Source: Immundisolibacter cernigliae | GTDB lineage: Bacteria; Pseudomonadota; Gammaproteobacteria; Immundisolibacterales; Immundisolibacteraceae | Reading direction: 5' to 3' | DNA: 64,000 nt | NCBI RefSeq assembly: GCF_001697225.1 | Contig: NZ_CP014671.1 | Coordinates: 3,038,001 to 3,102,000 of the forward strand | In this document: one piece after another, positions 1-64,000 of the stretch | Position numbering within the stretch: the stretch's first letter is position 1 | How the letters are laid out: every line of letters starts with the position of its first letter | Translations under genes and position numbers: made by a program | Notes under the pieces: model-generated | What the model was told of the DNA's origin: nothing | What the model saw: only the letters and a program-made list of their open reading frames with translations | Database searches by the model: none

Positions 1-731
1 TGCACGAACTGCGGGTCGAGATGAAAGGCCCCAACGATTTCGTCAGCGAGGCCGACCGCGAGGCCGAGCGGCGCATCGTCGAGATCATCCACCGCGCCTA
101 TCCGGACCACGCCATCCTGGGCGAGGAAGGCGGTGCCCAGGGCGAGGTCGGCAGCCACGGTGCGCGCTGGATCATCGATCCACTGGACGGCACCACCAAC
201 TACCTGCACGACCTGCCGTGGTACTCGGTGTCGATCGCGCTCGAAATCAAGGGCCGGCTCGAGGTCGGCGTGGTCTACGATCCGGTTCGCAACGAACTGT
301 TCGTGGCCGAGCGCGGCAAGGGAGCGCGCCTGGACGACCGGCGCCTGCGCGTCAGTCAGCACACCAAGCTGGCCGGTGCGGTCATCGGCACCGGCTTCCC
401 GTTCAAGTCGCAGCGCCACCTGGACGCCTACACGGAATCCTTCAAGGCTGTATCGCTGGCCGGTTGCGCCATCCGCCGTGCCGGCTCGGCAGCGCTGGAT
501 CTGGCCTACGTGGCCGCCGGCCGCTTCGATGGTTTCTGGGAGCTTGGCCTGCAGCCGTGGGACATCGCGGCCGGGGTGCTGCTGATCCAGGAAGCCGGCG
601 GCGTAGTCACCGACATCCGCGGCGGCGATCAGTTGATGAAGACCGGTAACGTGGTCGGCGGCAACCTGCGCGTGCATCAGGCGCTGATGGACGCCGTGAA
701 GCCGCACCTGGGGCCGGATCTGCCGGCTTGA
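1..731 (+). CDS. suhB: Inositol-1-monophosphatase family protein, 5' end outside window
   Basis: Mg-dependent phosphatase of the inositol monophosphatase/SuhB family; E. coli SuhB hydrolyses myo-inositol-1-phosphate and also acts in rRNA transcription antitermination. The reading frame is open from base 3, so the N-terminus lies upstream of the window. About 242 residues are visible against a usual length near 265, so only some 25 are missing. Metal-binding signatures are present: GEEGG followed by DPLDGTTN, and WDIAAG near the C-terminus. The gene converges with the DUF3179 gene across about 77 bp. The first in-frame ATG at base 21 is internal to the conserved N-terminal region and is not a likely start. 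Confidence 0.9.
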   Translation, partial: HELRVEMKGPNDFVSEADREAERRIVEIIHRAYPDHAILGEEGGAQGEVGSHGARWIIDPLDGTTNYLHDLPWYSVSIALEIKGRLEVGVVYDPVRNELFVAERGKGARLDDRRLRVSQHTKLAGAVIGTGFPFKSQRHLDAYTESFKAVSLAGCAIRRAGSAALDLAYVAAGRFDGFWELGLQPWDIAAGVLLIQEAGGVVTDIRGGDQLMKTGNVVGGNLRVHQALMDAVKPHLGPDLPA

Positions 732-808
732 ATCGCAGGCTGAAGCAAGATCTAAAGGGCTTGTATTAGCCGGCCTATTGGCAAGCCGCAGACCGGTTGC
801 CGGGCCCT

Positions 809-1759
809 TCAGGGCGGCTTTGCCCGGTAAACGGAATCGCCGGGGTGGCCGGCATGCCATGCGAACCAGTATTCGGTCGCCGTCGGTACCGGCTTGCCGT
901 CGGCGTCGCTGACCAGCGCGCGCTGGTCGGCATAGTTGAAGTCGATGTGATACGTGGCGCCGGCGAATTCGTCCGTGAACGCTGTGTCGTGGGCAGCCAG
1001 TTCCACGAACGGATAGGCCTTGTAGCGGCCCTCATGGCCCAGGACGAGCACCGGCTCCTTCGGGTGATAGCGGTCGTCGCGCGCCGCCAGCGGGAAGCGC
1101 AGCTCGCTGTTGGAGACGTAGTCGGCGTAGGGGTCGCGGCCGTAGGGGCGCTGATGGCCGGTGTCGGCGGTCAGCACTTCGGTTTTCGGGTGGCGCGTCA
1201 GCCAGTCGGCCCAGCTGGTTTCTGTCGCGTCGATGGCCGCCAGCCGCTGGCCCTTGCGCGGTCCGGCAATGGCAAGGCCCTCCAGGGGCAGCCAGAGTGA
1301 CTGGCTGGCGCGGTCGAACAGCACGGTGCCGCTGTTGTAGACCAGCCCGGAAACGCCGAAGCGGTCGGCACCCGCGGCGGAGCGGGCATCGAAGCCCGCC
1401 ACGGTGCCGCTGAGCGGGCTGTACACGAGCACAAACGGCTGCTCGCCGATGCGGTCGTTGAGCACTTCGTGCCAGACCAGCACGCTGCGCGGATAGGCGC
1501 GGGCGACGCCGCCCAGGACCACGCCGACCACACGTTCCTCGAAGCCCATGCCGACTTCGCCGGCCGGTTTGAATTTCGGATTGTTCAGGGCCGGGATGCC
1601 GTCGCGCGGCTGTCCGCCATTGGCCAGGCCGGCCCTGGGCACGGCAAGATCGGTCAGGTCGAAGCCGTTCCAGTCGTCAGCCGGGCTTTCGGCGCGCGCG
1701 ACGAGGCTTGTCGCCAGCAACACGCCCGCCACGAGCCAGCGCCCGGCCGTCACCGGCAT
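809..1759 (-). CDS. DUF3179 domain protein, secreted
   Basis: Protein of 316 residues with an N-terminal signal segment (hydrophobic stretch at residues 7-18 ending near ARAES) followed by a DUF3179 domain: it carries the family's GIPAL, AYP, WHEV and VYSPLSGT-like motifs. The function of DUF3179 is not established. The ATG at 1759 is chosen because it overlaps the stop of the upstream 2-oxoacid oxidoreductase beta gene (TGATG), so the gene is the last of a tightly coupled operon. A periplasmic protein translationally coupled to a cytoplasmic ferredoxin-type enzyme is unexpected; the link may be only transcriptional. Confidence 0.75.
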   Translation of the reverse strand: MPVTAGRWLVAGVLLATSLVARAESPADDWNGFDLTDLAVPRAGLANGGQPRDGIPALNNPKFKPAGEVGMGFEERVVGVVLGGVARAYPRSVLVWHEVLNDRIGEQPFVLVYSPLSGTVAGFDARSAAGADRFGVSGLVYNSGTVLFDRASQSLWLPLEGLAIAGPRKGQRLAAIDATETSWADWLTRHPKTEVLTADTGHQRPYGRDPYADYVSNSELRFPLAARDDRYHPKEPVLVLGHEGRYKAYPFVELAAHDTAFTDEFAGATYHIDFNYADQRALVSDADGKPVPTATEYWFAWHAGHPGDSVYRAKPP

Positions 1760-2814
1760 CAGCGTAGCGCCGCGTTGACGGCGGCCAGCTCCGCCGAGCC
1801 GGGGTTCAGAACCTCGAACGGCAGGCTGTTCAGCGCGGTCGTGTCGGTGCCCAGCATGGCGTGCATTTCGGTCGGCTCGGCGTCCAGGTACAGCAGGCCG
1901 GTCAGCACGCTGCCGTCGGCCTGGTGGCGCTGCAGGTAGTTCATGGCGCCGATGCGGTCGTAGGGGTCGTAGTCGTCTGCCAGTTTTTTCAGGTGCAGCA
2001 TCGAGCCGTCGTGCAGGGTTACCGTGTGGCGATCGCCCGGTGCGTAGGCGGCGGTGATTTCCTGCGCCAGCGGCACGAAGTCCGCCGCCATCACCGGCCG
2101 GTCGTGGCGGCGGATGTGGGCGTAGCTCTTGGTCGAGGATTCGTGATTGTTGAAGGTGACGCAGGGCGAGATGACGTCGATGAAGGCAAAGCCCGGGTAG
2201 GCGATGGCGGCCTTCAGCAGCGGCACCAGCTGCTCCTTGTCGCCGGAGAAGCTGCGCGCCACGAAGCCGGCGCCCATCTGCAGGGCGAGCTGCACCAGGT
2301 CGATCGGCGTATACGGGTTGGCCTTGCCGGCCTTGCTCTTTGAGCCGACGTCGGCGGTGGCCGAGAACTGGCCCTTGGTCAGGCCGTAGGTGCCGTTGTT
2401 CTCGACCAGGTACAGCATGTTGACGCCGCGGCGCGTGGCGTGGATGAACTGGCCCAGGCCGATCGAGGCCGTGTCGCCGTCGCCCGACACGCCGATGTAG
2501 ACCAGATCCCGGTTGGCCGCGGCGGCGCCCGAGGCGATCGACGGCATGCGGCCGTGCACGGAGTTGAAACCGTGCGCCGGGCCCAGGAAGTAGGTGGGCG
2601 TCTTGGACGAGCAGCCGATACCGGACAGCTTGCCGACCCGGTGCGGCGGCAGGTCGAGCTCGAAGCAGGCCTGGATCAGCGCCGCGCTGACCGAGTCGTG
2701 CCCGCAACCGGCGCACAGCGTGGACAGTGAGCCCTCGTAGTCGCGGCGGGTCAGGCCCAGCGTGTTCTTGGGCAGCTGCGGGTGGTGAATCTTGGGCTTG
2801 GGCAAATAGCTCAT
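1759..2814 (-). CDS. korB: 2-oxoacid:acceptor oxidoreductase, beta (TPP) subunit
   Basis: Thiamine-diphosphate subunit of 351 residues of a 2-oxoacid (probably 2-oxoglutarate) oxidoreductase, which decarboxylates the oxoacid to the acyl-CoA and passes low-potential electrons on. Visible motifs are CAGCGHD (residues 34-40), IGCSSK (66-71) and the TPP-binding GDGD (111-114) ending in NN (139-140). It overlaps the alpha gene by four bases (ATGA) and the DUF3179 gene by one. Length and order match KorB of the KorABC type described in Azoarcus/Thauera relatives. The assignment to 2-oxoglutarate rather than another oxoacid is by family resemblance only. Confidence 0.85.
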   Translation of the reverse strand: MSYLPKPKIHHPQLPKNTLGLTRRDYEGSLSTLCAGCGHDSVSAALIQACFELDLPPHRVGKLSGIGCSSKTPTYFLGPAHGFNSVHGRMPSIASGAAAANRDLVYIGVSGDGDTASIGLGQFIHATRRGVNMLYLVENNGTYGLTKGQFSATADVGSKSKAGKANPYTPIDLVQLALQMGAGFVARSFSGDKEQLVPLLKAAIAYPGFAFIDVISPCVTFNNHESSTKSYAHIRRHDRPVMAADFVPLAQEITAAYAPGDRHTVTLHDGSMLHLKKLADDYDPYDRIGAMNYLQRHQADGSVLTGLLYLDAEPTEMHAMLGTDTTALNSLPFEVLNPGSAELAAVNAALR

Positions 2815-4640
2815 GCGGAGGCTCCCATGGCGAGCGCGCGCACCGGTTCCAGATGCGCGCTGATGCTGCGGACCAGAAAATCGGCCGTCACCGGCATGCC
2901 GTCGTAGCTGAGCACCGGCACCAGCCTGGCCGGGTCGAGGTTGCCCTCGATCAGCAGCATGGCGCGCAGTTGGCCGTCGCGGTTCTGGTCGACGACGAAC
3001 ACGGTGTCGTGGGCGGCGATGAAGTCATACACGCGCTTGCTGAACGGGAAGGCGCGCACCCGCAGCGCGTCCACGTCCAGGCCCTGCGCGGTCAGCGCAT
3101 CCAGCGCCTCGGGCATCACCTCGGCGGTGGTGCCGATGTAGAGGATGCCGGCGCTGTTGCCGCCATCGCGCAGGGTGACCGCATCCGGCACCAGCGTGGC
3201 GGCGGTGTCGAACTTGCGCCGCAGCCGATCGACGTTGTCCTGGTACTTGGCGCCGTCCTCGGTGTAGGCGCCCAGGCGATCGTGCCCCGAGCCGCGGGTG
3301 AAGAAGGCGCCCTTGCTCGGGTGCGTGCCAGGCAGGGTGCGATACGGGATGGCGTCGCCGTCGACATCCAGGTAGCGATAGAACTGGAAGCCGTCCTCCA
3401 GCTGCTCGCGCGTGACCACCTTGCCGCGATCCGGCCGATAGCTGTCGTTCCAGGTGAGCGGTTCGGACAGCCAGTCGTTCATGCCAAGGTCCAGATCGCT
3501 CATCACCAGCACCGGCGTTTGCAGCCGCTCGGCCAGGTCGAAGGCCTGCGCGGCCATCTCGAAGCATTCCTTGGGCGAGGCCGGAAACAGCAGCACGTGC
3601 TTGGTGTCGCCGTGCGAGGCGTAGGCGGATGACAGCAGGTCCGACTGCTGGGTACGCGTGGGCATGCCGGTGGACGGTCCGCAGCGCTGGATGTCGAACA
3701 GCACCACCGGGATTTCCGCGTAGTAGGCCAGGCCCAGGAACTCGGTCATCAGCGAGATGCCGGGCCCGCTGGTGGCGGTGAACGAGCGCGCGCCGTTCCA
3801 GGCCGCGCCAACCACCATGCCGATGGCGGCCAGCTCGTCCTCGGCCTGCAGGATGGCGTAGCGCTTGCTGCCGTCCGGGTTGACGCGGTAGTCCTCGCAG
3901 TAGGCGCTGAAGGCATCCACCAGCGAGGTGGACGGCGTGATCGGGTACCAGGCGGCCACCGTCGCGCCGGCGTACACGCAGCCCAGGCCGGCCGCCGAGT
4001 TGCCGTCCATCAGGATGCGATCGCCGACCGCGTCGCGCCGCTGCGCATGCATCGGCAGCGGGCAGGCGAAGCGCTCCAGGGCCGCCGCGCGGCCGAGTTC
4101 GAAGGCCTGCATGTTGGGCGGAATCAGCTTTTCCTTGCCCTGGAACTGCTCGCGCAGCAGCTGTTCGACGACTGCCGGCTCGATGTTCAGCAGCGCCGAC
4201 AGCACGCCGACGTAGGCGATGTTCTTGAACAGCAGGCGCTGGCGCGGGTTGGCGAACTGGCGCGTCACCATTTCCGTCAGCGGCACGTCCAGGAAGTTGA
4301 TGTCCGGCCGGCGCAGCTCGGGCGCCAGCGGCTTCGAGGAGTCGTACAGCAGGTAGCCGCCCGGCTCCACGCTGCGCACGTCCTCGGCGAAGGTCTGGCC
4401 GTTCATGGCCACCATCAGATCCACCGTGCCGCGGCGGCCGGTGTAGCCGGCCTCGCTGACGCGGATCTCGAACCAGGTCGGCAGGCCCTGGATGTTGGAC
4501 GGGAAGATGTTCTTCGGCCCGACCGGCAGGCCCATGCGAAACAGCGCCCGCGCCACCAGGCCGTTGGCGCTGGCCGAACCGGTGCCGTTGACGTTGGCGA
4601 AACGCAGGACGAATTCGTTGACCCTGGCTAGACGTGACAT
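2811..4640 (-). CDS. korA: 2-oxoacid:acceptor oxidoreductase, fused gamma-alpha subunit
   Basis: Subunit of 609 residues joining a gamma domain (about residues 1-190) and a pyruvate-ferredoxin-oxidoreductase-type alpha domain (about 210-609). The alpha domain shows the YPITPSTS motif typical of these enzymes near residue 235, and binds the oxoacid/CoA together with the beta subunit. The start at 4640 (MSRLARVN) begins the gamma domain and overlaps the end of the upstream gene by 13 bp; the frame is open further upstream, but those residues lie antiparallel to no known domain. The operon order is electron-transfer subunit, gamma-alpha, beta, DUF3179. Confidence 0.85.
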   Translation of the reverse strand: MSRLARVNEFVLRFANVNGTGSASANGLVARALFRMGLPVGPKNIFPSNIQGLPTWFEIRVSEAGYTGRRGTVDLMVAMNGQTFAEDVRSVEPGGYLLYDSSKPLAPELRRPDINFLDVPLTEMVTRQFANPRQRLLFKNIAYVGVLSALLNIEPAVVEQLLREQFQGKEKLIPPNMQAFELGRAAALERFACPLPMHAQRRDAVGDRILMDGNSAAGLGCVYAGATVAAWYPITPSTSLVDAFSAYCEDYRVNPDGSKRYAILQAEDELAAIGMVVGAAWNGARSFTATSGPGISLMTEFLGLAYYAEIPVVLFDIQRCGPSTGMPTRTQQSDLLSSAYASHGDTKHVLLFPASPKECFEMAAQAFDLAERLQTPVLVMSDLDLGMNDWLSEPLTWNDSYRPDRGKVVTREQLEDGFQFYRYLDVDGDAIPYRTLPGTHPSKGAFFTRGSGHDRLGAYTEDGAKYQDNVDRLRRKFDTAATLVPDAVTLRDGGNSAGILYIGTTAEVMPEALDALTAQGLDVDALRVRAFPFSKRVYDFIAAHDTVFVVDQNRDGQLRAMLLIEGNLDPARLVPVLSYDGMPVTADFLVRSISAHLEPVRALAMGASA

Positions 4641-6439
4641 ACGCCACCTGCTTGCGGAAGTTTGAGGAGGGATTTCTGCATGTCCCAGGCGCCGGTCGGG
4701 CAGCGCTCGGCACAGAAGCCGCAGTGCAGGCACACGTCTTCGTCCTTGACCATGACCCGCCCGGTGGGCACCGGGTCCGACACGTACAGCGGCTGGTCGA
4801 GGTTCGTTGCCGGCGCCATCAGGCGCGTGCGCAGCTCGGCCTCGTCACCGTTGGTGGTGAAGGTGATGCAGTCTTCCGGGCAGATGTCCACGCAGGCATC
4901 GCACTCGATGCACAGGTTCTCGGTGAACACCGTTTGCACGTCGCAGTTCAGACACCGGGCCGCTTCCTTGAGTGCCATTTCGGCGTCGAAGCCCAGTTCC
5001 ACCTCGACCTTGATGTTCTTGAGCGTCTTGAACTTGTCGGCGTGCGGCACGGCGAGTCGCTGCGTGGCCGCAAAATCGTTGCCGTAGCTCCAGTCGTGCA
5101 TGCCCATCTTCTGGCTGACCAGGGTCACGCCCTTGGCCGGGCGTTGGGCGTCCAGGCTCTTGCCCTGGCACAGCAGGTCGATGGAGATGGCTGCCGCATG
5201 GCCGTGGGCCACCGCCCAGATGATGTTCTTGGGGCCGAATGCGGCGTCGCCGCCGAAGAACACCTGCGGGTGGGTCGACTGAAAGGTGTCGGCGTCCAGC
5301 TTGGGCATGTCCCACTGGTCGAATTCGATGCCGATGTCGCGCTCGATCCACGGGAAGGCGTTTTCCTGACCGATGGCCATCAGCACGTCGTCGCAGGGAA
5401 TCAGCACCAGCGGTTCGCCGGTCGGCACCAGCGTGCGCCGTCCCTTGTCGTCGCGCTCGGCGCGCATCTTCTCGAACCACACTCCGGCCAGGCGGCCGTT
5501 TTCGAGTTCGAAGGATTTGGGCGCGTGGTAGTCCAGGATCGGGATGCCCTCGTGCATGGCATCCTCCTTTTCCCACGGCGAGGCTTTCATTTCGTCAAAG
5601 CCGCTGCGCACGGTGACTGTCACCTGCTCGCCGCCCAGGCGCAGCGCAGTGCGGCAGCAGTCCATGGCCGTGTTGCCGCCGCCGATCACCACCACCCGTT
5701 TGCCAATCTTCTGGACGTGCTCGAAAGCCACCGAGGCCAGCCAGTCGATGCCGATGTGGATGTTGGCGCCGGCTTCCTGGCGGCCGGGGATGTCCAGATC
5801 CCGCCCACGCGGCGCGCCGGAGCCCACGAACACCGCATCGAAGCCTTGTTTGAGCAGCCAGCCCATGCTCTGGACCGGCTGGCCAAAGTGGCACTCGACG
5901 CCGAAATCCAGAATGCGGTCAACTTCCTCGTCCAGCACCGACTCGGGCAGGCGAAACGCCGGAATCTGCGTGCGCATGGCGCCGCCGCCGCGCTGGTCCT
6001 TCTCGTACAGCACCACCTCGTAGCCAAGCGGCAGCAGGTCGCGCGCCACCGCCAGCGAGGCCGGACCGGCGCCGACCAGCGCCACGCGCTTGCCGTTCTT
6101 TTTGGTCGGAATGGCCGGCAGGCGGTCGCTGATGTCGTCCTTCAGATCGGCCGCGACGCGCTTGAGGCGGCAGATGGCGACCGGTTTTTCCTCCACCCGG
6201 CCACGCCGGCAGGCCGGCTCGCACGGCCGATCGCAGGTGCGCCCGAGCACGCCCGGGAACACGTTCGAGAACCAGTTCAGCATGTAGGAGTCGGTGTAGC
6301 GCCCGGCGGCGATCAGCCGGATGTATTCGGGCACGTTGGTGTGGGCCGGGCAGGCCCATTGACAGTCGACTACCTTGTGAAAGTATTGCGGATCGGAGAT
6401 GTCGGTTTTTTTCAAGGACGGAGACCGCTGGCACGGCAA
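4628..6439 (-). CDS. GltD-like NAD(P)H/ferredoxin oxidoreductase subunit with C-terminal ferredoxin domain
   Basis: Iron-sulfur flavoprotein of 603 residues resembling the small subunit of glutamate synthase. N-terminal cluster cysteines (C26, C30, C69, C73, C77) are followed by an FAD-binding GAGPAS motif near residue 123, an NAD(P)-binding GGGNTA motif near 250, and a C-terminal ferredoxin with CIECDACVDIC and CLHCGFCAERC. It would move electrons between the oxoacid oxidoreductase and NADP. A third subunit of this type is known from the 2-oxoglutarate:NADP oxidoreductase of Azoarcus evansii. The start is uncertain: the longest frame begins with TTG at 6439 without a clear ribosome site, and a second TTG lies eight codons inside. 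Confidence 0.8.
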   Translation of the reverse strand: MPCQRSPSLKKTDISDPQYFHKVVDCQWACPAHTNVPEYIRLIAAGRYTDSYMLNWFSNVFPGVLGRTCDRPCEPACRRGRVEEKPVAICRLKRVAADLKDDISDRLPAIPTKKNGKRVALVGAGPASLAVARDLLPLGYEVVLYEKDQRGGGAMRTQIPAFRLPESVLDEEVDRILDFGVECHFGQPVQSMGWLLKQGFDAVFVGSGAPRGRDLDIPGRQEAGANIHIGIDWLASVAFEHVQKIGKRVVVIGGGNTAMDCCRTALRLGGEQVTVTVRSGFDEMKASPWEKEDAMHEGIPILDYHAPKSFELENGRLAGVWFEKMRAERDDKGRRTLVPTGEPLVLIPCDDVLMAIGQENAFPWIERDIGIEFDQWDMPKLDADTFQSTHPQVFFGGDAAFGPKNIIWAVAHGHAAAISIDLLCQGKSLDAQRPAKGVTLVSQKMGMHDWSYGNDFAATQRLAVPHADKFKTLKNIKVEVELGFDAEMALKEAARCLNCDVQTVFTENLCIECDACVDICPEDCITFTTNGDEAELRTRLMAPATNLDQPLYVSDPVPTGRVMVKDEDVCLHCGFCAERCPTGAWDMQKSLLKLPQAGGVCHV

Positions 6440-6489
6440 GGTGGGGGGGACAGAAAATTCCCTTATTGAACCATAAGGGCCCCCAGGGA

Positions 6490-6525
6490 GGCGCTGAATG
6501 AATCCATCCTGGATTTCTCAGCGCC
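6490..6525. repeat. Nested hairpin repeat
   Basis: Perfect outer stem GGCGCTGA/TCAGCGCC and inner stem AATCCA/TGGATT. It lies in the 242-bp gap before the oxidoreductase operon. The same core (GCGCTG, ATGAATC) recurs in the hairpin at 26357-26391, so this is a dispersed repeat rather than a gene-specific terminator. Confidence 0.6.
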
Positions 6526-6613
6526 CGCCATCGGAAAAGCGTGGTTTTCCGATGGCTCACAAAATCAGTGGCTTGCAGCCGCCGATTTTGGAGCGCGTTC
6601 CTGTGCTGCAGGA

Positions 6614-6634
6614 GACGCTGAGCACGTCAGCGTC
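6614..6634. repeat. Short hairpin GACGCTGA/TCAGCGTC
   Basis: Perfect 8-bp stem around a 5-nt loop, 48 bp downstream of the transaldolase stop codon, which lies at the low-coordinate end of that minus-strand gene. The outer stem resembles the hairpins at 6490, 19642 and 26357. There is no T-tract, so termination is doubtful. Confidence 0.45.
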
Positions 6635-6681
6635 TGCCTACCAGCGCTGTGCGCCGGGTCTTTTGCCCGGAGCTGGCGCCT

Positions 6682-7575
6682 TCAGCCGCTGAACACCGCC
6701 GCGTCGGCGCAAAACGCCTGCATGCCCAGGTCGGTCAGCGGGTGGTCGGCCACGCCGGCCAGGATGGCAGCCGGCACGGTCAGGATGTCGGCGCCGGCCA
6801 GCAGCATTTCGGTCAGTTGCGCCGGGTTGCGGATGCTGGCCGCCAGCACTTCGCTGCGGATGTCGTAGTGCGCGAACACGGTGACGATTTCCTGCACCAG
6901 CCGCGAACCGGAATCCTGCCGCGGGCCACCGCAGGCCACGTATTCGGTGTTGTGAAAACGGGTTTCGCCGTCGCCCTGATACAGCGAATTGCCCGGCGGG
7001 CCGAGCTTGTCGTCATGTTTGGCCAGGTAATCGGCGACCCGGCCCAGGAACGGGCTCACGCAACTGGCGCCGGCGTTGGCCGCCCAGAACGCCTGCGTGG
7101 TGTTGAACACCAGCGTGGCGTTGGTGTGGATGCCCTGCTCCCACAGGGCGCGAATCACCTTCAGACCCGTGAACGGATCGGCGCCGGCATCGGCGGTCCG
7201 GTAGCCACCGATGGGCACCTTGATGACCGCATTGCTGCCCAGCGCCGCCAGTTCCTGCGCCTGCACCAGCATCGCGTCCTGCGTCAGTTCGGTCAGTTCC
7301 AGGCTCACCGGATTGGGCGCCAGCAGGGTCAGGATGTCGGTCAGCATGGTCTTGGCCTGCTGCCAGGAGGTGGCGCCCGCCTTTTTGAGCAGCGTCGGGT
7401 TGGTGGTCACGCCGTTGATGATGCCGGCCCGGTACAGCGGCTCGATGTCGCGGATGTCGGCGCTGTCGGCAAAGATGCGCGGTGCCCGGTCGGCCGGGTG
7501 GCGTGCATCGCGGATCGGCGGCATGACGCGGCGGCGCTGCTGGATGGCGGGGCTGAAGTCGGCGGGGTCGAACAT
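6682..7575 (-). CDS. tal: Transaldolase family protein
   Basis: Protein of 297 residues in the class I transaldolase family, which exchanges dihydroxyacetone units between sugar phosphates in the non-oxidative pentose phosphate pathway. The N-terminal FADSADI and GVTTNPTLL motifs and the Schiff-base lysine in NAVIKVP (K119) are present. ATG at 7575 is chosen because it has AGGAAA six bases upstream; the open frame extends 21 codons further without one. It stands alone, divergent from the dioxygenase operon. With zwf and pgl at 15-17 kb it completes part of a pentose phosphate route. Whether it is a true transaldolase or a fructose-6-phosphate aldolase-like enzyme is not settled. Confidence 0.85.
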   Translation of the reverse strand: MFDPADFSPAIQQRRRVMPPIRDARHPADRAPRIFADSADIRDIEPLYRAGIINGVTTNPTLLKKAGATSWQQAKTMLTDILTLLAPNPVSLELTELTQDAMLVQAQELAALGSNAVIKVPIGGYRTADAGADPFTGLKVIRALWEQGIHTNATLVFNTTQAFWAANAGASCVSPFLGRVADYLAKHDDKLGPPGNSLYQGDGETRFHNTEYVACGGPRQDSGSRLVQEIVTVFAHYDIRSEVLAASIRNPAQLTEMLLAGADILTVPAAILAGVADHPLTDLGMQAFCADAAVFSG

Positions 7576-7689
7576 GGCGGTTTCCTGTGGTCCGGGCTGG
7601 CCGATTCTAGCAACCCGCGCCAGCTTGCCTGGCGTCAAGCCGTCGCCGCACCGCCTTCCAGAAATGGTCCATTCACGCGTAAAGTAAAC

Positions 7690-7701
7690 GGCCGATCGGC
7701 C
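7690..7701. promoter_or_regulatory. Palindrome between divergent transaldolase and dioxygenase genes
   Basis: Perfect 12-bp palindrome GGCCGATCGGCC, 35 bp before the dioxygenase alpha start. It could be an operator for the catabolic operon, but no regulator gene is nearby and such palindromes arise by chance in GC-rich DNA. Confidence 0.2.
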
Positions 7702-7736
7702 AGTCCCGGCCCCTTTTTCCTGTCTCGGAGTGCCTC

Positions 7737-9032
7737 ATGAACAAGCCCCTCGAATCCGGTCTCGGCGGCACGCATTTCATCCGTATCGATCCGCAGCGCT
7801 GCGAATTTCTGGTGCCGCGCTGGGCGTTCACGGACCAGGCGGTGCTCGACAAGGAGCGGGAGGAGATTTTCGGCCGCTGCTGGCTGTATGTCGGCCATGC
7901 GTCGGAAATCCCCAAAGCCGGCGATTTCGTGGCGCGCAAGGTCGGCGGCCGGCAGCTGTTCCTGTGGCGTGGCGAGGACGGCGTGCCCAGGGTCTACTTC
8001 AACACCTGCACCCACCGCGGCGCCATGGTGTGCCGCGAGAAACAGGGCAACGCCAAGCGCCTGACCTGCCCGTACCACGGCTGGACCTTCGACACCCGCG
8101 GCGGCATGGTCGAGCAGCCGGGCGCCAGCGGTTTTCCGGACGACTTTTTCGCCAACGGTGCCAAGGACCTGATATCGCCGGCCAAGGTCGAGGCCTATCG
8201 CGATTTCGTGTTCGTGAATTTCGACCCCAACGCCGTTGACCTGACGACCTATCTTGCCGGCGCCGCCGAGTACCTCGATCTGGTCGCCGACCAGGGCGAG
8301 CTGGGCATGGAAGTGACTCCCGGCGAGCAGGTGTATTCCATGCGTGCCAACTGGAAGCTGCTGTACGAGAACAGCGCCGACGGCTACCACGCCATCACCG
8401 CCCACGCGTCCTATTTCGACTACCTGCGCGCCACGGTCGGCGTGTTCCGCGAGGACTTCGATCCGCACGACGTCGGCGGCGGCGGCAAGAGCCTGGGCAA
8501 CGGCCACGCGGTCATCGAGTACCAGGCGCCGTGGGGCCGGCCGGTGGCGCAGTGGGTGCCGCAGTGGGGCGAGTCGGGCCGGGCGGAGATCGCCCGCGTC
8601 AAGGCGGAGCTAAGTGCGCGCCTGGGCGAGCAGCGGGCGGACCGCATCGCCAACTGGAACCGCAACATCCTGATTTTTCCGAACCTGATCATCAACGACA
8701 TCATGGGCCTGACCATCCGCAGCTTCCAGCCGGTCACGCCCGGTTACCTGGAAGTGTCGGCGGTGTCGCTTGCGCCGCGTGGCGAGCACCCGGAAATGCG
8801 CGCCTGGCGCCAGTACAACTTCAACGAGTTCCTGGGCCCGGCCGGCTTTGCCACGCCGGACGACGTGGAAATGCTCGAACTGTGCCAGCAGGCCTACCAG
8901 AACATGCCGGAAGTCGGCTGGAACGACATCTCCAAGGGCATGAACCGGCCGGATGCCAACCAGGGCGACGACGAGGTGCAGATGCGCTCGTTCTGGATTC
9001 GCTGGGACGAACTGATGGGCGCCGCCCGCTGA
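7737..9032 (+). CDS. Aromatic ring-hydroxylating dioxygenase, alpha subunit
   Basis: Rieske non-haem iron oxygenase large subunit of 431 residues. The N-terminal Rieske domain has C91-x-H93 and C111-x2-H114; the catalytic domain has the mononuclear iron motif around D215, H218 and H223. Such enzymes add both atoms of O2 to an aromatic ring to give a cis-dihydrodiol. It leads an operon: beta subunit 34 bp downstream, then extradiol dioxygenase and SDR. That order fits ring dihydroxylation, dehydrogenation to a catechol, and meta cleavage. The substrate cannot be read from sequence. No ferredoxin or reductase gene for electron supply is present here. Confidence 0.9.
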   Translation: MNKPLESGLGGTHFIRIDPQRCEFLVPRWAFTDQAVLDKEREEIFGRCWLYVGHASEIPKAGDFVARKVGGRQLFLWRGEDGVPRVYFNTCTHRGAMVCREKQGNAKRLTCPYHGWTFDTRGGMVEQPGASGFPDDFFANGAKDLISPAKVEAYRDFVFVNFDPNAVDLTTYLAGAAEYLDLVADQGELGMEVTPGEQVYSMRANWKLLYENSADGYHAITAHASYFDYLRATVGVFREDFDPHDVGGGGKSLGNGHAVIEYQAPWGRPVAQWVPQWGESGRAEIARVKAELSARLGEQRADRIANWNRNILIFPNLIINDIMGLTIRSFQPVTPGYLEVSAVSLAPRGEHPEMRAWRQYNFNEFLGPAGFATPDDVEMLELCQQAYQNMPEVGWNDISKGMNRPDANQGDDEVQMRSFWIRWDELMGAAR

Positions 9033-9066
9033 GGCGCGTTCTGGTCAAACACAAGGAAACACGACG

Positions 9067-9549
9067 ATGGCACTGCTGACCCGGGCCGAGGTGGAGGATT
9101 TTCTGTACCACGAGGCGGCCCTGCTGGACGAATGGAAGACGATGGAGTGGGCCGAGCTGTTCACCGAGGATGGCGAGTACCTGGTGCCGCCAACCGACCT
9201 GCCGGATGCCGACAAGAACGCTGCCCTGTTCATCATCAACGACGACCACCACCGCCTGGTGCAGCGCGCCAAGCGCCTGACGCGGCGCACCGCGCACGTG
9301 GAGTTTCCGCATTCCAAGGTGCGCCACACCATCCACAACGTGCGCATCCTGGAACAGGACGAAGCCGGCCTGACGGTGGCCAGCAACCAGATCGTCTACC
9401 GCGCCAAGCGGCAGAACCTGGATACCTTCGTCTGTCACACCATTCACCAGCTGGCGCGTACCGCCGACGGCCTGCGCATCCGCAGCAAGCGGGTAATGCT
9501 GGACATCGACGGCCTGCGACCACACGGCATGATCAGCGCGATTCTTTGA
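9067..9549 (+). CDS. Aromatic ring-hydroxylating dioxygenase, beta subunit
   Basis: Small subunit of 160 residues with the SnoaL/NTF2-like fold of ring-hydroxylating dioxygenase beta chains, which assemble with alpha as alpha3beta3 and help stabilise the hexamer. Length is typical. A ribosome site (AAGGAAA) lies nine bases before the ATG. It directly follows the alpha gene, supporting a true two-subunit dioxygenase; the other three Rieske alpha genes in the window have no beta partner. Confidence 0.87.
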   Translation: MALLTRAEVEDFLYHEAALLDEWKTMEWAELFTEDGEYLVPPTDLPDADKNAALFIINDDHHRLVQRAKRLTRRTAHVEFPHSKVRHTIHNVRILEQDEAGLTVASNQIVYRAKRQNLDTFVCHTIHQLARTADGLRIRSKRVMLDIDGLRPHGMISAIL

Positions 9550-9578
9550 TAACGACTTGAGACAAGAGGAGTAACTCC

Positions 9579-10490
9579 ATGTTCCGTTACAAGAAACTTG
9601 GTTACGTCGCCCTTAACGTGACCGACCTGTCGCGGTCAGTGCCCTTCTACCGCGATCTGGTCGGCCTGCAACTGAACGAGCAGGTCGAAGGCGGTCCGGC
9701 CTTCTTCGCCTGCAGCGCCGATCATCACAACGTGGTGCTGCACCAGGGCGGCGAGCCGGGCCTGAAGCGAGTCGGCTGGGAAATGGAGCAGCCCGACGAG
9801 CTTGACCGCCTGTTCGAGCACCTGCAAAAGGTCGGCCTGAATCCGGTCGCCCTGTCACCGGAGGAATGCCGCGCCCTGCGCCAGCAGCGCACCATTCGCA
9901 TCAAGGAGCCGTTCAGCGGCCTGACCTTCGAGTTCTACGAAGGCCAGCTCGAACGCGGCAGCACCTATACGCCCACCGTCACCAAGATCGCCCGCCTGGG
10001 GCACGTGGTGCTCAACGTCGACCGCTGGCCGGAAGCGGTCAAATTCTTCAAGGAAACGCTCAATTTCCGCATCTCGGACAACGTGGACGGCTTCATCGCC
10101 TTCATGCGCTGTTTTCCGAACCCGTATCACCACTCCCTGGGCATCGGCAATGCCGCCGCCACGCGCAAGGAGCCGGGGCTGAACCACGTCAACTTCATGG
10201 TCACCGACATGGACGACATCGGCTGCGCCCTGACGCGCGTCAAGCGCCACGACGTGCCGATCGTGTTCGGCCCGGGCCGGCACCCGCCGTCGGGCAGCAT
10301 TTTTCTGTATTTCCTGGACCCGGACGGCATGACGCTGGAGTACAGCTACGGCATGGAGGAGTTTCCGGAAGAGCGCCCGCGCAAGGCGCGCGTGCTGGAG
10401 GCGCGGCCCGAATCGCTCGACTACTGGGGCAACGTGCCCGACCCGCGCTTTGCCTCCACCGGGCGCTTCGAGCCGGCAAGCGAGGGCTGA
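9579..10490 (+). CDS. Extradiol (catechol 2,3-dioxygenase type) ring-cleavage dioxygenase
   Basis: Two-domain vicinal-oxygen-chelate protein of 303 residues. The C-terminal module carries the full 2-His-1-carboxylate iron site: H142 (GHVVLNV), H203 (LNHVNF) and E254 (MTLEYSYG), the pattern of type I extradiol dioxygenases such as BphC. It should open a catechol produced by the dioxygenase and SDR of the same operon. The start at 9579 has GAGGAG upstream. The gene ends two bases before the SDR start, so the two are probably translationally coupled. Confidence 0.88.
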   Translation: MFRYKKLGYVALNVTDLSRSVPFYRDLVGLQLNEQVEGGPAFFACSADHHNVVLHQGGEPGLKRVGWEMEQPDELDRLFEHLQKVGLNPVALSPEECRALRQQRTIRIKEPFSGLTFEFYEGQLERGSTYTPTVTKIARLGHVVLNVDRWPEAVKFFKETLNFRISDNVDGFIAFMRCFPNPYHHSLGIGNAAATRKEPGLNHVNFMVTDMDDIGCALTRVKRHDVPIVFGPGRHPPSGSIFLYFLDPDGMTLEYSYGMEEFPEERPRKARVLEARPESLDYWGNVPDPRFASTGRFEPASEG

Positions 10491-10492
10491 GC

Positions 10493-11263
10493 ATGGGCCT
10501 GCAAACCGGCCTGCATGGGGGCCGCGCGGCCATCGTCAGCGGCGCGGCAAAGGGTATAGGCCGCGCCATCGCCCGCGAGCTGGCGCGTGAAGGCGCCGAC
10601 CTGCTGCTGGCCGATATGGACGGCGACACGCTGAAGGCCACCGCCGCGGCGATCAGTGGCGAGTTCGGTGTGCGCACCGCCTGCCATGTGGCCGATCTGG
10701 CGACTGAACAGGCCAACCACGGCATGGTCGAGGCCGCGCTGGCGGCATTCGGCCGTATCGACATCCTGGTCAACAACGCCGGTGGTGGCGTGATCAAGCC
10801 GTTTCTGGAACACACGCCGGAGACCCTGCACACCACCATCGACCGCAACCTGTGGACGGTGCTGTGGGCCTGTCGCGTGGTGCTGCCGGTCATGCTCCGG
10901 CAAGGCTACGGGCGGGTGGTCAGCATTGGCGCCGATTCGGTGCGAAATGGCCTGTGGGACCACGCCGCCTACAACGCCGCCAAGGGCGGCGTGCACGGCC
11001 TGACCACCGGCCTGGCACGGGAATTTGCGGCCCAGGACATCACCTTCAACACCGTCGCGCCGTGCGCGGTGCGCACCGAGCAGGTGGACGAACTGATCCG
11101 GGCCTACCCGCAGATGTTCGACAAGTTCGTCAGCGTGATTCCCAAGGGCCGGCCCGGCGAGATGAGCGAAGTGGCCTCGGTGGTGAGCTTTCTGGCCTCG
11201 ACCGCCGCATCGTTTGTTACTGGGCAGGTGATTAGCGTTAATGGCGGTAGTACGATGTTGTAA
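10493..11263 (+). CDS. SDR oxidoreductase, probable cis-dihydrodiol dehydrogenase
   Basis: Short-chain dehydrogenase of 256 residues with the NAD(P) motif GAAKGIG (17-23), NNAG (94-97) and catalytic S144, Y160 and K164. Position between a ring dioxygenase and the end of the operon suggests it rearomatises a cis-dihydrodiol to a catechol. From about residue 137 onward the gene is nearly identical to a truncated copy at 14465-14826, differing mainly at silent sites. The last 60 bases use unusually many T- and A-ending codons compared with the rest of the gene and with the other copy, suggesting the 3' end was replaced by a foreign allele. Confidence 0.88.
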   Translation: MGLQTGLHGGRAAIVSGAAKGIGRAIARELAREGADLLLADMDGDTLKATAAAISGEFGVRTACHVADLATEQANHGMVEAALAAFGRIDILVNNAGGGVIKPFLEHTPETLHTTIDRNLWTVLWACRVVLPVMLRQGYGRVVSIGADSVRNGLWDHAAYNAAKGGVHGLTTGLAREFAAQDITFNTVAPCAVRTEQVDELIRAYPQMFDKFVSVIPKGRPGEMSEVASVVSFLASTAASFVTGQVISVNGGSTML

Positions 11264-11265
11264 AG

Positions 11266-11332
11266 GAGAGTTGTTTTTCCATGGCAACACCTTACTCCGG
11301 GTGAGGTGTTGCACTTCAAACTTGAAACCGCC
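11266..11332. mobile_element. Remnant right end of an IS30-family element
   Basis: About 60 bp from the run of Ts at 11274 to 11332 match the right end of the complete IS30 element at 29664-30771, including its terminal inverted repeat and the reversed start codon of its transposase. The rest of the element is missing; the remnant abuts the stop codon of the SDR gene. It marks a deletion or recombination junction at the left edge of the island. Confidence 0.8.
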
Positions 11333-11494
11333 AGACTATAGGCTGCATTTGGAAATTTGGCAGCCCAATTCAGAGGGTTATCAGTGTGACGCCCATATTG
11401 GACCGTAATAACCAACTTGCCGCATTTCGGATGATATATCGCACACTCGGCGGCACTGAGCATCAGGATGGTTTCCCAGATCGTGGCGACCTAA

Positions 11495-12714
11495 GGAAAC
11501 GCTGATCAATCCCCCGAAACCAGCGCTATGGACATGACGGCGCTGACGCGTGACCGCCCCTGGGGAAAAACGGCCCGTTTTCGGGTGTGGATCGGGCCAA
11601 TGTGCGTGTTCTGGCCGGATATTCCGGTTTTGGGCTCCCTCAGGACGCACGGAGGGTGTGCCGCGCCCGAAGGCGCCAGCCGGCAATCACCACGTTGGCC
11701 AGGCCGAACAGCGTGAACAGCTGCGCCTGGTTCTTGGCCAGCCCCCGGTAACGCGCCTTGCGGTGCTTGAACAGGTTCTTGATGATGTGAAACGGATGCT
11801 CGACCTTGGCCCGCAGGCTCGCCTTGACCTGTTCGATCCGTTCCTGCAGGCGGCCCAGCGCGTCATCGGGCAGGGCCCGGCGCACGCCCGGGCGCAGCGC
11901 CACGTGCCAGGTGACCGGCGTGTCCCGATTCTCCGGGCGCTTGGCTACGCCCTGGTAGCCGGCATCGCCCAGCGCGTCCGTTTCCTGCCCGTGCAGCAGG
12001 GCGTGCGCCTGGGTCACGTCGTTGACGTTGGCCGGCGTGGTCAGCACCGTGTGCACCAGCCCCGAGTCCAGGTCGACCCCGATGTGCGCCTTCATGCCAA
12101 AGTGCCACTGGTTCCCCTTCTTGGCCTGATGCATGTCCGGATCGCGCGCCCGGTCGCGGTTCTTGGTCGACGGCGGGGCGGCGATCAGCGTCGCATCCAC
12201 GAGGGTGCCCTCACGCAGCAGCAGGCCCTGGCGGGCCAGGTGATCGCGAATCGTCTCGAAGATCACCCGGCTCAGACCCTGATCTTCCAGCAGGCGGCGG
12301 AACTTCAGCAGCGTGGTCGCATCCGGCGCCGCCTCGCGGGCCAGGTCGATGCCGATGAAGCAGCGGATGGCGTGGCTGTCGTACACGGCGTCCTCGATGC
12401 CCTCGTCCGACAGCCCAAAGCACTGCTGCGCCACGTACATGCGCAGCATGCGCGACAGCCCCAGCGGCGGGCGGCCCGGGCCCTTGCCGGCCGGGTAGAA
12501 CGGCGCCAGCGCCGCCTCCAGCTGCGCCCACGGCGTCACCGCCTGCAGCTGCGCCAGGAAGCGCTCGCGGCGCGTCTGCTTCTTCTTGCCGGCGTACTCG
12601 AGGTCGGAAAAGTTCGTTTGCATGACGTCTGCTCACCACCGCTGCGGACCAGGTCACATTGTCTCAGGACCAAGGTCTCATGCCTCCAACGGGAGGGAAT
12701 AAATCAGCGTTTCC
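11495..12714 (-). mobile_element. IS5-family insertion sequence, complete
   Basis: A 1220-bp element with imperfect terminal inverted repeats (GGAAACGCTGAT at the left; the complement at the right, ending 12714). It is flanked by 4-bp direct repeats CTAA at 11491-11494 and 12715-12718, a typical IS5 target duplication. It carries one transposase gene. Clean ends and target duplication indicate a fairly recent insertion, which split the unknown gene described at 11333-13117. Confidence 0.92.
11640..12623 (-). CDS. IS5-family transposase
   Basis: DDE transposase of 327 residues. The N-terminal part has the IS5-type segment around GRPPLGLSRMLR, followed by the catalytic-core motifs LVDATLI (first Asp), DALGDAGYQG (second Asp) and the C-terminal HPFHIIKNLFKHRKARYRG segment typical of the family's third acidic region. 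The frame is intact, so the element may be active. Start ATG at 12623 matches family length. Confidence 0.92.
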   Translation of the reverse strand: MQTNFSDLEYAGKKKQTRRERFLAQLQAVTPWAQLEAALAPFYPAGKGPGRPPLGLSRMLRMYVAQQCFGLSDEGIEDAVYDSHAIRCFIGIDLAREAAPDATTLLKFRRLLEDQGLSRVIFETIRDHLARQGLLLREGTLVDATLIAAPPSTKNRDRARDPDMHQAKKGNQWHFGMKAHIGVDLDSGLVHTVLTTPANVNDVTQAHALLHGQETDALGDAGYQGVAKRPENRDTPVTWHVALRPGVRRALPDDALGRLQERIEQVKASLRAKVEHPFHIIKNLFKHRKARYRGLAKNQAQLFTLFGLANVVIAGWRLRARHTLRAS

Positions 12715-13315
12715 CTAAGGGCGCCCAGTGGAGTCTTGTGGAGGTGGAGTACTGCTCCAAAGCCCGGTGGGATTGGAACGATGCTACTCAAGTTGGATTT
12801 TTCTTTGGGCACTGCCGCACTGGGATTTTCCGTTCCGCTTGGGAGATTAGATATCAATGATCTTGGCCTCCTCGCGGTAGACGCACTTGGTAACGAATTT
12901 TTATGTCGTCAGAAGCTTACAAACCGAGAACGGACAATAAATTCACACAATGAGGCCTTTGCTGTAGAGTGGAGTGGTCCAATCTATTCGAGGTTTCAAG
13001 TTCGGGGGGGCATCTAGTATCCGGACTTATTACGCGATTATTCCCATCACGAATAGCTTTGAGACAATTGAGTGTGCGCTGGTTCAGTTATTGGAAGGCA
13101 AGGCCGCGCTTGATTAACGATAAATTTAACTTAGAGCTAAGAATATGAAGCGTATATTTTTCGTTTGGCTTCCGCCGGTCGCCGGCCCAGAGCGCCGTGC
13201 TGTCTGTTCGATAGTGTCCTGTCTACCGAATCTAGGTTCCGCATATTCAATTCTGTACAAAGTTTTCAGACATCCGTATATACCACAGACAAATTTATTG
13301 CTCGGCTGGTTTAAT

Positions 13316-14056
13316 TTGAGATTGTTTCTGGTCATGCTATTGGGCGTCATGCCCGCATCTACTTGGGCGGCCGCGGAAATGGAAGCCTTGAGGGTGACGC
13401 CACTTTTTGCGAGCGAAGCGGATACCATCGCGGCATTGAAGCCTCTCTCCGCCATGGGGAAAGACCGGTTTGAAAGTACTGCCGACTTTGTAAAAAAACT
13501 CTGTCCAGCTACTGAAAAGGCCATGAATGTCAAGGTGGGTGAATCCATCAACCTCGTGGCATTTTGGGGAGCGGTCGGTTTATATGATGCCGACAAGCGT
13601 GTTTTTGAGTTTGACTTACTAAGCGCGGTGCTTGGATTATTCGATCGATCACTCGATAAATTTCTCGGGATAAAGATCGCGATGGTAGAGAGAAAAATGG
13701 GCTCCTTTCAAGCTGAGAATACGTTTGGCGTCTCAAAAGACGTTTCTGTAATAGAGCGTGAGGAGGTGATTCTATTGCTTCCTACGAATCTCGCTCACCC
13801 AATATCTTGGAAAAAAAATATACAGCTATCTGCTAGGCCAGAAGAGGCGCGCAAATTGCACAATGACATGCAATTTGTAGTCACCACGAAGTTACAACGC
13901 CCGTGCTTTGTCACGGGTCGTTTTCATCGATCCCCCGATTTCTTATATCCGGTAAAAGAGAATACAACTCTACTCGGAGTGTTCGTATCGCGCGATTCCT
14001 CTTGGAAGATCATCAAGAAATCGACGGGCGAAGTACTCAAGATGGGTGGGTTCTAA
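13316..14056 (+). CDS. Hypothetical secreted protein
   Basis: No family recognised. The mature part of about 225 residues is hydrophilic, with two cysteines and no obvious repeat. A signal peptide is visible (hydrophobic LRLFLVMLLGVM then ASTWAAAE, a plausible signal peptidase I site). The start is therefore placed at the TTG at 13316; the ATG at 13334 is an alternative and the frame is open back to 13145. The gene is AT-rich with codon use unlike its neighbours, which points to horizontal acquisition. It lies in the island between the IS5 element and the partial SDR copy. Confidence 0.5.
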   Translation: MRLFLVMLLGVMPASTWAAAEMEALRVTPLFASEADTIAALKPLSAMGKDRFESTADFVKKLCPATEKAMNVKVGESINLVAFWGAVGLYDADKRVFEFDLLSAVLGLFDRSLDKFLGIKIAMVERKMGSFQAENTFGVSKDVSVIEREEVILLLPTNLAHPISWKKNIQLSARPEEARKLHNDMQFVVTTKLQRPCFVTGRFHRSPDFLYPVKENTTLLGVFVSRDSSWKIIKKSTGEVLKMGGF

Positions 14057-14464
14057 CGGGTTGGCGAGCGGAAGGCGGACGAAGCGCAGTGTGCCCGCGC
14101 GGGCTCTTTATCGGGCGAGTTCGAGCATCCCCCGCCATTGGCCGCAGACGCCCAGCCTGGTAGAGATAGTCTTGACGTAAACGACTATGGATTTCCGGAT
14201 CCTCGAAGCCCGTGTGGCATCAATTGCGAACGATGCGTCTCACTTGTCGGCGTACCGAGCGTAGGGTGCAATAAGGCGAAGCCGCATTGCACCGAATAGG
14301 CCTTCATACGGCGCGCTGCATCCGCATCGGGTCGGCAACGCGCGGATCGCAAAGCCGGCGGCAAATCCGCGGCCGGCATGGCGCCAAGCCAATTCGCAAA
14401 TACGGCGCGATGGTTCGACCGGCGCCCGGTTGCCCCGGCGCCGGTCGCTTGGGTCAGGCCGCCG
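14057..14464. other. Intergenic region with dispersed repeat
   Basis: No gene seen in these 408 bp. From 14261 to 14313 is a copy of an intergenic repeat (GTAGGGTGCAATA, then a reverse-complementary TTGCACC, then CATACGGCGC) that recurs at 28453-28507. An imperfect 23-bp palindrome with arms ATAGTC/GACTAT lies at 14166-14188. Just after 14056 a stretch resembles the GCACAGCGTGCCC repeat found at 32149. The right end is the junction with the SDR fragment. Confidence 0.5.
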
Positions 14465-14826
14465 AAGGCTACGGGCGGGTGGTCAGCATCGGTGCCGATT
14501 CGGTGCGAAATGGCCTGTGGGACCACGCCGCCTACAACGCCGCCAAGGGCGGCGTGCACGGCCTGACCACCGGTCTGGCACGCGAATTCGCGGCGCAGGA
14601 CATCACCTTCAACACCGTTGCCCCATGCGCCGTGCGCACCGAGCAGGTGGACGAACTGATCCGGGCCTGCCCGCAGATGTTCGACAAGTTCGTCAGCGTC
14701 ATCCCCAAGGGACGGCCGGGCGAGATGAGCGAAGTGGCCTCGGTGGTGAGCTTTCTGGCCTCACCGGCCGCATCGTTCGTGACCGGGCAGGTGATCAGCG
14801 TCAACGGCGGCAGCACCATGCTGTGA
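14465..14826 (+). pseudogene. Truncated second copy of the SDR gene (C-terminal half)
   Basis: Matches codons 137-256 of the SDR gene at 10493-11263 with only scattered, mostly silent differences (for example Cys for Tyr in the RACP/RAYP segment). It includes catalytic Ser, Tyr and Lys but lacks the nucleotide-binding half and any start signal. Upstream sequence from 14287 is open but unrelated. The segment ends with its own TGA next to pgl. It is probably the original 3' end of the gene, separated from its 5' part by the island. Confidence 0.85.
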
Positions 14827-14860
14827 TCGGCGGCTGCCGCGCCGAAATGACGAGCAGGTT

Positions 14861-15558
14861 TCAGGGAGCCAGATAGACCGTCACCGGCACGCCCGACTGG
14901 CACAGCACCGCGCTTATCGGCAGCTGCAGCGGGTCGCACTGCGCCAGGGCGCGGGCATAAACCGCCCGCTTGGACGCACCGGCCAGCGGCAGGTGGATGT
15001 GCCGACAGCCGAGCAGGGCCTTGAGCGTCAGGCTCAGCCGCGGATGCGGCGCGGCCGGCGGATCGATGGCCGCCAGCAGGGCCGTGCCGGCGGGATCCAG
15101 CGCTGCGGCCAGGCCCGGCGCGCCAGGAAACAGCGACGCGGTGTGACCGTCCTCACCCATGCCAAGGACCACGCTGTCGAACGGCTGCGGCAATTGCGCC
15201 AGGGCCGCGGTGCGTTCGGCAATGGCCGCCGCCGGCGTCGCGGCGCCATTCCACAGCGGCACGAAATGGGCCGCTGCCGCAGCCCCTTGCAGCAGATGCT
15301 GGCGCAGCAGCGCGGCATTGCTGTCCGGGTGGTCGTCGGGCACCCAGCGCTCGTCGGCAAGCGTGATCCATACCTGCGACCAGTCGAGTTCGGCATCGCA
15401 CAGACACTGAAAAAAGCCGATCGGGCTGCGCCCGCCGGACACCACCAGGCTGGCGCGTTCCCGCGCCGCGAGTGCGGTCGCCAGCGATGCGCTGACTGCA
15501 TCGGCCAGGGCGGCCGCGGCCTCTGAGGGCGAGGAAAACTGGCGTTCCTGGACAGCCA

Positions 15559-15559
<1 letters not shown>
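14861..15559 (-). CDS. pgl: 6-phosphogluconolactonase
   Basis: Protein of 232 residues that hydrolyses 6-phosphogluconolactone to 6-phosphogluconate after the Zwf step. Family motifs SGGRSP, LADERWVP and GMGEDGHTASLFPG are visible. Start ATG at 15559 overlaps the zwf stop codon (TGATG), so the two are translationally coupled. Product feeds Edd encoded by the divergent operon. Confidence 0.93.
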
Positions 15560-17025
<1,466 letters not shown>

Positions 17026-17150
17026 TGCGCTCCGTGGCCCTCGGGCTGGTTCACAGGTCTGGCATCGGGATTGCTGCTTTCATGCCAGAACCCTTGCCGG
17101 GCCGGCTCGCTCGGGCGCTGCAGCGCCTCACGCACCACAGGAGATTGCGC
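17026..17150. promoter_or_regulatory. Divergent promoter region zwf/edd
   Basis: This 125-bp gap separates the divergent zwf-pgl and edd-eda operons and must hold both promoters. A ribosome site CAGGAGA lies just before the edd start. I see no clear operator palindrome and no HexR gene in the window. Confidence 0.45.
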
Positions 17151-19015
<1,865 letters not shown>

Positions 19016-19019
<4 letters not shown>

Positions 19020-19636
19020 GCGTGATTGACATCCTGCGCCTCGGGCCGGTCATGCCGGTGCTGGTGATCGACGATCTTTCCCACGCCGTGCCGCTGGCGC
19101 GGGCACTGGTGGCCGGCGGCATCCGCGTGCTGGAAGTGACCCTGCGCACGCCGGTGGCGCTGGATGCCGTGCGCGCCATGTGCGCGGCGGTGCCGGATGC
19201 CGTAGTCGGCGTCGGCACGCTCACCTCGCCGCAGGATCTGGCCGATTCCAAGGCCGCCGGGGCGGTGTTTGGCGTCAGCCCGGGCCTGACCGCCAGCCTG
19301 CTGGAGGCGGCCCGACAAACCGGCCTGCCGCTGCTGCCCGGCACCATGACGCCGTCGGACGTGATGACCGCCCGCGCCGCCGGGCTCACCGCCTGCAAGC
19401 TGTTCCCGGCCGCCGTGGCCGGCGGCGTGGCCATGCTCAAGGCCCTGTACGGACCGTTTGCGGACATGAGCTTCTGTCCGACCGGCGGCATCGACGCCGC
19501 CAGCGCGCCGCAGTACCTGGCGCTGCCGAACGTCGCCTGCGTGGGCGGCTCCTGGCTGGCGCCCAAGGCCTTGGTGCAGGCGGGAGACTGGCCGGCCATC
19601 ACGGCGCTGGCCAAGGCCGCGTCGAGACTTCGCTAG
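19016..19636 (+). CDS. eda: KDPG aldolase (2-keto-3-deoxy-6-phosphogluconate aldolase)
   Basis: Class I aldolase of 206 residues splitting KDPG to pyruvate and glyceraldehyde 3-phosphate. The catalytic Glu in LEVTLRTP (E40) and Schiff-base lysine in ACKLFPA (K128) are present. Coupled to edd by a four-base overlap. No gnd gene accompanies the block, consistent with sugar flux through the Entner-Doudoroff route. Confidence 0.95.
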
Positions 19637-19641
19637 GGAGA

Positions 19642-19790
19642 CGCTGAAGCCGCAGCGCAGGCCTGCCTGCGCGTCAGCGGGGGAGCCATCGGAAAACTGT
19701 GGGAGCCCGGCTGTGCCGGGCGATGATCGGACAACGAAGCTGCGCCCCTACCCGGTCTTTCCAGGTGGCGGGCGCCGGAAAATCCGGGAT
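19642..19790. repeat. Composite intergenic hairpin repeat
   Basis: Downstream of eda are two elements: a nested hairpin at 19642-19679 (CGCTGA/TCAGCG with an inner GCGCAG/CTGCGC), and a copy of the GGAGCCCGGCT-TGCCGGGCGAT repeat at 19702-19724. The latter is followed by the tail GTCTTTCCAGGTGGCGGGCGCCGG, which returns in inverted orientation near 28372-28395. Other copies of the repeat are at 23487, 26250 and 28371. No gene is seen in 19637-19894. Confidence 0.65.
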
Positions 19791-19894
19791 GGATTCAGTC
19801 GGCGCGTCACGAGGGCTGACGGCCCCGACAGTGCTGCATGGCGCGCTCGGCGCAGGCATCATCGTGGGCCGGAATCCTCACGCGGAGCCTGCCC

Positions 19895-21761
<1,867 letters not shown>

Positions 21762-21862
21762 TGGCGCCATGATCTGAAAATGCCGGGTGGTCAGGAGCAC
21801 CCGGCCCCGGCCAGGGGCTGCGACAGACGGCCCCGGCAGTGTCTCCTGGAGGAGATTTGCCC

Positions 21863-23077
21863 ATGAACAGTCCCGCCAACCTCAACCCGCGGCCGTTTGC
21901 GCCACGTTATCCGCAGCTGGGCACCGGGCCGGTGCCGGTCAGCACGGCGGTCGATCCGGCGTTCTTCGAGCTGGAGCGCGAGCGCATCTTTCGCGGCATG
22001 TGGGTCAACCTGATCCTGCGCGAGGAGGATCTGCCCAAGCCCGGCGACTATTTCGTGCGCTACCTGGAAGCCCAGGGCGCCTCCATCCTGGTGGTGCGCG
22101 GCGACGACGGCAAACTGCGGGCCTTCCACAACGTCTGCACGCACCGCGGCAACCAGGTGGCGGAGGAGGGCGCCGGACACTGTAAGGGATTCCAGTGCAA
22201 CTTTCACGGCTGGACCTTCGACACCCGCGGCCGGCTGGCCTTCGTCACCGACGAACAGCGCTTCCACAACCTGGACAAATCCGCGCTCGGCCTGCCGGCG
22301 GTGCATCTGGACACCTGGCGTGGCTTCATCTTCGTGAACCTGGCCAAGCGTCCGGCGCAGACGCTGGAGCTGGCCATGGCCGAGTTCAACCAGGACCTGA
22401 AACCGTTTCCGTTCGAGCAGATGGTGCTGGCCGGTCGCTATCGCTACGCCGTCAATGCCAACTGGAAGGTGACCATGAACGCCTTTCAGGAGTCCTATCA
22501 CGGCGCCTTCGTGCACAAGCTGTCGGTGGGCCAGTGCATCAGCCCGGAAGACCCGTACCTGGCCGTGCAGCGCATCAAGCTGCAGGAAAACGGCAACCAG
22601 TCCGTGTCCGTCCACCTGGCGCCGCACGAGCTCAGCCCAGCCGAGAAGCTGGCCTTCGGTTTCGGCGCCACCTTCACGCAGGGTGGCGGTGCGGCGCAGG
22701 CTTTCCCCGGTACCGCGCAGGCGCAGGTGCGCGACTGGGGCTTCGACCTGAACATCATCTTTCCCTACTCGCGCATCAACGTCGGCGCCGGCTGGTATTA
22801 CGTGGACGCCTTCTGGCCGGTGGCGCACGACAAGACGGTGTACGAGCTGGCCTATTACTTCCCGATGCCGCAGCGGGCCTCGGAAATGATCAGTCAGGAA
22901 TACAGCAAGATCGTGCTGCGGGACCTGTCGCGCGAGGACCTGGCCACCAACGAGGCCACGCACCGCTCGCTGCGCTCGGGCGCCATCCGGCAGATGAACC
23001 TGTCCGACCAGGAAATCGCCGTGCGCCACCTGTACCACACGGTCGCCGCCCGCTGCGGCAAGGAGCTGGCGAAATGA
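21863..23077 (+). CDS. Rieske aromatic oxygenase, alpha subunit without beta partner
   Basis: Protein of 404 residues. Rieske ligands C92, H94, C112 and H115; the catalytic site has the ESYHGAFVH pattern. A very strong ribosome site (GGAGGAG) precedes the ATG at 21863. No beta-subunit gene follows; instead a 120-residue gene overlaps the stop by four bases. This suggests an alpha-only (alpha3) oxygenase or one with a non-classical small partner. Ferredoxin and reductase must come from elsewhere. Substrate unknown; the neighbouring hydrolase hints at a ring-fission pathway. Confidence 0.87.
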   Translation: MNSPANLNPRPFAPRYPQLGTGPVPVSTAVDPAFFELERERIFRGMWVNLILREEDLPKPGDYFVRYLEAQGASILVVRGDDGKLRAFHNVCTHRGNQVAEEGAGHCKGFQCNFHGWTFDTRGRLAFVTDEQRFHNLDKSALGLPAVHLDTWRGFIFVNLAKRPAQTLELAMAEFNQDLKPFPFEQMVLAGRYRYAVNANWKVTMNAFQESYHGAFVHKLSVGQCISPEDPYLAVQRIKLQENGNQSVSVHLAPHELSPAEKLAFGFGATFTQGGGAAQAFPGTAQAQVRDWGFDLNIIFPYSRINVGAGWYYVDAFWPVAHDKTVYELAYYFPMPQRASEMISQEYSKIVLRDLSREDLATNEATHRSLRSGAIRQMNLSDQEIAVRHLYHTVAARCGKELAK

Positions 23078-23436
23078 GCGTCGCGACCGCGTTGCCAAAG
23101 CCGTTCACGCACCTGGAATCCTGGCTGCCCTTTGCGCTGCCCAGCGAAGACGCACGCATGCGCCGCCGTCTGTCGGGCTCAATGGACGAGTTGCTTGGCC
23201 TTTACAAGGCGCTGGTAGGCGAAATGCCGGCCATCGCCGCGCATCTGGATCAATGGCCCCTGGCCGAATTGCCGGCCGAGCAAAAGCCGCTGCTGTACCT
23301 GGCGCTGTCGTTCATGGAATCGGCCATGGCCGTGGAGGCCTTCCACCAGCCCGGACCACCGCACGCCACCACGCCCGAAAGCATGGTGGTGTTTCCGGGG
23401 CGGGCCGAGGCGCTGTTGAGTCAGGAAAACACCTGA
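23074..23436 (+). CDS. Small conserved-looking hypothetical protein coupled to Rieske oxygenase
   Basis: Protein of 120 residues, no family recognised and no cysteine cluster, signal or membrane segment. The sequence is mildly acidic and predicted mostly helical (for example the ARMRRRLSGSMDELLGLYKA region). The ATG overlaps the Rieske stop codon (ATGA), so the two are made together. A role as accessory subunit or chaperone for the oxygenase is inference from coupling only. Confidence 0.6.
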   Translation: MSVATALPKPFTHLESWLPFALPSEDARMRRRLSGSMDELLGLYKALVGEMPAIAAHLDQWPLAELPAEQKPLLYLALSFMESAMAVEAFHQPGPPHATTPESMVVFPGRAEALLSQENT

Positions 23437-23486
23437 CATATCCAGCGTTTCCCACAGCACCTGCCGCAATAAGCCATCGAAAAACT

Positions 23487-23575
23487 GTAGGAGCCCGGCT
23501 ATGCCGGGCGATCCTCGCGCTGTAGGAGCCCGGCTGTGCCGGGCGATATCGCGCAGCGAAGCTGCGCTCCTACAC
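23487..23575. repeat. Tandem GGAGCCCGGCT-TGCCGGGCGAT repeats
   Basis: Two direct units, 23487-23512 and 23521-23575, the second followed by a second hairpin GCGCAGCGAAGCTGCGC. They lie in the convergent gap between the 120-residue gene and the hydratase-lyase. The arrangement resembles REP/BIME elements, and the stem-loops could also block read-through from both sides. Confidence 0.7.
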
Positions 23576-23651
23576 GGTATTCACAGTTGCCGGACGCCGA
23601 GACCCGCCGCAGGCCCGGGCGTCCGCGCCCCGCGCCGTTGGCCAGAGCCGC

Positions 23652-24473
23652 TCAGACGTCCCGCTTGAGCTCGTAGGATTGCAGGCCGGGCTTGAACTCG
23701 CGCTTCTTGAACGAGACCAGCGCCGTGCGCACCCAGTCGTCGTTGGTCTCGCGGGACAGTTCCCACATCTTGGCCATTTCGTAGTCGATGGCGACCTCGA
23801 AATCCATGTCCAGCACCTTCTCGTAGACCTCCTTGGTCTTGCCGAGCACGACGCGGCCCAGGCGCGTCAGCATCTTGACCACGCGGTCGGTCTCGGCGTC
23901 CAGCTGCGCCAGCGGCACGGATTTGGTGGCGTAGCCCAGGTCGTGCGCCCGCTTGCCGGTGAAGGTCTCGCCGGTCAGGGCGTAGTACAGCGCCTTCTTG
24001 CGCGACGGCATGTTGTTGGCGTAGGCCCAGGTGGTGCCGCCGCCGGGAAAGATGCCGAAGTTGATTTCGGACAGGCCCCAGGTCGACTCGTCGGCGGCGA
24101 TCACGATGTCCAGCACACCGGCCAGGGCCATGCCGCCGCCAAAGCACCAGCCGTTGACCTTGCCGATGGTGACGGCGGAGATTTTCTTGATGCGCGTGAA
24201 CCAGCCGAACGCGTTCGTGTTGATCTCGGCCATCAGTTCGGGTTTGTCGAAGGGCTCGAGGAAGCACTGTTCGAGGTCCATGCCGGCGCAAAACGCGTCG
24301 CCCGCACCGGTCAGCACGATCACCTTGCAGCGGGCCTTTTCGATCTCGTCCAGCACCTTGCACATTTCCGCATGCAGCGTGGGGCTCATGCAGTTGCGCT
24401 TTTCCGGCCGGTTGAAGGTGACGTAGGCCGCGTTGTCCCGGATGTCTAGCAGGACGGTCTGATAGGTGCTCAT
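23652..24473 (-). CDS. p-Hydroxycinnamoyl-CoA hydratase/lyase-like enoyl-CoA hydratase
   Basis: Crotonase-superfamily protein of 273 residues closely resembling feruloyl/4-coumaroyl-CoA hydratase-lyase, which converts hydroxycinnamoyl-CoA to the benzaldehyde plus acetyl-CoA. Supporting features are CAGMDL, the oxyanion region CFGGGMALAG and a Glu in WGLSEINFGIFPGG (E136) where the family has its catalytic acid. AAGGAG precedes the ATG at 24473. It is divergent from ubiD. No CoA ligase for the substrate is seen nearby; aldehyde dehydrogenases at 33.5 and 41 kb could handle the product. A related ring-cleavage enoyl hydratase is the alternative. Confidence 0.75.
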   Translation of the reverse strand: MSTYQTVLLDIRDNAAYVTFNRPEKRNCMSPTLHAEMCKVLDEIEKARCKVIVLTGAGDAFCAGMDLEQCFLEPFDKPELMAEINTNAFGWFTRIKKISAVTIGKVNGWCFGGGMALAGVLDIVIAADESTWGLSEINFGIFPGGGTTWAYANNMPSRKKALYYALTGETFTGKRAHDLGYATKSVPLAQLDAETDRVVKMLTRLGRVVLGKTKEVYEKVLDMDFEVAIDYEMAKMWELSRETNDDWVRTALVSFKKREFKPGLQSYELKRDV

Positions 24474-24571
24474 GGTTCTCCTTCCAGTTTTGTCGTTGGT
24501 AAGCGGGCGATCGGCGCCGCCCCGGCGTCGGCGACACACGCGGTTTTCCAGATGCGCTACCGCGTCGCTAA

Positions 24572-24587
24572 TTTAACATTCGTTTAA
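24572..24587. promoter_or_regulatory. AT-rich imperfect palindrome in the hydratase-lyase/ubiD divergent promoter
   Basis: TTTAACATTCGTTTAA stands out as AT-rich in a GC-rich 299-bp gap between divergent genes. Its half-sites TTAAC and GTTTAA are nearly inverted. It could be an operator or part of a promoter. No regulator is encoded beside it. Confidence 0.3.
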
Positions 24588-24772
24588 GTGCCTTCGCAGG
24601 GCGAAAACCGCTTGTGCGCGCTCGTGGGCAGGGCTATAACGAACCAACGTCGGGCCTGAACGTGTCAGGCCCCGGCCGGCCGTTAATTTGCGGCCAGCAA
24701 CGCAAGAAGCGCTGCTCTGGATCCATGGAGGATGCCAACCAACCGAACCCTACAAGCACCCGGAGGAGAGAC

Positions 24773-26242
24773 ATGGACCAGACCACCACCCAACCCACCC
24801 ACACCGGCCTGATGGACTTTCGCGCCTGGATCAACGAGCTGGAGCGCACCGGCCACCTGGTGAAAATCGCCGACGAAATCGACCCGCAGACCGAGGCCGG
24901 CGCCATCATGCGCCTGGCCAACGAGCGCCAGTCCCCGGCGCAGTGGTTCACCAATCTGAAAGGCGCCATGCCCGGATCGAGCCTGCTGGGCGGGCCGTTC
25001 GCCACCAAGGAACGCATCGCGGTCGCCTTCGGCCTGCCGCCGGACACGCCGTATTCGGTGCTGACCGACGTGTTCGCCGATGCCCTGCACGGCAAGCGCA
25101 TCAAGCCGGTGATCGTGCCGACCGGCAGCTGCCAGGAGAACGTGCTGCTCGGCGACGACGTCGATCTGGACCTGTTGCCGGTGGCCAAGCTGCATCCGCA
25201 GGACGGTGGGCCGTACATCGGTACGCTGAACATCGGCGTGTGCAAGGACTTCGACACCGACTGGGTGAACTGGGGCACCTACCGCGGCATGAAGCACGAC
25301 AAGAAAAGCACCGGCCTGTGGCTGGGTCCGCTGAACCAGGGCGGGCAAATCCTCAAGAAATACCGCGCCGCGGACAAGGTGATGGAATACGCCATGTTCT
25401 TTGGCGGCGATCCGATGCACAACATCGTGGCGTCCTCCAGCGTGCCGCCCGGCGTGTCGGAAGTGGACGTGGTCGGCGGCATCCGCGGCGAGCCGGTCAA
25501 GCTGGTCAAGTGCAAGACGGTGGACCTGTACGTGCCGGCGAACGCCGAAATCGTGCTGGAAGGCACCGTCAGCCCCGGCGATGAGAAGGAAGAAGGACCG
25601 TTCGGCGAATACCCCGGTTACGTCGTTTCCGGCACCAACGCCCGGCCGGTGTTCCGCCTGACGGCGCTGACCTACCGCAACAACCCCATCCTGCCGGCCA
25701 CCTGCCTTGGCGTGCCGGTGGACGACGCCGTCATGTGGGTGCTGGAAGTCGCCGCCAGCGTCAAGGAAGCCCTGCGCACCAAGGGCGTGCCGATCATCGA
25801 CGTGGCGGTGCCGGAGTTCAGCGGCTGTCACGCGGTGGTGGTGTCCACCAAGACGCCGCACGCCGGCATCCCGCAATTGATTTCGAGCATCAGCTGGGCC
25901 GACCGCAACGCCAGCTACTTCCCGTACGTGATCGTGGTGGACGAGGACATCGATCCCTGGAACCTGGGCGAGGTGTTCCACGCCATGTGCACCAAGTGCA
26001 ACCCGGTGCGCGACATCCACATCCACCCCGGCTACATCAACAGCCCGCTGACGCCGTACATCGCTGGCCATCCGCTGCGCGAACTGGGCGCCGGTGGCGG
26101 CAACGTGCTGCTGGACTGCACCTGGCCGATCGAGTGGAAGGCCGAGCAGCGGCCGCACCGCCTGGCCTTCAAGAACACCTATCCGGAAGCCGTGAAGGAC
26201 AAGGTACTGGCCAACTTCGCGCGCTGGGGCTTGCAGCGATAG
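24773..26242 (+). CDS. UbiD-family (de)carboxylase
   Basis: Protein of 489 residues in the UbiD family, whose members use prenylated FMN to decarboxylate or carboxylate aromatic and unsaturated acids. The conserved EGPFGEYPGYV region and PHAGIP segment are present. ATG at 24773 follows GGAGGAG; upstream in-frame ATGs lie in non-conserved sequence. The cofactor-making UbiX partner is not in the window. Position among aromatic genes favours a phenolic-acid decarboxylase over ubiquinone synthesis, but this is inference. Confidence 0.85.
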   Translation: MDQTTTQPTHTGLMDFRAWINELERTGHLVKIADEIDPQTEAGAIMRLANERQSPAQWFTNLKGAMPGSSLLGGPFATKERIAVAFGLPPDTPYSVLTDVFADALHGKRIKPVIVPTGSCQENVLLGDDVDLDLLPVAKLHPQDGGPYIGTLNIGVCKDFDTDWVNWGTYRGMKHDKKSTGLWLGPLNQGGQILKKYRAADKVMEYAMFFGGDPMHNIVASSSVPPGVSEVDVVGGIRGEPVKLVKCKTVDLYVPANAEIVLEGTVSPGDEKEEGPFGEYPGYVVSGTNARPVFRLTALTYRNNPILPATCLGVPVDDAVMWVLEVAASVKEALRTKGVPIIDVAVPEFSGCHAVVVSTKTPHAGIPQLISSISWADRNASYFPYVIVVDEDIDPWNLGEVFHAMCTKCNPVRDIHIHPGYINSPLTPYIAGHPLRELGAGGGNVLLDCTWPIEWKAEQRPHRLAFKNTYPEAVKDKVLANFARWGLQR

Positions 26243-26249
26243 GAAGAAT

Positions 26250-26335
26250 GGGTCCCGGCTGTGCCGGGCGATCATCGGACTGTAGGAGCCCGGCTATGCC
26301 GGGCGATCAATCGCGCAGCGAAGCTGCGCTCCTGC
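26250..26335. repeat. Intergenic GGAGCCCGGCT-TGCCGGGCGAT repeat pair
   Basis: A degenerate unit (GTCCCGGCTGTGCCGGGCGAT, 26251-26271) and a full unit with the GCGCAGCGAAGCTGCGC hairpin (26281-26335), immediately after the ubiD stop codon. Same family as at 19702, 23487 and 28371. Confidence 0.7.
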
Positions 26336-26356
26336 AAGGTTTTCTCCCCATGGCGG

Positions 26357-26391
26357 GCGCTGCATGAATCAACAATGGATTCATGCAGCGC
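26357..26391. terminator. Perfect 14-bp hairpin between convergent ubiD and SulP genes
   Basis: Stem GCGCTGCATGAATC with its exact complement around a 7-nt loop. It lies between converging genes, where a bidirectional terminator is expected, but there is no T-tract. The core is shared with the nested hairpin at 6490, so it is also a member of a repeat family. Confidence 0.45.
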
Positions 26392-26484
26392 TTCCCCAGG
26401 CGGTCTCATGGCTTCTGAAACGGCGGGCGGGGCAGGGATGTCCGGCCCGTCTTGCCATCGAGCGGGGGCTGAGTCGCTCCCCGT

Positions 26485-28185
26485 TCAGGGTCTCCAGTCC
26501 ACCGCGTGCTCGTGCAGATACGCGTCGACCGCGGCGCCCAGCGTGGGGTAGAAGTTCTCGGCACCGAAGCGCTCGAACAGCTCGAAGCGCTTCAGCTTGT
26601 CCTTGACCGGGTCCTTCATTTCGGCGAAACGCAGTTCGATGCCCGACTCGCGCAATGCCTGTTCGAGTTCGGCAAGCATGTCCGCGGCCGTCACGTCGAC
26701 GCTGGTGACCGGCTCGGCGGACACGATGATCTGGCGCACCGGGGTTGGCGATTGCGCAATCGCCTCCAGAACCCGCTGGTGGAACAACTCGGCGTTTGCG
26801 AAGAACAGCGGTGCATCCCAGCGGAACAGCACCAGGCCGGGGATCAGCCGCGCGTCCGGGTAGCGCCTGATGTCGTGGTAGCCGCGGATGCCCTCGACCC
26901 GGCCCAACACCGCGTGATAGGGCCGCCAGCCGTCCCACAGAAACTCGATCACCGCGACGATGATCGCCAAGCCGATGCCCGGAATCACCCCCAGCACGGC
27001 GACGCCGACGAAGCAGGCGATCGACAGCCAGAACTCCCAGCGCTGGATGCGAAAGATGCGGCGCAGGTCCCGAAATTCGAACAGGCCGATGGCCGAGGCG
27101 ATCACCACCGCTGCCAGTGCGCTGTGGGGCAGGTGGCGCAGCAGGTCCGGCGCCAGCACCAGCAGCGACGCGACGGCCACGGCGCCCACTACGCCGGTGA
27201 GCTGGGTCTTTGCGCCCGCGGCCTCGGCGACCGGGGTACGCGAGGAACTGCTGCTGATCGGGAATCCCTGGCACAGTCCGGCGGCCAGGTTGGCGGCGCC
27301 CAGGCCGATCATCTCCTGGTTCGGATCCACCCTGGAGTGGGTCTTTGCGGCATAGGCCCGCGACAGGACGCTGGTGTCGGCGAACGCCACCATGGCAACC
27401 GCGCAGCCACCGATCACAACCTGACTCAGGTCGGCAAGGCGAATCCACGGCAGGGTCAAGGATGGCAGGCCCGGCGGCAGTGGGCCGAGCACGCTCACGC
27501 CGCCGCCGTGGTCCAGACCCAGCACACCGACCGCGACGGTCGCGCCCACGACCGCGATCAGGAGCCCCGGAACCGCCGTGAATCGCTTCAGCAGCAGGAT
27601 CGTCCCGAGCGTGCCGGCGCCCACCGCGAACGTGGTCCAGTCGGTTTTGCCGTCCAGCACCGCCTGACCGATGAGCACCACATCGAGCACCTGCCAGGCG
27701 CCGTCGATCGAGAAGCCGAACAGCTTGGGTAGCTGGCTGACCAGCACCGTCAGCGCGATGCCGTTCATGTAGCCGTAGCGGATCGGCTTGGACAGCAGTT
27801 CGGTGACGAAACCCAGGCGCAGCACCCCGATCAGGATGCACACCAGTCCGGACACCACCGCCATCATGCTGGCCAGCGCCACCGCGCGCAGCGGGTCGCC
27901 GCCCGACAGCGGCAACACGACCGCCAGAATCACCGGCGCGAGGGACGAGTCCGGCCCCAGCACCAGAATGCGGCTTGGACCGAACAGCGCGTAGACCAGC
28001 AGCGGGACGATCGTGGCGTACAGCCCGTAGATTCCCGGCACGCCCGAGGCCACCGCGTAGGCGATCCCGACCGGCACCAGCATCGTCGCCAAAACCAGGC
28101 CCGCCATCACATCGTGTGGCAGCCACGCAGTTTCGTAACGACTCAGGGTCTGCAGTCCGGGCAGCCAGCGTGTCCAGCGACTCAC
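26485..28185 (-). CDS. SulP-family anion transporter with STAS domain
   Basis: Inner-membrane protein of 566 residues with about 10-12 hydrophobic segments (residues 20-410) of the SulP/SLC26 family, then a C-terminal STAS domain (about 440-550) containing the SVDVTAADML segment. Members carry sulfate, bicarbonate or dicarboxylates; the substrate cannot be read here. A GTG start at 28185 is chosen because AAGGAG lies five bases before it; the frame is open 26 codons further upstream without a ribosome site. It converges with ubiD. Confidence 0.88.
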   Translation of the reverse strand: MSRWTRWLPGLQTLSRYETAWLPHDVMAGLVLATMLVPVGIAYAVASGVPGIYGLYATIVPLLVYALFGPSRILVLGPDSSLAPVILAVVLPLSGGDPLRAVALASMMAVVSGLVCILIGVLRLGFVTELLSKPIRYGYMNGIALTVLVSQLPKLFGFSIDGAWQVLDVVLIGQAVLDGKTDWTTFAVGAGTLGTILLLKRFTAVPGLLIAVVGATVAVGVLGLDHGGGVSVLGPLPPGLPSLTLPWIRLADLSQVVIGGCAVAMVAFADTSVLSRAYAAKTHSRVDPNQEMIGLGAANLAAGLCQGFPISSSSSRTPVAEAAGAKTQLTGVVGAVAVASLLVLAPDLLRHLPHSALAAVVIASAIGLFEFRDLRRIFRIQRWEFWLSIACFVGVAVLGVIPGIGLAIIVAVIEFLWDGWRPYHAVLGRVEGIRGYHDIRRYPDARLIPGLVLFRWDAPLFFANAELFHQRVLEAIAQSPTPVRQIIVSAEPVTSVDVTAADMLAELEQALRESGIELRFAEMKDPVKDKLKRFELFERFGAENFYPTLGAAVDAYLHEHAVDWRP

Positions 28186-28770
28186 GATTCTCCTTGTGGG
28201 CGAACCCCGCCCGATTGCGGGCAAGCATGGTAATCGCTGCACGCCGGATCCGCCGCCAGCCATTCCCTGCGCAGCAATAAGGGGTGCGTCTGTTCGTCGG
28301 CCTGCGGCGTGACACCACCGCGTATCCCGTACGACCGGTCAAGGTTCACGAGGGCAGGCTTGGATTTCCCGGCGCCCGCCACCTGGAAAGACCTGGCAGG
28401 AGCGCAGCTGCGCTGCGCGATGATCGCCCGGCGGAGCCGGGCTCCTACAGTGCGTAGGTGCAATATGGCGCAGCCCCGTTGCACCGAATGGAGCCATCAT
28501 ACGGCGCATGCCTTGCGGTTATGGCGCCCTACGCGGGCTGTGGTCGGGTGGCGCTTGCCGTGAACGTAGATGTATCGTTTCACCCACGGAGCGCACGCGC
28601 GATCGGTACACTGGCTGAAGGGCTTCAGCCGGATACGATCTCGAAACTGATCGAGCATACCGGGCAACCGGGACGCCGAAGGATCGACAGGAGAAGTGTT
28701 CATGTGCAGGTCCAGCTTATCGGATAGGGTGAACTTTATGAATCATAAGGTTGGCGCATGACGCCCAGAT
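28186..28770. other. Intergenic region with dispersed repeats
   Basis: No convincing gene in this stretch. It holds an inverted copy of the GCCCGGC-type composite repeat (28371-28449), whose tail matches the eda-downstream copy, directly followed by a copy (28453-28507) of the GTAGG-TGCAATA repeat seen at 14261. If an integron integrase had once stood here, nothing recognisable remains. Confidence 0.55.
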
Positions 28771-28778
28771 TACCGGAC

Positions 28779-28829
28779 ATGTCTGATAACACATTTATTC
28801 CGACAAATGTCGGATAACTTACGTTAGAC
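28779..28829. promoter_or_regulatory. Candidate recombination site (attI-like or attC end) at left edge of cassette
   Basis: Two direct repeats ATGTC(T/G)GATAAC at 28779-28790 and 28807-28818 are followed by GTTAGAC at 28823-28829, which fits the integron core GTTRRRY. A perfect palindrome TCCGACA-AA-TGTCGGA overlaps (28799-28814). Direct repeats beside a core site recall integrase-binding sites in attI, but no RYYYAAC partner for a full attC is evident and no intI gene is nearby. Confidence 0.4.
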
Positions 28830-28850
28830 AGCACAGAGAATCCTATTGCC

Positions 28851-29546
28851 ATGTCTGCAAATCGCAAGCGGCCGACAAACCACTATCTTACGCTGCATTA
28901 CACTGTTGTATTGATTCTTTACATTTCCGCATTTGGGATCGCTTATGCACTTCTGTCCATTCCCGCAGCCCACCGAGATTTCATGGTTTCTCTCTCCAGT
29001 GCCGCAATCCTAGCCACGTTCGGCTCCGCAATTGCTACGGTCGGTTCGCTCTGGACTGGTGATCATGCTAGTCGCATCGCTCTCAATGTGGACATTCTAT
29101 TTCGAGATATACTGAAGCAGGAAGCGTGGCGTCGCTGGCCATTTCTTCTTCGCGGCGGGACTCGACGCTTGTTTGGTGGCGACGTTCAGCATGTCGAGTT
29201 GCACAATCCAAAGATTACCCTCAACGTAGGCTCTCACGAGATTGATGTCACCGTTCCAACAGTGCAGGATGATTTCTTTGATCTCCCGCTTTTTCACAAC
29301 TTGGTCCCCTTATTTCGCTTCAGCAGAGCTGCGCATACAACCATTGTAAATTCAGCAAAAGATGACGTTTTCCCTAAGAACAATCTTAAACCGATGGATC
29401 AGTACTTCGCGTACGAATGCCTGGCACAGATTTGGTATAGCGTATTGATCTTCCGCACTGCAAGATATGTTGTGCATTTTGGTGCTGCGCTTACAATCGC
29501 TAGCGCACTCATTGGCGGAGCTGCCGCTTTCGCAAGTGCAGTCTAA
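28851..29546 (+). CDS. Integron-cassette hypothetical membrane protein
   Basis: Protein of 231 residues of unknown family. Two hydrophobic segments near the N-terminus (about residues 17-37 and 47-67) and one at the C-terminus (about 206-228) flank a soluble middle region. AT-rich codon use differs sharply from the chromosome. The stop codon TAA lies inside the first box of the attC site, a common layout in gene cassettes. Start ATG at 28851 is 22 bases after the core site GTTAGAC, leaving the short 5' leader typical of cassettes. Function unknown; it is next to an OLD-type nuclease, so a defence role is possible. Confidence 0.65.
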   Translation: MSANRKRPTNHYLTLHYTVVLILYISAFGIAYALLSIPAAHRDFMVSLSSAAILATFGSAIATVGSLWTGDHASRIALNVDILFRDILKQEAWRRWPFLLRGGTRRLFGGDVQHVELHNPKITLNVGSHEIDVTVPTVQDDFFDLPLFHNLVPLFRFSRAAHTTIVNSAKDDVFPKNNLKPMDQYFAYECLAQIWYSVLIFRTARYVVHFGAALTIASALIGGAAAFASAV

Positions 29547-29630
29547 CTATGTGCTCAACCGGTCCGTCGGGGACATGTTACGTTCAAACCAAACCATCTC
29601 GGCCCTTGGCCGGTTAGCACGGCGTTGGGC
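29541..29630 (+). other. Integron attC recombination site
   Basis: The 90-bp site has an outer box GTCTAAC (29541-29547, RYYYAAC) paired with GTTGGGC (29624-29630, GTTRRRY). The inner boxes are GTGCTCAACCGG (29551-29562) and CCGGTTAGCAC (29610-29620). They pair perfectly except for one unpaired C at 29556, the extrahelical base that directs strand choice in attC folding. Both spacers between outer and inner boxes are three bases. This geometry is specific to integron cassettes and unlikely by chance. Confidence 0.85.
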
Positions 29631-29663
29631 ACCGCACCCAGCTAACACTGATTCCAATCACCT

Positions 29664-30771
29664 GGCGTTCTCAAATCCGAAGTGCAACACAGTTTTCAAT
29701 GAAGGCTGGGTGAAGGTTGATGAGCATTGGCCAGGGTCTGCGCGAAGACCTGCAGCGGCGTTTGCCAGTCGTGAATCGCCCGGGGTCGGGTCTTGAGGCT
29801 GTCGGCGATGGCATCGAGTTCGGCTTGCGTGTGGATCGACAGGTCAGTGCCCTTGGGCAAGTATTGGCGCAGCAGCCCGTTGGTGTTCTCGCAGGTGCCG
29901 CGCTGCCACGGGCTGTGGGGGTCGCAGAAGTAGACCTTCACGCCCGTCTGCGCGGCCAGCTCGGCGTGTCTGGCCATCTCCTTGCCCTGGTCATAGGTAA
30001 GGCTCTGGCGCAGCGGTGCGGCGATCGAATTCAGCTTGGCAGAAAAGCCTGCCAGTGCCGAGGCCGCCGTAGCATCACTCATCTTGGCCAACAGCACCAA
30101 GCGGCTGGTGCGCTCGACCAAGACGCCCACCGAAGATTGGTTGCCCGCGCCCTTGATGAAGTCGCCCTCCCAGTGGCCGGGCATCACCCGGTCGTTGACC
30201 TCGGGCGGACGCACGTGAATGCTGACCATCGCAGGAATCCGGCCGCGCCGATCGGCGCCGCGCGTGCGCGGCAGGCGCGTGCTGCGACCGTGGCGCAGGC
30301 AGGCGATCAGCTGGCGGCGCAGTTCGCCACGCGGCTGGGCGTAGATCGCGGTGTAGATCGTTTCGTGGGACACGTGGCGTTGCGCCTCGTTGGGGTAGAC
30401 GCGTTTGAGGGTAGCGGCAATCTGCTGCGGGGACCATTTCCAGTCCAGTAAGGTGCGCACGATGCCCCAGGACACGGAGTGCGCACTGAGCTTGCGCGGT
30501 GGCCGGGCGGCGACCCGCCGTGCGGTGCGCAGCCCGTGGGCGGCTTCACTGGTGTAGCCCGCGTCGGGCGAGTGGTTGCGGGCCAACTCGCGGCTGATCG
30601 TGGAGGGCGAGCGCTCCAGTGTGCGGGCCATGGCCCGCACACTGGCCCCCAGCCGTGTCATGCCGGCCATGACGACCCGATCCTCAGGCCGCAGTTGCGT
30701 ATACGAACGTTTTTTTTCCATGGCAACACCTTACTCCGGGTGAGGTGTTGCACTTCAAACTTGAAACCGCC
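29664..30771 (-). mobile_element. IS30-family insertion sequence, complete
   Basis: A 1108-bp element bounded by imperfect inverted repeats of about 27 bp (outer end GGCG, inner end GAAGTGCAACAC), with a 3-bp target duplication CCT at 29661-29663 and 30772-30774. It carries one full transposase gene. It inserted between the attC site and the OLD-like gene, so it separates that gene from its upstream cassette boundary. A remnant of a related element lies at 11266-11332. Confidence 0.92.
29696..30721 (-). CDS. IS30-family transposase
   Basis: Transposase of 341 residues: N-terminal helix-turn-helix regions (EDRVVMAGM, then SPSTISRELARN) and a C-terminal integrase-like catalytic core with HWEGDFI (first Asp), LTYDQGKE (second Asp) and SPWQRGTCENTNGLLRQY (the acidic residue in CENTNG). 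Frame intact. Confidence 0.93.
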   Translation of the reverse strand: MEKKRSYTQLRPEDRVVMAGMTRLGASVRAMARTLERSPSTISRELARNHSPDAGYTSEAAHGLRTARRVAARPPRKLSAHSVSWGIVRTLLDWKWSPQQIAATLKRVYPNEAQRHVSHETIYTAIYAQPRGELRRQLIACLRHGRSTRLPRTRGADRRGRIPAMVSIHVRPPEVNDRVMPGHWEGDFIKGAGNQSSVGVLVERTSRLVLLAKMSDATAASALAGFSAKLNSIAAPLRQSLTYDQGKEMARHAELAAQTGVKVYFCDPHSPWQRGTCENTNGLLRQYLPKGTDLSIHTQAELDAIADSLKTRPRAIHDWQTPLQVFAQTLANAHQPSPSLH

Positions 30772-30798
30772 CCTCAATATTTTCTGGAGCAAACCCGC

Positions 30799-32115
30799 AT
30801 GAGTTCAATCTCTAAAGGCGATCTTGTCTTTCAACCTAGTTTGGCGGATTTCTCGGCGCAGCGAGCAGACAAAGCGCTCACAGTCCTTGCGGGAGCCAAC
30901 AATTCCGGCAAAAGCCTTGTACTCAAGTGGTTGAAGCAAACTCTTGGTCGCGTCGCCTATATGGTTGGGACAAATCGCTTCTATCACGTCTATCACTTCA
31001 GCACGGGCATCCGCGATCCGAATCAGGTGGATCAGTTTGAAAACCAGTTCAACAGCCAGTTCCATCAAGAGCAATACAACTACGAGCAGAACTTTCTCGA
31101 TCTCAACGGCATAATCGTCGGGCTTAGTAACAAACAGCGCTCAGCGCTGTTTGATCTTTGCAGTCAGCTCATCGGATCAACGTTCTCGCTAAAAAAGGTG
31201 GATGAAGAAAATGAGTTGAGTAATCGCTACATCGATATGGATGGCCAAAATCTGAGTGTTGGAAGTACTGGCACTCGTCTCTTGATGACTATCCTGGGTA
31301 TTTGCATGGATGATAGGTACAGCTCAATCCTGATCGACGAACCTGAGTTAGGGCTTGGGCCAAAAGTACAGCAAGCGCTTTCCTCGTTTCTACAGGACAC
31401 CGCGGAACGAAAGAAGTGTTTTCCTCATCTCAATCGGGTGTTTCTCGCTACGCATTCCCACCTGTTTCTTAGCAGAGATGACATCTCCAACAACTTCATC
31501 ATTTCAAAGAACGGGAAGAACATATGCCTGACTCAGGTAAATTCAATCTCTGACTTCCACCGTCTCCAGTTCAACTTGCTTGGCAACTCTCTTGAGTCAA
31601 TGTTCTTTCCCTCGGTGATCGTCGTAGTCGAAGGCAAAACCGATCATGAATACATTGAGCGAGTCCTTCAACTAAAGTTTCCGGGCCGCCGAATTACAGT
31701 AATTCCATCTGGGGGAGACGTTAAGAGGAAAGTGGCCGGACTTCGTGAGGCATTTGGCGACCTGATGAAGAGCCCGTTCCGTAGCCGACTATTTGTTGTT
31801 CTTGATAAGGTTCATCAACCCGGACTGGTTGCAGAATTACAGGAAATGGGCGTGCCAACGGACAATGTCGTTCGCTGGGAAAAAAACGGCATCGAATATG
31901 TTTACCCGAGTTCGCTCTTAGTGAGTGTCTTTTCGTGTGGAGAATCGCTATTGCAGGCGCTGTCGATTAGTGGTGACGTCATCACGTTGAACGGTATTTC
32001 AAAGACAAAAAATGCACTGAAGGACGAGATACTCAAGGGGCTTGACTCAAGTACTCCATTGCCGAGCGAATTGGAGATAAAACTGCTCGCGAAAGTTACG
32101 GTGGCCATTGAATAA
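30799..32115 (+). CDS. OLD-family ATPase/TOPRIM nuclease, likely defence gene
   Basis: Protein of 438 residues. The ABC-type ATPase half has Walker A GANNSGKS (32-39), a signature-like SVGSTGTR (153-160), Walker B LIDEPE (D180, E181) and H219 in ATHS. The TOPRIM half has VVEGKTD (E278) and VVLDK (D336). OLD nucleases cut DNA and several act in phage defence. Here the usual DxD is DKV, so the second acidic residue is missing and nuclease activity is uncertain. ATG at 30799 follows TGGAG. The gene is AT-rich, lies 25 bp after the IS30 element, and is followed by GCCCAAC (32121-32127), a possible attC box, so it is probably a second cassette. Confidence 0.75.
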   Translation: MSSISKGDLVFQPSLADFSAQRADKALTVLAGANNSGKSLVLKWLKQTLGRVAYMVGTNRFYHVYHFSTGIRDPNQVDQFENQFNSQFHQEQYNYEQNFLDLNGIIVGLSNKQRSALFDLCSQLIGSTFSLKKVDEENELSNRYIDMDGQNLSVGSTGTRLLMTILGICMDDRYSSILIDEPELGLGPKVQQALSSFLQDTAERKKCFPHLNRVFLATHSHLFLSRDDISNNFIISKNGKNICLTQVNSISDFHRLQFNLLGNSLESMFFPSVIVVVEGKTDHEYIERVLQLKFPGRRITVIPSGGDVKRKVAGLREAFGDLMKSPFRSRLFVVLDKVHQPGLVAELQEMGVPTDNVVRWEKNGIEYVYPSSLLVSVFSCGESLLQALSISGDVITLNGISKTKNALKDEILKGLDSSTPLPSELEIKLLAKVTVAIE

Positions 32116-32493
32116 GCGGTGCCCAACCCATCGTTCCAGCGAGCAAGGGTGGGCAAAGCACAGCGTGCCCACGCGGTTTTAGGATTTGGCAGATACACGG
32201 ACTTGGCCCGTTTGCCCCACGGGCCACACAAACACGATTCAACACGCCGGCAAAAAAACGCAACCTCAATTGCGAACGTCGGAGTCTCCCAATAATGAGC
32301 AAGCGTAGCCTGGATGGAGCGCAGCGGAATCCGGGGTGATGAGGCAGCCGGTTTCCCGTATTGCGCTGCGCTGCATACGGGCTACCAACGCTCAGGCATT
32401 CGGCCCGAGGGCGGGCCTCCCACAGGCCAGGGCTCCGCTCGCTACAAAACCCTTCAGGTGGCGCGCGATCGTTAACTCGGCTCTGCGCGCCGC
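32116..32493. other. Intergenic region with attC-like box and dispersed repeats
   Basis: No gene seen. GCCCAAC at 32121-32127, six bases after the OLD-like stop codon, fits the RYYYAAC box of attC, but I find no matching GTTRRRY within the next 150 bp. A hairpin repeat GTGGGCA/TGCCCAC starts at 32149, perhaps replacing the rest of the site. At 32305-32336 is a GTAGCC-GGATGGAGCGCAGCGGAATCCGGG-type repeat common in proteobacterial intergenic DNA. The C-terminal fragment of the aldehyde dehydrogenase follows. Confidence 0.5.
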
Positions 32494-32564
32494 TCACCGC
32501 ATGACAAACGGATCCGGCTGTTCGCGCGCCGTGCTGAGCCACACGGTCTTGGTCTGAGTGTAGG
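32494..32564 (-). pseudogene. Severed C-terminal end of the aldehyde dehydrogenase
   Basis: Encodes the last 21 residues (TQTKTVWLSTAR and following), which match the conserved end of aldehyde dehydrogenases. They join the body at 33651 onward in frame once the IS481 element and one TGTAGG copy are removed. On its own it is read only as an extension of the IS481 transposase. Confidence 0.85.
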
Positions 32565-33531
32565 TGTCACGTCCCGGCCGATTATTTGGCCTTCGATGAA
32601 ACAGCTCCGGTTTTGAAGCGTACCAGTGCTGAAGCGCTTGAGCCGGAGTCTGGGCGTTCAGTGCCTTCTGCGGCAAGTGGTGGTTGTAGAGCGTGACATA
32701 GCGGTGCAGGGTCTGCTCCAGGTCCTCGCTGGACCTGAAGTGGTGCGTGCGCAGCAGGTCCGCGATGCGCCCGTTGAAGCGCTCGACCATGCCATTGGTC
32801 TGCGGGTGGCGCGGGGGCGTCAGACGGTGCTCGATGCCCAGTTCCTGGCACAGGCGATCGAACTCATGCGTCCCGGTCGGGGCCCGCGCCCGGCTCCCGA
32901 ACAGCCGGTCCGTGAACTCGGTGCCGTTGTCGGTGAGCAGGCGCGTGATGCGCACCGGGCAGGCCGTGGCCAGGGCACTGAGGAAGGCGCGCGCCGAGCG
33001 CGCGCTCTTGTCGGCTTTCAGGGCCACGTAAACCCAGCGGGTGGCCCGATCGATGGCCACGAACAGGAACCGGCGCCGGTCCTCGTCGGCCATCTGCGGC
33101 AGGTACTTCACGTCGACGTGCACAAAGCCGGGCACGTAGGTCTTGAAGGTCTTGCTGACCGCTTTGTCCGGCGCCGGGCGCAGGGCGCGCAGGTTGCCCA
33201 CGCCGTGGCGGCGCAGGCAGCGGTCCAGCCCGGAGCGGGACACGTCCGGACACAGGAACTCGCGCGTCACCGCCAGCAGGTCGTCCAGCGGCAGCAGCAG
33301 GGCCCGGCGCAGGTAGACCACGATCGCCTCCTGGCCGGGGGTCAACGTCGTTTGCAGGCGGTGCGCGGTGTGCGGCCGGTCGTAGACATCCGGGCGCCGC
33401 TTCCATTTGTAGATCGTCGGCTCGGTGACGCCAAAGCGGCGGGCCAGCACCGCCACCGGCTCATCACTGGCCGCGATCTGCGCCCGCACGTGGGGCGTGG
33501 TGCGGGCTTGTTTGTGCAGTGCAATCAGCAT
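32494..33531 (-). CDS. IS481-family transposase, fused in frame to host gene tail
   Basis: Transposase of about 322 residues within the element: N-terminal helix-turn-helix (VAVLARRFGVTEPTIYKW) and integrase core with HVDVKYLP (first Asp), LLTDNGTEF (second Asp) and QTNGMVERFNG (Glu). The tail NNRPGRD resembles the family's usual C-terminus, but no stop codon occurs before the element ends. Translation runs into the aldehyde dehydrogenase end and stops at 32494, adding about 23 foreign residues. Depending on insertion site the element would use different host stop codons. Confidence 0.88.
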   Translation of the reverse strand: MLIALHKQARTTPHVRAQIAASDEPVAVLARRFGVTEPTIYKWKRRPDVYDRPHTAHRLQTTLTPGQEAIVVYLRRALLLPLDDLLAVTREFLCPDVSRSGLDRCLRRHGVGNLRALRPAPDKAVSKTFKTYVPGFVHVDVKYLPQMADEDRRRFLFVAIDRATRWVYVALKADKSARSARAFLSALATACPVRITRLLTDNGTEFTDRLFGSRARAPTGTHEFDRLCQELGIEHRLTPPRHPQTNGMVERFNGRIADLLRTHHFRSSEDLEQTLHRYVTLYNHHLPQKALNAQTPAQALQHWYASKPELFHRRPNNRPGRDTYTQTKTVWLSTAREQPDPFVMR

Positions 33532-33644
33532 GCGGACACCTCCCGATCAACCGCTTTCCCGTCCCCTGCCAGCTCCCGGAACACCTCGCGCGCCAGCAGC
33601 AGCGGGGACCGAGACGGAACTATATGATGATCCGGGATGGAACA
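32565..33644 (-). mobile_element. IS481-family insertion sequence, complete
   Basis: A 1080-bp element with inverted repeats starting TGT (TGTCACGTCCCGG at the left, TGTTCCATCCCGG reading in from the right) and 6-bp target duplications TGTAGG at 32559-32564 and 33645-33650. It inserted into the 3' end of an aldehyde dehydrogenase gene in the same orientation. Clean ends and duplications suggest a recent event. Confidence 0.93.
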
Positions 33645-35055
33645 TGTAGGCAGCCAGGGCCTCGGCGCCGTTCTCTCGCCCGATGCCGCTGGCCTTGTAG
33701 CCACCGAAAGGCGCCAGGTACGACACGGCCCGGTAGGTATTGACCCACACGGTGCCGGCGGCGAGCGCGTCGGACATTTCAAGCGCGCGGCGCAGGTTCT
33801 GCGTCCACACGCCGGCGGCCAGGCCGTAGTCGGAGTCGTTGGCGATGCGGATGGCCTCGTCCTGGTCGCCAAAGCGCAGCACGGACATGACCGGGCCGAA
33901 GACTTCCTCGCGAGCGATGCGCATGTCGTTGGTCACGTCCGCAAAGATGGTCGGCTGCACGAACAGGCCCTTGCCGCCGGCCGGGTGCGGGGCCGGGCCG
34001 CCGCCGAGTACGCAGCGGGCGCCTTCGGCCCTGGCGATTTCGATGTAGGAGAGGATTTTTTCGTACTGCGGGCGGGTGGTGACGGGGCCGACCTGCGTGG
34101 CCAGATCGGCCGGGTCGCCCAGTTTGGCGCGCCCGGCGAAGGCGACCAGGCGCTCGACGAAAGCGTCGTGGATGCTGTCCTCGACCAGCACGCGCGAGCC
34201 GGCGAGACAGGTCTGCCCGGTGGCGGCGAAGATGCCGGCGATGACGCCCTTGACCGCCTGGTCGAGGTCGGCGTCCGCAAACACGATGTTGGGCGACTTG
34301 CCGCCCAGTTCCAGCGTGGCGGGGATGAGGCGCTCGGCGGCGGCCTTGTACACGCCGCGCCCGCCGGACTCGCCGCCGGTGAAGGCGACCTTGGCGACCT
34401 TCGGATGCGCCACCAGCGGCACGCCGACTTCGGCTCCAAAGCCGGTCACCACGTTCAGCACGCCGGGCGGGAAGCCGACTTCGTCGAAGATGCGCGCCAG
34501 TGCGATGGAGGAGGCGGACGTGAACTCGGACGGCTTGAGCACCACCGTGTTGCCGGCGGCCAGCGCCGGGGCGAGCTTCCACGTCGCCAGCATGAGCGGC
34601 GAGTTCCACGGCGTGATGGCGGCGATCACGCCCAGCGGCTCCGGCCGCGTGTAGACCGTGACGTCGGGCTTGTCGATGGGGATGACGCGGCCTTCCAGGT
34701 TCTCGGCGAGACCCGCGTAGTAGCGGTACCAGGACGGCAGGTAGCGCGCTTGACCGCCGGTTTCGGCAATCAGCTTGCCGTTGTCGCGGGTTTCGATTTG
34801 GGCCAGCTCGCCGGCGGCCTGCTCCAGGCGATCGGCCAGGGCGCGCAGCAGGCCGGCGCGGTAGGCGGGTTTGCTGCGGCCCCAGCCGCTTTCGAATGCA
34901 GTTCGGGCCGCAGCCACGGCGGCATCCACGTCCGCCGGCCCGCCGCGGGCGATCTGTGCCCACGGTTCCAGCGTGTAGGGGTTTTCCGTTTCGAACCACT
35001 CGCCGCCGGCGGCGTCGCGGAACTGGCCGGCGATGTAGAGGGGAAAGCGCTGCAT
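33547..35055 (-). pseudogene. NAD(P)-dependent aldehyde dehydrogenase, 3' end cut off by IS481
   Basis: The body of an aldehyde dehydrogenase of about 491 original residues. Catalytic C283 (GQTCLAGSR) and E249 (LELGGKSPN) and the cofactor-binding region (PWNSPL to FTGG) are intact. After Y470 the frame enters the IS481 element and ends with 32 unrelated residues at 33547, replacing the conserved 21-residue C-terminus, which in this family takes part in subunit contacts. It may be inactive or unstable. It follows the cupin gene on the same strand, 97 bp downstream, so the two may form an operon. Confidence 0.85.
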
Positions 35056-35152
35056 GGGGTGCTCCGTACGGGTGGCGCCGTCGGAGGGGTCGGACGCGAC
35101 ACCGCGGCGACGGGCGAATGCCTGCCCGACCTTCTCGTCGAGCGGGTTCAGG

Positions 35153-35806
35153 TTACTTGACGCGCGCGGTCATGGCCTCGCCGGGCGGCCGGGCGTTCAG
35201 GCCGGCTTCGCCGACCACCTCGAACTGCCCAGTCTCGACGGCCTTCTTCTGGCCCCAGGACCAGTGGATGTGCACGCCGTTGGTACGGTCGTAGCGGTTC
35301 TGGATGATGCTGGCCAGGGAATGGCAGCGCACGGCCAGCTCGATGGAGTCGTCGCTTTCCGGGTACAGCTCGTGGGCCACGCCGGGCGGCGAGCAGTCCA
35401 CATCACCCGGCCCCATGACGATCTCGTCGATCTTGCGCAGGCGCACCTTGCCGGTGGCCGGGTCCACGCCGTCCTGCGTCCAGTGCACCAGGCGCAGCTT
35501 GCCGGCCACCTGCACGTTGATGGCCCAGCAGGCACCGTGGTCGTGCGGCTCGCGGTAGCCGATCTTGGACGAGTGCACGCCCATGATGCCCAGCCCCGGA
35601 TCCGTCATGCTGCCGTAGAGGTCGGGATTCTCGCCGGTCGCGGCGCCCAGGGCGGCCAGCAGCTGGGGATCGGCGACGGCTTTTTTCATCACGGCGGCCA
35701 GTTGCTCCATTACCCCGGGCCGGTGCGCGTCGTCGCCGGCGATGCGCAGCATTTCGTCCAGCATGGCCTGCATGGCCGGCGGTTGGCTTTTGGTTGGTGC
35801 GTTCAT
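35153..35806 (-). CDS. Cupin protein, cysteine-dioxygenase-like
   Basis: Single-cupin protein of 217 residues. The first cupin motif contains EPHDHGACWAINVQVAG and the second VAHELYPESDD, giving metal-binding His residues in an arrangement similar to thiol (cysteine) dioxygenases, which oxidise thiols to sulfinates. GAGGAG precedes the ATG at 35806. Its downstream neighbour is the disrupted aldehyde dehydrogenase. Substrate unknown; assignment to thiol dioxygenases is by motif resemblance only. Confidence 0.65.
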   Translation of the reverse strand: MNAPTKSQPPAMQAMLDEMLRIAGDDAHRPGVMEQLAAVMKKAVADPQLLAALGAATGENPDLYGSMTDPGLGIMGVHSSKIGYREPHDHGACWAINVQVAGKLRLVHWTQDGVDPATGKVRLRKIDEIVMGPGDVDCSPPGVAHELYPESDDSIELAVRCHSLASIIQNRYDRTNGVHIHWSWGQKKAVETGQFEVVGEAGLNARPPGEAMTARVK

Positions 35807-36071
35807 TGGTTTGTCTCCTCGTCATCGATCGGGGTGCGGATGCGCCTGCGGGCAACGATAGCACCCGGTCGGCAGCCGAGATCGGGCTGTGCCGCGTCAT
35901 TGATGGTCGAACGCCGGGACGGTCCGGATGTCATCGATCCGCAACGGAACTGCCACCGGCCGGTCACACCAGGGTCACGGTTTCGAAAAGTGCGGCCCCG
36001 ATAGTTGGCTTCGGATGCCTTGGGCGTCCACCCACCAATCACGCCTTCGGGCACGCCTTCGGGGAGCAACG

Positions 36072-37352
36072 ATGCAAAAGACACTATTTTCTCGATTCAC
36101 GGGCGCGCTGTTTGCGGCCGGCTGCCTGTTCAGTGCCGTGCTGCACGCCGCCGGGCCGGCTGACGACCTTCAGGGCCCGCTGTCGGCGTTCGGCAAGCCG
36201 GACCTGCGTGCCAACGTTCAGGTGGGGCCGCGACCGTTTTATCTGGTCGCGGGCATGGACGAGGGCGCCCTGAAGTCGAAATTGAAGCGCTGTGCGGACG
36301 GGCCGTTCCGGCGTTCGGATTTTTCGATCGGCCATCGCGGTGCGGGGCTGCAGATTCCGGAACACACCAAGGAATCGTACGAGGCGGCGGCCCGGATGGG
36401 CGCCGGCATCGTCGAATGCGATGTGACGTTCACCAGCGATGGCGCGCTGGTGTGCCGCCACGCGGAATGCGACCTGCACACGACGACCAACATCGTTGCC
36501 ACCGATCTGAACAGCAAGTGCTCGGTGCCGTACAGCGGGCCCGGATCGTCGCCGAAGTGCTGCACCAGCGACATCACGCTGGCCGAGTTCCGGACGCTCA
36601 CCGGCAAGATGGACGCCAGCAACCCGGCGGCGACGGATGCGCAGGGCTACCTGGGCGGTACTGCCGACTGGCGCACGGACCTGTACACCGGGCGCGGCAC
36701 GCTGATGACGCTGGACGAGAGCATCGCGCTGAACCAGCGGCTTGGCGTCAAGCACACGCCGGAACTCAAGGGCGGCGATCCGGCGCGCATTGCGGCGGTA
36801 TTCGGCGGCCAGGCGCAGTACGCGCAGGCGTTGATCGACCACCTGCAGGCGGCGGGTGTCCGCCCGCGTGACGCCTGGCCGCAGTCGTTCGACCTGGCCG
36901 ACGTGCTGTACTGGATTCACAACGCGCCGGCCTATGGCCGCCAGGCGGTCTACCTGGTGGACTACGATCCGGCCGCGAAGGACACGCTGCCGCCGCTGCC
37001 GCTGGCGACGCTTGAGTCGCTCAAGGCCCAGGGCGTGAAGATCATCGCCCCGCCGATGCCGGCCCTGCTGGCGGTGGATGCCGAAGGCCGCATCGTGCCA
37101 TCGGCGCTGGCGAACGAGCTCAAGCGCCTCGGTTTCGACATCATCACCTGGACTTTCGAGCGCTCGGACCTGCGCCAGGGCGCGTCGAAAGCGGGCTTCT
37201 ACTACGCCTTCGATCCCGAGGGCCGGGCGATCGCCAAGGACAGCGACATGTACAAGGCGCTCGACGTGCTGGCCAAGCGCGTAGGCGTGCTGGGCATTTT
37301 CTCCGACTGGCCGGGCACGGTGACCTATTACGCCAACTGCATGGGTCTTTGA
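36072..37352 (+). CDS. Secreted glycerophosphodiester phosphodiesterase
   Basis: Protein of 426 residues with an N-terminal signal peptide (hydrophobic stretch ending near VLHAAGPA), so probably periplasmic. The GDPD domain shows the HRGAGLQIPEHTKESY catalytic region, then GIVECDVTFTSDG and CRHAECDL, and a C-terminal WTFERSDL. It hydrolyses glycerophosphodiesters to glycerol 3-phosphate and an alcohol. ATG at 36072 follows GGGGAGC; the frame is open upstream but the signal peptide fixes this start. Longer than classical GlpQ, with cysteine-containing insertions before the TIM-barrel end. Confidence 0.85.
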   Translation: MQKTLFSRFTGALFAAGCLFSAVLHAAGPADDLQGPLSAFGKPDLRANVQVGPRPFYLVAGMDEGALKSKLKRCADGPFRRSDFSIGHRGAGLQIPEHTKESYEAAARMGAGIVECDVTFTSDGALVCRHAECDLHTTTNIVATDLNSKCSVPYSGPGSSPKCCTSDITLAEFRTLTGKMDASNPAATDAQGYLGGTADWRTDLYTGRGTLMTLDESIALNQRLGVKHTPELKGGDPARIAAVFGGQAQYAQALIDHLQAAGVRPRDAWPQSFDLADVLYWIHNAPAYGRQAVYLVDYDPAAKDTLPPLPLATLESLKAQGVKIIAPPMPALLAVDAEGRIVPSALANELKRLGFDIITWTFERSDLRQGASKAGFYYAFDPEGRAIAKDSDMYKALDVLAKRVGVLGIFSDWPGTVTYYANCMGL

Positions 37353-37374
37353 GAAGCCGGCGCGGGGCACACAC

Positions 37375-37605
37375 AGCGCGACGTGGCAACCTTGCCTTTG
37401 GTCTGTCGGGGCGTATCGGCTGGCTGGAAAGGCAAGGTCCTCACGTCGCTGCGCTCCTCAGGACGACGGGGTGTTGGTGAGATGCGGCGGCGGCGCAGCG
37501 TGGACAGCGCGCCCTGACCGTCGACATACAAACGCCCTCACCCCGTCGTTGCGAGGAGCGCACCGCGCGACGTGGCAACCTTGCCTTTGGTCTGCCGGGG
37601 GCGTG
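37375..37605. repeat. REP/BIME-like cluster
   Basis: Three units: GCGACGTGGCAACCTTGCC (37379-37397) continuing to 37412, an inverted unit at 37428-37472, and a direct unit at 37539-37605 (CCCGTCGTTGCGAGGAGCGC and the same GCGACGTGG tail). They fill the gap between the convergent phosphodiesterase and LLM genes. Such elements are common near gene ends and may stabilise or terminate transcripts. Confidence 0.7.
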
Positions 37606-37637
37606 CCGGCTGGAATGCGCCGCCCCGCGTCACGTCC

Positions 37638-38708
37638 TCAAGTGAAGTGCGGCATCACCTTGTCGGCAAACAGGCGCATGGAATTGCTGACCTTGTCGTG
37701 CGGCATGGCGCCGACGTTGGTCCACAGGATGATGTCCTGCAGGCCGACCTCGTCGCGCAGGCGGGTGATGCGCTCGATGGCTTCCTCGGGACTGCCGAAG
37801 ATGGCCAGCTCGCGGCAAACGAAGTCGTAGTTCAGGTCCTTGGTCAGCTCGCCCAGCTGCAGATAGCCCTTGTAGCTGTCCGGGAACTGGGCATGCTTTT
37901 CCTGCAGGCGGCCCATCATCTCGCCCATCATCACGCCGATGATGTCGTAGTAGCTCATCATGGCTTTTTCCACGTCACGCCGGGCGCGGTCGCCGTCGCT
38001 GTCGATGTACACCGGCAGCAGCACCGGCAGGCGGAACTTCGAGGCGTCTCGCTGGTACTTGGCCAGAGCCGCCTTGTAGCCGCCCACGGCCTGCTTGAGC
38101 TGCTCCAGCGGCAGCACCTGCGCCGGCAGGAACAGGTTGAAGCCGTACTCGCCGGCAAGATCGAAGGTGTCCGGGCTGAAGGCCGACACGAAAGTCGGCA
38201 GGGTCGGCTTTTGCACCGGCTTGGGCACCACGCGCACCCGGTCGATGCTGTTGAACTTGCCGTTGAAGCTGAATTCCTCCTCGGTCCAGGCCAGGCGGAT
38301 GATGTCCAGGTGCTCCCGGAACAGTGCCTTGGACTGGTCGATGTCGATGTTGAAATGGTCGTAGATGCCGGTCATCGGGTGGCCGCGGCCGATGCCCCAG
38401 TCGACGCGGCCGCCGGACAGGATGTCCAGCGTGGCGAGCTCTTCGGCCAGGCGCAGCGGCTGGTTGATCGGCAGCACGGAAATGCCCATGCCCAGACGAA
38501 TGCGTTTGGTGACCTGGCTGGCGGCGGCGGCCAGCAGCAGCGGTGCCGGCAGAATCGAATAGGCGCGCTGGAAGTGCAGTTCGGCCAGCCACAGGCAGTC
38601 GTAGCCCAGTTCGTCGGCCAGGCAGAACTGGTCCAGGTGCTCCTGGTAGAGCTCGGCGTCGCTGCGATCGGCGGCGCCCTGCATCTCGTAAAACAGACCG
38701 AATTTCAT
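37638..38708 (-). CDS. LLM-class flavin-dependent oxidoreductase
   Basis: Bacterial-luciferase-like monooxygenase of 356 residues. Typical features: MKFGLFYEMQ start, DCLWLAELHF segment, a SGGRVDWGIGRG motif and a central TFVSAFSPDTFD region. Members use reduced flavin and O2 on substrates such as aldehydes, alkanes and sulfonates, or F420. It is divergent from the diiron-oxidase/Rieske operon, sharing a 176-bp promoter region, so it may belong to the same pathway. No flavin reductase partner is seen. Confidence 0.85.
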   Translation of the reverse strand: MKFGLFYEMQGAADRSDAELYQEHLDQFCLADELGYDCLWLAELHFQRAYSILPAPLLLAAAASQVTKRIRLGMGISVLPINQPLRLAEELATLDILSGGRVDWGIGRGHPMTGIYDHFNIDIDQSKALFREHLDIIRLAWTEEEFSFNGKFNSIDRVRVVPKPVQKPTLPTFVSAFSPDTFDLAGEYGFNLFLPAQVLPLEQLKQAVGGYKAALAKYQRDASKFRLPVLLPVYIDSDGDRARRDVEKAMMSYYDIIGVMMGEMMGRLQEKHAQFPDSYKGYLQLGELTKDLNYDFVCRELAIFGSPEEAIERITRLRDEVGLQDIILWTNVGAMPHDKVSNSMRLFADKVMPHFT

Positions 38709-38884
38709 GCCGGACCACTCCTTGGATTGGCGGCGCGCACGGCGCCGGCTTGGGGTTTTCTTGACTTGCGGGTGAACGCGGCGCGACCATGCGCGCATGG
38801 CTGACTGAACGTTCCGTGGGCGGCTATTCGACCACCGGTTGCCATGCGCCGTCCACGCACCCCAACACGCGCAGGAGAAACACA

Positions 38885-39604
38885 ATGAACCAGCAGGACA
38901 TCGTCGACCGCATTGCCGCCCGCTGCGTGGAGTCGGCCAACACCTGGCCGTGGCTGACCGGCAAGATGACGGTCGGCATGGCGCAGGCCTGGATGATCCA
39001 GCACTCCATCCGCAACCGCCAGTTCAGTGCCAGCTACCGCCCGGCCTGGATGAGCCGCTGCCCGGACCAGGCGGTGGTGCGCAAGACCATCGGCCAGATG
39101 CTCGAAGAACTGGTCTATGACGAGAACCTGAAGGCGCCGCACACCAAGATCCTGTTCGAGATGGCCCGTACGCTCGGCCTGACCGACAAGCAGCTGCACG
39201 ACGCCGTGCCCAACGCCAAGACCGACATCTGGCACCAGGTGACCGAGAACCTGTGCCGCAACCGGCACTGGATCATCGGCTGGCTGTCGACCTCGCTGGA
39301 AGAATTCGTGCTGACCGCCATCGACCGCGAGACCAACATCAGCGCCGACAAGTGGCAGAAGGACCTGGGCCTGACCGACGAACAGCTGTTCTTCTTCCGC
39401 TACCACGAGAAGGCGGACATGGAACACGCCGGCAAGGTCGTGTGGGCGCCGATCAAGCGTCACGTGACCACGCCGGAACTGGCCGCCGACGTACTGGCCG
39501 GTCTGGATACGGCGCTGGAAGCCTCGCGCATCTTCTACGAAGGCGTGATGGACCTGGCCGCCGAGCTCGACGCGCAGGGCGTCAAGCTGCCGACCGCTGC
39601 TTGA
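38885..39604 (+). CDS. Haem-oxygenase-like diiron oxidase (TenA/PqqC superfamily)
   Basis: All-helical protein of 239 residues. Candidate iron ligands are E74/E75 (MLEELVYDE), H86, E139/E140 (STSLEEF) and the H174-x3-D178-x2-H181 motif, which together match haem-oxygenase-like diiron oxidases such as UndA and CADD rather than TenA thiaminases. These enzymes use O2 for decarboxylation, N-oxygenation or C-C cleavage. CAGGAGA precedes the ATG. It is the first gene of a four-gene operon with a Rieske oxygenase, an aldehyde dehydrogenase and an alcohol dehydrogenase. Substrate unknown. Confidence 0.75.
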   Translation: MNQQDIVDRIAARCVESANTWPWLTGKMTVGMAQAWMIQHSIRNRQFSASYRPAWMSRCPDQAVVRKTIGQMLEELVYDENLKAPHTKILFEMARTLGLTDKQLHDAVPNAKTDIWHQVTENLCRNRHWIIGWLSTSLEEFVLTAIDRETNISADKWQKDLGLTDEQLFFFRYHEKADMEHAGKVVWAPIKRHVTTPELAADVLAGLDTALEASRIFYEGVMDLAAELDAQGVKLPTAA

Positions 39605-39632
39605 CCCACATCATCTCAGGAGCCCCGACGCC

Positions 39633-40823
39633 ATGAATGCCAACACCCAGTTCATCCAGGATCTGGTCACCTTCCCGGCCAAGACCAATGCCATCCCCAA
39701 GGCGCTCTACGAGAGCGCGGAGATCTATCAGCTGGAAATGGAACGGCTGTTCTACGGGCCGCACTGGCATCCGGTGGCGCACGTGGGCGAGATCCCGAAC
39801 GCCGGCGACTACAAGACCTTCTATATCGGCGAGGTGCCGATCCTGATCACGCGTCTGGAAGGCGGTGCCGTCGGCGTGTTCCACAACGCCTGCTCGCATC
39901 GCGGCACCATGCTGGTGCCCGAGGTGCGCGGCAACGCCGGCGAGTTCCAGTGCCCGTATCACCGCTGGCTGTTCGACAACGGCGGCAACCTGCGCGGCGT
40001 GCCGGGCGAGAACGATTTTCCGGAAGACTTCTGCAAGGCCGACTTCGGGCTGCGCAAGATTCGCTACGAGGTGTTCGCCGGCCTGGTGTTCGCCACCCTG
40101 GATGACCACGCGGCGCCGCTTTCGGAGCAGCTTGGCGAGATCGCGGCGCCGCTGGCCGCCTCGCTGGGTGGTGACGGCAGGCTCAAGCTGCTCGGCTACC
40201 AGAAGGTCATGTACAACGCCAACTGGAAGACTTACCGCGATCAGGACGGCTATCACCCGCCGCTGTTGCACGCCGCCTTCAAGATGCTCAACTGGCAGGG
40301 CGGCAAGGGCGAATGCACGATTTCCGAGAACGGCAATATCGCGCTGGTGTCGCAGCTGGCGGCGGTGCGAAACGCCGATTTCCTGAAGGACCCGAGCCTG
40401 GTCGAGTTCAAGGGCGTGGACCCGAGCCAGGGTTCGTACGTGGTCTGCCCGTCACTGGTATCGTTCGGCAGCAAGCATCTGGACATGTTCAATTTCCGCT
40501 TTGGCATTCCGCGTGGGCCGCTCAAGACCGAGGTCCACTGGGCCTACTTCTGCCACGAGGATGACGACGAGGAAATGATCCGCCATCGGCTGCGCCAGTC
40601 GTCCAACATGCTCGGCCCATCGGGCTTGGTCAGCCTGGAGGACGCGGCCGTGTTCCACCGCATCCAGAATGCGCTCAAGGCCGGCACACCCAATGCCTAC
40701 TTCATGAAGGGCGTGCGCAAGGACGCCGATCCATACAAGTCCGGCCAGAACGACGAGATCGCCAACATCGTCTGGTGGGAGTGGTACCGCAAGCAGATGG
40801 GTTTCAGCCGCGCCGCGGCCTGA
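39633..40823 (+). CDS. Rieske aromatic oxygenase, alpha subunit
   Basis: Protein of 396 residues with Rieske ligands C87, H89, C107 and H110 and catalytic-domain motif DQDGYHPPLLH. It begins 28 bases after the diiron oxidase stop with CAGGAG upstream. No beta subunit, ferredoxin or reductase gene accompanies it. The CPYHRW Rieske variant and PPLLH motif place it with oxygenases acting on aromatic acids, but the substrate is not determinable. Confidence 0.87.
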   Translation: MNANTQFIQDLVTFPAKTNAIPKALYESAEIYQLEMERLFYGPHWHPVAHVGEIPNAGDYKTFYIGEVPILITRLEGGAVGVFHNACSHRGTMLVPEVRGNAGEFQCPYHRWLFDNGGNLRGVPGENDFPEDFCKADFGLRKIRYEVFAGLVFATLDDHAAPLSEQLGEIAAPLAASLGGDGRLKLLGYQKVMYNANWKTYRDQDGYHPPLLHAAFKMLNWQGGKGECTISENGNIALVSQLAAVRNADFLKDPSLVEFKGVDPSQGSYVVCPSLVSFGSKHLDMFNFRFGIPRGPLKTEVHWAYFCHEDDDEEMIRHRLRQSSNMLGPSGLVSLEDAAVFHRIQNALKAGTPNAYFMKGVRKDADPYKSGQNDEIANIVWWEWYRKQMGFSRAAA

Positions 40824-40964
40824 AGCGGCGGCCTACAACGAAATAAGGTTTTTGCGGTCCTGCCAGGGCCGGTCGGGTGAAAACAGCCGCAGCTTCGTTT
40901 ACCGAGCTGCGAGCGGGCCTGGTCCGGTCCTGCGCATGGCCGCTCGTGTCGAGGAGAACACCGC

Positions 40965-42440
40965 GTGAGTTACGACTTCGCGCCGCTGGTGAACAACACG
41001 TTTCCGGCGGTCAGTGAGCGTTTTACAGCCATCAATCCGGCGACGGGCGAGACCATCGGTTCGGTGCCGGAATGCGCCGGGCTGGTCGATGAAGCCGTGC
41101 GCGGGGCGCTGGCCGCCCAGCGCGAATGGGCCAAGGTGCCGCTGTTCCAGCGGGTGGGTCTGGTCGGCAAGCTGGCGGCGGTGCTGGAACAGCACGGCGA
41201 GGAGCTGGCGCAGCTGGACGTGCTCGATACCGGCAGTCCCATCCACGTCATGCGTGCCGACATCCGGGCCTCGGTCGGTATGCTGCGCCACCAGATGGGC
41301 CTGGCGCCGCAGGTTTTTGGCCGCTCCGGGGACCGCTTCACCGGCGACAACATCCATTTCACCCTGCCGCAGCCGTTCGGCGTGGTGGCGCGGTTCTGCG
41401 CCTTCAACCACCCGCTGATGTTCAGCATCATGCGCATCGCGGCGCCGCTATTGATGGGCAACTCGCTGATCATCAAGCCCTCCGAGCACACGAGTCTGTC
41501 GACGCTGCGCATCGCCGAGATTCTGGCCCCGCACATCCCGCCGGGCCTGATCCAGATTCTCACGGGAGGCGTCCCGGTGGGCGAAGCCATCGTCGGTCAC
41601 AAGGACATCAAGCGCATCACGCTGACCGGCGGCAAGGCGGCGGCGCTGGCCTTCTACCGCATCGCCGCCGAATCAGGGCACCTGAAGGATTTCACCTTCG
41701 AGCTGGGCGGCAAGAATCCGATGGTCATCTACCCGGACGCGGATGCCGAGAAGGCCTTCACGTCGGCCGTGCATGGCATGAACTTCTATCAGACGGCGGG
41801 CCAGAGCTGCGGCTCGACCAGCCGCATCTTCATCCATCGCTCGCTCTACGAGCAGGCCAAGGCGGCCATCAAGGCTGCCTGCGAGGCCATCCGCATCGGT
41901 GATCCGCAGGACCCGGATACGCTGATGGCGGGCCTGTCGACGCAGCAGCAGTTCGACAAGACCCTGCGTTACATCGAGCTTTCAAAGCGCGAGGGCCTGC
42001 CGCTGCTGACCGGTGGTGCGCGCCTGACCACGCCGCCGTTCGACAAGGGCTTCTATGTGCCGCCGACGGTGTTCTTTGACGTCACCCGCGAGCACACGCT
42101 GTTTCGGGAGGAAGTGTTCGGCCCGGTGCTGGCGCTGATCCCCTGGGACGACGAGCAGCAGATGCTGGCCGACATCAACGCCGTGGAATACGGCCTCACC
42201 GCCAGCGTGTGGACGTCGAGCCTGGACACGGCGATGGAGTTCGCGCGGCGGGTCGAGGCGGGCACCGTCTGGATCAATGGCTCGTCCAAGCACTTCCCGG
42301 GTTTCGGCTTTGCCGGCCAGAAGGACTCCGGCCTGGGCCAGGAAGAAACCCTCGAAGAGCTGGTGTCGTTCACGCAGCTGAAAGCCGTGCATTACTTCGG
42401 CGCCGAGGGGCGCAAAAACGTGGAGATTCGCCTGATATGA
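40965..42440 (+). CDS. Aldehyde dehydrogenase
   Basis: NAD(P)-dependent aldehyde dehydrogenase of 491 residues with catalytic C282 (GQSCGSTSR) and E246 (FELGGKNP). GTG at 40965 is the start, with GAGGAG eight bases before. It overlaps the alcohol dehydrogenase start by four bases (ATGA), so alcohol to aldehyde to acid oxidation is probably coupled. It is intact, unlike the IS-disrupted paralogue at 33.5 kb, to which it is only distantly similar. Confidence 0.9.
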   Translation: MSYDFAPLVNNTFPAVSERFTAINPATGETIGSVPECAGLVDEAVRGALAAQREWAKVPLFQRVGLVGKLAAVLEQHGEELAQLDVLDTGSPIHVMRADIRASVGMLRHQMGLAPQVFGRSGDRFTGDNIHFTLPQPFGVVARFCAFNHPLMFSIMRIAAPLLMGNSLIIKPSEHTSLSTLRIAEILAPHIPPGLIQILTGGVPVGEAIVGHKDIKRITLTGGKAAALAFYRIAAESGHLKDFTFELGGKNPMVIYPDADAEKAFTSAVHGMNFYQTAGQSCGSTSRIFIHRSLYEQAKAAIKAACEAIRIGDPQDPDTLMAGLSTQQQFDKTLRYIELSKREGLPLLTGGARLTTPPFDKGFYVPPTVFFDVTREHTLFREEVFGPVLALIPWDDEQQMLADINAVEYGLTASVWTSSLDTAMEFARRVEAGTVWINGSSKHFPGFGFAGQKDSGLGQEETLEELVSFTQLKAVHYFGAEGRKNVEIRLI

Positions 42441-43537
42441 AAGCCAGTGCCCTGGTGCTTGCCGCCTACAAGGAACCGCTCGAAGTCCGTCAGTTCGACG
42501 TGCCGGAGCCTGAGCCCGGCGCGATCGTGGTCAGGATCGACCGCGCGACGATCTGTGGCACCGACCATCACGTGCACATGGGGCTGCTGCAGCCGGTGTC
42601 GAAAACGCCCGCCATCCTCGGTCACGAGATGGTCGGCGTGATCGAAAAACTCGGTGCCGGTCGGGATACCGACGTGGCCGGCGCGCCGCTGGCCAAGGGC
42701 GACCGGGTGATCTGGGCCTATGCCTATTGCGGCAAGTGCTACTACTGCGTGGTGGCCCACCAGCCGACGCTGTGCACCAATTTCACGCCCTATGGCTATG
42801 CCGACTGCAGCAAGCCGCCGCATCTGCTGGGCGGCTTCGCGCAGTACGCCTACATCCTGCCGGCCTGCCACGTGGTCAAGGTGCCGGACGAGGTGCCCAG
42901 CCACTGGGCTTCGTCCGCCAGCTGCGCGCTGCGCACCATCATGCACGCCACGGCGCGCGCCGGCGGCATCCGGCCGGCCGAGACGGTGTTGGTTCAGGGC
43001 AGCGGGCCGGTGGGTCTGTACGGCGTGGCGGCAGCGCGCGCCTTCGGTGCCCGGCGGGTGATCTGCTTCGGCGCCCCGGACGGGCGGCTGGACGTGGCCA
43101 CGGCGTTCGGCGCCGACGCCGTGTGCAACATCGAGAAGACCGACGCCAAGCAGCGCGCGGAGCTGGTGCGCAGCTTCACTGACGGCCGCGGCGCGGATCT
43201 GGTGTTCGAATGCTCAGGCTCGCACCACGCACTCGAAGAAGCCATCGGCATCACCCGCATGGGCGGGCGCATCGTCGTGATCGGCGCCGGTGACCCGCAG
43301 CCGGCGCAGATTCCCGGCATGGCCTTCGTGATGAAGCAGATCAGCGTGCACGGTATCCGCTCGGCCGGCATCGAGTACTACCGCGAGGCACTGGCCTTCC
43401 TGGCTGCCCAAAAGGACAACTTCCCGTTCGAGCGGCTGTTTGGCGAAACCTACAGCCTGGCCGAGATCCCGAAGGCCATGGAACGCATGCACCGGCTGGA
43501 GGAGATCAAGCCGGTGGTGGACCCGTTCAAGAACTAG
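42437..43537 (+). CDS. Zinc-dependent alcohol dehydrogenase
   Basis: Medium-chain dehydrogenase of 366 residues. Catalytic zinc ligands C40 and H63/E64 (GHEMVG), structural zinc cysteines C98, C101, C104 and C113 (CGKCYYC), and the NAD-binding GSGPVG. Last gene of the operon; a strong terminator follows at 43562. Together with the upstream aldehyde dehydrogenase it should oxidise an alcohol formed by the oxygenases. Substrate unknown. Confidence 0.88.
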   Translation: MKASALVLAAYKEPLEVRQFDVPEPEPGAIVVRIDRATICGTDHHVHMGLLQPVSKTPAILGHEMVGVIEKLGAGRDTDVAGAPLAKGDRVIWAYAYCGKCYYCVVAHQPTLCTNFTPYGYADCSKPPHLLGGFAQYAYILPACHVVKVPDEVPSHWASSASCALRTIMHATARAGGIRPAETVLVQGSGPVGLYGVAAARAFGARRVICFGAPDGRLDVATAFGADAVCNIEKTDAKQRAELVRSFTDGRGADLVFECSGSHHALEEAIGITRMGGRIVVIGAGDPQPAQIPGMAFVMKQISVHGIRSAGIEYYREALAFLAAQKDNFPFERLFGETYSLAEIPKAMERMHRLEEIKPVVDPFKN

Positions 43538-43561
43538 ACAAAGAAGGGGAGGGGTAATCCA

Positions 43562-43601
43562 GCGGCAGCTACCCAGGCGCAGGGTAGCTGCCGCTTTTTT
43601 T
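43562..43601 (+). terminator. Rho-independent terminator of the diiron oxidase/Rieske operon
   Basis: Perfect 13-bp stem GCGGCAGCTACCC with its complement around a 7-nt loop, followed by seven Ts (43595-43601). It is 25 bp after the alcohol dehydrogenase stop. On the other strand it lacks a T-tract, so it acts mainly on the plus strand, before the convergent dsbA. Confidence 0.93.
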
Positions 43602-43609
43602 GGTCGGCC

Positions 43610-44221
43610 TTATTTGGCGGCCTTCAGTTCCTTCGCCACCAGCTGGTCGAGGGCCGTGAACATGCCCGCTTCGCTGCCGGCACTGGTGCCGTCGATGCGG
43701 TACTTGCCGTTGACGATGAAGGTCGGCACGCCTTCCAGGCCGTAGGCACGGGTCATCTGATTGGCGCGGCCGAGCTTGCCGTCCACGTCGAAGGAGTTGA
43801 AGGCTTCCCTGAATTTCTCGCGCGGCACGCCCTGGCCAGCGAAGAACTCGGTCAGGCTGGCCTCGTCGTTCAGGTTCTTGCGGTCGCGATGGATGGCCTC
43901 GAACAGCGCCTTGTGCACGTCCTCGCCGAGCTTCAGTTGCTGCATGGCGTAGTAGGCGCGACCGAGCACCGCCCAGCGCTGGTTGAAGATGGCCGGCACG
44001 CGGATGAATTCGACAGCTGCCGGTTGTTTCTTGCGCCAGGCGGCGACATGCGGTTCGGCGTCGTAGCAATGCGGGCAGCCGTACCAGAAGAACTCGATCA
44101 CCTCGACCTTGGCCGGGTCGCGCGTGGGCTGCGGCTGGGCCAGTTCCACCCAGGGTTCGGCCTGGGCGGCGAGCGTGGTCAGCAGCAGGGCAAACAGGCC
44201 GGTGAGCAGCGGCAGGCGCAT
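43610..44221 (-). CDS. dsbA: Thiol:disulfide interchange protein DsbA
   Basis: Periplasmic thioredoxin-fold oxidase of 203 residues that introduces disulfide bonds. Signal peptide to about residue 21 (AAQAEP), active site C49-P-H-C52 and cis-proline loop GVPTF. It lies 23 bp downstream of the cytochrome c4 gene, the usual gammaproteobacterial order. Confidence 0.95.
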   Translation of the reverse strand: MRLPLLTGLFALLLTTLAAQAEPWVELAQPQPTRDPAKVEVIEFFWYGCPHCYDAEPHVAAWRKKQPAAVEFIRVPAIFNQRWAVLGRAYYAMQQLKLGEDVHKALFEAIHRDRKNLNDEASLTEFFAGQGVPREKFREAFNSFDVDGKLGRANQMTRAYGLEGVPTFIVNGKYRIDGTSAGSEAGMFTALDQLVAKELKAAK

Positions 44222-44244
44222 GGGCGTCCTCCTGGAGCGTGGCT

Positions 44245-44850
44245 TCAGTGCAGGCCGGAGACGTATTGCGACACGGCGTCGATTTCCGCCTTGCTCATGC
44301 GTGCGGCGATGTCGCGCATGATGTTGTTGATGTCGGTGCTGCGCTCGCCGCTGGCGTACAGGCCAAGCTGCTTGGTGATGTACTCCGGGTGCTGACCGCC
44401 GAGTGCCGGCCAGCCGGCCGGATCATTGCCCGTGCCGTCCGGACCGTGACAGGCCATGCAGGCGGGCACGCCGGTCTTGGCGTTGCCGGCCCGGTACACT
44501 TGGGCGCCAGCGGCAACGACGTCTTCCGGAACGCTGCCCAGTTTGATGGTCTGGCTGGCATAGAAGGCGGCCAGGTCTTCGATGTCCTGGTCGCTCAGAT
44601 TGGCCGCCATCGGCGACATGACCGGATCCTTGCGCTGGCCATCACGCAGCGCTTTCAACTGCGTGGTCATGTAACCGGCGTGCTGGCCAGCGATGTTCGG
44701 GTACATGCCGACCGGGCTGTTGCCGTCGGTGCTGTGGCAGGCCTGGCAGGGGGCTGATTTTTGCTGGCCAGCAGTGGCATCGCCCGCTGCCTGTACGCCG
44801 CCCGCCACTGTCAGGGCGGCAGCCACCACGATCCACTTGCAGCCTCGCAT
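44245..44850 (-). CDS. Cytochrome c4, dihaem
   Basis: Periplasmic dihaem cytochrome of 201 residues: signal peptide ending near VQAAGD, haem motifs CQACH (35-39) and CMACH (131-135), two homologous halves, and Met ligands in each half. Cytochrome c4 carries electrons to terminal oxidases. ATG at 44850 is fixed by the signal peptide; the frame is open far upstream. Upstream and divergent is engB. Confidence 0.93.
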   Translation of the reverse strand: MRGCKWIVVAAALTVAGGVQAAGDATAGQQKSAPCQACHSTDGNSPVGMYPNIAGQHAGYMTTQLKALRDGQRKDPVMSPMAANLSDQDIEDLAAFYASQTIKLGSVPEDVVAAGAQVYRAGNAKTGVPACMACHGPDGTGNDPAGWPALGGQHPEYITKQLGLYASGERSTDINNIMRDIAARMSKAEIDAVSQYVSGLH

Positions 44851-45031
44851 CCGCAGACTCCCGGTTGAGTATTGGTTGGGTATTGGGGTTGGGTTCGCTG
44901 CGCTGCATTCGGGGCAGCGCAAACGGCGCGGTATTCTAGCAGCACTCACTGGCCGGTCCTGCCGGATCGGGTCGGCCACGGCCGGTTCTGCCAGGGCCCG
45001 TCCCTTCAACGTCACCTGCTGTACCTTTCCG

Positions 45032-45649
45032 ATGACCGATCCGGTTCCCAATCCCCTGCAAGGGGCGCGCTTCTGGCGCGCCGCCACGGCGCTCGACCAT
45101 CTGCCCCCGGACGAGGGCGCGGAGGTGGCCTTTGCCGGTCGCTCCAACGCCGGTAAGTCGAGTGGTCTGAACACCCTGACCGGCCAGCGCGCGCTGGCGC
45201 GGGTCAGCAAGACGCCGGGGCGCACGCAGGAGCTGCTGTTCTTTCAACTGGACGATTACCGTCGTCTGGTGGACTTGCCCGGCTACGGTTATGCCGCCAC
45301 CTCGGCGGCCCGGCGGCGCGACTGGGGCGAGGTGATCCCGGCCTACTTCGCGAGCCGGCGCAGCCTGCGCGGGCTGCTGCTGTTCATGGATGTACGCCGC
45401 CCGCTGCAGGTGGGCGATCGGCAGCTGATTCTGGCCGCGGCCGAGTTTGGCTTGCCGGTGCAGCCGGCGGTGACCAAATCGGACAAGCTCGGCCGCGGCG
45501 CGCTGCAAACTGCGTTGCGCGCCTTGCACAAAGAGCTGTCGGTGTTCGAGGCGGTGTTGCCGCCGCTGCCGCTGTCGAACCTGAGCGGGGAGGGCGCGCC
45601 GGCGATTCGCGAGCAGGTGCGGGCCTGGCTGGATGCGGATGCCGACTAA
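45032..45649 (+). CDS. engB: Ribosome biogenesis GTPase YsxC/EngB
   Basis: GTPase of 205 residues needed for large ribosomal subunit assembly. G motifs: GRSNAGKSS (G1), TPGRTQ (G2), DLPGYGY (G3), TKSDK (G4) and SNLSGEG (G5). ATG at 45032; the frame is open far upstream but conservation begins here. The stop codon overlaps the end of the convergent bcp gene by four bases. Confidence 0.93.
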   Translation: MTDPVPNPLQGARFWRAATALDHLPPDEGAEVAFAGRSNAGKSSGLNTLTGQRALARVSKTPGRTQELLFFQLDDYRRLVDLPGYGYAATSAARRRDWGEVIPAYFASRRSLRGLLLFMDVRRPLQVGDRQLILAAAEFGLPVQPAVTKSDKLGRGALQTALRALHKELSVFEAVLPPLPLSNLSGEGAPAIREQVRAWLDADAD

Positions 45650-46113
45650 AGCGCCTTCAGGCGTTCCAGCACGGCGGCGGCATGGTCCTTGACCTTCACC
45701 TTGCGCCAGGCCTCGCGCAGCACGCCGTCGGCATCGATCAGGAAGGTGCTGCGCTCGATGCCCAGCACGGTCTTGCCGTACATGTTCTTCTCGCGGATGA
45801 CATCGTAGGCGTGGCAGGCGGTTTCCTGCGCATCCGACAGCAGGTCGAAGCTGAATCCCTGCCGGGCGCGAAACTTCTCGTGGCTGGCCACGCTGTCGCG
45901 GCTGACGCCCAGGATGACCGCCCCCAGCGCCGCAAATTCGTCGGACAGCTGCTGAAAGTCTTGCCCCTCCTGGGTGCAGCCGGGCGTGCTGTCCTTGGGA
46001 TAGAAGTAGAGCACCACGGCCTGGCCGCGCAGGTCGGCCAGGCTGATGGTCCGGTTGCCGGTGGCCGGCAGGCTGAAGTCGGGCGCCGGGGCGCCGATGA
46101 TCGGTTCTGGCAT
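45646..46113 (-). CDS. bcp: Peroxiredoxin, Bcp/PrxQ type
   Basis: Thiol peroxidase of 155 residues with peroxidatic C46 in STPGCTQEG. The second cysteine found five residues later in E. coli Bcp is absent here (Gln51); another Cys occurs in the ETACHAYD segment. The enzyme may therefore be a one-cysteine form or use the distant residue. Start ATG at 46113; convergent with engB and divergent from dapA. Confidence 0.92.
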
Positions 46114-46214
46114 GGTTCGATTCCGGGCAGGTTGCGTGCGGCGGGCCGGGGCTTGGCTTGTCAGTCAGTGGACCGGGTCAGTACCATACCGGCCTTTTCC
46201 AGCCGGACTTTTGC

Positions 46215-47090
46215 ATGATCCACGGCAGCGTTGTCGCCCTGGTCACCCCGATGACTGCGTCCGGGGCGATAGATTACGCGGCCCTGGCAAGGCTGGTCGA
46301 ATTCCACCTCGCATCCGGCACGCACGGCATCGTGGCGGTCGGTACCACCGGCGAGTCACCCACCCTCGACATGGACGAGCACATCGGCGTGATCGCCGAA
46401 GTGGTGCGCCGTGTCGATGGCCGCATTCCGGTCATCGGCGGCACCGGTGCCAACTCCACCGCCGAGGCCATCGAGCTGACGCGGGCCGCATCGGACGCCG
46501 GTGTCGATGCCTGCCTGCTGGTGACGCCGTACTACAACAAGCCCAGCCAGGAAGGCCTGTACCGGCACTTTCGCGCCGTCGCCGAGGCGGCGCCGATCCC
46601 GCAGATTCTGTACAACGTGCCCGGACGCACGGCCTGTGATCTGCAGACCGACACTGTGCTGCGCCTGGCCGAGATCCCGAACATCGTCGGCCTGAAGGAT
46701 GCCACCGGTAGTTTGGAGCGCGGCGCCGAGCTGCTGGCGCGGTGCCCGGCCGATTTTTGGCTGTTCAGCGGCGAGGACGCCATCGCCGCCGAGCTCATGC
46801 TGCGCGGCTATCGGGGCGTGATTTCGGTCACTGCCAATGTGGCGCCCAGGGCCATGGTGGCAATGAGCGAGGCGGCGCTGGCCGGGAATCGCGAACTGGC
46901 GCTGGCGCTCGACGCGCCGCTGCAGGCGCTGCATCGCGATCTGTTCGTCGAGGCCAACCCGATTCCGGTGAAATGGGCGCTGGCCGAGCTGGAGCTGATC
47001 GAGCCTGGCATTCGTCTGCCGCTGACACCCTTGTCTGCGGCCTGTCACGACACCGTGCGCGCGGCTTTGCGCCAGGCGTCCCTACTGTGA
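46215..47090 (+). CDS. dapA: 4-hydroxy-tetrahydrodipicolinate synthase
   Basis: Lysine/diaminopimelate pathway enzyme of 291 residues condensing pyruvate and aspartate semialdehyde. Schiff-base K161 (GLKDAT), Y133 (LYNVPGR), R138 and the GTTGE loop (43-47) are in place. First gene of the conserved dapA-bamC-MBL-purC-purL run. Confidence 0.95.
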
Positions 47091-47104
47091 TCCTGCGAGG
47101 CATC

Positions 47105-47775
47105 ATGCAGTTTTTCGTGCTCCGGCCGCGTGCCCTGGTTCTGGCCATGACCCTGCCGCTGCTGGGTGGCTGCGGTGCACTGTCGGGGCTGCTCGGCCAC
47201 GATCCGCAGGAACAGCAATACAAGCAGGCTGAAACGTTGCCGCCGCTGGAAGTGCCGCCGGATCTGACCGGCGCGGCCAGCTCCTCGGCCCTGGTCGTGC
47301 CGGGCATCGACGATGGCAGCGCGGCCGGGGGGGCGGCGATGCGGATGCGTCGGCGTCCGGCGCTTCGCCGCCGCCGGAACAGCTGGCCGGCGATGGCGCG
47401 AAGGCCGATCCGGCCGGACCGCGTATCGAGAAGGGCAGCGAGGGCGCGCCGCGGCTGGTGGTGCCGGAGGATTTCGCCCGCGCCTGGCGCAGCGTCGGCA
47501 AGGCGCTCGAAGCCGCCGAAATGAAGGTGGACGACCGCGACCGCTCGCGCGGCCTGTATTTCGTCGACTACAAGCACCGCAAGCCGCGCGGCCGCATCGC
47601 CCGCACGCTGATGTTCTGGGGGGACGACGAGAGCACGCAGAAAGAGCGTTTCCTGGTGCTGCTGCAGTCCGCCGGCGAGCAGACCAACGTGCTGGTGTTC
47701 GACGAGAAGGAAAAGCTGGTCACGGCGCCGGTCGCCGAGGACATCCTGCGCAAGATTCAGCAGAACCTGGACTGA
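47105..47775 (+). pseudogene. bamC: Outer membrane assembly lipoprotein BamC, frameshifted
   Basis: The N-terminal part has a lipobox (LPLLGGC), the YKQAETLPPLEVPPDLT segment that BamC uses to bind BamD, and a linker. The frame is lost at the seven-G run 47327-47333: adding one G continues it through DADASASG and GAPRLVVPEDF to the BamC C-terminal domain, which is otherwise open to the TGA at 47773. Position after dapA is as in other gammaproteobacteria. BamC is dispensable in some species, so a real mutation is possible, but a homopolymer sequencing error is at least as likely. Confidence 0.8.
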
Positions 47776-47785
47776 CCACCGCGGC

Positions 47786-48553
47786 ATGCGCTTCGCCTCG
47801 CTGGGCAGCGGCAGTCGCGGCAACGCCACCCTGGTGCAGGCCGGCAGCACCACGCTGCTGATCGACTGCGGCTTTGGCCTGGCCGACACGCGCCGCCGTC
47901 TCGGGCGACTGGGCCTGGAGCTGTCCGACCTGACCGCCATCCTGCTCACGCACGAACACGGCGATCACGTGGCTGGCGTCGGACCGGTGGCGCGCGCCGG
48001 CGGCATGCCGGTGTGGGCCACGCCCGGCACGCTGGCCGCGCTGGCGCCGCAGGTCGGCGAGCTGCCGCAGGTGCGCACGATCAACTGCCACGCGCCCTGG
48101 GAAATCGGCGACTTGTCCATCACGCCGTTTCCGGTGCCCCACGACGGGCGCGAGAGCTGCCAGTACCTGCTGTCGGACGGTGCGCGGCGTTTTGCGGCGG
48201 TCACCGACCTTGGCCATACCACCGCTCACATGGCGGCGCTGCTGGGTGGCTGCGAGGGGCTGCTGTTCGAGTGCAATCACGACCGCGATCTGCTGCTCGG
48301 TGGCCCGTATCCGCCATCGCTGAAACGGCGTGTGGATGGCGATCTTGGGCATCTGAGCAACGATGCGGCGGCGGCCTTCATCGGCGGCCTGGATTGTCGG
48401 CGCCTGCAGCACTTCGTGGCGGCGCATCTGAGCGAGCAAAATAACCGCCCGGAACTGGCCCAGGCCGCCATGGCCGGTGCGCTGGGCTGCGGCGCGGACT
48501 GGATCGCCGTCGCCGACCAGGACCTGGGCATCGACTGGTGCGAGCTGGCCTGA
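47786..48553 (+). CDS. MBL-fold metallo-hydrolase, YycJ-like
   Basis: Metallo-beta-lactamase fold protein of 255 residues with HEHGDH (56-61) and further metal ligands in VPHDG and CNHD. It resembles the YycJ/WalJ branch and the protein found between bamC and purC in Pseudomonas. Proposed roles are exonuclease-like or unknown hydrolase; the substrate is not defined. Start is 11 bases after the bamC stop. Confidence 0.82.
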   Translation: MRFASLGSGSRGNATLVQAGSTTLLIDCGFGLADTRRRLGRLGLELSDLTAILLTHEHGDHVAGVGPVARAGGMPVWATPGTLAALAPQVGELPQVRTINCHAPWEIGDLSITPFPVPHDGRESCQYLLSDGARRFAAVTDLGHTTAHMAALLGGCEGLLFECNHDRDLLLGGPYPPSLKRRVDGDLGHLSNDAAAAFIGGLDCRRLQHFVAAHLSEQNNRPELAQAAMAGALGCGADWIAVADQDLGIDWCELA

Positions 48554-48586
48554 ACCGTTTTTGGACCATCAACCCGGAATCCGACC

Positions 48587-49315
48587 ATGAGCTACCCGCA
48601 CGGCGCCGAGCTGTACCGAGGCAAGGCCAAGACCGTCTATGCCACCGACGACGCGGATCTGCTGCTGATGCACTACCGCGACGACACCTCGGCCTTCGAC
48701 GGCGAGAAAAAGGCCGCCCTGGCGCGCAAGGGCATGGTCAACAACCACATCAATGCCTTCGTGATGACACGCCTGGCGCAGGCCGGCGTGCCCACGCATT
48801 TCGTGCGCATCGTCGGCCCGCAGGAGAGTCTGGTGCGGCGCCTGGACATGGTGCCGGTGGAATGCGTGGTGCGTAACGTGGCCGCCGGAAGTCTGGTGCG
48901 GCGCCTGGGCGTGACCGAGGGTCTGGAACTGGACCCGCCGCTGTTCGAGCTGTTCCTGAAAAACGATGCCCTGCACGACCCGATGGTCAACGACGATCAC
49001 GTGCTGGCCTTCGGCTGGGCCAGCGCCGCGGAACTCAGGCGCATGCGTGAGCTGAGCATGGCCGTCAACGGCGTGCTCAAGCCCCTGTTCGCCGACGCCG
49101 GCATCACCCTGGTCGACTACAAGCTCGAATTCGGCCGCTATCGGGGCGAGCTGCTGCTGGGGGACGAATTCACCCCCGACGGCTGCCGCCTGTGGGACGC
49201 CGGCAGCGGCGAGCGCCTCGACAAGGACCGCTTCCGGCGCGACCTGGGCGGCGTGGTGGAAGCTTACGAGGAAGTTGCCCGGCGTCTGGGCGTCGACCTG
49301 CAGGCGCAGGGCTGA
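48587..49315 (+). CDS. purC: Phosphoribosylaminoimidazole-succinocarboxamide synthase
   Basis: SAICAR synthase of 242 residues joining CAIR and aspartate in purine synthesis. Motifs YRGKAKTVY (N-terminal nucleotide loop), ECVVRN, AAGSL and LVDYKLEFG are present. Normal length. Followed four bases later by the purL start. Confidence 0.95.
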
Positions 49316-49319
49316 GCCG

Positions 49320-52300
49320 GTGGCCGAGCCGCTGTTCCTGGTCGGTGGGCCGGCGCTGAGCGAATTTCGTCTGGCCCGGCTGGTGCAAAACCTGCAGGCG
49401 GTGCTGCCGGACCTGCGCGACCTGCAGGCCGAGGCCGTTTACCTGGCCCAAGTGATGCCGGGCACCGATCCGGCGCCCCTGGCCGCGCTGGTGCAGGGCA
49501 CGCCCGCGCCGCTCGCGCTGGCGCCCGGCGAAGTGCTGGCCCTGCCACGCCCCGGCACGCAGACGCCCTGGTCCAGCAAGGCCACCGACATCGCCGCCGT
49601 GTGCAGCCTGGCCGGCGTGCGGCGCATCGAGCACGGCGTGCGCTATCGGCTGACCCTGGCCGGCGCACCGCCGACGCAGGCGCAGCTCGCCGCCGCCGCG
49701 CCTTTGCTGCACGACCGCATGACCGAGGTCCTGACCGCCGACAGCGGACTGGCCCGGCGCCTGTTCGAGGCCGCGCCTGCGGCGCAGTTGGCGATCGTGG
49801 ACGTACTCGGCGGCGGCCGGGCGGCGCTGGAACGGGCCAACCGGGAGCAGGGTCTGGCGCTGTCCGCGGACGAGCTCGATTACCTCGAACGCTGGTTCGC
49901 GCGCCTGCGCCGCAACCCGACCGACGTCGAGCTGATGATGTTCGCGCAGGTCAACTCCGAGCACTGCCGGCACAAGATTTTCAACGCCGAATGGCTCATC
50001 GACGGCGTGGCGCAGGAACTGTCCCTGTTCGACATGATTCGCCACACCCACCGCAGGAGCCCGCAGGGCACGCTGGTGGCCTACCGCGACAACGCGGCGG
50101 TGATCGAAGGCCATTCGGCGCGCCTGCTGGTGGTGGACGCGGACAGCCGCGAATACCGGCAGTTGGCCACCAGCGCGCACATCCTGACCAAGGTGGAGAC
50201 GCACAACCACCCGACCGCGATCGCGCCGTTCCCGGGCGCCGCCACCGGCGCCGGCGGCGAGATTCGCGACGAGGCCGCCACCGGCCGCGGTGCCTTCAGC
50301 AAGGCGGGTCTGGTCGGCTTCATGGTGTCGAACCTGAACCTGCCTGGCCTGCCGCAGCCCTGGGAGCAGCCTTACGGCAAGCCGGACCGCATCGTGAGCG
50401 CCCTGGATATCATGCTCGACGGCCCGATCGGCGCGGCGGCCTTCAACAACGAGTTCGGCCGGCCGAATCTGGCGGGCTTTTTCCGCACCTACGAGCAGGC
50501 CGTCGGCGGGCGGGTGCGCGGCTATCACAAGCCGATCATGCTGGCCGGCGGCATGGGCAACATCATCCCGCAGCAAGTGCACAAGCACGAGCCGCCGGTC
50601 GGGGGCTGGTCGTGCAGCTGGGCGGGCCGGGCATGCGCATCGGCATCGGCGGCGGGGCGGCCTCGTCGCTGGGCGTGGGCGACAACGCGGCGGAACTGGA
50701 CTTCAACTCCGTGCAGCGCGGCAATCCGGAAATGCAGCGCCGCGCCCAGGAAGTGATCGACCGCTGCTGGCAGCTGGGCGCGGACAACCCCATCCTGAGC
50801 ATCCACGACGTCGGTGCCGGTGGCCTGTCGAACGCCGTCCCGGAAATCGTCGATGCCGCCGGGCGCGGCGGCGTGTTCGACCTGCGCGCGGTGCCCAGCG
50901 CCGACCCCAGCCTGTCGCCGCTGGAGCTGTGGTGCAACGAGGCGCAGGAGCGCTACGTGCTGGTCATCGGCGCCGCCGACCGGGCGCGCTTTGCCGCCAT
51001 CTGCGCCCGCGAGCGCTGCCCGTTCGCGGTGCTGGGCGAGGTCGGCGGCGACGGTCTGCTGCGCCTGCATGACCCCGCCGACGGCGCCACGGCGGTCGAC
51101 GTGGAACTCAGCTCCCTGCTCGGTCAGGGCGCGGCGGCGCCGGCCGCGCCGCAGGCCAGCGGGCACGATCGCCTGCCGCGCCTGCGGCGGGACGTGCACT
51201 CGCTGCCGCCCAGCCCGGCGCCTTTCGACCTGGACGAGGTGGATATCGCCGAAGCCGCGCGGCGCGTGCTGCAACTGCCGGCGGTGGCCGACAAGCGGTT
51301 TCTGATCACCATCGGCGATCGTAGCGTCGGCGGGCGGGTGTGCCGCGACCAGCTGGTCGGGCCGTGGCAGGTGGCGGTGGCCGATGTGGCCGTGACTGCG
51401 AGCGATTTCTACGGCCATACCGGCGAGGCGATGGCGCTTGGCGAGCGCACGCCGGTGGCGCTGCTGGATTCGGCTGCCGCGGCGCGCCTGGCGGTGGCCG
51501 AGGCCATCACCAACATCGCCGCCGCCGACGTGGCGCAGCTGTCCGCCATCAAGCTGTCCGCCAACTGGATGGCCGCCACCGGCGAACCCGGCGAGGACGC
51601 CGCCCTGTACGCCGCCGTGCGCGCGGTCGGCATGGAGCTGTGCCCGGCGCTGGGCATCGCCATCCCGGTCGGCAAGGACTCGCTGTCAATGAAGACCACC
51701 TGGCGCGACGCGGACGGCACCGACAAGGCCGTCGTATCGCCGGTGTCGCTGGTGGTCACGGCGTTTGCGCCGGTGGGTGACGTGCGCCGCACGCTGACGC
51801 CGCAGCTGCATCTGGACGCCGGTGACAGCCGCCTGCTGCTGCTGGACCTTGGCGCCGGTCGCGGCCGGCTGGGTGGCAGCGCGCTGGCGCAGGTGCTGGG
51901 TGCCACCGGCAGCACGCCGCCGGATCTGGACCATCCCGAACTGCTGGCCGGGTTGTTCCGCTTCGTGCGCGAGGCGGCGGCACGCGGCCTGCTGCTGGCC
52001 TACCACGACCGCTCCGACGGCGGCCTGCTGGCGACGCTGTGCGAGATGGCCTTCGCCGGCCACTGCGGGCTGGATGTCGATCTGTCCGGCGCCGGCAGTC
52101 ACCCGCTGCGGGCGCTGTTCAACGAGGAACCCGGCGTCGTGGTGCAGGTGCGCGCCGCCGACCTGGCGCAGGTGCAGGACCTGCTGACGGCTTGCGGCAT
52201 CCGCGACCTGGCGATGGATCTGGGCGCGCCGCGTCCTGACGGCGACATCACGTTCCGCTTCGGCGGGCAGACCGTGCTGCGCGCGCCGCGGGTCGAGCTG

Positions 52301-53215
52301 CATCGGCTGTGGTCGGCCACCTCGCACGCCATCGCCTGCCTGCGCGACGATCCGGCGTGCGCGGACGAGGAATACGACGGTTTGCTCGATGCCGACGATC
52401 CGGGTCTGAGTGCCCAGGTGCCGTTTGCCCTCACGCCGCCGCGCGCCGCCGGCGCGAAGCCGCGCGTCGCCATCCTGCGCGAGCAGGGCGTCAACGGCCA
52501 GCTCGAAATGGCGGCGGCTTTTGAACGGGCCGGCTTTGCGCCGGTCGACGTGCACATGAGCGACATCCTGGCCGGCCGGGCCACGCTGGATGAATTCCGC
52601 GTGCTGGCCGCCTGCGGCGGTTTTTCCTACGGCGATGTGCTGGGTGCCGGGCGCGGCTGGGCGCAGGCGATTCTGGGCAATCCGGTCGCCCGCGGGCAGT
52701 TCCAGGCCTTCTTCGCCCGGCCTGACACGCTCACGCTGGGCGTCTGCAACGGCTGTCAGATGCTGTCCCAGCTCGATGGGCTGATCCCCGGCACCGAGCA
52801 CTGGCCGCACTTCGCGCGCAACCGCTCGCAGCAGTTCGAGGCGCGTCTGGCGCTGGTCGAGGTGCTGGACAGTCCGAGCGTGTGGCTGCGCGGCATGGCC
52901 GGTGCGCGGCTGCCGATCGTGGTGGCGCACGGGGAAGGGCAGGCCGTGTTCGGCGCGGGCACCCCCGCACCGGCGGCGCTGCGCTACGTCGACGGCCGTG
53001 GCCGGGTGGCGGCACGCTATCCGGACAATCCGAACGGCTCACCGGGTGGCGCGACCGGTTTCAGCTCCGCCGACGGCCGGGTGACGATCATGATGCCGCA
53101 CCCGGAACGGCTGTTTCGCACCGTGCAGCATTCCTGGCACCCGGCCGGCTGGGGCGAGGACGGCCCGTGGCTGCAGCTGTTCAGCAACGCCTACGCGTGG
53201 GTGGCGCAGGGCTGA
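49320..53215 (+). pseudogene. purL: Phosphoribosylformylglycinamidine synthase PurL, frameshifted
   Basis: Large-type FGAM synthase of about 1298 residues (N-terminal, synthetase and glutaminase domains). The GTG at 49320 starts the protein. The frame breaks at the five-G run 50601-50605 between KHEPPVGG and [10 protein letters not shown]; adding one G restores it. Downstream the synthetase domain (GGGAASS, GKDSLSM) and the glutaminase domain with catalytic Cys in GVCNGCQML and the HGEGQ motif are intact to the TGA at 53213. This is a core biosynthetic gene, so a sequencing error is the likely cause of the break. Confidence 0.88.
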
Positions 53216-53281
53216 GGGCGTGTCGATGGCGCACGGCCGGCGGCAACGGGGCGTTGCGTTGAACTGACCGGCGGCCTTGTC

Positions 53282-53322
53282 CGGCTGCCTGGCCTGCGCA
53301 TCCGGCGCAGGCCAGGCAGCCG
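53282..53322. terminator. Perfect 18-bp hairpin between convergent purL and YdcH-like gene
   Basis: CGGCTGCCTGGCCTGCGC and its exact complement flank a 5-nt loop. It lies in the 109-bp convergent gap, so it may end transcripts from both sides. There is no T-tract on either strand, so factor-independent termination is uncertain. Confidence 0.5.
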
Positions 53323-53324
53323 CG

Positions 53325-53573
53325 TCAGTTGCCTGGCCAGGCGCGCAGTTTCTGGTACAGCGCGTCCTTGAGCGCGAGACGCTCCTTCTTGCGCTGTTCG
53401 AGGTAGCTGTCCGCGGTGTTCTCGATCCCGGCTTCGATGCGATGCACTTCGCGGTCGATGTCGTGGTACTGCGCGAACAGGGTCGCGAAATGCGGGTCGC
53501 CGACCTTCAGGGCATGAATGGCGTCGTTGAACTCGGGAAATTCGTGGTGCAGGTCGTGCTTGTCGAGACTCAT
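53325..53573 (-). CDS. YdcH/DUF465-family small protein
   Basis: Protein of 82 residues, mostly helical and charged, with the DUF465 pattern (HHEFPEFNDAIHALK, then DREVHRIEAG and KERLALKDALY). Function not established. AAGGAA precedes the ATG at 53573. Family proteins form small coiled-coil-like helical hairpins. Confidence 0.85.
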   Translation of the reverse strand: MSLDKHDLHHEFPEFNDAIHALKVGDPHFATLFAQYHDIDREVHRIEAGIENTADSYLEQRKKERLALKDALYQKLRAWPGN

Positions 53574-53755
53574 GGGGGTTCCTTGTGGAGACTGGCTGGC
53601 AGCCGGGTGCCCGGCTGCCGATGACACGATAGGCGCAGACGCGGGCGGCGGCATTGATTGCCGGCAACCCGATGCCTTACGGCTTGCTGCTTGATGGTCA
53701 CGAACCGTGGCTTTCAGCCGGGCTCCGACAGCCCGGCTCGCAGCCCCGGGCCGAC

Positions 53756-55009
53756 TCACAGGCCCATGATCGCCCGATAGCCCTTCCAGAAGCCGCGCAT
53801 GCCGACCTCGGTCAGCGTGCTGTCGATGTCGGCAATGTCGCGCCCGCCCATCTCGACGATGGAGCAGGCGTCGCCGTCGCGCACGATGGCGTTCTGCACC
53901 AGCTCGCACACGTCGCCGTCCTCCATCGAGATCAGCCCGGCCGGGCCGATCAGGTTGATCTGCTTGATGCGCATGGCGCGCTGTTCGGGCGTGTCGTCGA
54001 CGTAGCCGAAGTAGGTCCAGATCAGCTCGAACTGCTGCGGGCCGTGGGTGACGATCTGGCGCGTGGCGAGCGTGTTGGCAATCTGCTGCGCCACCAGGTT
54101 CGGGAAGATCACGTGGATGCACAGCGTGTCGCCGTCGGCGTACTCCGGCCAGCCCTTGAGCACGCTGGGGTCGGCCAGACTGTAATTTTCCTGGTACGAG
54201 CGCCCGCCTTCCTGCTTGTAGCTGTCGAGGCGCCCTTCGTCGGTGCCGGATCGGGCGTGGATGCAGTTGTGCATGCCCTCGTAGCCGCCCATCTCGGTGC
54301 CGCAGATCTGCGAGGCCCGGTACAGGCCGAAGGTGGCGTGGAACAGGTGCAGCAGGCTGGCGTGGTAGGGATCGTGCGTGTTGTCGGCGTACAGCTTCCA
54401 GTTGCTGTGCACGAACTGGCGGTGGTAGCCGAGCACCTCGACCGGCCGGTTGAACATGCGCCGGTGGTAATCGGCCATGCGCGGGCCGAAGTAGTCCTCG
54501 ACGCTGGGCATGTCGGCGGCGAAGCTGGCGAAGATGCAGTCGCCAAAGACCTCGACATTGAGCTTTTGCAGGCCGTGCTGCTTCATGTCGAAATCGGCCG
54601 GATAGCCGCCCTTGCCGCCCAGGCCCTTCCTGAACGGCACGCCGATCAGGTCGCCCTTGGCGTCGTAGGCCCATTGGTGGTAGACGCAGGTCAGGGTGCC
54701 TGCATTGCCGCGCAGGTCCCGGCACACCAGCGCGCCGCGGTGCGCGCAGCGGTTGACCAGCACATGGAACTGGCCGTCGCGGTCGCGGCTGACGATGACC
54801 GGCGTGTCGCCGACATGGGTGGTCTTGTAGTCGCCGGCGCGGGGCAGTTCGGCGGTCAGGGCGACGAAGTTCCAGGTCCGGCCGCGAAAGATGCGCTCCT
54901 GTTCCAGGGCGTAGATGGCCGGGTCCTGATACACCCGGTACGGCACGCGGGTGAAGCCTTCTGCAGGCCAGACAAGATCGGTAACGGGCAAGGTGCTTGG
55001 AGCGTTCAT
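53756..55009 (-). CDS. Rieske oxygenase, salicylate-5-hydroxylase (NagG)-like large subunit
   Basis: Protein of 417 residues with Rieske ligands C88, H90, C108 and H111 and catalytic DNTHDPYHASLLH. Its layout (RVPYRVY start, VNRCAHRGALVC, FGYVDDT, GPAGLISMEDGDV) follows NagG, the salicylate 5-hydroxylase large subunit, and relatives acting on anthranilate or salicylate. GGAGAAA precedes the ATG at 55009. No small subunit or ferredoxin gene follows. The product of NagG is gentisate; a bicupin gene lies 2 kb away but is separated by a signalling gene. Confidence 0.83.
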   Translation of the reverse strand: MNAPSTLPVTDLVWPAEGFTRVPYRVYQDPAIYALEQERIFRGRTWNFVALTAELPRAGDYKTTHVGDTPVIVSRDRDGQFHVLVNRCAHRGALVCRDLRGNAGTLTCVYHQWAYDAKGDLIGVPFRKGLGGKGGYPADFDMKQHGLQKLNVEVFGDCIFASFAADMPSVEDYFGPRMADYHRRMFNRPVEVLGYHRQFVHSNWKLYADNTHDPYHASLLHLFHATFGLYRASQICGTEMGGYEGMHNCIHARSGTDEGRLDSYKQEGGRSYQENYSLADPSVLKGWPEYADGDTLCIHVIFPNLVAQQIANTLATRQIVTHGPQQFELIWTYFGYVDDTPEQRAMRIKQINLIGPAGLISMEDGDVCELVQNAIVRDGDACSIVEMGGRDIADIDSTLTEVGMRGFWKGYRAIMGL

Positions 55010-55151
55010 GGTGTTTCTCCGGCGGGCTGATGTGTTGAACGGATTATGACTGCAGGACGGCGGGCCGCAAATCGACATCGGGCTGTCACCGCTCCGTCAA
55101 CAAGTCACATTAACGTCACATGCTTTTTTGCCATCGCACAGGTATTGCAGC

Positions 55152-56957
55152 GTGTCTCCTCCAACACTCGAAGACGTCAACCGATTCCGTGACGAGTTGG
55201 AGGCGGTCATCGACGGGCGCCGGCTCAGCATGCTGTTCCAGCCGATTGCGTCATTACGCGGCCGGGCCGTGGTGGGTTACGAGGCGCTGGTGCGCGGCCC
55301 TGCCGACAGCATGATGCACAACCCGCTGGTGCTGTTCGGCGCCGCCCAGCATTGCAACCGCGTGGTGGAGCTCGACCTGCTGTGCCGCGAGCTGGCGGCG
55401 CAGCGCTTCGCGGCCCTGAACCTGCCCGGGCTGCTGTTCATGAACATCGTGCCGGCCCTGATGCTGGATCCGGACTATCGGCCGCAGCGCGCAATCGACG
55501 GCATTGTCGCCAGTGGTCTGCCGGTGCACCGGGTGGTGCTGGAACTGAGCGAGCGTTACCCGCTGGAAGACTACAGCGGCGTGCGACGGGCGCTGGCCGA
55601 ATACCGCGAGGCCGGCCTGGCGATTGCCATCGATGATCTGGGCGCCGGTTATGCCAGCCTGCGCCTGTGGTCCGAGTTGCAGCCCGGTTACGTCAAGATC
55701 GACCAGCATTTCGTGCGCGGCCTGGATGCGGATCCGGTCAAGCGCGAGTTCGTGCGCTCGATGGGCGAAATCGCCCGCGGGGTCGGTGCACAGGTGGTGG
55801 CAGAGGGGGTGGAGACGGCCGCCGAGCTGCTCGCACTGGCCGATCTTGGGATCGAAATGGCGCAGGGTTATCACCTTGGCCGGCCCGTGCCGGAGCCGCC
55901 GCTGGCCCTGCCGGTGGGCCTGTTCGAGCGCGACCTGCCGCTGCTGCGCGACGCCTGGCGCTGGCAGCGCGGGCAATCGGTGGGTGAACTGGCGCGGCCG
56001 AATCCGACCGTCACGCCAACCACCAGCATGGACGCGGTCAGCGCCCTGCTGGCAAAGCGGCCGGATGTCCACGCCCTGCCGGTGGTGGCGGACGGCAGGC
56101 CGCTGGGTCTGGTGCGACGCGGGCCGTTCACGGACCTGTACCTGTCGCGTTACGGACGCGACCTGCACGGCAGAAAGCCGATTGCCTGGTTCATGGACAC
56201 CGAACCGCTGAGCGTGGAGCACGACCTGCAACTGGCCGACGTCAGTCGGCTGCTGACCGATGCCTCGACCAGCCAGGTCGAGCATGAGTTCATCGTCACC
56301 CGCGACCGGCAGTACCTGGGCATGGCAAGGGTCATCGACCTGCTGCGGCGCATTACCGACCTGCAGGTGCGAAACGCCCGTCATGCCAACCCGCTGACGC
56401 TGCTGCCGGGCAACGTGCCGATCTACGAGTGCATCGATGACCTGCTGCGTCGACGCCTGCAATTCGCGGTGGCGTATTGCGACCTGGACCACTTCAAGCC
56501 CTTCAATGACGTCTACGGCTACAGCCGCGGCGATGAGGTAATCAAGAAGCTGGCCGAACTGGCGGTTGCCCAGACCGATGGCGAGTGCGACCTGGTTGGC
56601 CACATTGGGGGCGATGACTTCATGCTGGTGATGGTGAGCGCGGACTGGCGGGAGCGTTGCGAGCGTTTGCTGGCGGCCTTCAACGCCGCGGCGGCGGATT
56701 TTTATAGCGCCGAGGATCGCGCCGCGGGCGGCATCTGGACCGAAGACCGGCAGGGCCAGCGGCGGTTTTTTTCGCTGCTTGGTCTGTCCATCGGCGTGGT
56801 GCTGCCGGACCTGGATCGCTGTCATTCGCATCATGACGTGGCGGCCCTGGCGACGGAGGCCAAACACCAGGCCAAGCTGCGCCGCGGCGAAGCCGGCGGC
56901 GGCGCGCTGTACATCGACCGGCGACGCGGACCGGCGGTGGGTGCTCCGGCCGCCTGA
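55152..56957 (+). CDS. EAL-CBS-GGDEF cyclic-di-GMP protein
   Basis: Cytoplasmic protein of 601 residues. EAL phosphodiesterase domain (about 10-255) with E44-A-L46, LELSE, DDLGAGYAS, VKID and AEGVET all present, so likely active; two CBS motifs (about 285-415); then a GGDEF-type domain (about 425-590) with GGDDF instead of GGDEF or GGEEF. The latter may bind GTP as a regulator. GTG at 55152 is chosen because conservation begins soon after; a TTG at 55128 is an alternative. It is divergent from the NagG-like gene. Confidence 0.87.
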   Translation: MSPPTLEDVNRFRDELEAVIDGRRLSMLFQPIASLRGRAVVGYEALVRGPADSMMHNPLVLFGAAQHCNRVVELDLLCRELAAQRFAALNLPGLLFMNIVPALMLDPDYRPQRAIDGIVASGLPVHRVVLELSERYPLEDYSGVRRALAEYREAGLAIAIDDLGAGYASLRLWSELQPGYVKIDQHFVRGLDADPVKREFVRSMGEIARGVGAQVVAEGVETAAELLALADLGIEMAQGYHLGRPVPEPPLALPVGLFERDLPLLRDAWRWQRGQSVGELARPNPTVTPTTSMDAVSALLAKRPDVHALPVVADGRPLGLVRRGPFTDLYLSRYGRDLHGRKPIAWFMDTEPLSVEHDLQLADVSRLLTDASTSQVEHEFIVTRDRQYLGMARVIDLLRRITDLQVRNARHANPLTLLPGNVPIYECIDDLLRRRLQFAVAYCDLDHFKPFNDVYGYSRGDEVIKKLAELAVAQTDGECDLVGHIGGDDFMLVMVSADWRERCERLLAAFNAAAADFYSAEDRAAGGIWTEDRQGQRRFFSLLGLSIGVVLPDLDRCHSHHDVAALATEAKHQAKLRRGEAGGGALYIDRRRGPAVGAPAA

Positions 56958-56970
56958 GGCCGGTCAAGCG

Positions 56971-57903
56971 TCAGACCGGCGGCCTGGCGAAGCGGAAATT
57001 CATGGTGCGGTCGTTGTAGTACAGCCCCGACAGCTGCACCACCAGGGTCAGGATGTCGGTCTTGCCGTCGTTGAAGTGGCCGTGCCACAGGTTCGGCGGC
57101 GTCAGGGACACCTGGCCAGGGCGCCAGTCGACGCGCAGCGGGTCGACGATGGCGCCGTCTTGCAGCGTCTCGCCCAGCAGCGAGTAGCTGGCGTCGTTGG
57201 ACTCGATGACGTAGGTGATGGCGGCCGAGGCATGGCCGTGCACGGTGTTGGCGGCGCCGGGAGCCAGACGATTCAGGTGCGCGAACAGGTTCGGCGTGGC
57301 GAGCTTTTCCGCCTTCAGACCCTGATGGGCCAGGAACACGCCCGATGCGGTGATGCCTTCGGCCGCCGTGTCGGCGAGCTTTTGCGCCAGGAGCGCCGCC
57401 GGCCAGTGGGTGAACACGATGCGCTCGGTCGGCTGCACCTGCCAGCCCATGTAGCGCGTCAGCGGACTGTCGTCGACATAGTAGAAGCGCAGACCGTTCG
57501 AGCCGGCCTGGGCGCCAGCCCCGACGCTGCCGGGCACGGCCAGGATGTCACCGGCGCCGACGGTGACGGTCTCGGCGCCGACCGTGAACGTGCCGCTGCC
57601 TTCCAGAATCAGCACGATGACCCCGCCGGCCGCTTCGCCGACCGGCGTGGCGCCCTGCGCGCGCAGCGCGTGGGTGCCGGCCAGCAGGGCCGGCAGGGTG
57701 GCCGGGTAGGGCAGGCCAAGCTGGGCACTGAAATCGAGCGGACCGTCCTGCGGCGCCATCGCCGCCGCCGGCAGGACCTTCTCGATCGGGGTGGGCAGCG
57801 CGGCGCCCATGAAGTCGCGCTCGGACAGATACAGCGCGCGCGCCGCGGCGGGCGTGGCGGCCGGCACCGGGCCGGCGTTGCGGTAGGCGATGGCGTGGCT
57901 CAT
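56971..57903 (-). CDS. Bicupin protein, gentisate-dioxygenase-like
   Basis: Protein of 310 residues with two cupin folds. The C-terminal cupin has H222/H224 (HGHASAAITYVIE) and H274/H276 (LWHGHFND) for metal binding; the N-terminal cupin (about 85-130) lacks histidines. Gentisate 1,2-dioxygenases use their N-terminal cupin for iron, so this would be a different arrangement or a distinct enzyme. Sits convergent with the EAL-GGDEF gene, 13 bp apart. Substrate unknown. Confidence 0.65.
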   Translation of the reverse strand: MSHAIAYRNAGPVPAATPAAARALYLSERDFMGAALPTPIEKVLPAAAMAPQDGPLDFSAQLGLPYPATLPALLAGTHALRAQGATPVGEAAGGVIVLILEGSGTFTVGAETVTVGAGDILAVPGSVGAGAQAGSNGLRFYYVDDSPLTRYMGWQVQPTERIVFTHWPAALLAQKLADTAAEGITASGVFLAHQGLKAEKLATPNLFAHLNRLAPGAANTVHGHASAAITYVIESNDASYSLLGETLQDGAIVDPLRVDWRPGQVSLTPPNLWHGHFNDGKTDILTLVVQLSGLYYNDRTMNFRFARPPV

Positions 57904-57995
57904 GGCAGGCTCCTCTGGCGGTCGGTTTTATCGGTGGTGCCCGTCCGCGCGCGCGGCAGCGCCGCACCGGGCGCGAACCGGATGGCTGGGCATCC

Positions 57996-59366
57996 TCAGG
58001 GCAGCATAGCCGACGGCGGCGCTGCGTTGCTGGCCACGGCGGGCGCGAGGTGAATGGGCCGCCCGGTTTCGTCCAGATCGCGCTCGATGCGGCGCGCCGC
58101 GGCACTTGCCAGTGCCTTCGACGGATACGGTCCGGCCAGCACCCGATGCTGCCCTTCACCGGGCACGCGCAGGGCCGGGATGGGCGGGCCCTGGTGGGTG
58201 AGCATGGCCACCAGCCGGCGGGCGTTGTTCTCGGACTTGAAACGACCCAGGTCCACGTACCACTCGCCCTGGCCGACCGGCGCCACGTGCGGCGTTGGCA
58301 ATGGCGGCGCCGCCGGCAGGGCGGCCAGCCAGGCGTCCTGCGCCGGTGCGCTGGCTTCGATCGGCAGCGGATAGCCCGCGTGCCGGCCGGCATGCGCCTG
58401 CGCCAGGTCCAGGTCCACCAGCGCGCTGTCCTGCAGCCGATGGCGGGCGATGGCGGCCTCGATGGCGCGCGTCACGGCCGCCTCGCGGCGTGTGCCGGAC
58501 ATGGGTTTCACCGGCTCGTGCGCTTCCAGCAGCAGCCCGTCGGTGCCGACACCGGCCAGGTAGGGTTGGTCGACCACGGTCACCGGCGTGCCGACCGGCA
58601 CCGCCTCGAACAGCGGCGCGATGTCTTCCGGGTACAGCTGCATGCAGCCGTGGCTGACGCGCATGCCGATGCCGGCCGGCTTGCTGGTGCCGTGGATCAG
58701 GATGCTGGACCAGCCCAGGCGCAGCGCATGGCTGCCGAGCGGATTGTCCGGCCCCGGCGGCACGACGGCCGGCAGCGGGTCGCCCTTGGCGGCGTGTTCG
58801 CGGCGGATCGAGGCCGGTACGGTCCAGGCCGGCGCGGCGTGCTTTTTGGCCACTTTGGTGCGGCCAAGCGGCGTCGCCCAGCCCTCGCGACCGATGCCGA
58901 TCGGGTGGGTGACGACCCGCGCCGGCTCGCCGTCGTGCCGCGGCGGGTAGTAATACAGACGTCGCGCCGCTAGGTTGATCACGATGCCCTCGCGCGGCGC
59001 ATCGGGCAGCACATGGGCGGTGGGCAGCAGCACGCGCTGGCCGCTGGCGGGCGTCCATGGATCGACGCCCGGGTTGGCCGCCAGAATCTCGTCGTAGCCC
59101 AGGTCGTAGGCGCGGGCGATGTCGAGCAGGGTTTCCTCGCCCTGTACGGTGGTGTGCCGCAGGCGGCCGACCACGTCGGTGTCGTCCTGAAGCTCGAAGC
59201 TGTTCAGCGCGAACGGTTCCGGCGGTGGCGGCGCGGGCGCAAGTTGCGGCCGCTCGCGGGCACCCCAGCCGGCGCAGCCGGACAGCGCGATCAGCAGCAG
59301 CGCCGCACCGGCCAGCCGCAGCAGATGGGCCGGGCGGGCGGTACGGTGCGTGTCGGTACGGTTCAT
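57996..59366 (-). CDS. L,D-transpeptidase lipoprotein with LysM and SPOR domains
   Basis: Protein of 456 residues. Lipobox LIALSGC (C31), a LysM-like segment (about 65-110), a YkuD catalytic domain (about 118-255) with HGTSKPAGIGMRVSHGCMQL-type active site containing the catalytic Cys, and a C-terminal SPOR-like region (EWYVDLGRFKSENNA). It would cross-link peptidoglycan or anchor proteins from the envelope; the SPOR domain suggests septal targeting. ATG at 59366 overlaps the dapE stop by four bases, ending a five-gene overlapping operon. Confidence 0.85.
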   Translation of the reverse strand: MNRTDTHRTARPAHLLRLAGAALLLIALSGCAGWGARERPQLAPAPPPPEPFALNSFELQDDTDVVGRLRHTTVQGEETLLDIARAYDLGYDEILAANPGVDPWTPASGQRVLLPTAHVLPDAPREGIVINLAARRLYYYPPRHDGEPARVVTHPIGIGREGWATPLGRTKVAKKHAAPAWTVPASIRREHAAKGDPLPAVVPPGPDNPLGSHALRLGWSSILIHGTSKPAGIGMRVSHGCMQLYPEDIAPLFEAVPVGTPVTVVDQPYLAGVGTDGLLLEAHEPVKPMSGTRREAAVTRAIEAAIARHRLQDSALVDLDLAQAHAGRHAGYPLPIEASAPAQDAWLAALPAAPPLPTPHVAPVGQGEWYVDLGRFKSENNARRLVAMLTHQGPPIPALRVPGEGQHRVLAGPYPSKALASAAARRIERDLDETGRPIHLAPAVASNAAPPSAMLP

Positions 59367-60496
59367 CGCTTCCCCAGCAGCCGGTGCAGCACCGCTTCGT
59401 ACACGGCCGCCAACTGCTCGATCTCGGCCACGGGCGTGCACTCGTCCACCTTGTGGATGCTGGCATTGCGCAGGCCAAGCTCGATCACCTCGGCGCCGGA
59501 CGGTGCGATGAAGCGCCCGTCCGAGGTGCCGCCGCCGGTGGAAAGCGTCGGCAGGACGCCCAGTACCTCGCCAAGCGCCGCCTGCGTCGCCTCCAGCAGG
59601 CGCCCGCCGCGGGTGATGAACGGTTCGCCGCCCAGTGTCCAGTGCACATCGCAGCGGGCGCCGCCCCGGGCGACTATGCCCTCGAAGCGGGCCTTGAGCG
59701 CCGCCGCGCCGGGCTGCGGCGGGAAGCGGAAGTTGCAGTCGACGAGCAGCTCGCCGGGGATGACGTTACCGGCGCCGGTGCCGGCGTGGATGTTGGAAAT
59801 CTGAAAGCTCACCGGCGGGAAGGCCGGATCATCACCACCCCAGTCCTCGCTGCACAGCGCGGCAAGCGTCGGCGCGAAGGCATGGATGGGATTGAGCGCC
59901 TTTTCCGGGTACGCCACGTGACCCTGCACGCCGTGCACGCGCAGGCGCGCCGACAGCGAGCCGCGCCGGCCGATGCGCAGCGTGTCGCCCAGGCGCTGGT
60001 CGCTGGACGGTTCGCCGATCAGGCAGCAGTCAATGGATTCGCCGCGCGCGGTCAGGGTTTCCATCACCCGCACGGTGCCGTCGACGGCGTCGCCTTCCTC
60101 GTCGCTGGTCAGCAGGAAACCGATCGAGCCTGCGGGCTGCGGGCAGGCCGCCAGGAAGCGCTCGCAGGCCACCACCATCGCCGCCAATGCGCCTTTCATG
60201 TCCGCAGCGCCGCGGCCGTACAGCTGGCCATCGCGGATTTCAGCCGCGAACGGGTCGCAGCACCAGGCGTCCGCATCGCCGACCGGCACCACGTCCGTGT
60301 GGCCGGCGAACACGAGCACAGGGCCATCGGTGCCCCGCCTCGCCCACAGATTGTCGACGGCGCCGAAACGCATCGGCTCCACATGAAAGCCCAGCGCCGC
60401 AAGCCTTTGCCCCAGCAGTGCCTGGCAGCCGCCATCCTGCGGCGTGATCGAGGGGCGGCGGATCAGCGCCTGGGCAAGTTCCAGCGCGGCGCTCAT
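59363..60496 (-). CDS. dapE: Succinyl-diaminopimelate desuccinylase
   Basis: M20 zinc peptidase family enzyme of 377 residues in the lysine/peptidoglycan precursor pathway. Zinc and catalytic motifs: FAGHTDVVP, YGRGAADMKG and TSDEEGDA. Preceded by the YffB-like gene with a four-base overlap, as in E. coli, and followed by an L,D-transpeptidase that acts on the peptidoglycan made with its product. Confidence 0.95.
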   Translation of the reverse strand: MSAALELAQALIRRPSITPQDGGCQALLGQRLAALGFHVEPMRFGAVDNLWARRGTDGPVLVFAGHTDVVPVGDADAWCCDPFAAEIRDGQLYGRGAADMKGALAAMVVACERFLAACPQPAGSIGFLLTSDEEGDAVDGTVRVMETLTARGESIDCCLIGEPSSDQRLGDTLRIGRRGSLSARLRVHGVQGHVAYPEKALNPIHAFAPTLAALCSEDWGGDDPAFPPVSFQISNIHAGTGAGNVIPGELLVDCNFRFPPQPGAAALKARFEGIVARGGARCDVHWTLGGEPFITRGGRLLEATQAALGEVLGVLPTLSTGGGTSDGRFIAPSGAEVIELGLRNASIHKVDECTPVAEIEQLAAVYEAVLHRLLGKR

Positions 60497-60843
60497 GCGC
60501 CTGCCTCAAGCAAGCCCACCCAGGTGTCCGGCACGAAGCCGACCGTGCTCGTGTCACCGATCCGGACCACCGGCCGACGGATCAGCGTCGGCTGCGCCAG
60601 CAGCAGGGGGACCAGCGCGTCCTCATCGGTGATCGCCTGCTGTGCGGGCGTGAGCGCCCGCCAGGTGGTGCCGCTGCGATTCACCAGCCGCGCGGCGCCC
60701 ACTGCCGCCAGCCAGCAGCGCACGACATCGGCCTCCAGGCCATCGCTGCGCAGATCGTGAAACGGCATTTCGATGCCGCGCCCGGCGAACCAGGCGCGGG
60801 ACTTCTTGACCGTGTCGCAGTTCTTGATGCCGTACAGGGTCAT
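60493..60843 (-). CDS. ArsC/YffB-family thioredoxin-fold protein
   Basis: Protein of 116 residues with the family's N-terminal Cys (C10 in GIKNCDTVKKS) and C-terminal RRPVVRIGD. Annotated in E. coli as YffB next to dapE; a glutathione-dependent reductase role has been suggested for this group. ATG at 60843 is chosen by homology; the frame is open further upstream. Overlaps dapE by four bases. Confidence 0.88.
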   Translation of the reverse strand: MTLYGIKNCDTVKKSRAWFAGRGIEMPFHDLRSDGLEADVVRCWLAAVGAARLVNRSGTTWRALTPAQQAITDEDALVPLLLAQPTLIRRPVVRIGDTSTVGFVPDTWVGLLEAGA

Positions 60844-60850
60844 GCAGGAT

Positions 60851-61495
60851 TCAGTCGCGCTGGCGGCCCGGGCCGTGATGGAACTCGTCGCGCCGGTTGG
60901 CGCTCGGGAAGGGCGTGGCCGGCACCGGCACACCCAGAAAACGACACAGCGGCTCCCAGCCCTGGGAAACGTCGTAGGTCAACAGGCGCCCGGCCGGCAC
61001 GCTGCGCTGTACCTCGGCATTGTGAGCGGCGTAACGGCCCAGCACGTGGGCCTTGTCCAGCGGCCGGTTGTCGAAGGCGCGCTCGACGATGATGTCCTTG
61101 GCCATCACGCGCTGGCCGCGGGCGGCGTCGTCCTGCTGCGGCAGCGGTTGTTCCAGCGCCTTGAAGATGGTGTTGCTGATGCTGTCGTACCAGAACTCAG
61201 GGTCGCGCACGCTCAGGATGATCTTCGCGTTCGGGAAATCGTGCACCAGCTCGCGCCAGAAATGCACCGATGGCCAGTCCACCGTCGAGCGAAAGCCGCC
61301 CAGCAATTCGTCCCAGCCGACTGCCTCGCCGCGCGCCCGGGCTTGCCAGCGCGCCGCGTCGCCGGGGCGCTGGAACAGCTCCAGCATGTGGTGGCAGGGA
61401 CCGAATCCGAGCTGCTCCAGCGCCAGCTTGAGGCTGGCGGTACCGGTGCGGCCCAGGCCAACGCCGATCACGTCCAGGCGCGCCGTCCCGCTCAT
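60851..61495 (-). CDS. Sulfotransferase-family protein
   Basis: Protein of 214 residues with the PAPS 5'-phosphosulfate loop GRTGTASLKLALEQLG near the N-terminus and an SVRDPEFWYDS segment matching the 3'-phosphate binding region. Such proteins transfer sulfate to hydroxyl groups; the acceptor is unknown. Coupled to the VOC gene upstream (ATGA overlap) and seven bases before the YffB-like gene. Confidence 0.8.
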   Translation of the reverse strand: MSGTARLDVIGVGLGRTGTASLKLALEQLGFGPCHHMLELFQRPGDAARWQARARGEAVGWDELLGGFRSTVDWPSVHFWRELVHDFPNAKIILSVRDPEFWYDSISNTIFKALEQPLPQQDDAARGQRVMAKDIIVERAFDNRPLDKAHVLGRYAAHNAEVQRSVPAGRLLTYDVSQGWEPLCRFLGVPVPATPFPSANRRDEFHHGPGRQRD

Positions 61496-61884
61496 GGCCG
61501 CTGCCTCCATTCGCGCAGCTCGATGGCATTGCCGTCCGGATCGTTGATCTCGGCGCGGATGAAGGCCGGGGTTTCCAGCGGGCCCCAACTTGGCGTGACG
61601 CCGTGGGCCGACAGTTTTGCCAGCGTCTGCAGCATGTCGCCGACCTCGAAGGCCATCAGCCGGTAGCCGATGCGCTCACCGGTCTGCGCCAGGGCCTGGG
61701 CGCCCGGCGCCCGTATCAGCTCCACGGCCGAGTCGCCGATCTTGATGTAGGCGATTTCGCTCACGCCGGGTACGTCAACGGCGTAACGCTGGGCCAGACT
61801 GCCCTCCAGGACGGTGGTGTAGAAGTCCAGACTGCGTTCGAAATCGCTGGGGATGAGTTCGACGTGGTCGAGTCGTTTCAGCAT
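61492..61884 (-). CDS. VOC/glyoxalase-family protein
   Basis: Single-domain vicinal-oxygen-chelate protein of 130 residues, with H (LDHVELI) and E (NAIELREW) at usual metal positions. It may be a lactoylglutathione lyase or another small-molecule enzyme. First gene of the operon through to the L,D-transpeptidase. ATG at 61884; an upstream in-frame start nine codons earlier is possible. Confidence 0.8.
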   Translation of the reverse strand: MLKRLDHVELIPSDFERSLDFYTTVLEGSLAQRYAVDVPGVSEIAYIKIGDSAVELIRAPGAQALAQTGERIGYRLMAFEVGDMLQTLAKLSAHGVTPSWGPLETPAFIRAEINDPDGNAIELREWRQRP

Positions 61885-61994
61885 GCGGGGCTCCTCCGTC
61901 GCGGCTTCCACAGCGGCCGATTATGGCACCGCGGGAGGGGCGCCTCGGTTGTGCATTCGGCAAGGGGCGTGCGCGTGGCCCGTATTGCCGGTGC

Positions 61995-62861
61995 TTACGG
62001 GGTTTGCGCAGTGCAGCGCCCGTGCGCCGCCGCGAGGGTGTTCTCCAGCAACAGCGCGATGGTCATCGGCCCGACACCGCCGGGTACCGGAGTGATCCAG
62101 GCCGCGCGCTGGCGGGCGGCGTCGAAGTCGACGTCGCCGCGCAGGCTGCCGTCCGGCAGGCGGTTGATGCCGACGTCGATGACCGTCGCGCCGGGGGCAA
62201 TCCAGTCGCCGGGGATCAGGCCCGGCTTGCCGACCGCAACCACCAGCAGCTGCGCGCGCTCGACATGCGCTTTCAGGTCCTGCGTGAAGCGGTGGCAGAT
62301 GGTCACCGTGGCGCCGGCCAGCAGCAGTTCCAGGGCCACCGGCCGACCGACGATGTTGGAGGCGCCCACCACCACCGCGTCCTGACCGCGGACCGGGATC
62401 TCGTAATGTTCCAGCAGGCGCATGATGCCGCGCGGCGTGCACGGCCGCAGGCCCGGCAGGCGCTGCGCCAGCCGACCGATGTTGTAGGGGTGAAAGCCGT
62501 CCACGTCCTTGGCCGGATCGATCCGCTCCAGCACCACTTCCGGCTGGATGTGATCCGGCAGGGGCAGTTGCAGCAGGATGCCGTCCACCGCCGGGTCGGC
62601 GTTCAGCCGGTCAATCAGAATCAGCAGATCCGCTTCGCGGGTGTCGGCCGGCAGGTCGTGGGCGAAGGACGCCATGCCGATTTCCTCGCATGCGCGCCGC
62701 TTGTTGCGCACATAGACGTGCGAGGCGGCATCGCTGCCGACCAGCAGCACGGCCAGGCCCGGCGGGCGTCCGTGCCGGGCGGTGAAAGCCGCGGTGCGGG
62801 CAGCCAGCGCCGTGCGCAGCGCGGCCGCCACGCCTTTGCCGTCGATGATGCGGGCTGGCAT
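61995..62861 (-). CDS. folD: Methylenetetrahydrofolate dehydrogenase/cyclohydrolase
   Basis: Bifunctional folate enzyme of 288 residues producing 10-formyl-tetrahydrofolate for purine and formyl-Met synthesis. Motifs [13 protein letters not shown] (catalytic Lys region), [14 protein letters not shown], the NADP-binding GASNIVGRP and [11 protein letters not shown] are all present. Single gene, divergent from the Rrf2 regulator. Confidence 0.95.
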
Positions 62862-63008
62862 GTGGGTGTTTGGTCAGGTGGCGGGGCGCGCAATGATCGC
62901 ACGCGGCCAGAAAGGCGGCCAAGGCACGGCTTGTTCGGCCCGAGCAATCAGGACTAAAATGGTCCACAACTTCATGTCGACCCGACGTCCTCCACGAGCC
63001 CAGCCCGC

Positions 63009-63479
63009 ATGCTGCGCGTAAGCAAACTGACCGACTACGCCACGGTAGTGATGGGTCACCTGGCCGCCACGGCGGATCAGGTGCACTCGGCCTCCGAAGT
63101 GGCGCAGGCCACGGGCATTGCCCTGCCGACCACCAGCAAGGTGCTCAAGGCGCTGGTGCGGGCGGGATTGCTGCGTTCGGCGCGCGGGCAGGGCGGTGGC
63201 TACATCCTGGCGCGCCCGGCGGCGCAGATTTCGGTGGCGCAGATCGTGCGCAGCTTCGAGGGGCCGGTGGGCCTGACCGAGTGCGGCAGCAGCGAGGGGC
63301 TGTGCGTGCAGGAATCGGTGTGCTCCATCCGCGGCAACTGGCAGCGCATCAACCAGCTGGTACTGGCGGCGCTGGAGGCCATGACGCTGGCCGACATGAT
63401 CCGCCCGGCGCCAACACCGATCCGCCCGCTGGCGCGACCGTCGGCGCAACCGGGCCTGATTCGAGCGGGGACTCCGTAG
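63009..63479 (+). CDS. Rrf2-family SUF system regulator
   Basis: Protein of 156 residues with an N-terminal winged helix (LTDYATVVMGHLA, then ASEVAQATGIALPTTSKVLKAL) and three cysteines (TECGSSEGLC and SVC) that would bind an iron-sulfur cluster. Members placed before sufB regulate the SUF operon according to cluster status. The stop codon is immediately followed by the sufB start, so the regulator probably controls its own operon. Confidence 0.9.
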   Translation: MLRVSKLTDYATVVMGHLAATADQVHSASEVAQATGIALPTTSKVLKALVRAGLLRSARGQGGGYILARPAAQISVAQIVRSFEGPVGLTECGSSEGLCVQESVCSIRGNWQRINQLVLAALEAMTLADMIRPAPTPIRPLARPSAQPGLIRAGTP

Positions 63480-64000
63480 ATGAACACCACGACCGACATT
63501 GGCCATTTTCTGGAACGCGACTACAGCGCGGGTTTCGTGTCGAACATCGACGCCGACACGCTGCCGCCGGGTCTGAACGAGGACGTGATTCGCCTGATCT
63601 CGGCCAAGAAGGGCGAGCCGGAATTCATGCTTGCCTGGCGCCTGGAGGCGTATCGCCACTGGCTCAGGATGACGCCGCCCGAGTGGGCGCATGTGCATTA
63701 CCCGGCGGTGGACTTTCAGGACATCGTCTATTACTCGGCGCCCAAGTCGCAGGCGGACGGCCCCAGGAGCCTGGACGAAGTCGATCCGGAGCTGCTGGCC
63801 ACGTTCGAGAAGCTGGGTATCCCGCTGCACGAACGGGCCGCGCTGGCCGGCGTGGCGGCCGAGGCCGGGCCCGGCGTGGCCGTGGATGCTGTGTTCGACA
63901 GCGTGTCGGTCGGTACCACGTTCAAGAAAAAGCTGGCCGAGCATGGCGTGATCTTCTGCTCGTTCTCGGAGGCCGTGCAGGACCACCCGGAACTGGTGAA
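63480..64000 (+). CDS. sufB: Fe-S cluster assembly protein SufB, 3' end outside window
   Basis: First 173 residues of SufB, the scaffold subunit of the SufBC2D complex. Recognised by FLERDYSAGF, LAWRLEAYRHW, the VHYPAVDFQDIVYYSAPK segment and KKLAEHGVIFCSFSEAV. Full length in the family is near 480. ATG at 63480 directly follows the Rrf2 stop codon. The rest of the suf operon is expected beyond the window. Confidence 0.93.
   Translation, partial: MNTTTDIGHFLERDYSAGFVSNIDADTLPPGLNEDVIRLISAKKGEPEFMLAWRLEAYRHWLRMTPPEWAHVHYPAVDFQDIVYYSAPKSQADGPRSLDEVDPELLATFEKLGIPLHERAALAGVAAEAGPGVAVDAVFDSVSVGTTFKKKLAEHGVIFCSFSEAVQDHPELV

Follow-up and report, generated by a model that had tools for sequence, protein, structure and literature searches.

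Dispersed integron platforms with truncated integrase genes in Immundisolibacter cernigliae, and the probable exchange of their cassettes

Integrons with a dead integrase are usually regarded as frozen. The sedentary chromosomal integrons of Xanthomonas have had intI inactivated by deletion, frameshift or stop codon, with attI and cassettes kept, and strains that share one intI lesion usually hold identical arrays (PMC12444791). Formation of CALIN, that is, attC clusters with neither intI nor attI, by loss of intI has been proposed (PMC8618304), and 22% of intI-bearing genomes carry more than one intI (PMC9024848). Within the literature that we searched, outside which most subscription papers lie, we found no account of numerous truncated platforms whose cassettes go on being exchanged, nor any paper combining Immundisolibacter and integron. 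Here we describe a locus in a 64,000-nucleotide stretch of the Immundisolibacter cernigliae chromosome (the window; positions 3,038,001 to 3,102,000 of contig NZ_CP014671.1), which is a decayed integron platform and one of six in this genome.

Two cassettes, an attI site and an integrase stub

A sequence-only reading of the window had described a textbook attC site at 29541-29630 (plus strand), and the site is base for base as claimed. By direct reading, its outer boxes are GTCTAAC (29541-29547) and GTTGGGC (29624-29630), the inner arms GTGCT-C-AACCGG / CCGGTTAGCAC form 11 pairs with one extrahelical C, the spacers are 3 nt on each side, and a stop codon (TAA, 29544-29546) lies within the first box. 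This is the R''/L''/L'/R' architecture with an extrahelical base by which an integron gene cassette is recognised. Cassette 1 (28824-29624, plus strand, 801 bp) begins with TTAGAC, a start of the TTRRRY form. It is exactly complementary to the GTCTAA with which R'', the first attC box (GTCTAAC), opens, as expected if the cassette was linearised by IntI. It had been called AT-rich, which is true relative to its surroundings (65-68% GC) and not of the cassette itself, at 50% GC.

A box-plus-stem finder gave the site a score of 37.0, the highest in ∼120 kb (six 20-kb loci), and in 18 shuffles of these loci the score never reached 27. The site was also found, as the sequence-only reading had proposed to check, by a covariance model, in this case our own. 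Class relatives with intact intI, sought as a source of training attC, yielded two sites only; the model was trained on eight attC, two of which had one spacer base removed to hold register. With the site among the eight it scores 53.2 bits; with it left out, it scores 35.4 bits (E 7.5e-7), the second-best site in the 64-kb window having an E of 1.2. Across the modelled arms of the eight training sites, 83% of cells are paired, against 69% in shuffles, and 21 are compensatory, against 9. Single-strand folding of the region was not unusual relative to shuffles on either strand (z -0.8 and -1.4), and thus the evidence for the attC is its box architecture rather than its fold energy. An Rfam scan of 26-34 kb of the window gave no match, and a relaxed attC finder (AAC/GTT plus stem) was dropped, as it returned equally many matches in shuffled sequence.

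The predicted cassette gene exists at 28851-29546 (plus strand) and encodes an orphan protein of 231 aa. Pfam, NCBIfam and PADLOC searches give no family, no relative is found among 84,980 species contigs, plasmids or viral contigs, and 369 genomes of the class yield one weak match of 42 aa. An AlphaFold single-sequence model (pLDDT 48.8) was too poor for a fold search. The three membrane segments proposed for the protein are plausible from its sequence, and it is probably membrane-anchored.

It had further been claimed that no intI lies nearby. This is incorrect: a remnant of an integron integrase gene, comprising its N-terminal ∼40 codons, stands 120 bp from cassette 1, with a full attI between. 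Positions 1-40 of the integron-integrase model TIGR02249 match 28539-28658 on the minus strand (E 2.7e-4), and against a longer IntI N-terminus found in the same genus the fragment is 50% identical (E 1.3e-9). This ΔintI (28546-28703, minus strand) starts with an ATG at 28703, is divergent from cassette 1 and ends ∼40 codons on, at 28546, the 3' part of the gene being lost. The attI adjoining it (28704-28829, plus strand), which belongs to a family that we term A, is conserved in eight copies over two genomes, with identity between orthologs stopping at the core. It comprises an L box, GGATAAC (28812-28818), a TTAC spacer and the R core GTTAGAC (28823-28829), and crossover falls between 28823 and 28824 (G|TT). 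The GTTAGAC that had been noted ahead of the gene is therefore present, as the GTTRRRY crossover core of an attI such as an integron has beside its intI. The functional intI of a complete integron is lacking, ∼40 codons remaining at this locus.

The sequence-only reading had offered two origins for the cassette: an integrase-less cluster, or capture at a secondary (attG-like) chromosomal site. Either would suit a genome without functional intI, and the cassette does lack a functional integrase. Nevertheless, we regard a secondary site or a bare CALIN as highly improbable, since the DNA directly upstream (28546-28829) consists of ΔintI and an attI that is both repeated and conserved. A CALIN would have neither, and there is one intact attC only; an attG insertion would lie in non-integron DNA, and here the upstream DNA is a repeated attI module.

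The three codon positions of ΔintI in the eight copies give 0.835, 0.866 and 0.817, against 0.835 in adjacent non-coding DNA, indicating no constraint. On this ground, and because the copy at 196 kb carries frameshifts and stops, we rejected the idea that ΔintI is a small functional peptide. A simple scan of 28500-29700 for the cassette promoter Pc gave no sigma-70-like match; that a kept promoter is why the first ∼40 intI codons are always retained is no more than an idea, no consensus promoter having been found. The broken 3' side of intI abuts the end of a dispersed palindromic (REP-like) repeat at 28525-28545, CGCCCTACGCGGGCTGTGGTC, which by eye looks like the GCCCGCGTAGGGCGGAATAG repeats found next to RAYT-like genes, read in reverse. 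Another repeat, GCGCAGCTGCGCTGCGCGATGATCGCCCGGCGGAGCCGGGCTCC at 28361-28451, has dozens of copies in a relative of the same genus. Judged from the ORFs at 19838-26242 and 33547-42440, the platform sits within a catabolic gene cluster encoding Rieske oxygenases, a UbiD-like decarboxylase, aldehyde dehydrogenases and ring-cleavage-like enzymes, probably for aromatic degradation.

Cassette 2 (29625-32146, plus strand) starts with TTGGGC at 29625, complementing R'' (GCCCAAC, 32121-32127) of its own attC; the same complementarity holds in 7 of the 8 cassettes read in the genome. It is split by an IS30 element (29664-30768, minus strand, ends placed by eye) with a transposase at 29696-30721 (NCBIfam transpos_IS30, E 1.2e-91), and 36 bp of the element end recurs at genome position 840013. 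The gene of cassette 2 (30799-32115, plus strand) encodes an AAA ATPase/Toprim-like protein (Pfam AAA_21) that PADLOC matches to AriAB (E 1.1e-16) and Old (4.7e-12), suggesting similarity to the AriA/AriAB, OLD and GajA defence ATPases. Its attC is truncated (32121-32146, plus strand): by direct reading R'' and L'' are kept, and the 3' half, with L' and R', is lost and joined to a dispersed GGGTGGGCAAAGC repeat. Such cuts in the 3' half of the terminal attC occur in three arrays (32121-32160 of the window; genome 2823345; 31867-31920 of contig C1 of the relative G001), each joining a dispersed palindromic repeat (GGGTGGGCAAAGC... or GTAGCCTGGATGAAGCGC...), which would fit a preference of such repeats for the last attC, or a tolerance of them there.

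Truncated platforms across the chromosome

The chromosome is a single contig of 3,243,537 bases, and a profile search of this complete genome found no full-length intI, bearing out the earlier claim that a working integrase is absent. Apart from XerC and XerD, no protein matches the integron-integrase model over its full length. N-terminal intI fragments occur at six loci, at 196, 1700, 2797, 2826, 3066 (the window) and 3107 kb, and by reading keep ∼40 to 84 codons; their attI sites fall, also by reading, into families A (3066, 196 and 2797), B (1700 and 2826) and C (3107). When 398 genomes of the phylum were searched with the 64 residues of an IntI N-terminus, 82 matched, and besides the six of this genome none exceeds three matches, in a count that includes full genes. 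Six intI fragments without any full gene are unusual in this sample. A pattern scan for the attI module among named genomes gave no match.

A genome-wide scan with the covariance model found seven attC (E below 1e-4), and every one of them directly follows one of five ΔintI/attI loci on the downstream side; the scan found the site at 197209-197273 although this was outside the training set. The scan is heuristic, with 150 of ∼3,800 candidates scored, so attC may have been missed, and it did miss sites in contig C1 of the relative that are plain by reading. Each platform holds one or two foreign cassettes, with 36-55% GC in a region of 65-68% GC. Most cassette genes are orphans or defence-like; other cargo includes an aquaporin, a DUF6998 protein and proteins without family. 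At 2826 kb a cassette with a UvrD-like helicase ends at GTCTAAC and joins a repeat, its attC truncated. A repeat of ∼90 bp lies in the same orientation on both sides of that locus (2823253-2823345 and 2826903-2827035), and by reading, RAYT-like (REP-associated tyrosine transposase) genes with GCCCGCGTAGGGCGGAATAGCG repeats stand directly behind the last attC of two arrays (from genome 2799180 on, and at 3111150-3111700). We recognised no common terminal repeat of the platform module; repeats abut some copies, not all.

The family A copies are roughly equidistant (79-88% identity), suggesting one burst followed by neutral decay. The platforms at 3066 and 2797 kb depart from this at their attI ends, the last 68 bp being 97% alike (66/68), against 79% (165/210) upstream. 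We read these homogenised ends as a sign of exchange between platforms; in family A such exchange blurs orthology just ahead of the core.

Orthologous platforms with different cassettes

G001, a relative in the same genus, is a draft genome in which several platforms end at contig ends; it carries at least eight ΔintI/attI platforms. At the window locus the flanks, ΔintI and attI are 94% conserved between the two genomes and the cassette is not. Thus the comparison of cassette boundaries with related strains, suggested by the sequence-only reading, shows shared flanks and a different cassette, rather than a gene conserved along with its flanks.

The intI truncation junction lies inside the alignment at four orthologous pairs, 3066/C6, 2797/C13, 3107/C14 and 1700/C1 (position in kb/contig of G001). 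At all four, identity is 83-90% over the last 60 bp up to and including the G of G|TT, and 47-50% over the 230 bp beyond it, against 46-48% for shuffled sequence. At four platforms with a shared intI truncation, orthology therefore ends exactly at the G|TT of attI, and the sequence that follows is unrelated. Given the same truncation, different cassettes and breaks at G|TT, the cassettes have apparently been exchanged site-specifically after the local integrase died.

How could cassettes turn over at platforms that encode no integrase? We think it probable that the genome's six or more dispersed, integrase-dead platforms exchanged cassettes by IntI acting in trans after intI was lost in cis, and that family A spread already truncated. 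The local intI genes would have been cut first, before the two species diverged. IntI supplied in trans, from a since-lost copy or a visiting mobile integron, would have kept inserting and excising cassettes at attI by the ordinary attI x attC reaction. Family A would have spread chromosome-wide in a common ancestor as an already truncated module and then decayed neutrally. Reloading of the platforms by an integrase in trans is the most likely step, one that we infer from two genomes, one of them a draft. Its agent is hypothetical, because no such integrase was found in the complete genome, and none scored over the cut-off in the same-genus and same-family drafts.

An alternative that needs no integrase is that the ancestral arrays were longer, intI died, and each species then shed a different set of cassettes through slippage from one 7-bp core to another; the cores are short direct repeats, so that deletions between them would also leave G|TT junctions. 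Shared leftovers would be expected from such a history, yet no cassette is common to both species at any examined locus, and none of this genome's cassettes matches the G001 loci that we compared, beyond shared repeats. With the junction also at the core in 4 of 4 loci, we consider differential loss unlikely. Homologous recombination between platform copies could likewise swap cassettes with no site-specific recombinase, its right-hand crossover falling within repeats or IS elements. The homogenised attI ends at 3066 and 2797 kb, the repeats and IS that flank many platforms, and the 2826/C2 site, which family B occupies in one of the two species and family A in the second, all fit such swaps. 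However, 3107/C14, the only full copy of family C seen in either genome, also switches exactly at G|TT, as does 1700/C1 of family B, where direct reading shows attI orthology reaching to the core; moreover, no cassette occurs at two platforms. We judge this second alternative decidedly unlikely, and continue to favour exchange in trans. A more tentative proposal, which could well be true but which we hold with less confidence, is that these loci form a multi-platform integron, in which an intI stub and attI have spread through the chromosome as a repeat to give several docking sites. An integrase with its gene at none of these sites would load them, and cassettes would continue to turn over after every resident integrase had been lost.

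Several further observations come from the relative. Its C14 cassette holds, by reading, a HicB/HicA-like pair and an attC detected by the covariance model, and an IS30 now lies inside the intI stub there. Its C2 cassette encodes GmrSD_N and HEPN proteins; at this one chromosomal site (2826 kb; C2:4390 in G001), I. cernigliae has family B with the UvrD-helicase cassette and G001 has family A with the GmrSD_N/HEPN cassette. The flanks of the C3 platform of G001 match in I. cernigliae and the platform is absent, so platforms come or go. In an empty-site comparison with the genome G002, the permease has an IS beside it instead. Between two cassettes of the C3 platform, of family A, lies a ∼60-bp piece of family C attI (C3:311970-312030).

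If exchange in trans is upheld, integrase-dead attI platforms remain live docking sites, and surveys based on intI overlook them. The question of exchange becomes testable in a genus with two or more comparable genomes.

Comparison with known systems

The arrays resemble CALIN in holding cassettes without a functional integrase in cis (PMC8618304, PMC9024848), and differ in that attI and a 5' intI stub persist and in that they hold one or two attC only; under the threshold of two attC used for CALIN in the Xanthomonas study (PMC12444791), the window locus would be missed. Genomes with In0 or several integrons (PMC9024848) also have several intI loci, but with intact IntI genes, whereas all six here are N-terminal fragments. 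The attI fragment between cassettes at C3 of G001 recalls the Δ-attI-type cassettes (PMC12901181) and looks like the product of a recombination in which pieces of attI took part; those belong to mobile class 1 and 2 integrons with active IntI1, and what we have here is a sequence trace only. The Xanthomonas integrons (PMC12444791) are alike in being chromosomal, with intI dead, attI and cassettes retained and cassette functions mostly unknown. They have essentially one platform, beside ilvD, in contrast to the six or more described here, and the same lesion there usually goes with identical arrays, whereas here two species share the lesion and differ in their cassettes.

Follow-up and report, generated by a model that had tools for sequence, protein, structure and literature searches.

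Related enzymes and pathways

The p-aminobenzoate (pABA) synthases CADD and NePabS have in common with the oxidase considered here the fold of haem-oxygenase-like diiron oxidases (HDOs), the H-x3-D-x2-H motif and, upstream of it, H86 and E140; unlike them, the present HDO has no conserved donor tyrosine or lysine, probably has aspartate in place of the first glutamate and belongs to an oxygenase cluster. In the self-sacrificing pABA synthase the sacrificed tyrosine and the donor lysine are Tyr27 and Lys152, according to the available part of the report (PMC11965152).

About a dozen HDOs have been functionally validated and the family is framed in terms of natural-product biosynthesis, at least in the accessible sections of a 2026 review; characterised members act predominantly on fatty or amino acids, and iron 1 is the metal to which the substrate is bound in the five structures with substrate (PMC13108848). 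The HDO of this locus is predicted to share the fold and the 3-histidine/3-carboxylate pattern of UndA, BesC, HrmI, PolF and other HDOs, but structural alignments give only 10–16% identity and, in contrast to these mostly biosynthetic relatives, its setting appears catabolic and includes a partner family of ferritin-like proteins.

A third point of comparison is TsaMBCD, responsible for side-chain oxidation of 4-methylbenzoate and 4-methylbenzenesulfonate, which likewise combines a Rieske enzyme with alcohol and aldehyde dehydrogenases; the cluster described here differs in having no reductase gene, in a zinc MDR instead of an SDR alcohol dehydrogenase and in the additional HDO, luciferase-like flavin-dependent monooxygenase (LLM) and cupin.

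Organization of the locus

The locus lies in a 64,000-nucleotide stretch of the Immundisolibacter cernigliae genome (the window), in which an ORF check found all the named genes without internal stops (Table 1).

Table 1. Features of the locus, with positions in the window
Feature	Position	Strand	Remarks
ALDH2, aldehyde dehydrogenase	33547-35055	-	GQTC and LELGGKSP motifs; starts 97 bp past the cupin gene
Cupin-like protein, 217 aa	35153-35806	-	HDH..H pattern, by eye
GDPD-family phosphodiesterase	35928-37352	+	between LLM and cupin
LLM, luciferase-like flavin-dependent monooxygenase	37638-38708	-	PF00296, 217 bits
Divergent LLM/HDO intergenic region, 176 bp	38709-38884		presumed promoter region
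HDO, haem-oxygenase-like diiron oxidase	38885-39604	+	PF14518, 52.6 bits (cut-off 28.9)
Rieske oxygenase alpha subunit	39633-40823	+	PF00355 and PF00848
ALDH1, aldehyde dehydrogenase	40965-42440	+	4-bp overlap with ADH
ADH, zinc-dependent (MDR) alcohol dehydrogenase	42437-43537	+	PF08240/PF00107
Intrinsic terminator	43561-43595	+	perfect 14-bp stem, 7-nt loop, T run; terminator scan

The original prediction of an HDO-Rieske-ALDH-ADH operon ending in a strong terminator agrees with the intact genes and with the perfect stem that follows them; the same scan returned four terminator-like sites against 6.0 expected from shuffles, and therefore only the perfection of this stem carries weight. ALDH1 and ADH overlap by 4 bp, the ADH start lying within the 3' end of ALDH1, and an AGGAG-type ribosome site precedes each of HDO, Rieske, ALDH1 and LLM. 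HDO likely starts at the ATG at 38885 and not at 38789, the start of the longer ORF. A sequence scan of the LLM/HDO intergenic region found no sigma-70 consensus site.

The predicted divergent flavin enzyme is indeed encoded on the opposite strand, with a PF00296 domain. The nearby cupin gene is also present, but the cupin label comes from the by-eye histidine pattern, and the protein has no Pfam match at 1e-3. ALDH2 is a probable member of the LLM-side transcript, and the unit thus reaches further than the original prediction placed it, since LLM, cupin and ALDH2 are contiguous in a congener (G002); in that genome the cupin gene lies 10 bp downstream of LLM and the GDPD gene, which is probably not part of the system, is missing from the gap. 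A reading of the gene content found no CoA ligase, transporter or regulator inside the cluster, and no ring-cleavage enzyme either, unless the cupin is one.

The haem-oxygenase-like oxidase

The HxxxDxxH signature attributed to the diiron oxidase was recovered as H174-xxx-D178-xx-H181. These three residues, H86, E140 and both E75 and D79 are found in 38/38 aligned HDOs; the 3-histidine/3-carboxylate ligand pattern thus appears complete, with E75 or D79 as candidate carboxylate. The predicted structure (pLDDT 89.7, pTM 0.88) has a haem-oxygenase-like helical fold, matching CADD 1rcw (Z 18.9, rmsd 2.6, 205 aligned), BesC (Z 16.9, rmsd 3.2, 208 aligned) and UndA (Z 15.7, rmsd 3.6, 216 aligned). 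TenA folds are matched at Z 15–17; although TenA shares the fold, the protein is assigned to PF14518 and has no TENA_THI-4 match in Pfam at 1e-3; a role in thiamine salvage was set aside on that ground, and the result fits the earlier view that the oxidase is not thiamine-related.

Among solved chains the sole sequence match is a 4-aminobenzoate synthase (9pj4, E 1.3e-8) and the NCBIfam CADD family (TIGR04305) is matched weakly, as would be expected of a self-sacrificing pABA synthase of CADD type with unrelated neighbours. The score, however, is 32.5 bits, far under the cut-off of 200, and the donor residues, mapped onto the HDO from aligned sequences and residue positions rather than from superposed structures, point the other way: position 156, near the CADD donor lysine, is lysine in only 8/38 sequences, and in a 16-sequence alignment the only invariant tyrosines are Y173 and Y218, none falling in the first 100 positions. 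As judged from these alignments, the tyrosine and lysine donors conserved in the self-sacrificing enzymes are missing from the HDO; donor residues and score together led to rejection of a CADD-type identity, which is extremely improbable. Nor, by the same two observations, does the oxidase belong to a family already tied to a known pathway; by its sequence it falls into an HDO subfamily of its own, in which none of the expected metal ligands is missing.

The Rieske oxygenase and the flavin enzyme

The Rieske gene product carries the cluster ligands C87/H89/C107/H110, the iron-site residues H208/H213/D337 and a bridging D205 in its sequence, and thus has the CxH/CxxH, 2-His-1-Asp and bridging-Asp features of an alpha subunit. 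Its top three PDB matches include the large subunits of terephthalate 1,2-dioxygenase and salicylate 5-hydroxylase (7q04 and 7c8z; E 6e-47 and 1e-45). Both of these large subunits have a beta subunit as their partner; in the present operon, unlike in those systems, none is encoded with the alpha subunit, and the nearest of the 44 genomic PF00866 (beta subunit) matches is about 30 kb from the Rieske gene. The alpha domain PF00848 has 63 matches in the 3.24 Mb genome, and therefore a Rieske neighbour alone says little; the LLM domain has 12.

The best solved match of LLM, over its full length, is RslO1 (7bip, E 5.7e-37), an FMN-dependent luciferase-like monooxygenase and its nearest solved relative. 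RslO1 works in rishirilide polyketide biosynthesis, where, according to the accessible part of the source, it is proposed to form an epoxide together with the flavin reductase RslO2 (PMC8093152). This match, and the typical role of HDOs and LLMs in tailoring steps, would suit a secondary-metabolite cluster like those of most characterised HDOs; such a role is nonetheless distinctly unlikely, as the cluster has no scaffold-building enzyme or exporter, the operons of relatives carry thiolase, lyase and importer genes, and the host lineage degrades PAHs.

Conservation in Immundisolibacteraceae

The gene neighbourhood is kept in relatives of both genera; with the HDO placed outside the families of known pathways, the original prediction thus withstood both of the refutations that it had proposed. 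Such an HDO (identity of 65% or more) occurs in 6/7 genomes of the family, the divergent LLM adjoins it in all six loci, and Rieske and ADH follow downstream in 5/5 loci with contigs reaching that far; ALDH1 is present in four of these five and missing between Rieske and ADH in one (G006). Genes in the loci were called by a codon-position script that miscalls some of them (for example, antisense ORFs in L013). In an oxygenase-rich genome, with the Rieske and LLM counts given above, the genes could be mostly chance neighbours, but this is very unlikely given the identical order in two genera and the 61–77% identity between them for HDO, Rieske, LLM, ALDH1 and ADH. Since LLM|HDO-Rieske-(ALDH)-ADH persists as a core in the two genera amid differing flanks, it is a real unit. 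On the sequence evidence, LLM-(cupin-ALDH2) and HDO-Rieske-ALDH1-ADH form one bidirectional unit whose core is common to both genera.

The contiguous Rieske, ALDH1 and ADH genes are compatible with a side-chain cassette that follows the logic of TsaM-TsaC-TsaD, as described in the accessible part of PMC10579966, in which the Rieske enzyme would oxidise a methyl group, ADH and ALDH would carry the oxidation through to the acid with recycling of NADH, and the remaining proteins (HDO, LLM and cupin) would be accessories outside the main route. This possibility is somewhat unlikely: HDO is the first gene and LLM diverges from it in every locus, the sister genus retains HDO and even has it in duplicate, a TsaB-like reductase is missing from the cluster and the ADH is not an SDR.

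In the sister genus, a gene for an unnamed, predicted ferritin-like diiron protein (FLO) lies between HDO and Rieske; it was not found at this locus in the three Immundisolibacter genomes. In samples of the class and the phylum, HDO was detected in 3/369 and 1/398 genomes, and FLO in 3/274, always within the same family; the set is therefore rare in the class and phylum samples. No HDO relatives were found in viral contigs and plasmids.

A putative ferritin-like partner

No Pfam or NCBIfam family and no sequence match in the PDB were found for FLO, and its structural model (pLDDT 49.9) is too poor for use, giving no meaningful match. E49, E83xxH86, E165 and E199xxH202 are invariant in 9/9 sequences, so that FLO has the putative E, ExxH, E, ExxH ligand set of ferritin-like diiron oxygenases, a group whose ligand sets vary according to the accessible sections of PMC13108848.

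Among 145 genomes of the class Binatia, 18 carry a close HDO, and all 13 close FLOs adjoin one (hypergeometric P 7e-15, kinship ignored). These HDO-FLO operons include genes for a thiolase, a MaoC protein, an HpcH/HpaI lyase and a sodium:solute symporter. The neighbourhoods of distant FLOs were taken from 20 of the 26 genomes that carry distant FLOs only: 10/20 loci have a 3-HAO-like (3-hydroxyanthranilate-dioxygenase-like) neighbour and 6/20 a UbiD. Neighbour clusters took their family labels (3-HAO-like, UbiD, molybdenum hydroxylase and others) from a single member each, scanned in Pfam; L083, L095 and L096 duplicate L028, L029 and L030 and did not enter the clustering. The UbiD that adjoins ADH in G006 is 46–47% identical to five UbiDs from the distant-FLO loci of Binatia; a UbiD in the window (24680-26242) was considered as its counterpart and rejected as not orthologous (29% identity).

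Two wider associations were also considered. Outside the family no Rieske enzyme occurs near HDO or FLO in 27 loci, nor in the 20 distant-FLO loci; of the two other FLOs in the I. cernigliae genome, one has a Rieske gene directly beside it and the other at a distance of two genes. An FLO-Rieske partnership was rejected as a general rule, given the genomic abundance of Rieske domains and the missing Rieske genes outside the family. As for an LLM-HDO-FLO triad in Binatia, an LLM gene of one cluster occurs in the neighbourhood at 10 loci, but two Binatia genomes have at least 126 LLM matches each (all candidates scored); the operon LLM of L085 is 28% identical to that of the window, other Binatia LLMs 35–36% and that of L094 35%. 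The abundance of LLMs and the low identity of the L085 protein therefore give no support to the triad.

The HDO subfamily is, as far as gene neighbourhoods indicate, genetically tied to FLO in two distant bacterial groups. The FLO partner, which lay outside the view of the original prediction, is the strongest new clue, and the pairing in two unrelated groups suggests a role in degradation.

Proposed function of the cluster

Immundisolibacter is a soil bacterium of a PAH-degrading lineage. The cluster is tentatively interpreted, as a fair possibility rather than a settled assignment, as a catabolic set that Immundisolibacteraceae dedicate to an aromatic compound, probably one bearing an alkyl or carboxyl group, in which HDO, with FLO where present, would oxidise a carboxylate. 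The Rieske enzyme, served by electron carriers encoded elsewhere, would hydroxylate a C-H bond; ADH and then ALDH1 would turn the alcohol into a carboxylate, returning NADH; the carboxylate would bind iron 1 of HDO and undergo O2-dependent decarboxylation or hydroxylation. FLO would be a second diiron oxidase or a partner where present, possibly acting in trans from another locus in Immundisolibacter, and the product would pass to LLM, supplied with reduced flavin, and from there to cupin and ALDH2. A more specific and rather doubtful proposal is that HDO and FLO, two different diiron proteins, each form one half of a so far undescribed diiron oxygenase module for aromatic acids and work jointly or one after the other on a single substrate, here combined with Rieske and flavin oxygenases.

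Literature searches, mostly outside subscription journals, returned no paper on this cluster, and five aromatic-degradation terms searched in the Binatota genome paper (PMC8262859) were not present. The claim of an undescribed oxidative pathway is partly supported: the conserved gene set and an HDO outside the families of known pathways hold, the pathway itself is a candidate, and the 63 Rieske domains dilute the Rieske link.

The new element, on the genomic evidence, is the HDO-FLO pairing in the sister genus and in Binatia. If an HDO subfamily does serve in degradation clusters, the range of HDO chemistry would become wider, and the recurring FLO neighbour offers a concrete HDO partner for testing. 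If the module proposed above is real, it would represent a catabolic use of HDOs and a new family of aromatic-degrading diiron enzymes, and the cluster may help to explain the attack on PAHs by Immundisolibacter.

Composition and Conservation of the Cluster

The window (positions 3,038,001-3,102,000) lies within a single contig of 3,243,537 bp. The gene set of the original prediction was borne out: a luciferase-like flavin monooxygenase gene (LLM, minus strand) diverges from a plus-strand operon encoding a haem-oxygenase-like diiron oxidase (HDO), a Rieske alpha subunit, an aldehyde dehydrogenase (ALDH1), and a zinc alcohol dehydrogenase (ADH), and the strong terminator placed after the operon is present, with a perfect stem. 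A cupin gene and a second aldehyde dehydrogenase (ALDH2) are added to the LLM side because LLM, cupin, and ALDH2 are contiguous in genome G002 (loci L014 and L020).

This type of HDO occurs in six of seven genomes of Immundisolibacteraceae, the seventh being 72% complete, and LLM is divergent from it in all six; where contigs reach so far, Rieske and ADH genes lie downstream in 5/5 genomes and ALDH1 in 4/5. With a slash marking the divergent start, the order in Immundisolibacter (the source genome G000, G001, and G002) is LLM/HDO-Rieske-ALDH-ADH. In the sister genus, G004 carries LLM/HDO-HDO-FLO-Rieske-Rieske-ALDH-ADH, in which FLO is a predicted ferritin-like diiron protein and a contig end cuts ADH; G005 carries LLM/HDO-HDO-FLO before its contig ends; and G006, on two contigs, carries LLM/HDO and HDO-FLO-Rieske-ADH-UbiD. 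Conservation in relatives, the check named by the original prediction, holds for the core, kept in both genera, and the flanking genes differ between them; the cluster is a conserved unit rather than a chance row of genes.

Beyond Immundisolibacteraceae the close gene set is rare in the class and phylum samples: three of 369 genomes from the class and one of 398 from the phylum carry HDO, and each of these belongs to the family itself. The enzyme superfamilies are all already known; a search of the literature turned up neither the gene combination nor the HDO subfamily with its FLO partner.

Coordinates of further features in the window and in related genomes
Location	Feature
Window, 7737-10490	Consecutive Rieske alpha, Rieske beta, and glyoxalase-fold (VOC) dioxygenase-like genes
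Window, 19838-26242	Second aromatic set: LigB-type dioxygenase, alpha/beta hydrolase, Rieske alpha, crotonase-like gene (-; named by similarity), UbiD decarboxylase
Window, 28851-33531	Partly low-GC stretch: IS30 transposase; AAA ATPase weakly like retron Eco8 effector; unknown 231-aa protein; second, rve-type transposase adjoining ALDH2
G000:C1:1783150-1783803 (L012)	Second HDO (51%) of the source genome, off-cluster
L015:2069-3352 (-)	Second Rieske gene of G004
L097:6411-7847; L098:7248-8697	Tandem pairs of distant HDO genes in Binatia (compare the sister genus's tandem HDO pair)

Diiron Oxidase and Rieske Protein

The HDO belongs to Pfam family PF14518, and its match to the NCBIfam model of CADD, a self-sacrificing pABA synthase, reaches 32.5 bits against a cut-off of 200 bits.

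Comparison of the HDO structure model (pLDDT 89.7) with known proteins
Protein	Z	rmsd	Aligned
SSO2700	22.3	2.9	228
CADD	18.9	2.6	205
PqqC	18.3	3.0	215
BesC	16.9	3.2	208
UndA	15.7	3.6	216

Residues E75, D79, H86, E140, H174, D178, and H181 are invariant in all 38 HDO sequences, nine of which come from a distant branch. Judged by the spacing to H86 and the sequence alignment, D79 probably stands where CADD has its first glutamate, and E75 may be a fourth carboxylate; the donor Tyr and Lys of CADD are not conserved. A 51%-identical HDO of G006 (L019) adjoins a Rieske gene, with LigB, hydrolase, and SDR genes.

The Rieske alpha subunit of the cluster is an orphan: the nearest beta subunit is encoded about 30 kb off, and no reductase was seen in the cluster. 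In the 3.24-Mb source genome, PF00848, the catalytic domain of Rieske alpha subunits, has 63 matches and PF00866 (beta) has 44, compared with the 21 xylX variants reported for this PAH-degrading species (PMC9535955). In the second Rieske protein of G004, a serine replaces the first Rieske cysteine, so this protein may be a degenerate partner to the other.

Proposed Route

Judging by enzyme class, Rieske, ADH, and ALDH would form a plausible route from C-H to carboxylate with NADH returned, resembling that of TsaMBCD (PMC10579966). The HDO would next take that carboxylate, because the substrate ligates iron 1 in substrate-bound HDO structures (PMC13108848); LLM, cupin, and ALDH2 would act at a later stage. 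In a possible alternative order, the HDO would act first.

Predicted Ferritin-like Partner and Distant Neighbourhoods

The sister-genus protein encoded between HDO and Rieske (P0006, 275 aa) has no Pfam or NCBIfam match. Its residues E49, E83, H86, E165, E199, and H202, invariant among nine homologues with identity down to 20%, correspond in sequence to the ligand set of ferritin-like diiron oxygenases; a structure model gave no match that would confirm the fold. A profile of the family FLOs alone gave two matches among seven genomes with more distant HDOs, both directly 3' of HDO. In Binatia, the class of one of these two genomes, 18 of 145 genomes carry a close HDO and 13 a close FLO; all 13 FLOs, two of which are rows of the search profile itself, adjoin HDO (hypergeometric P 7e-15, a guide only since the genomes are related). 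FLO is present at 13 of 20 close-HDO loci outside Immundisolibacteraceae, and Immundisolibacter has FLOs at two other genome places.

In Binatia, the operon with the fullest gene set (L085) runs MaoC, HpcH/HpaI lyase, KAS III-like/OB, thiolase, HDO, FLO, small protein, sodium:solute symporter, LLM, and MaoC-like, a predicted content of uptake and CoA-type breakdown. Two Binatia genomes (G849 and G775) each have at least 126 luciferase-like monooxygenase matches, the number of candidates scored, which is a remarkable expansion.

Among the 20 distant-FLO loci examined, a 3-hydroxyanthranilate-dioxygenase-like gene occurs in ten, a molybdenum-hydroxylase large subunit in seven, and UbiD in six; profile search found a Rieske or HDO gene in none. 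The G006 UbiD, encoded beside ADH, shares 46-47% identity across about 530 residues with five of the six Binatia UbiDs from these loci; with the truncated sixth it shares 52% across 251 residues, and its identity to the window UbiD is 29%. This likeness, together with the HDO and FLO neighbourhoods, points to aromatic-acid catabolism.
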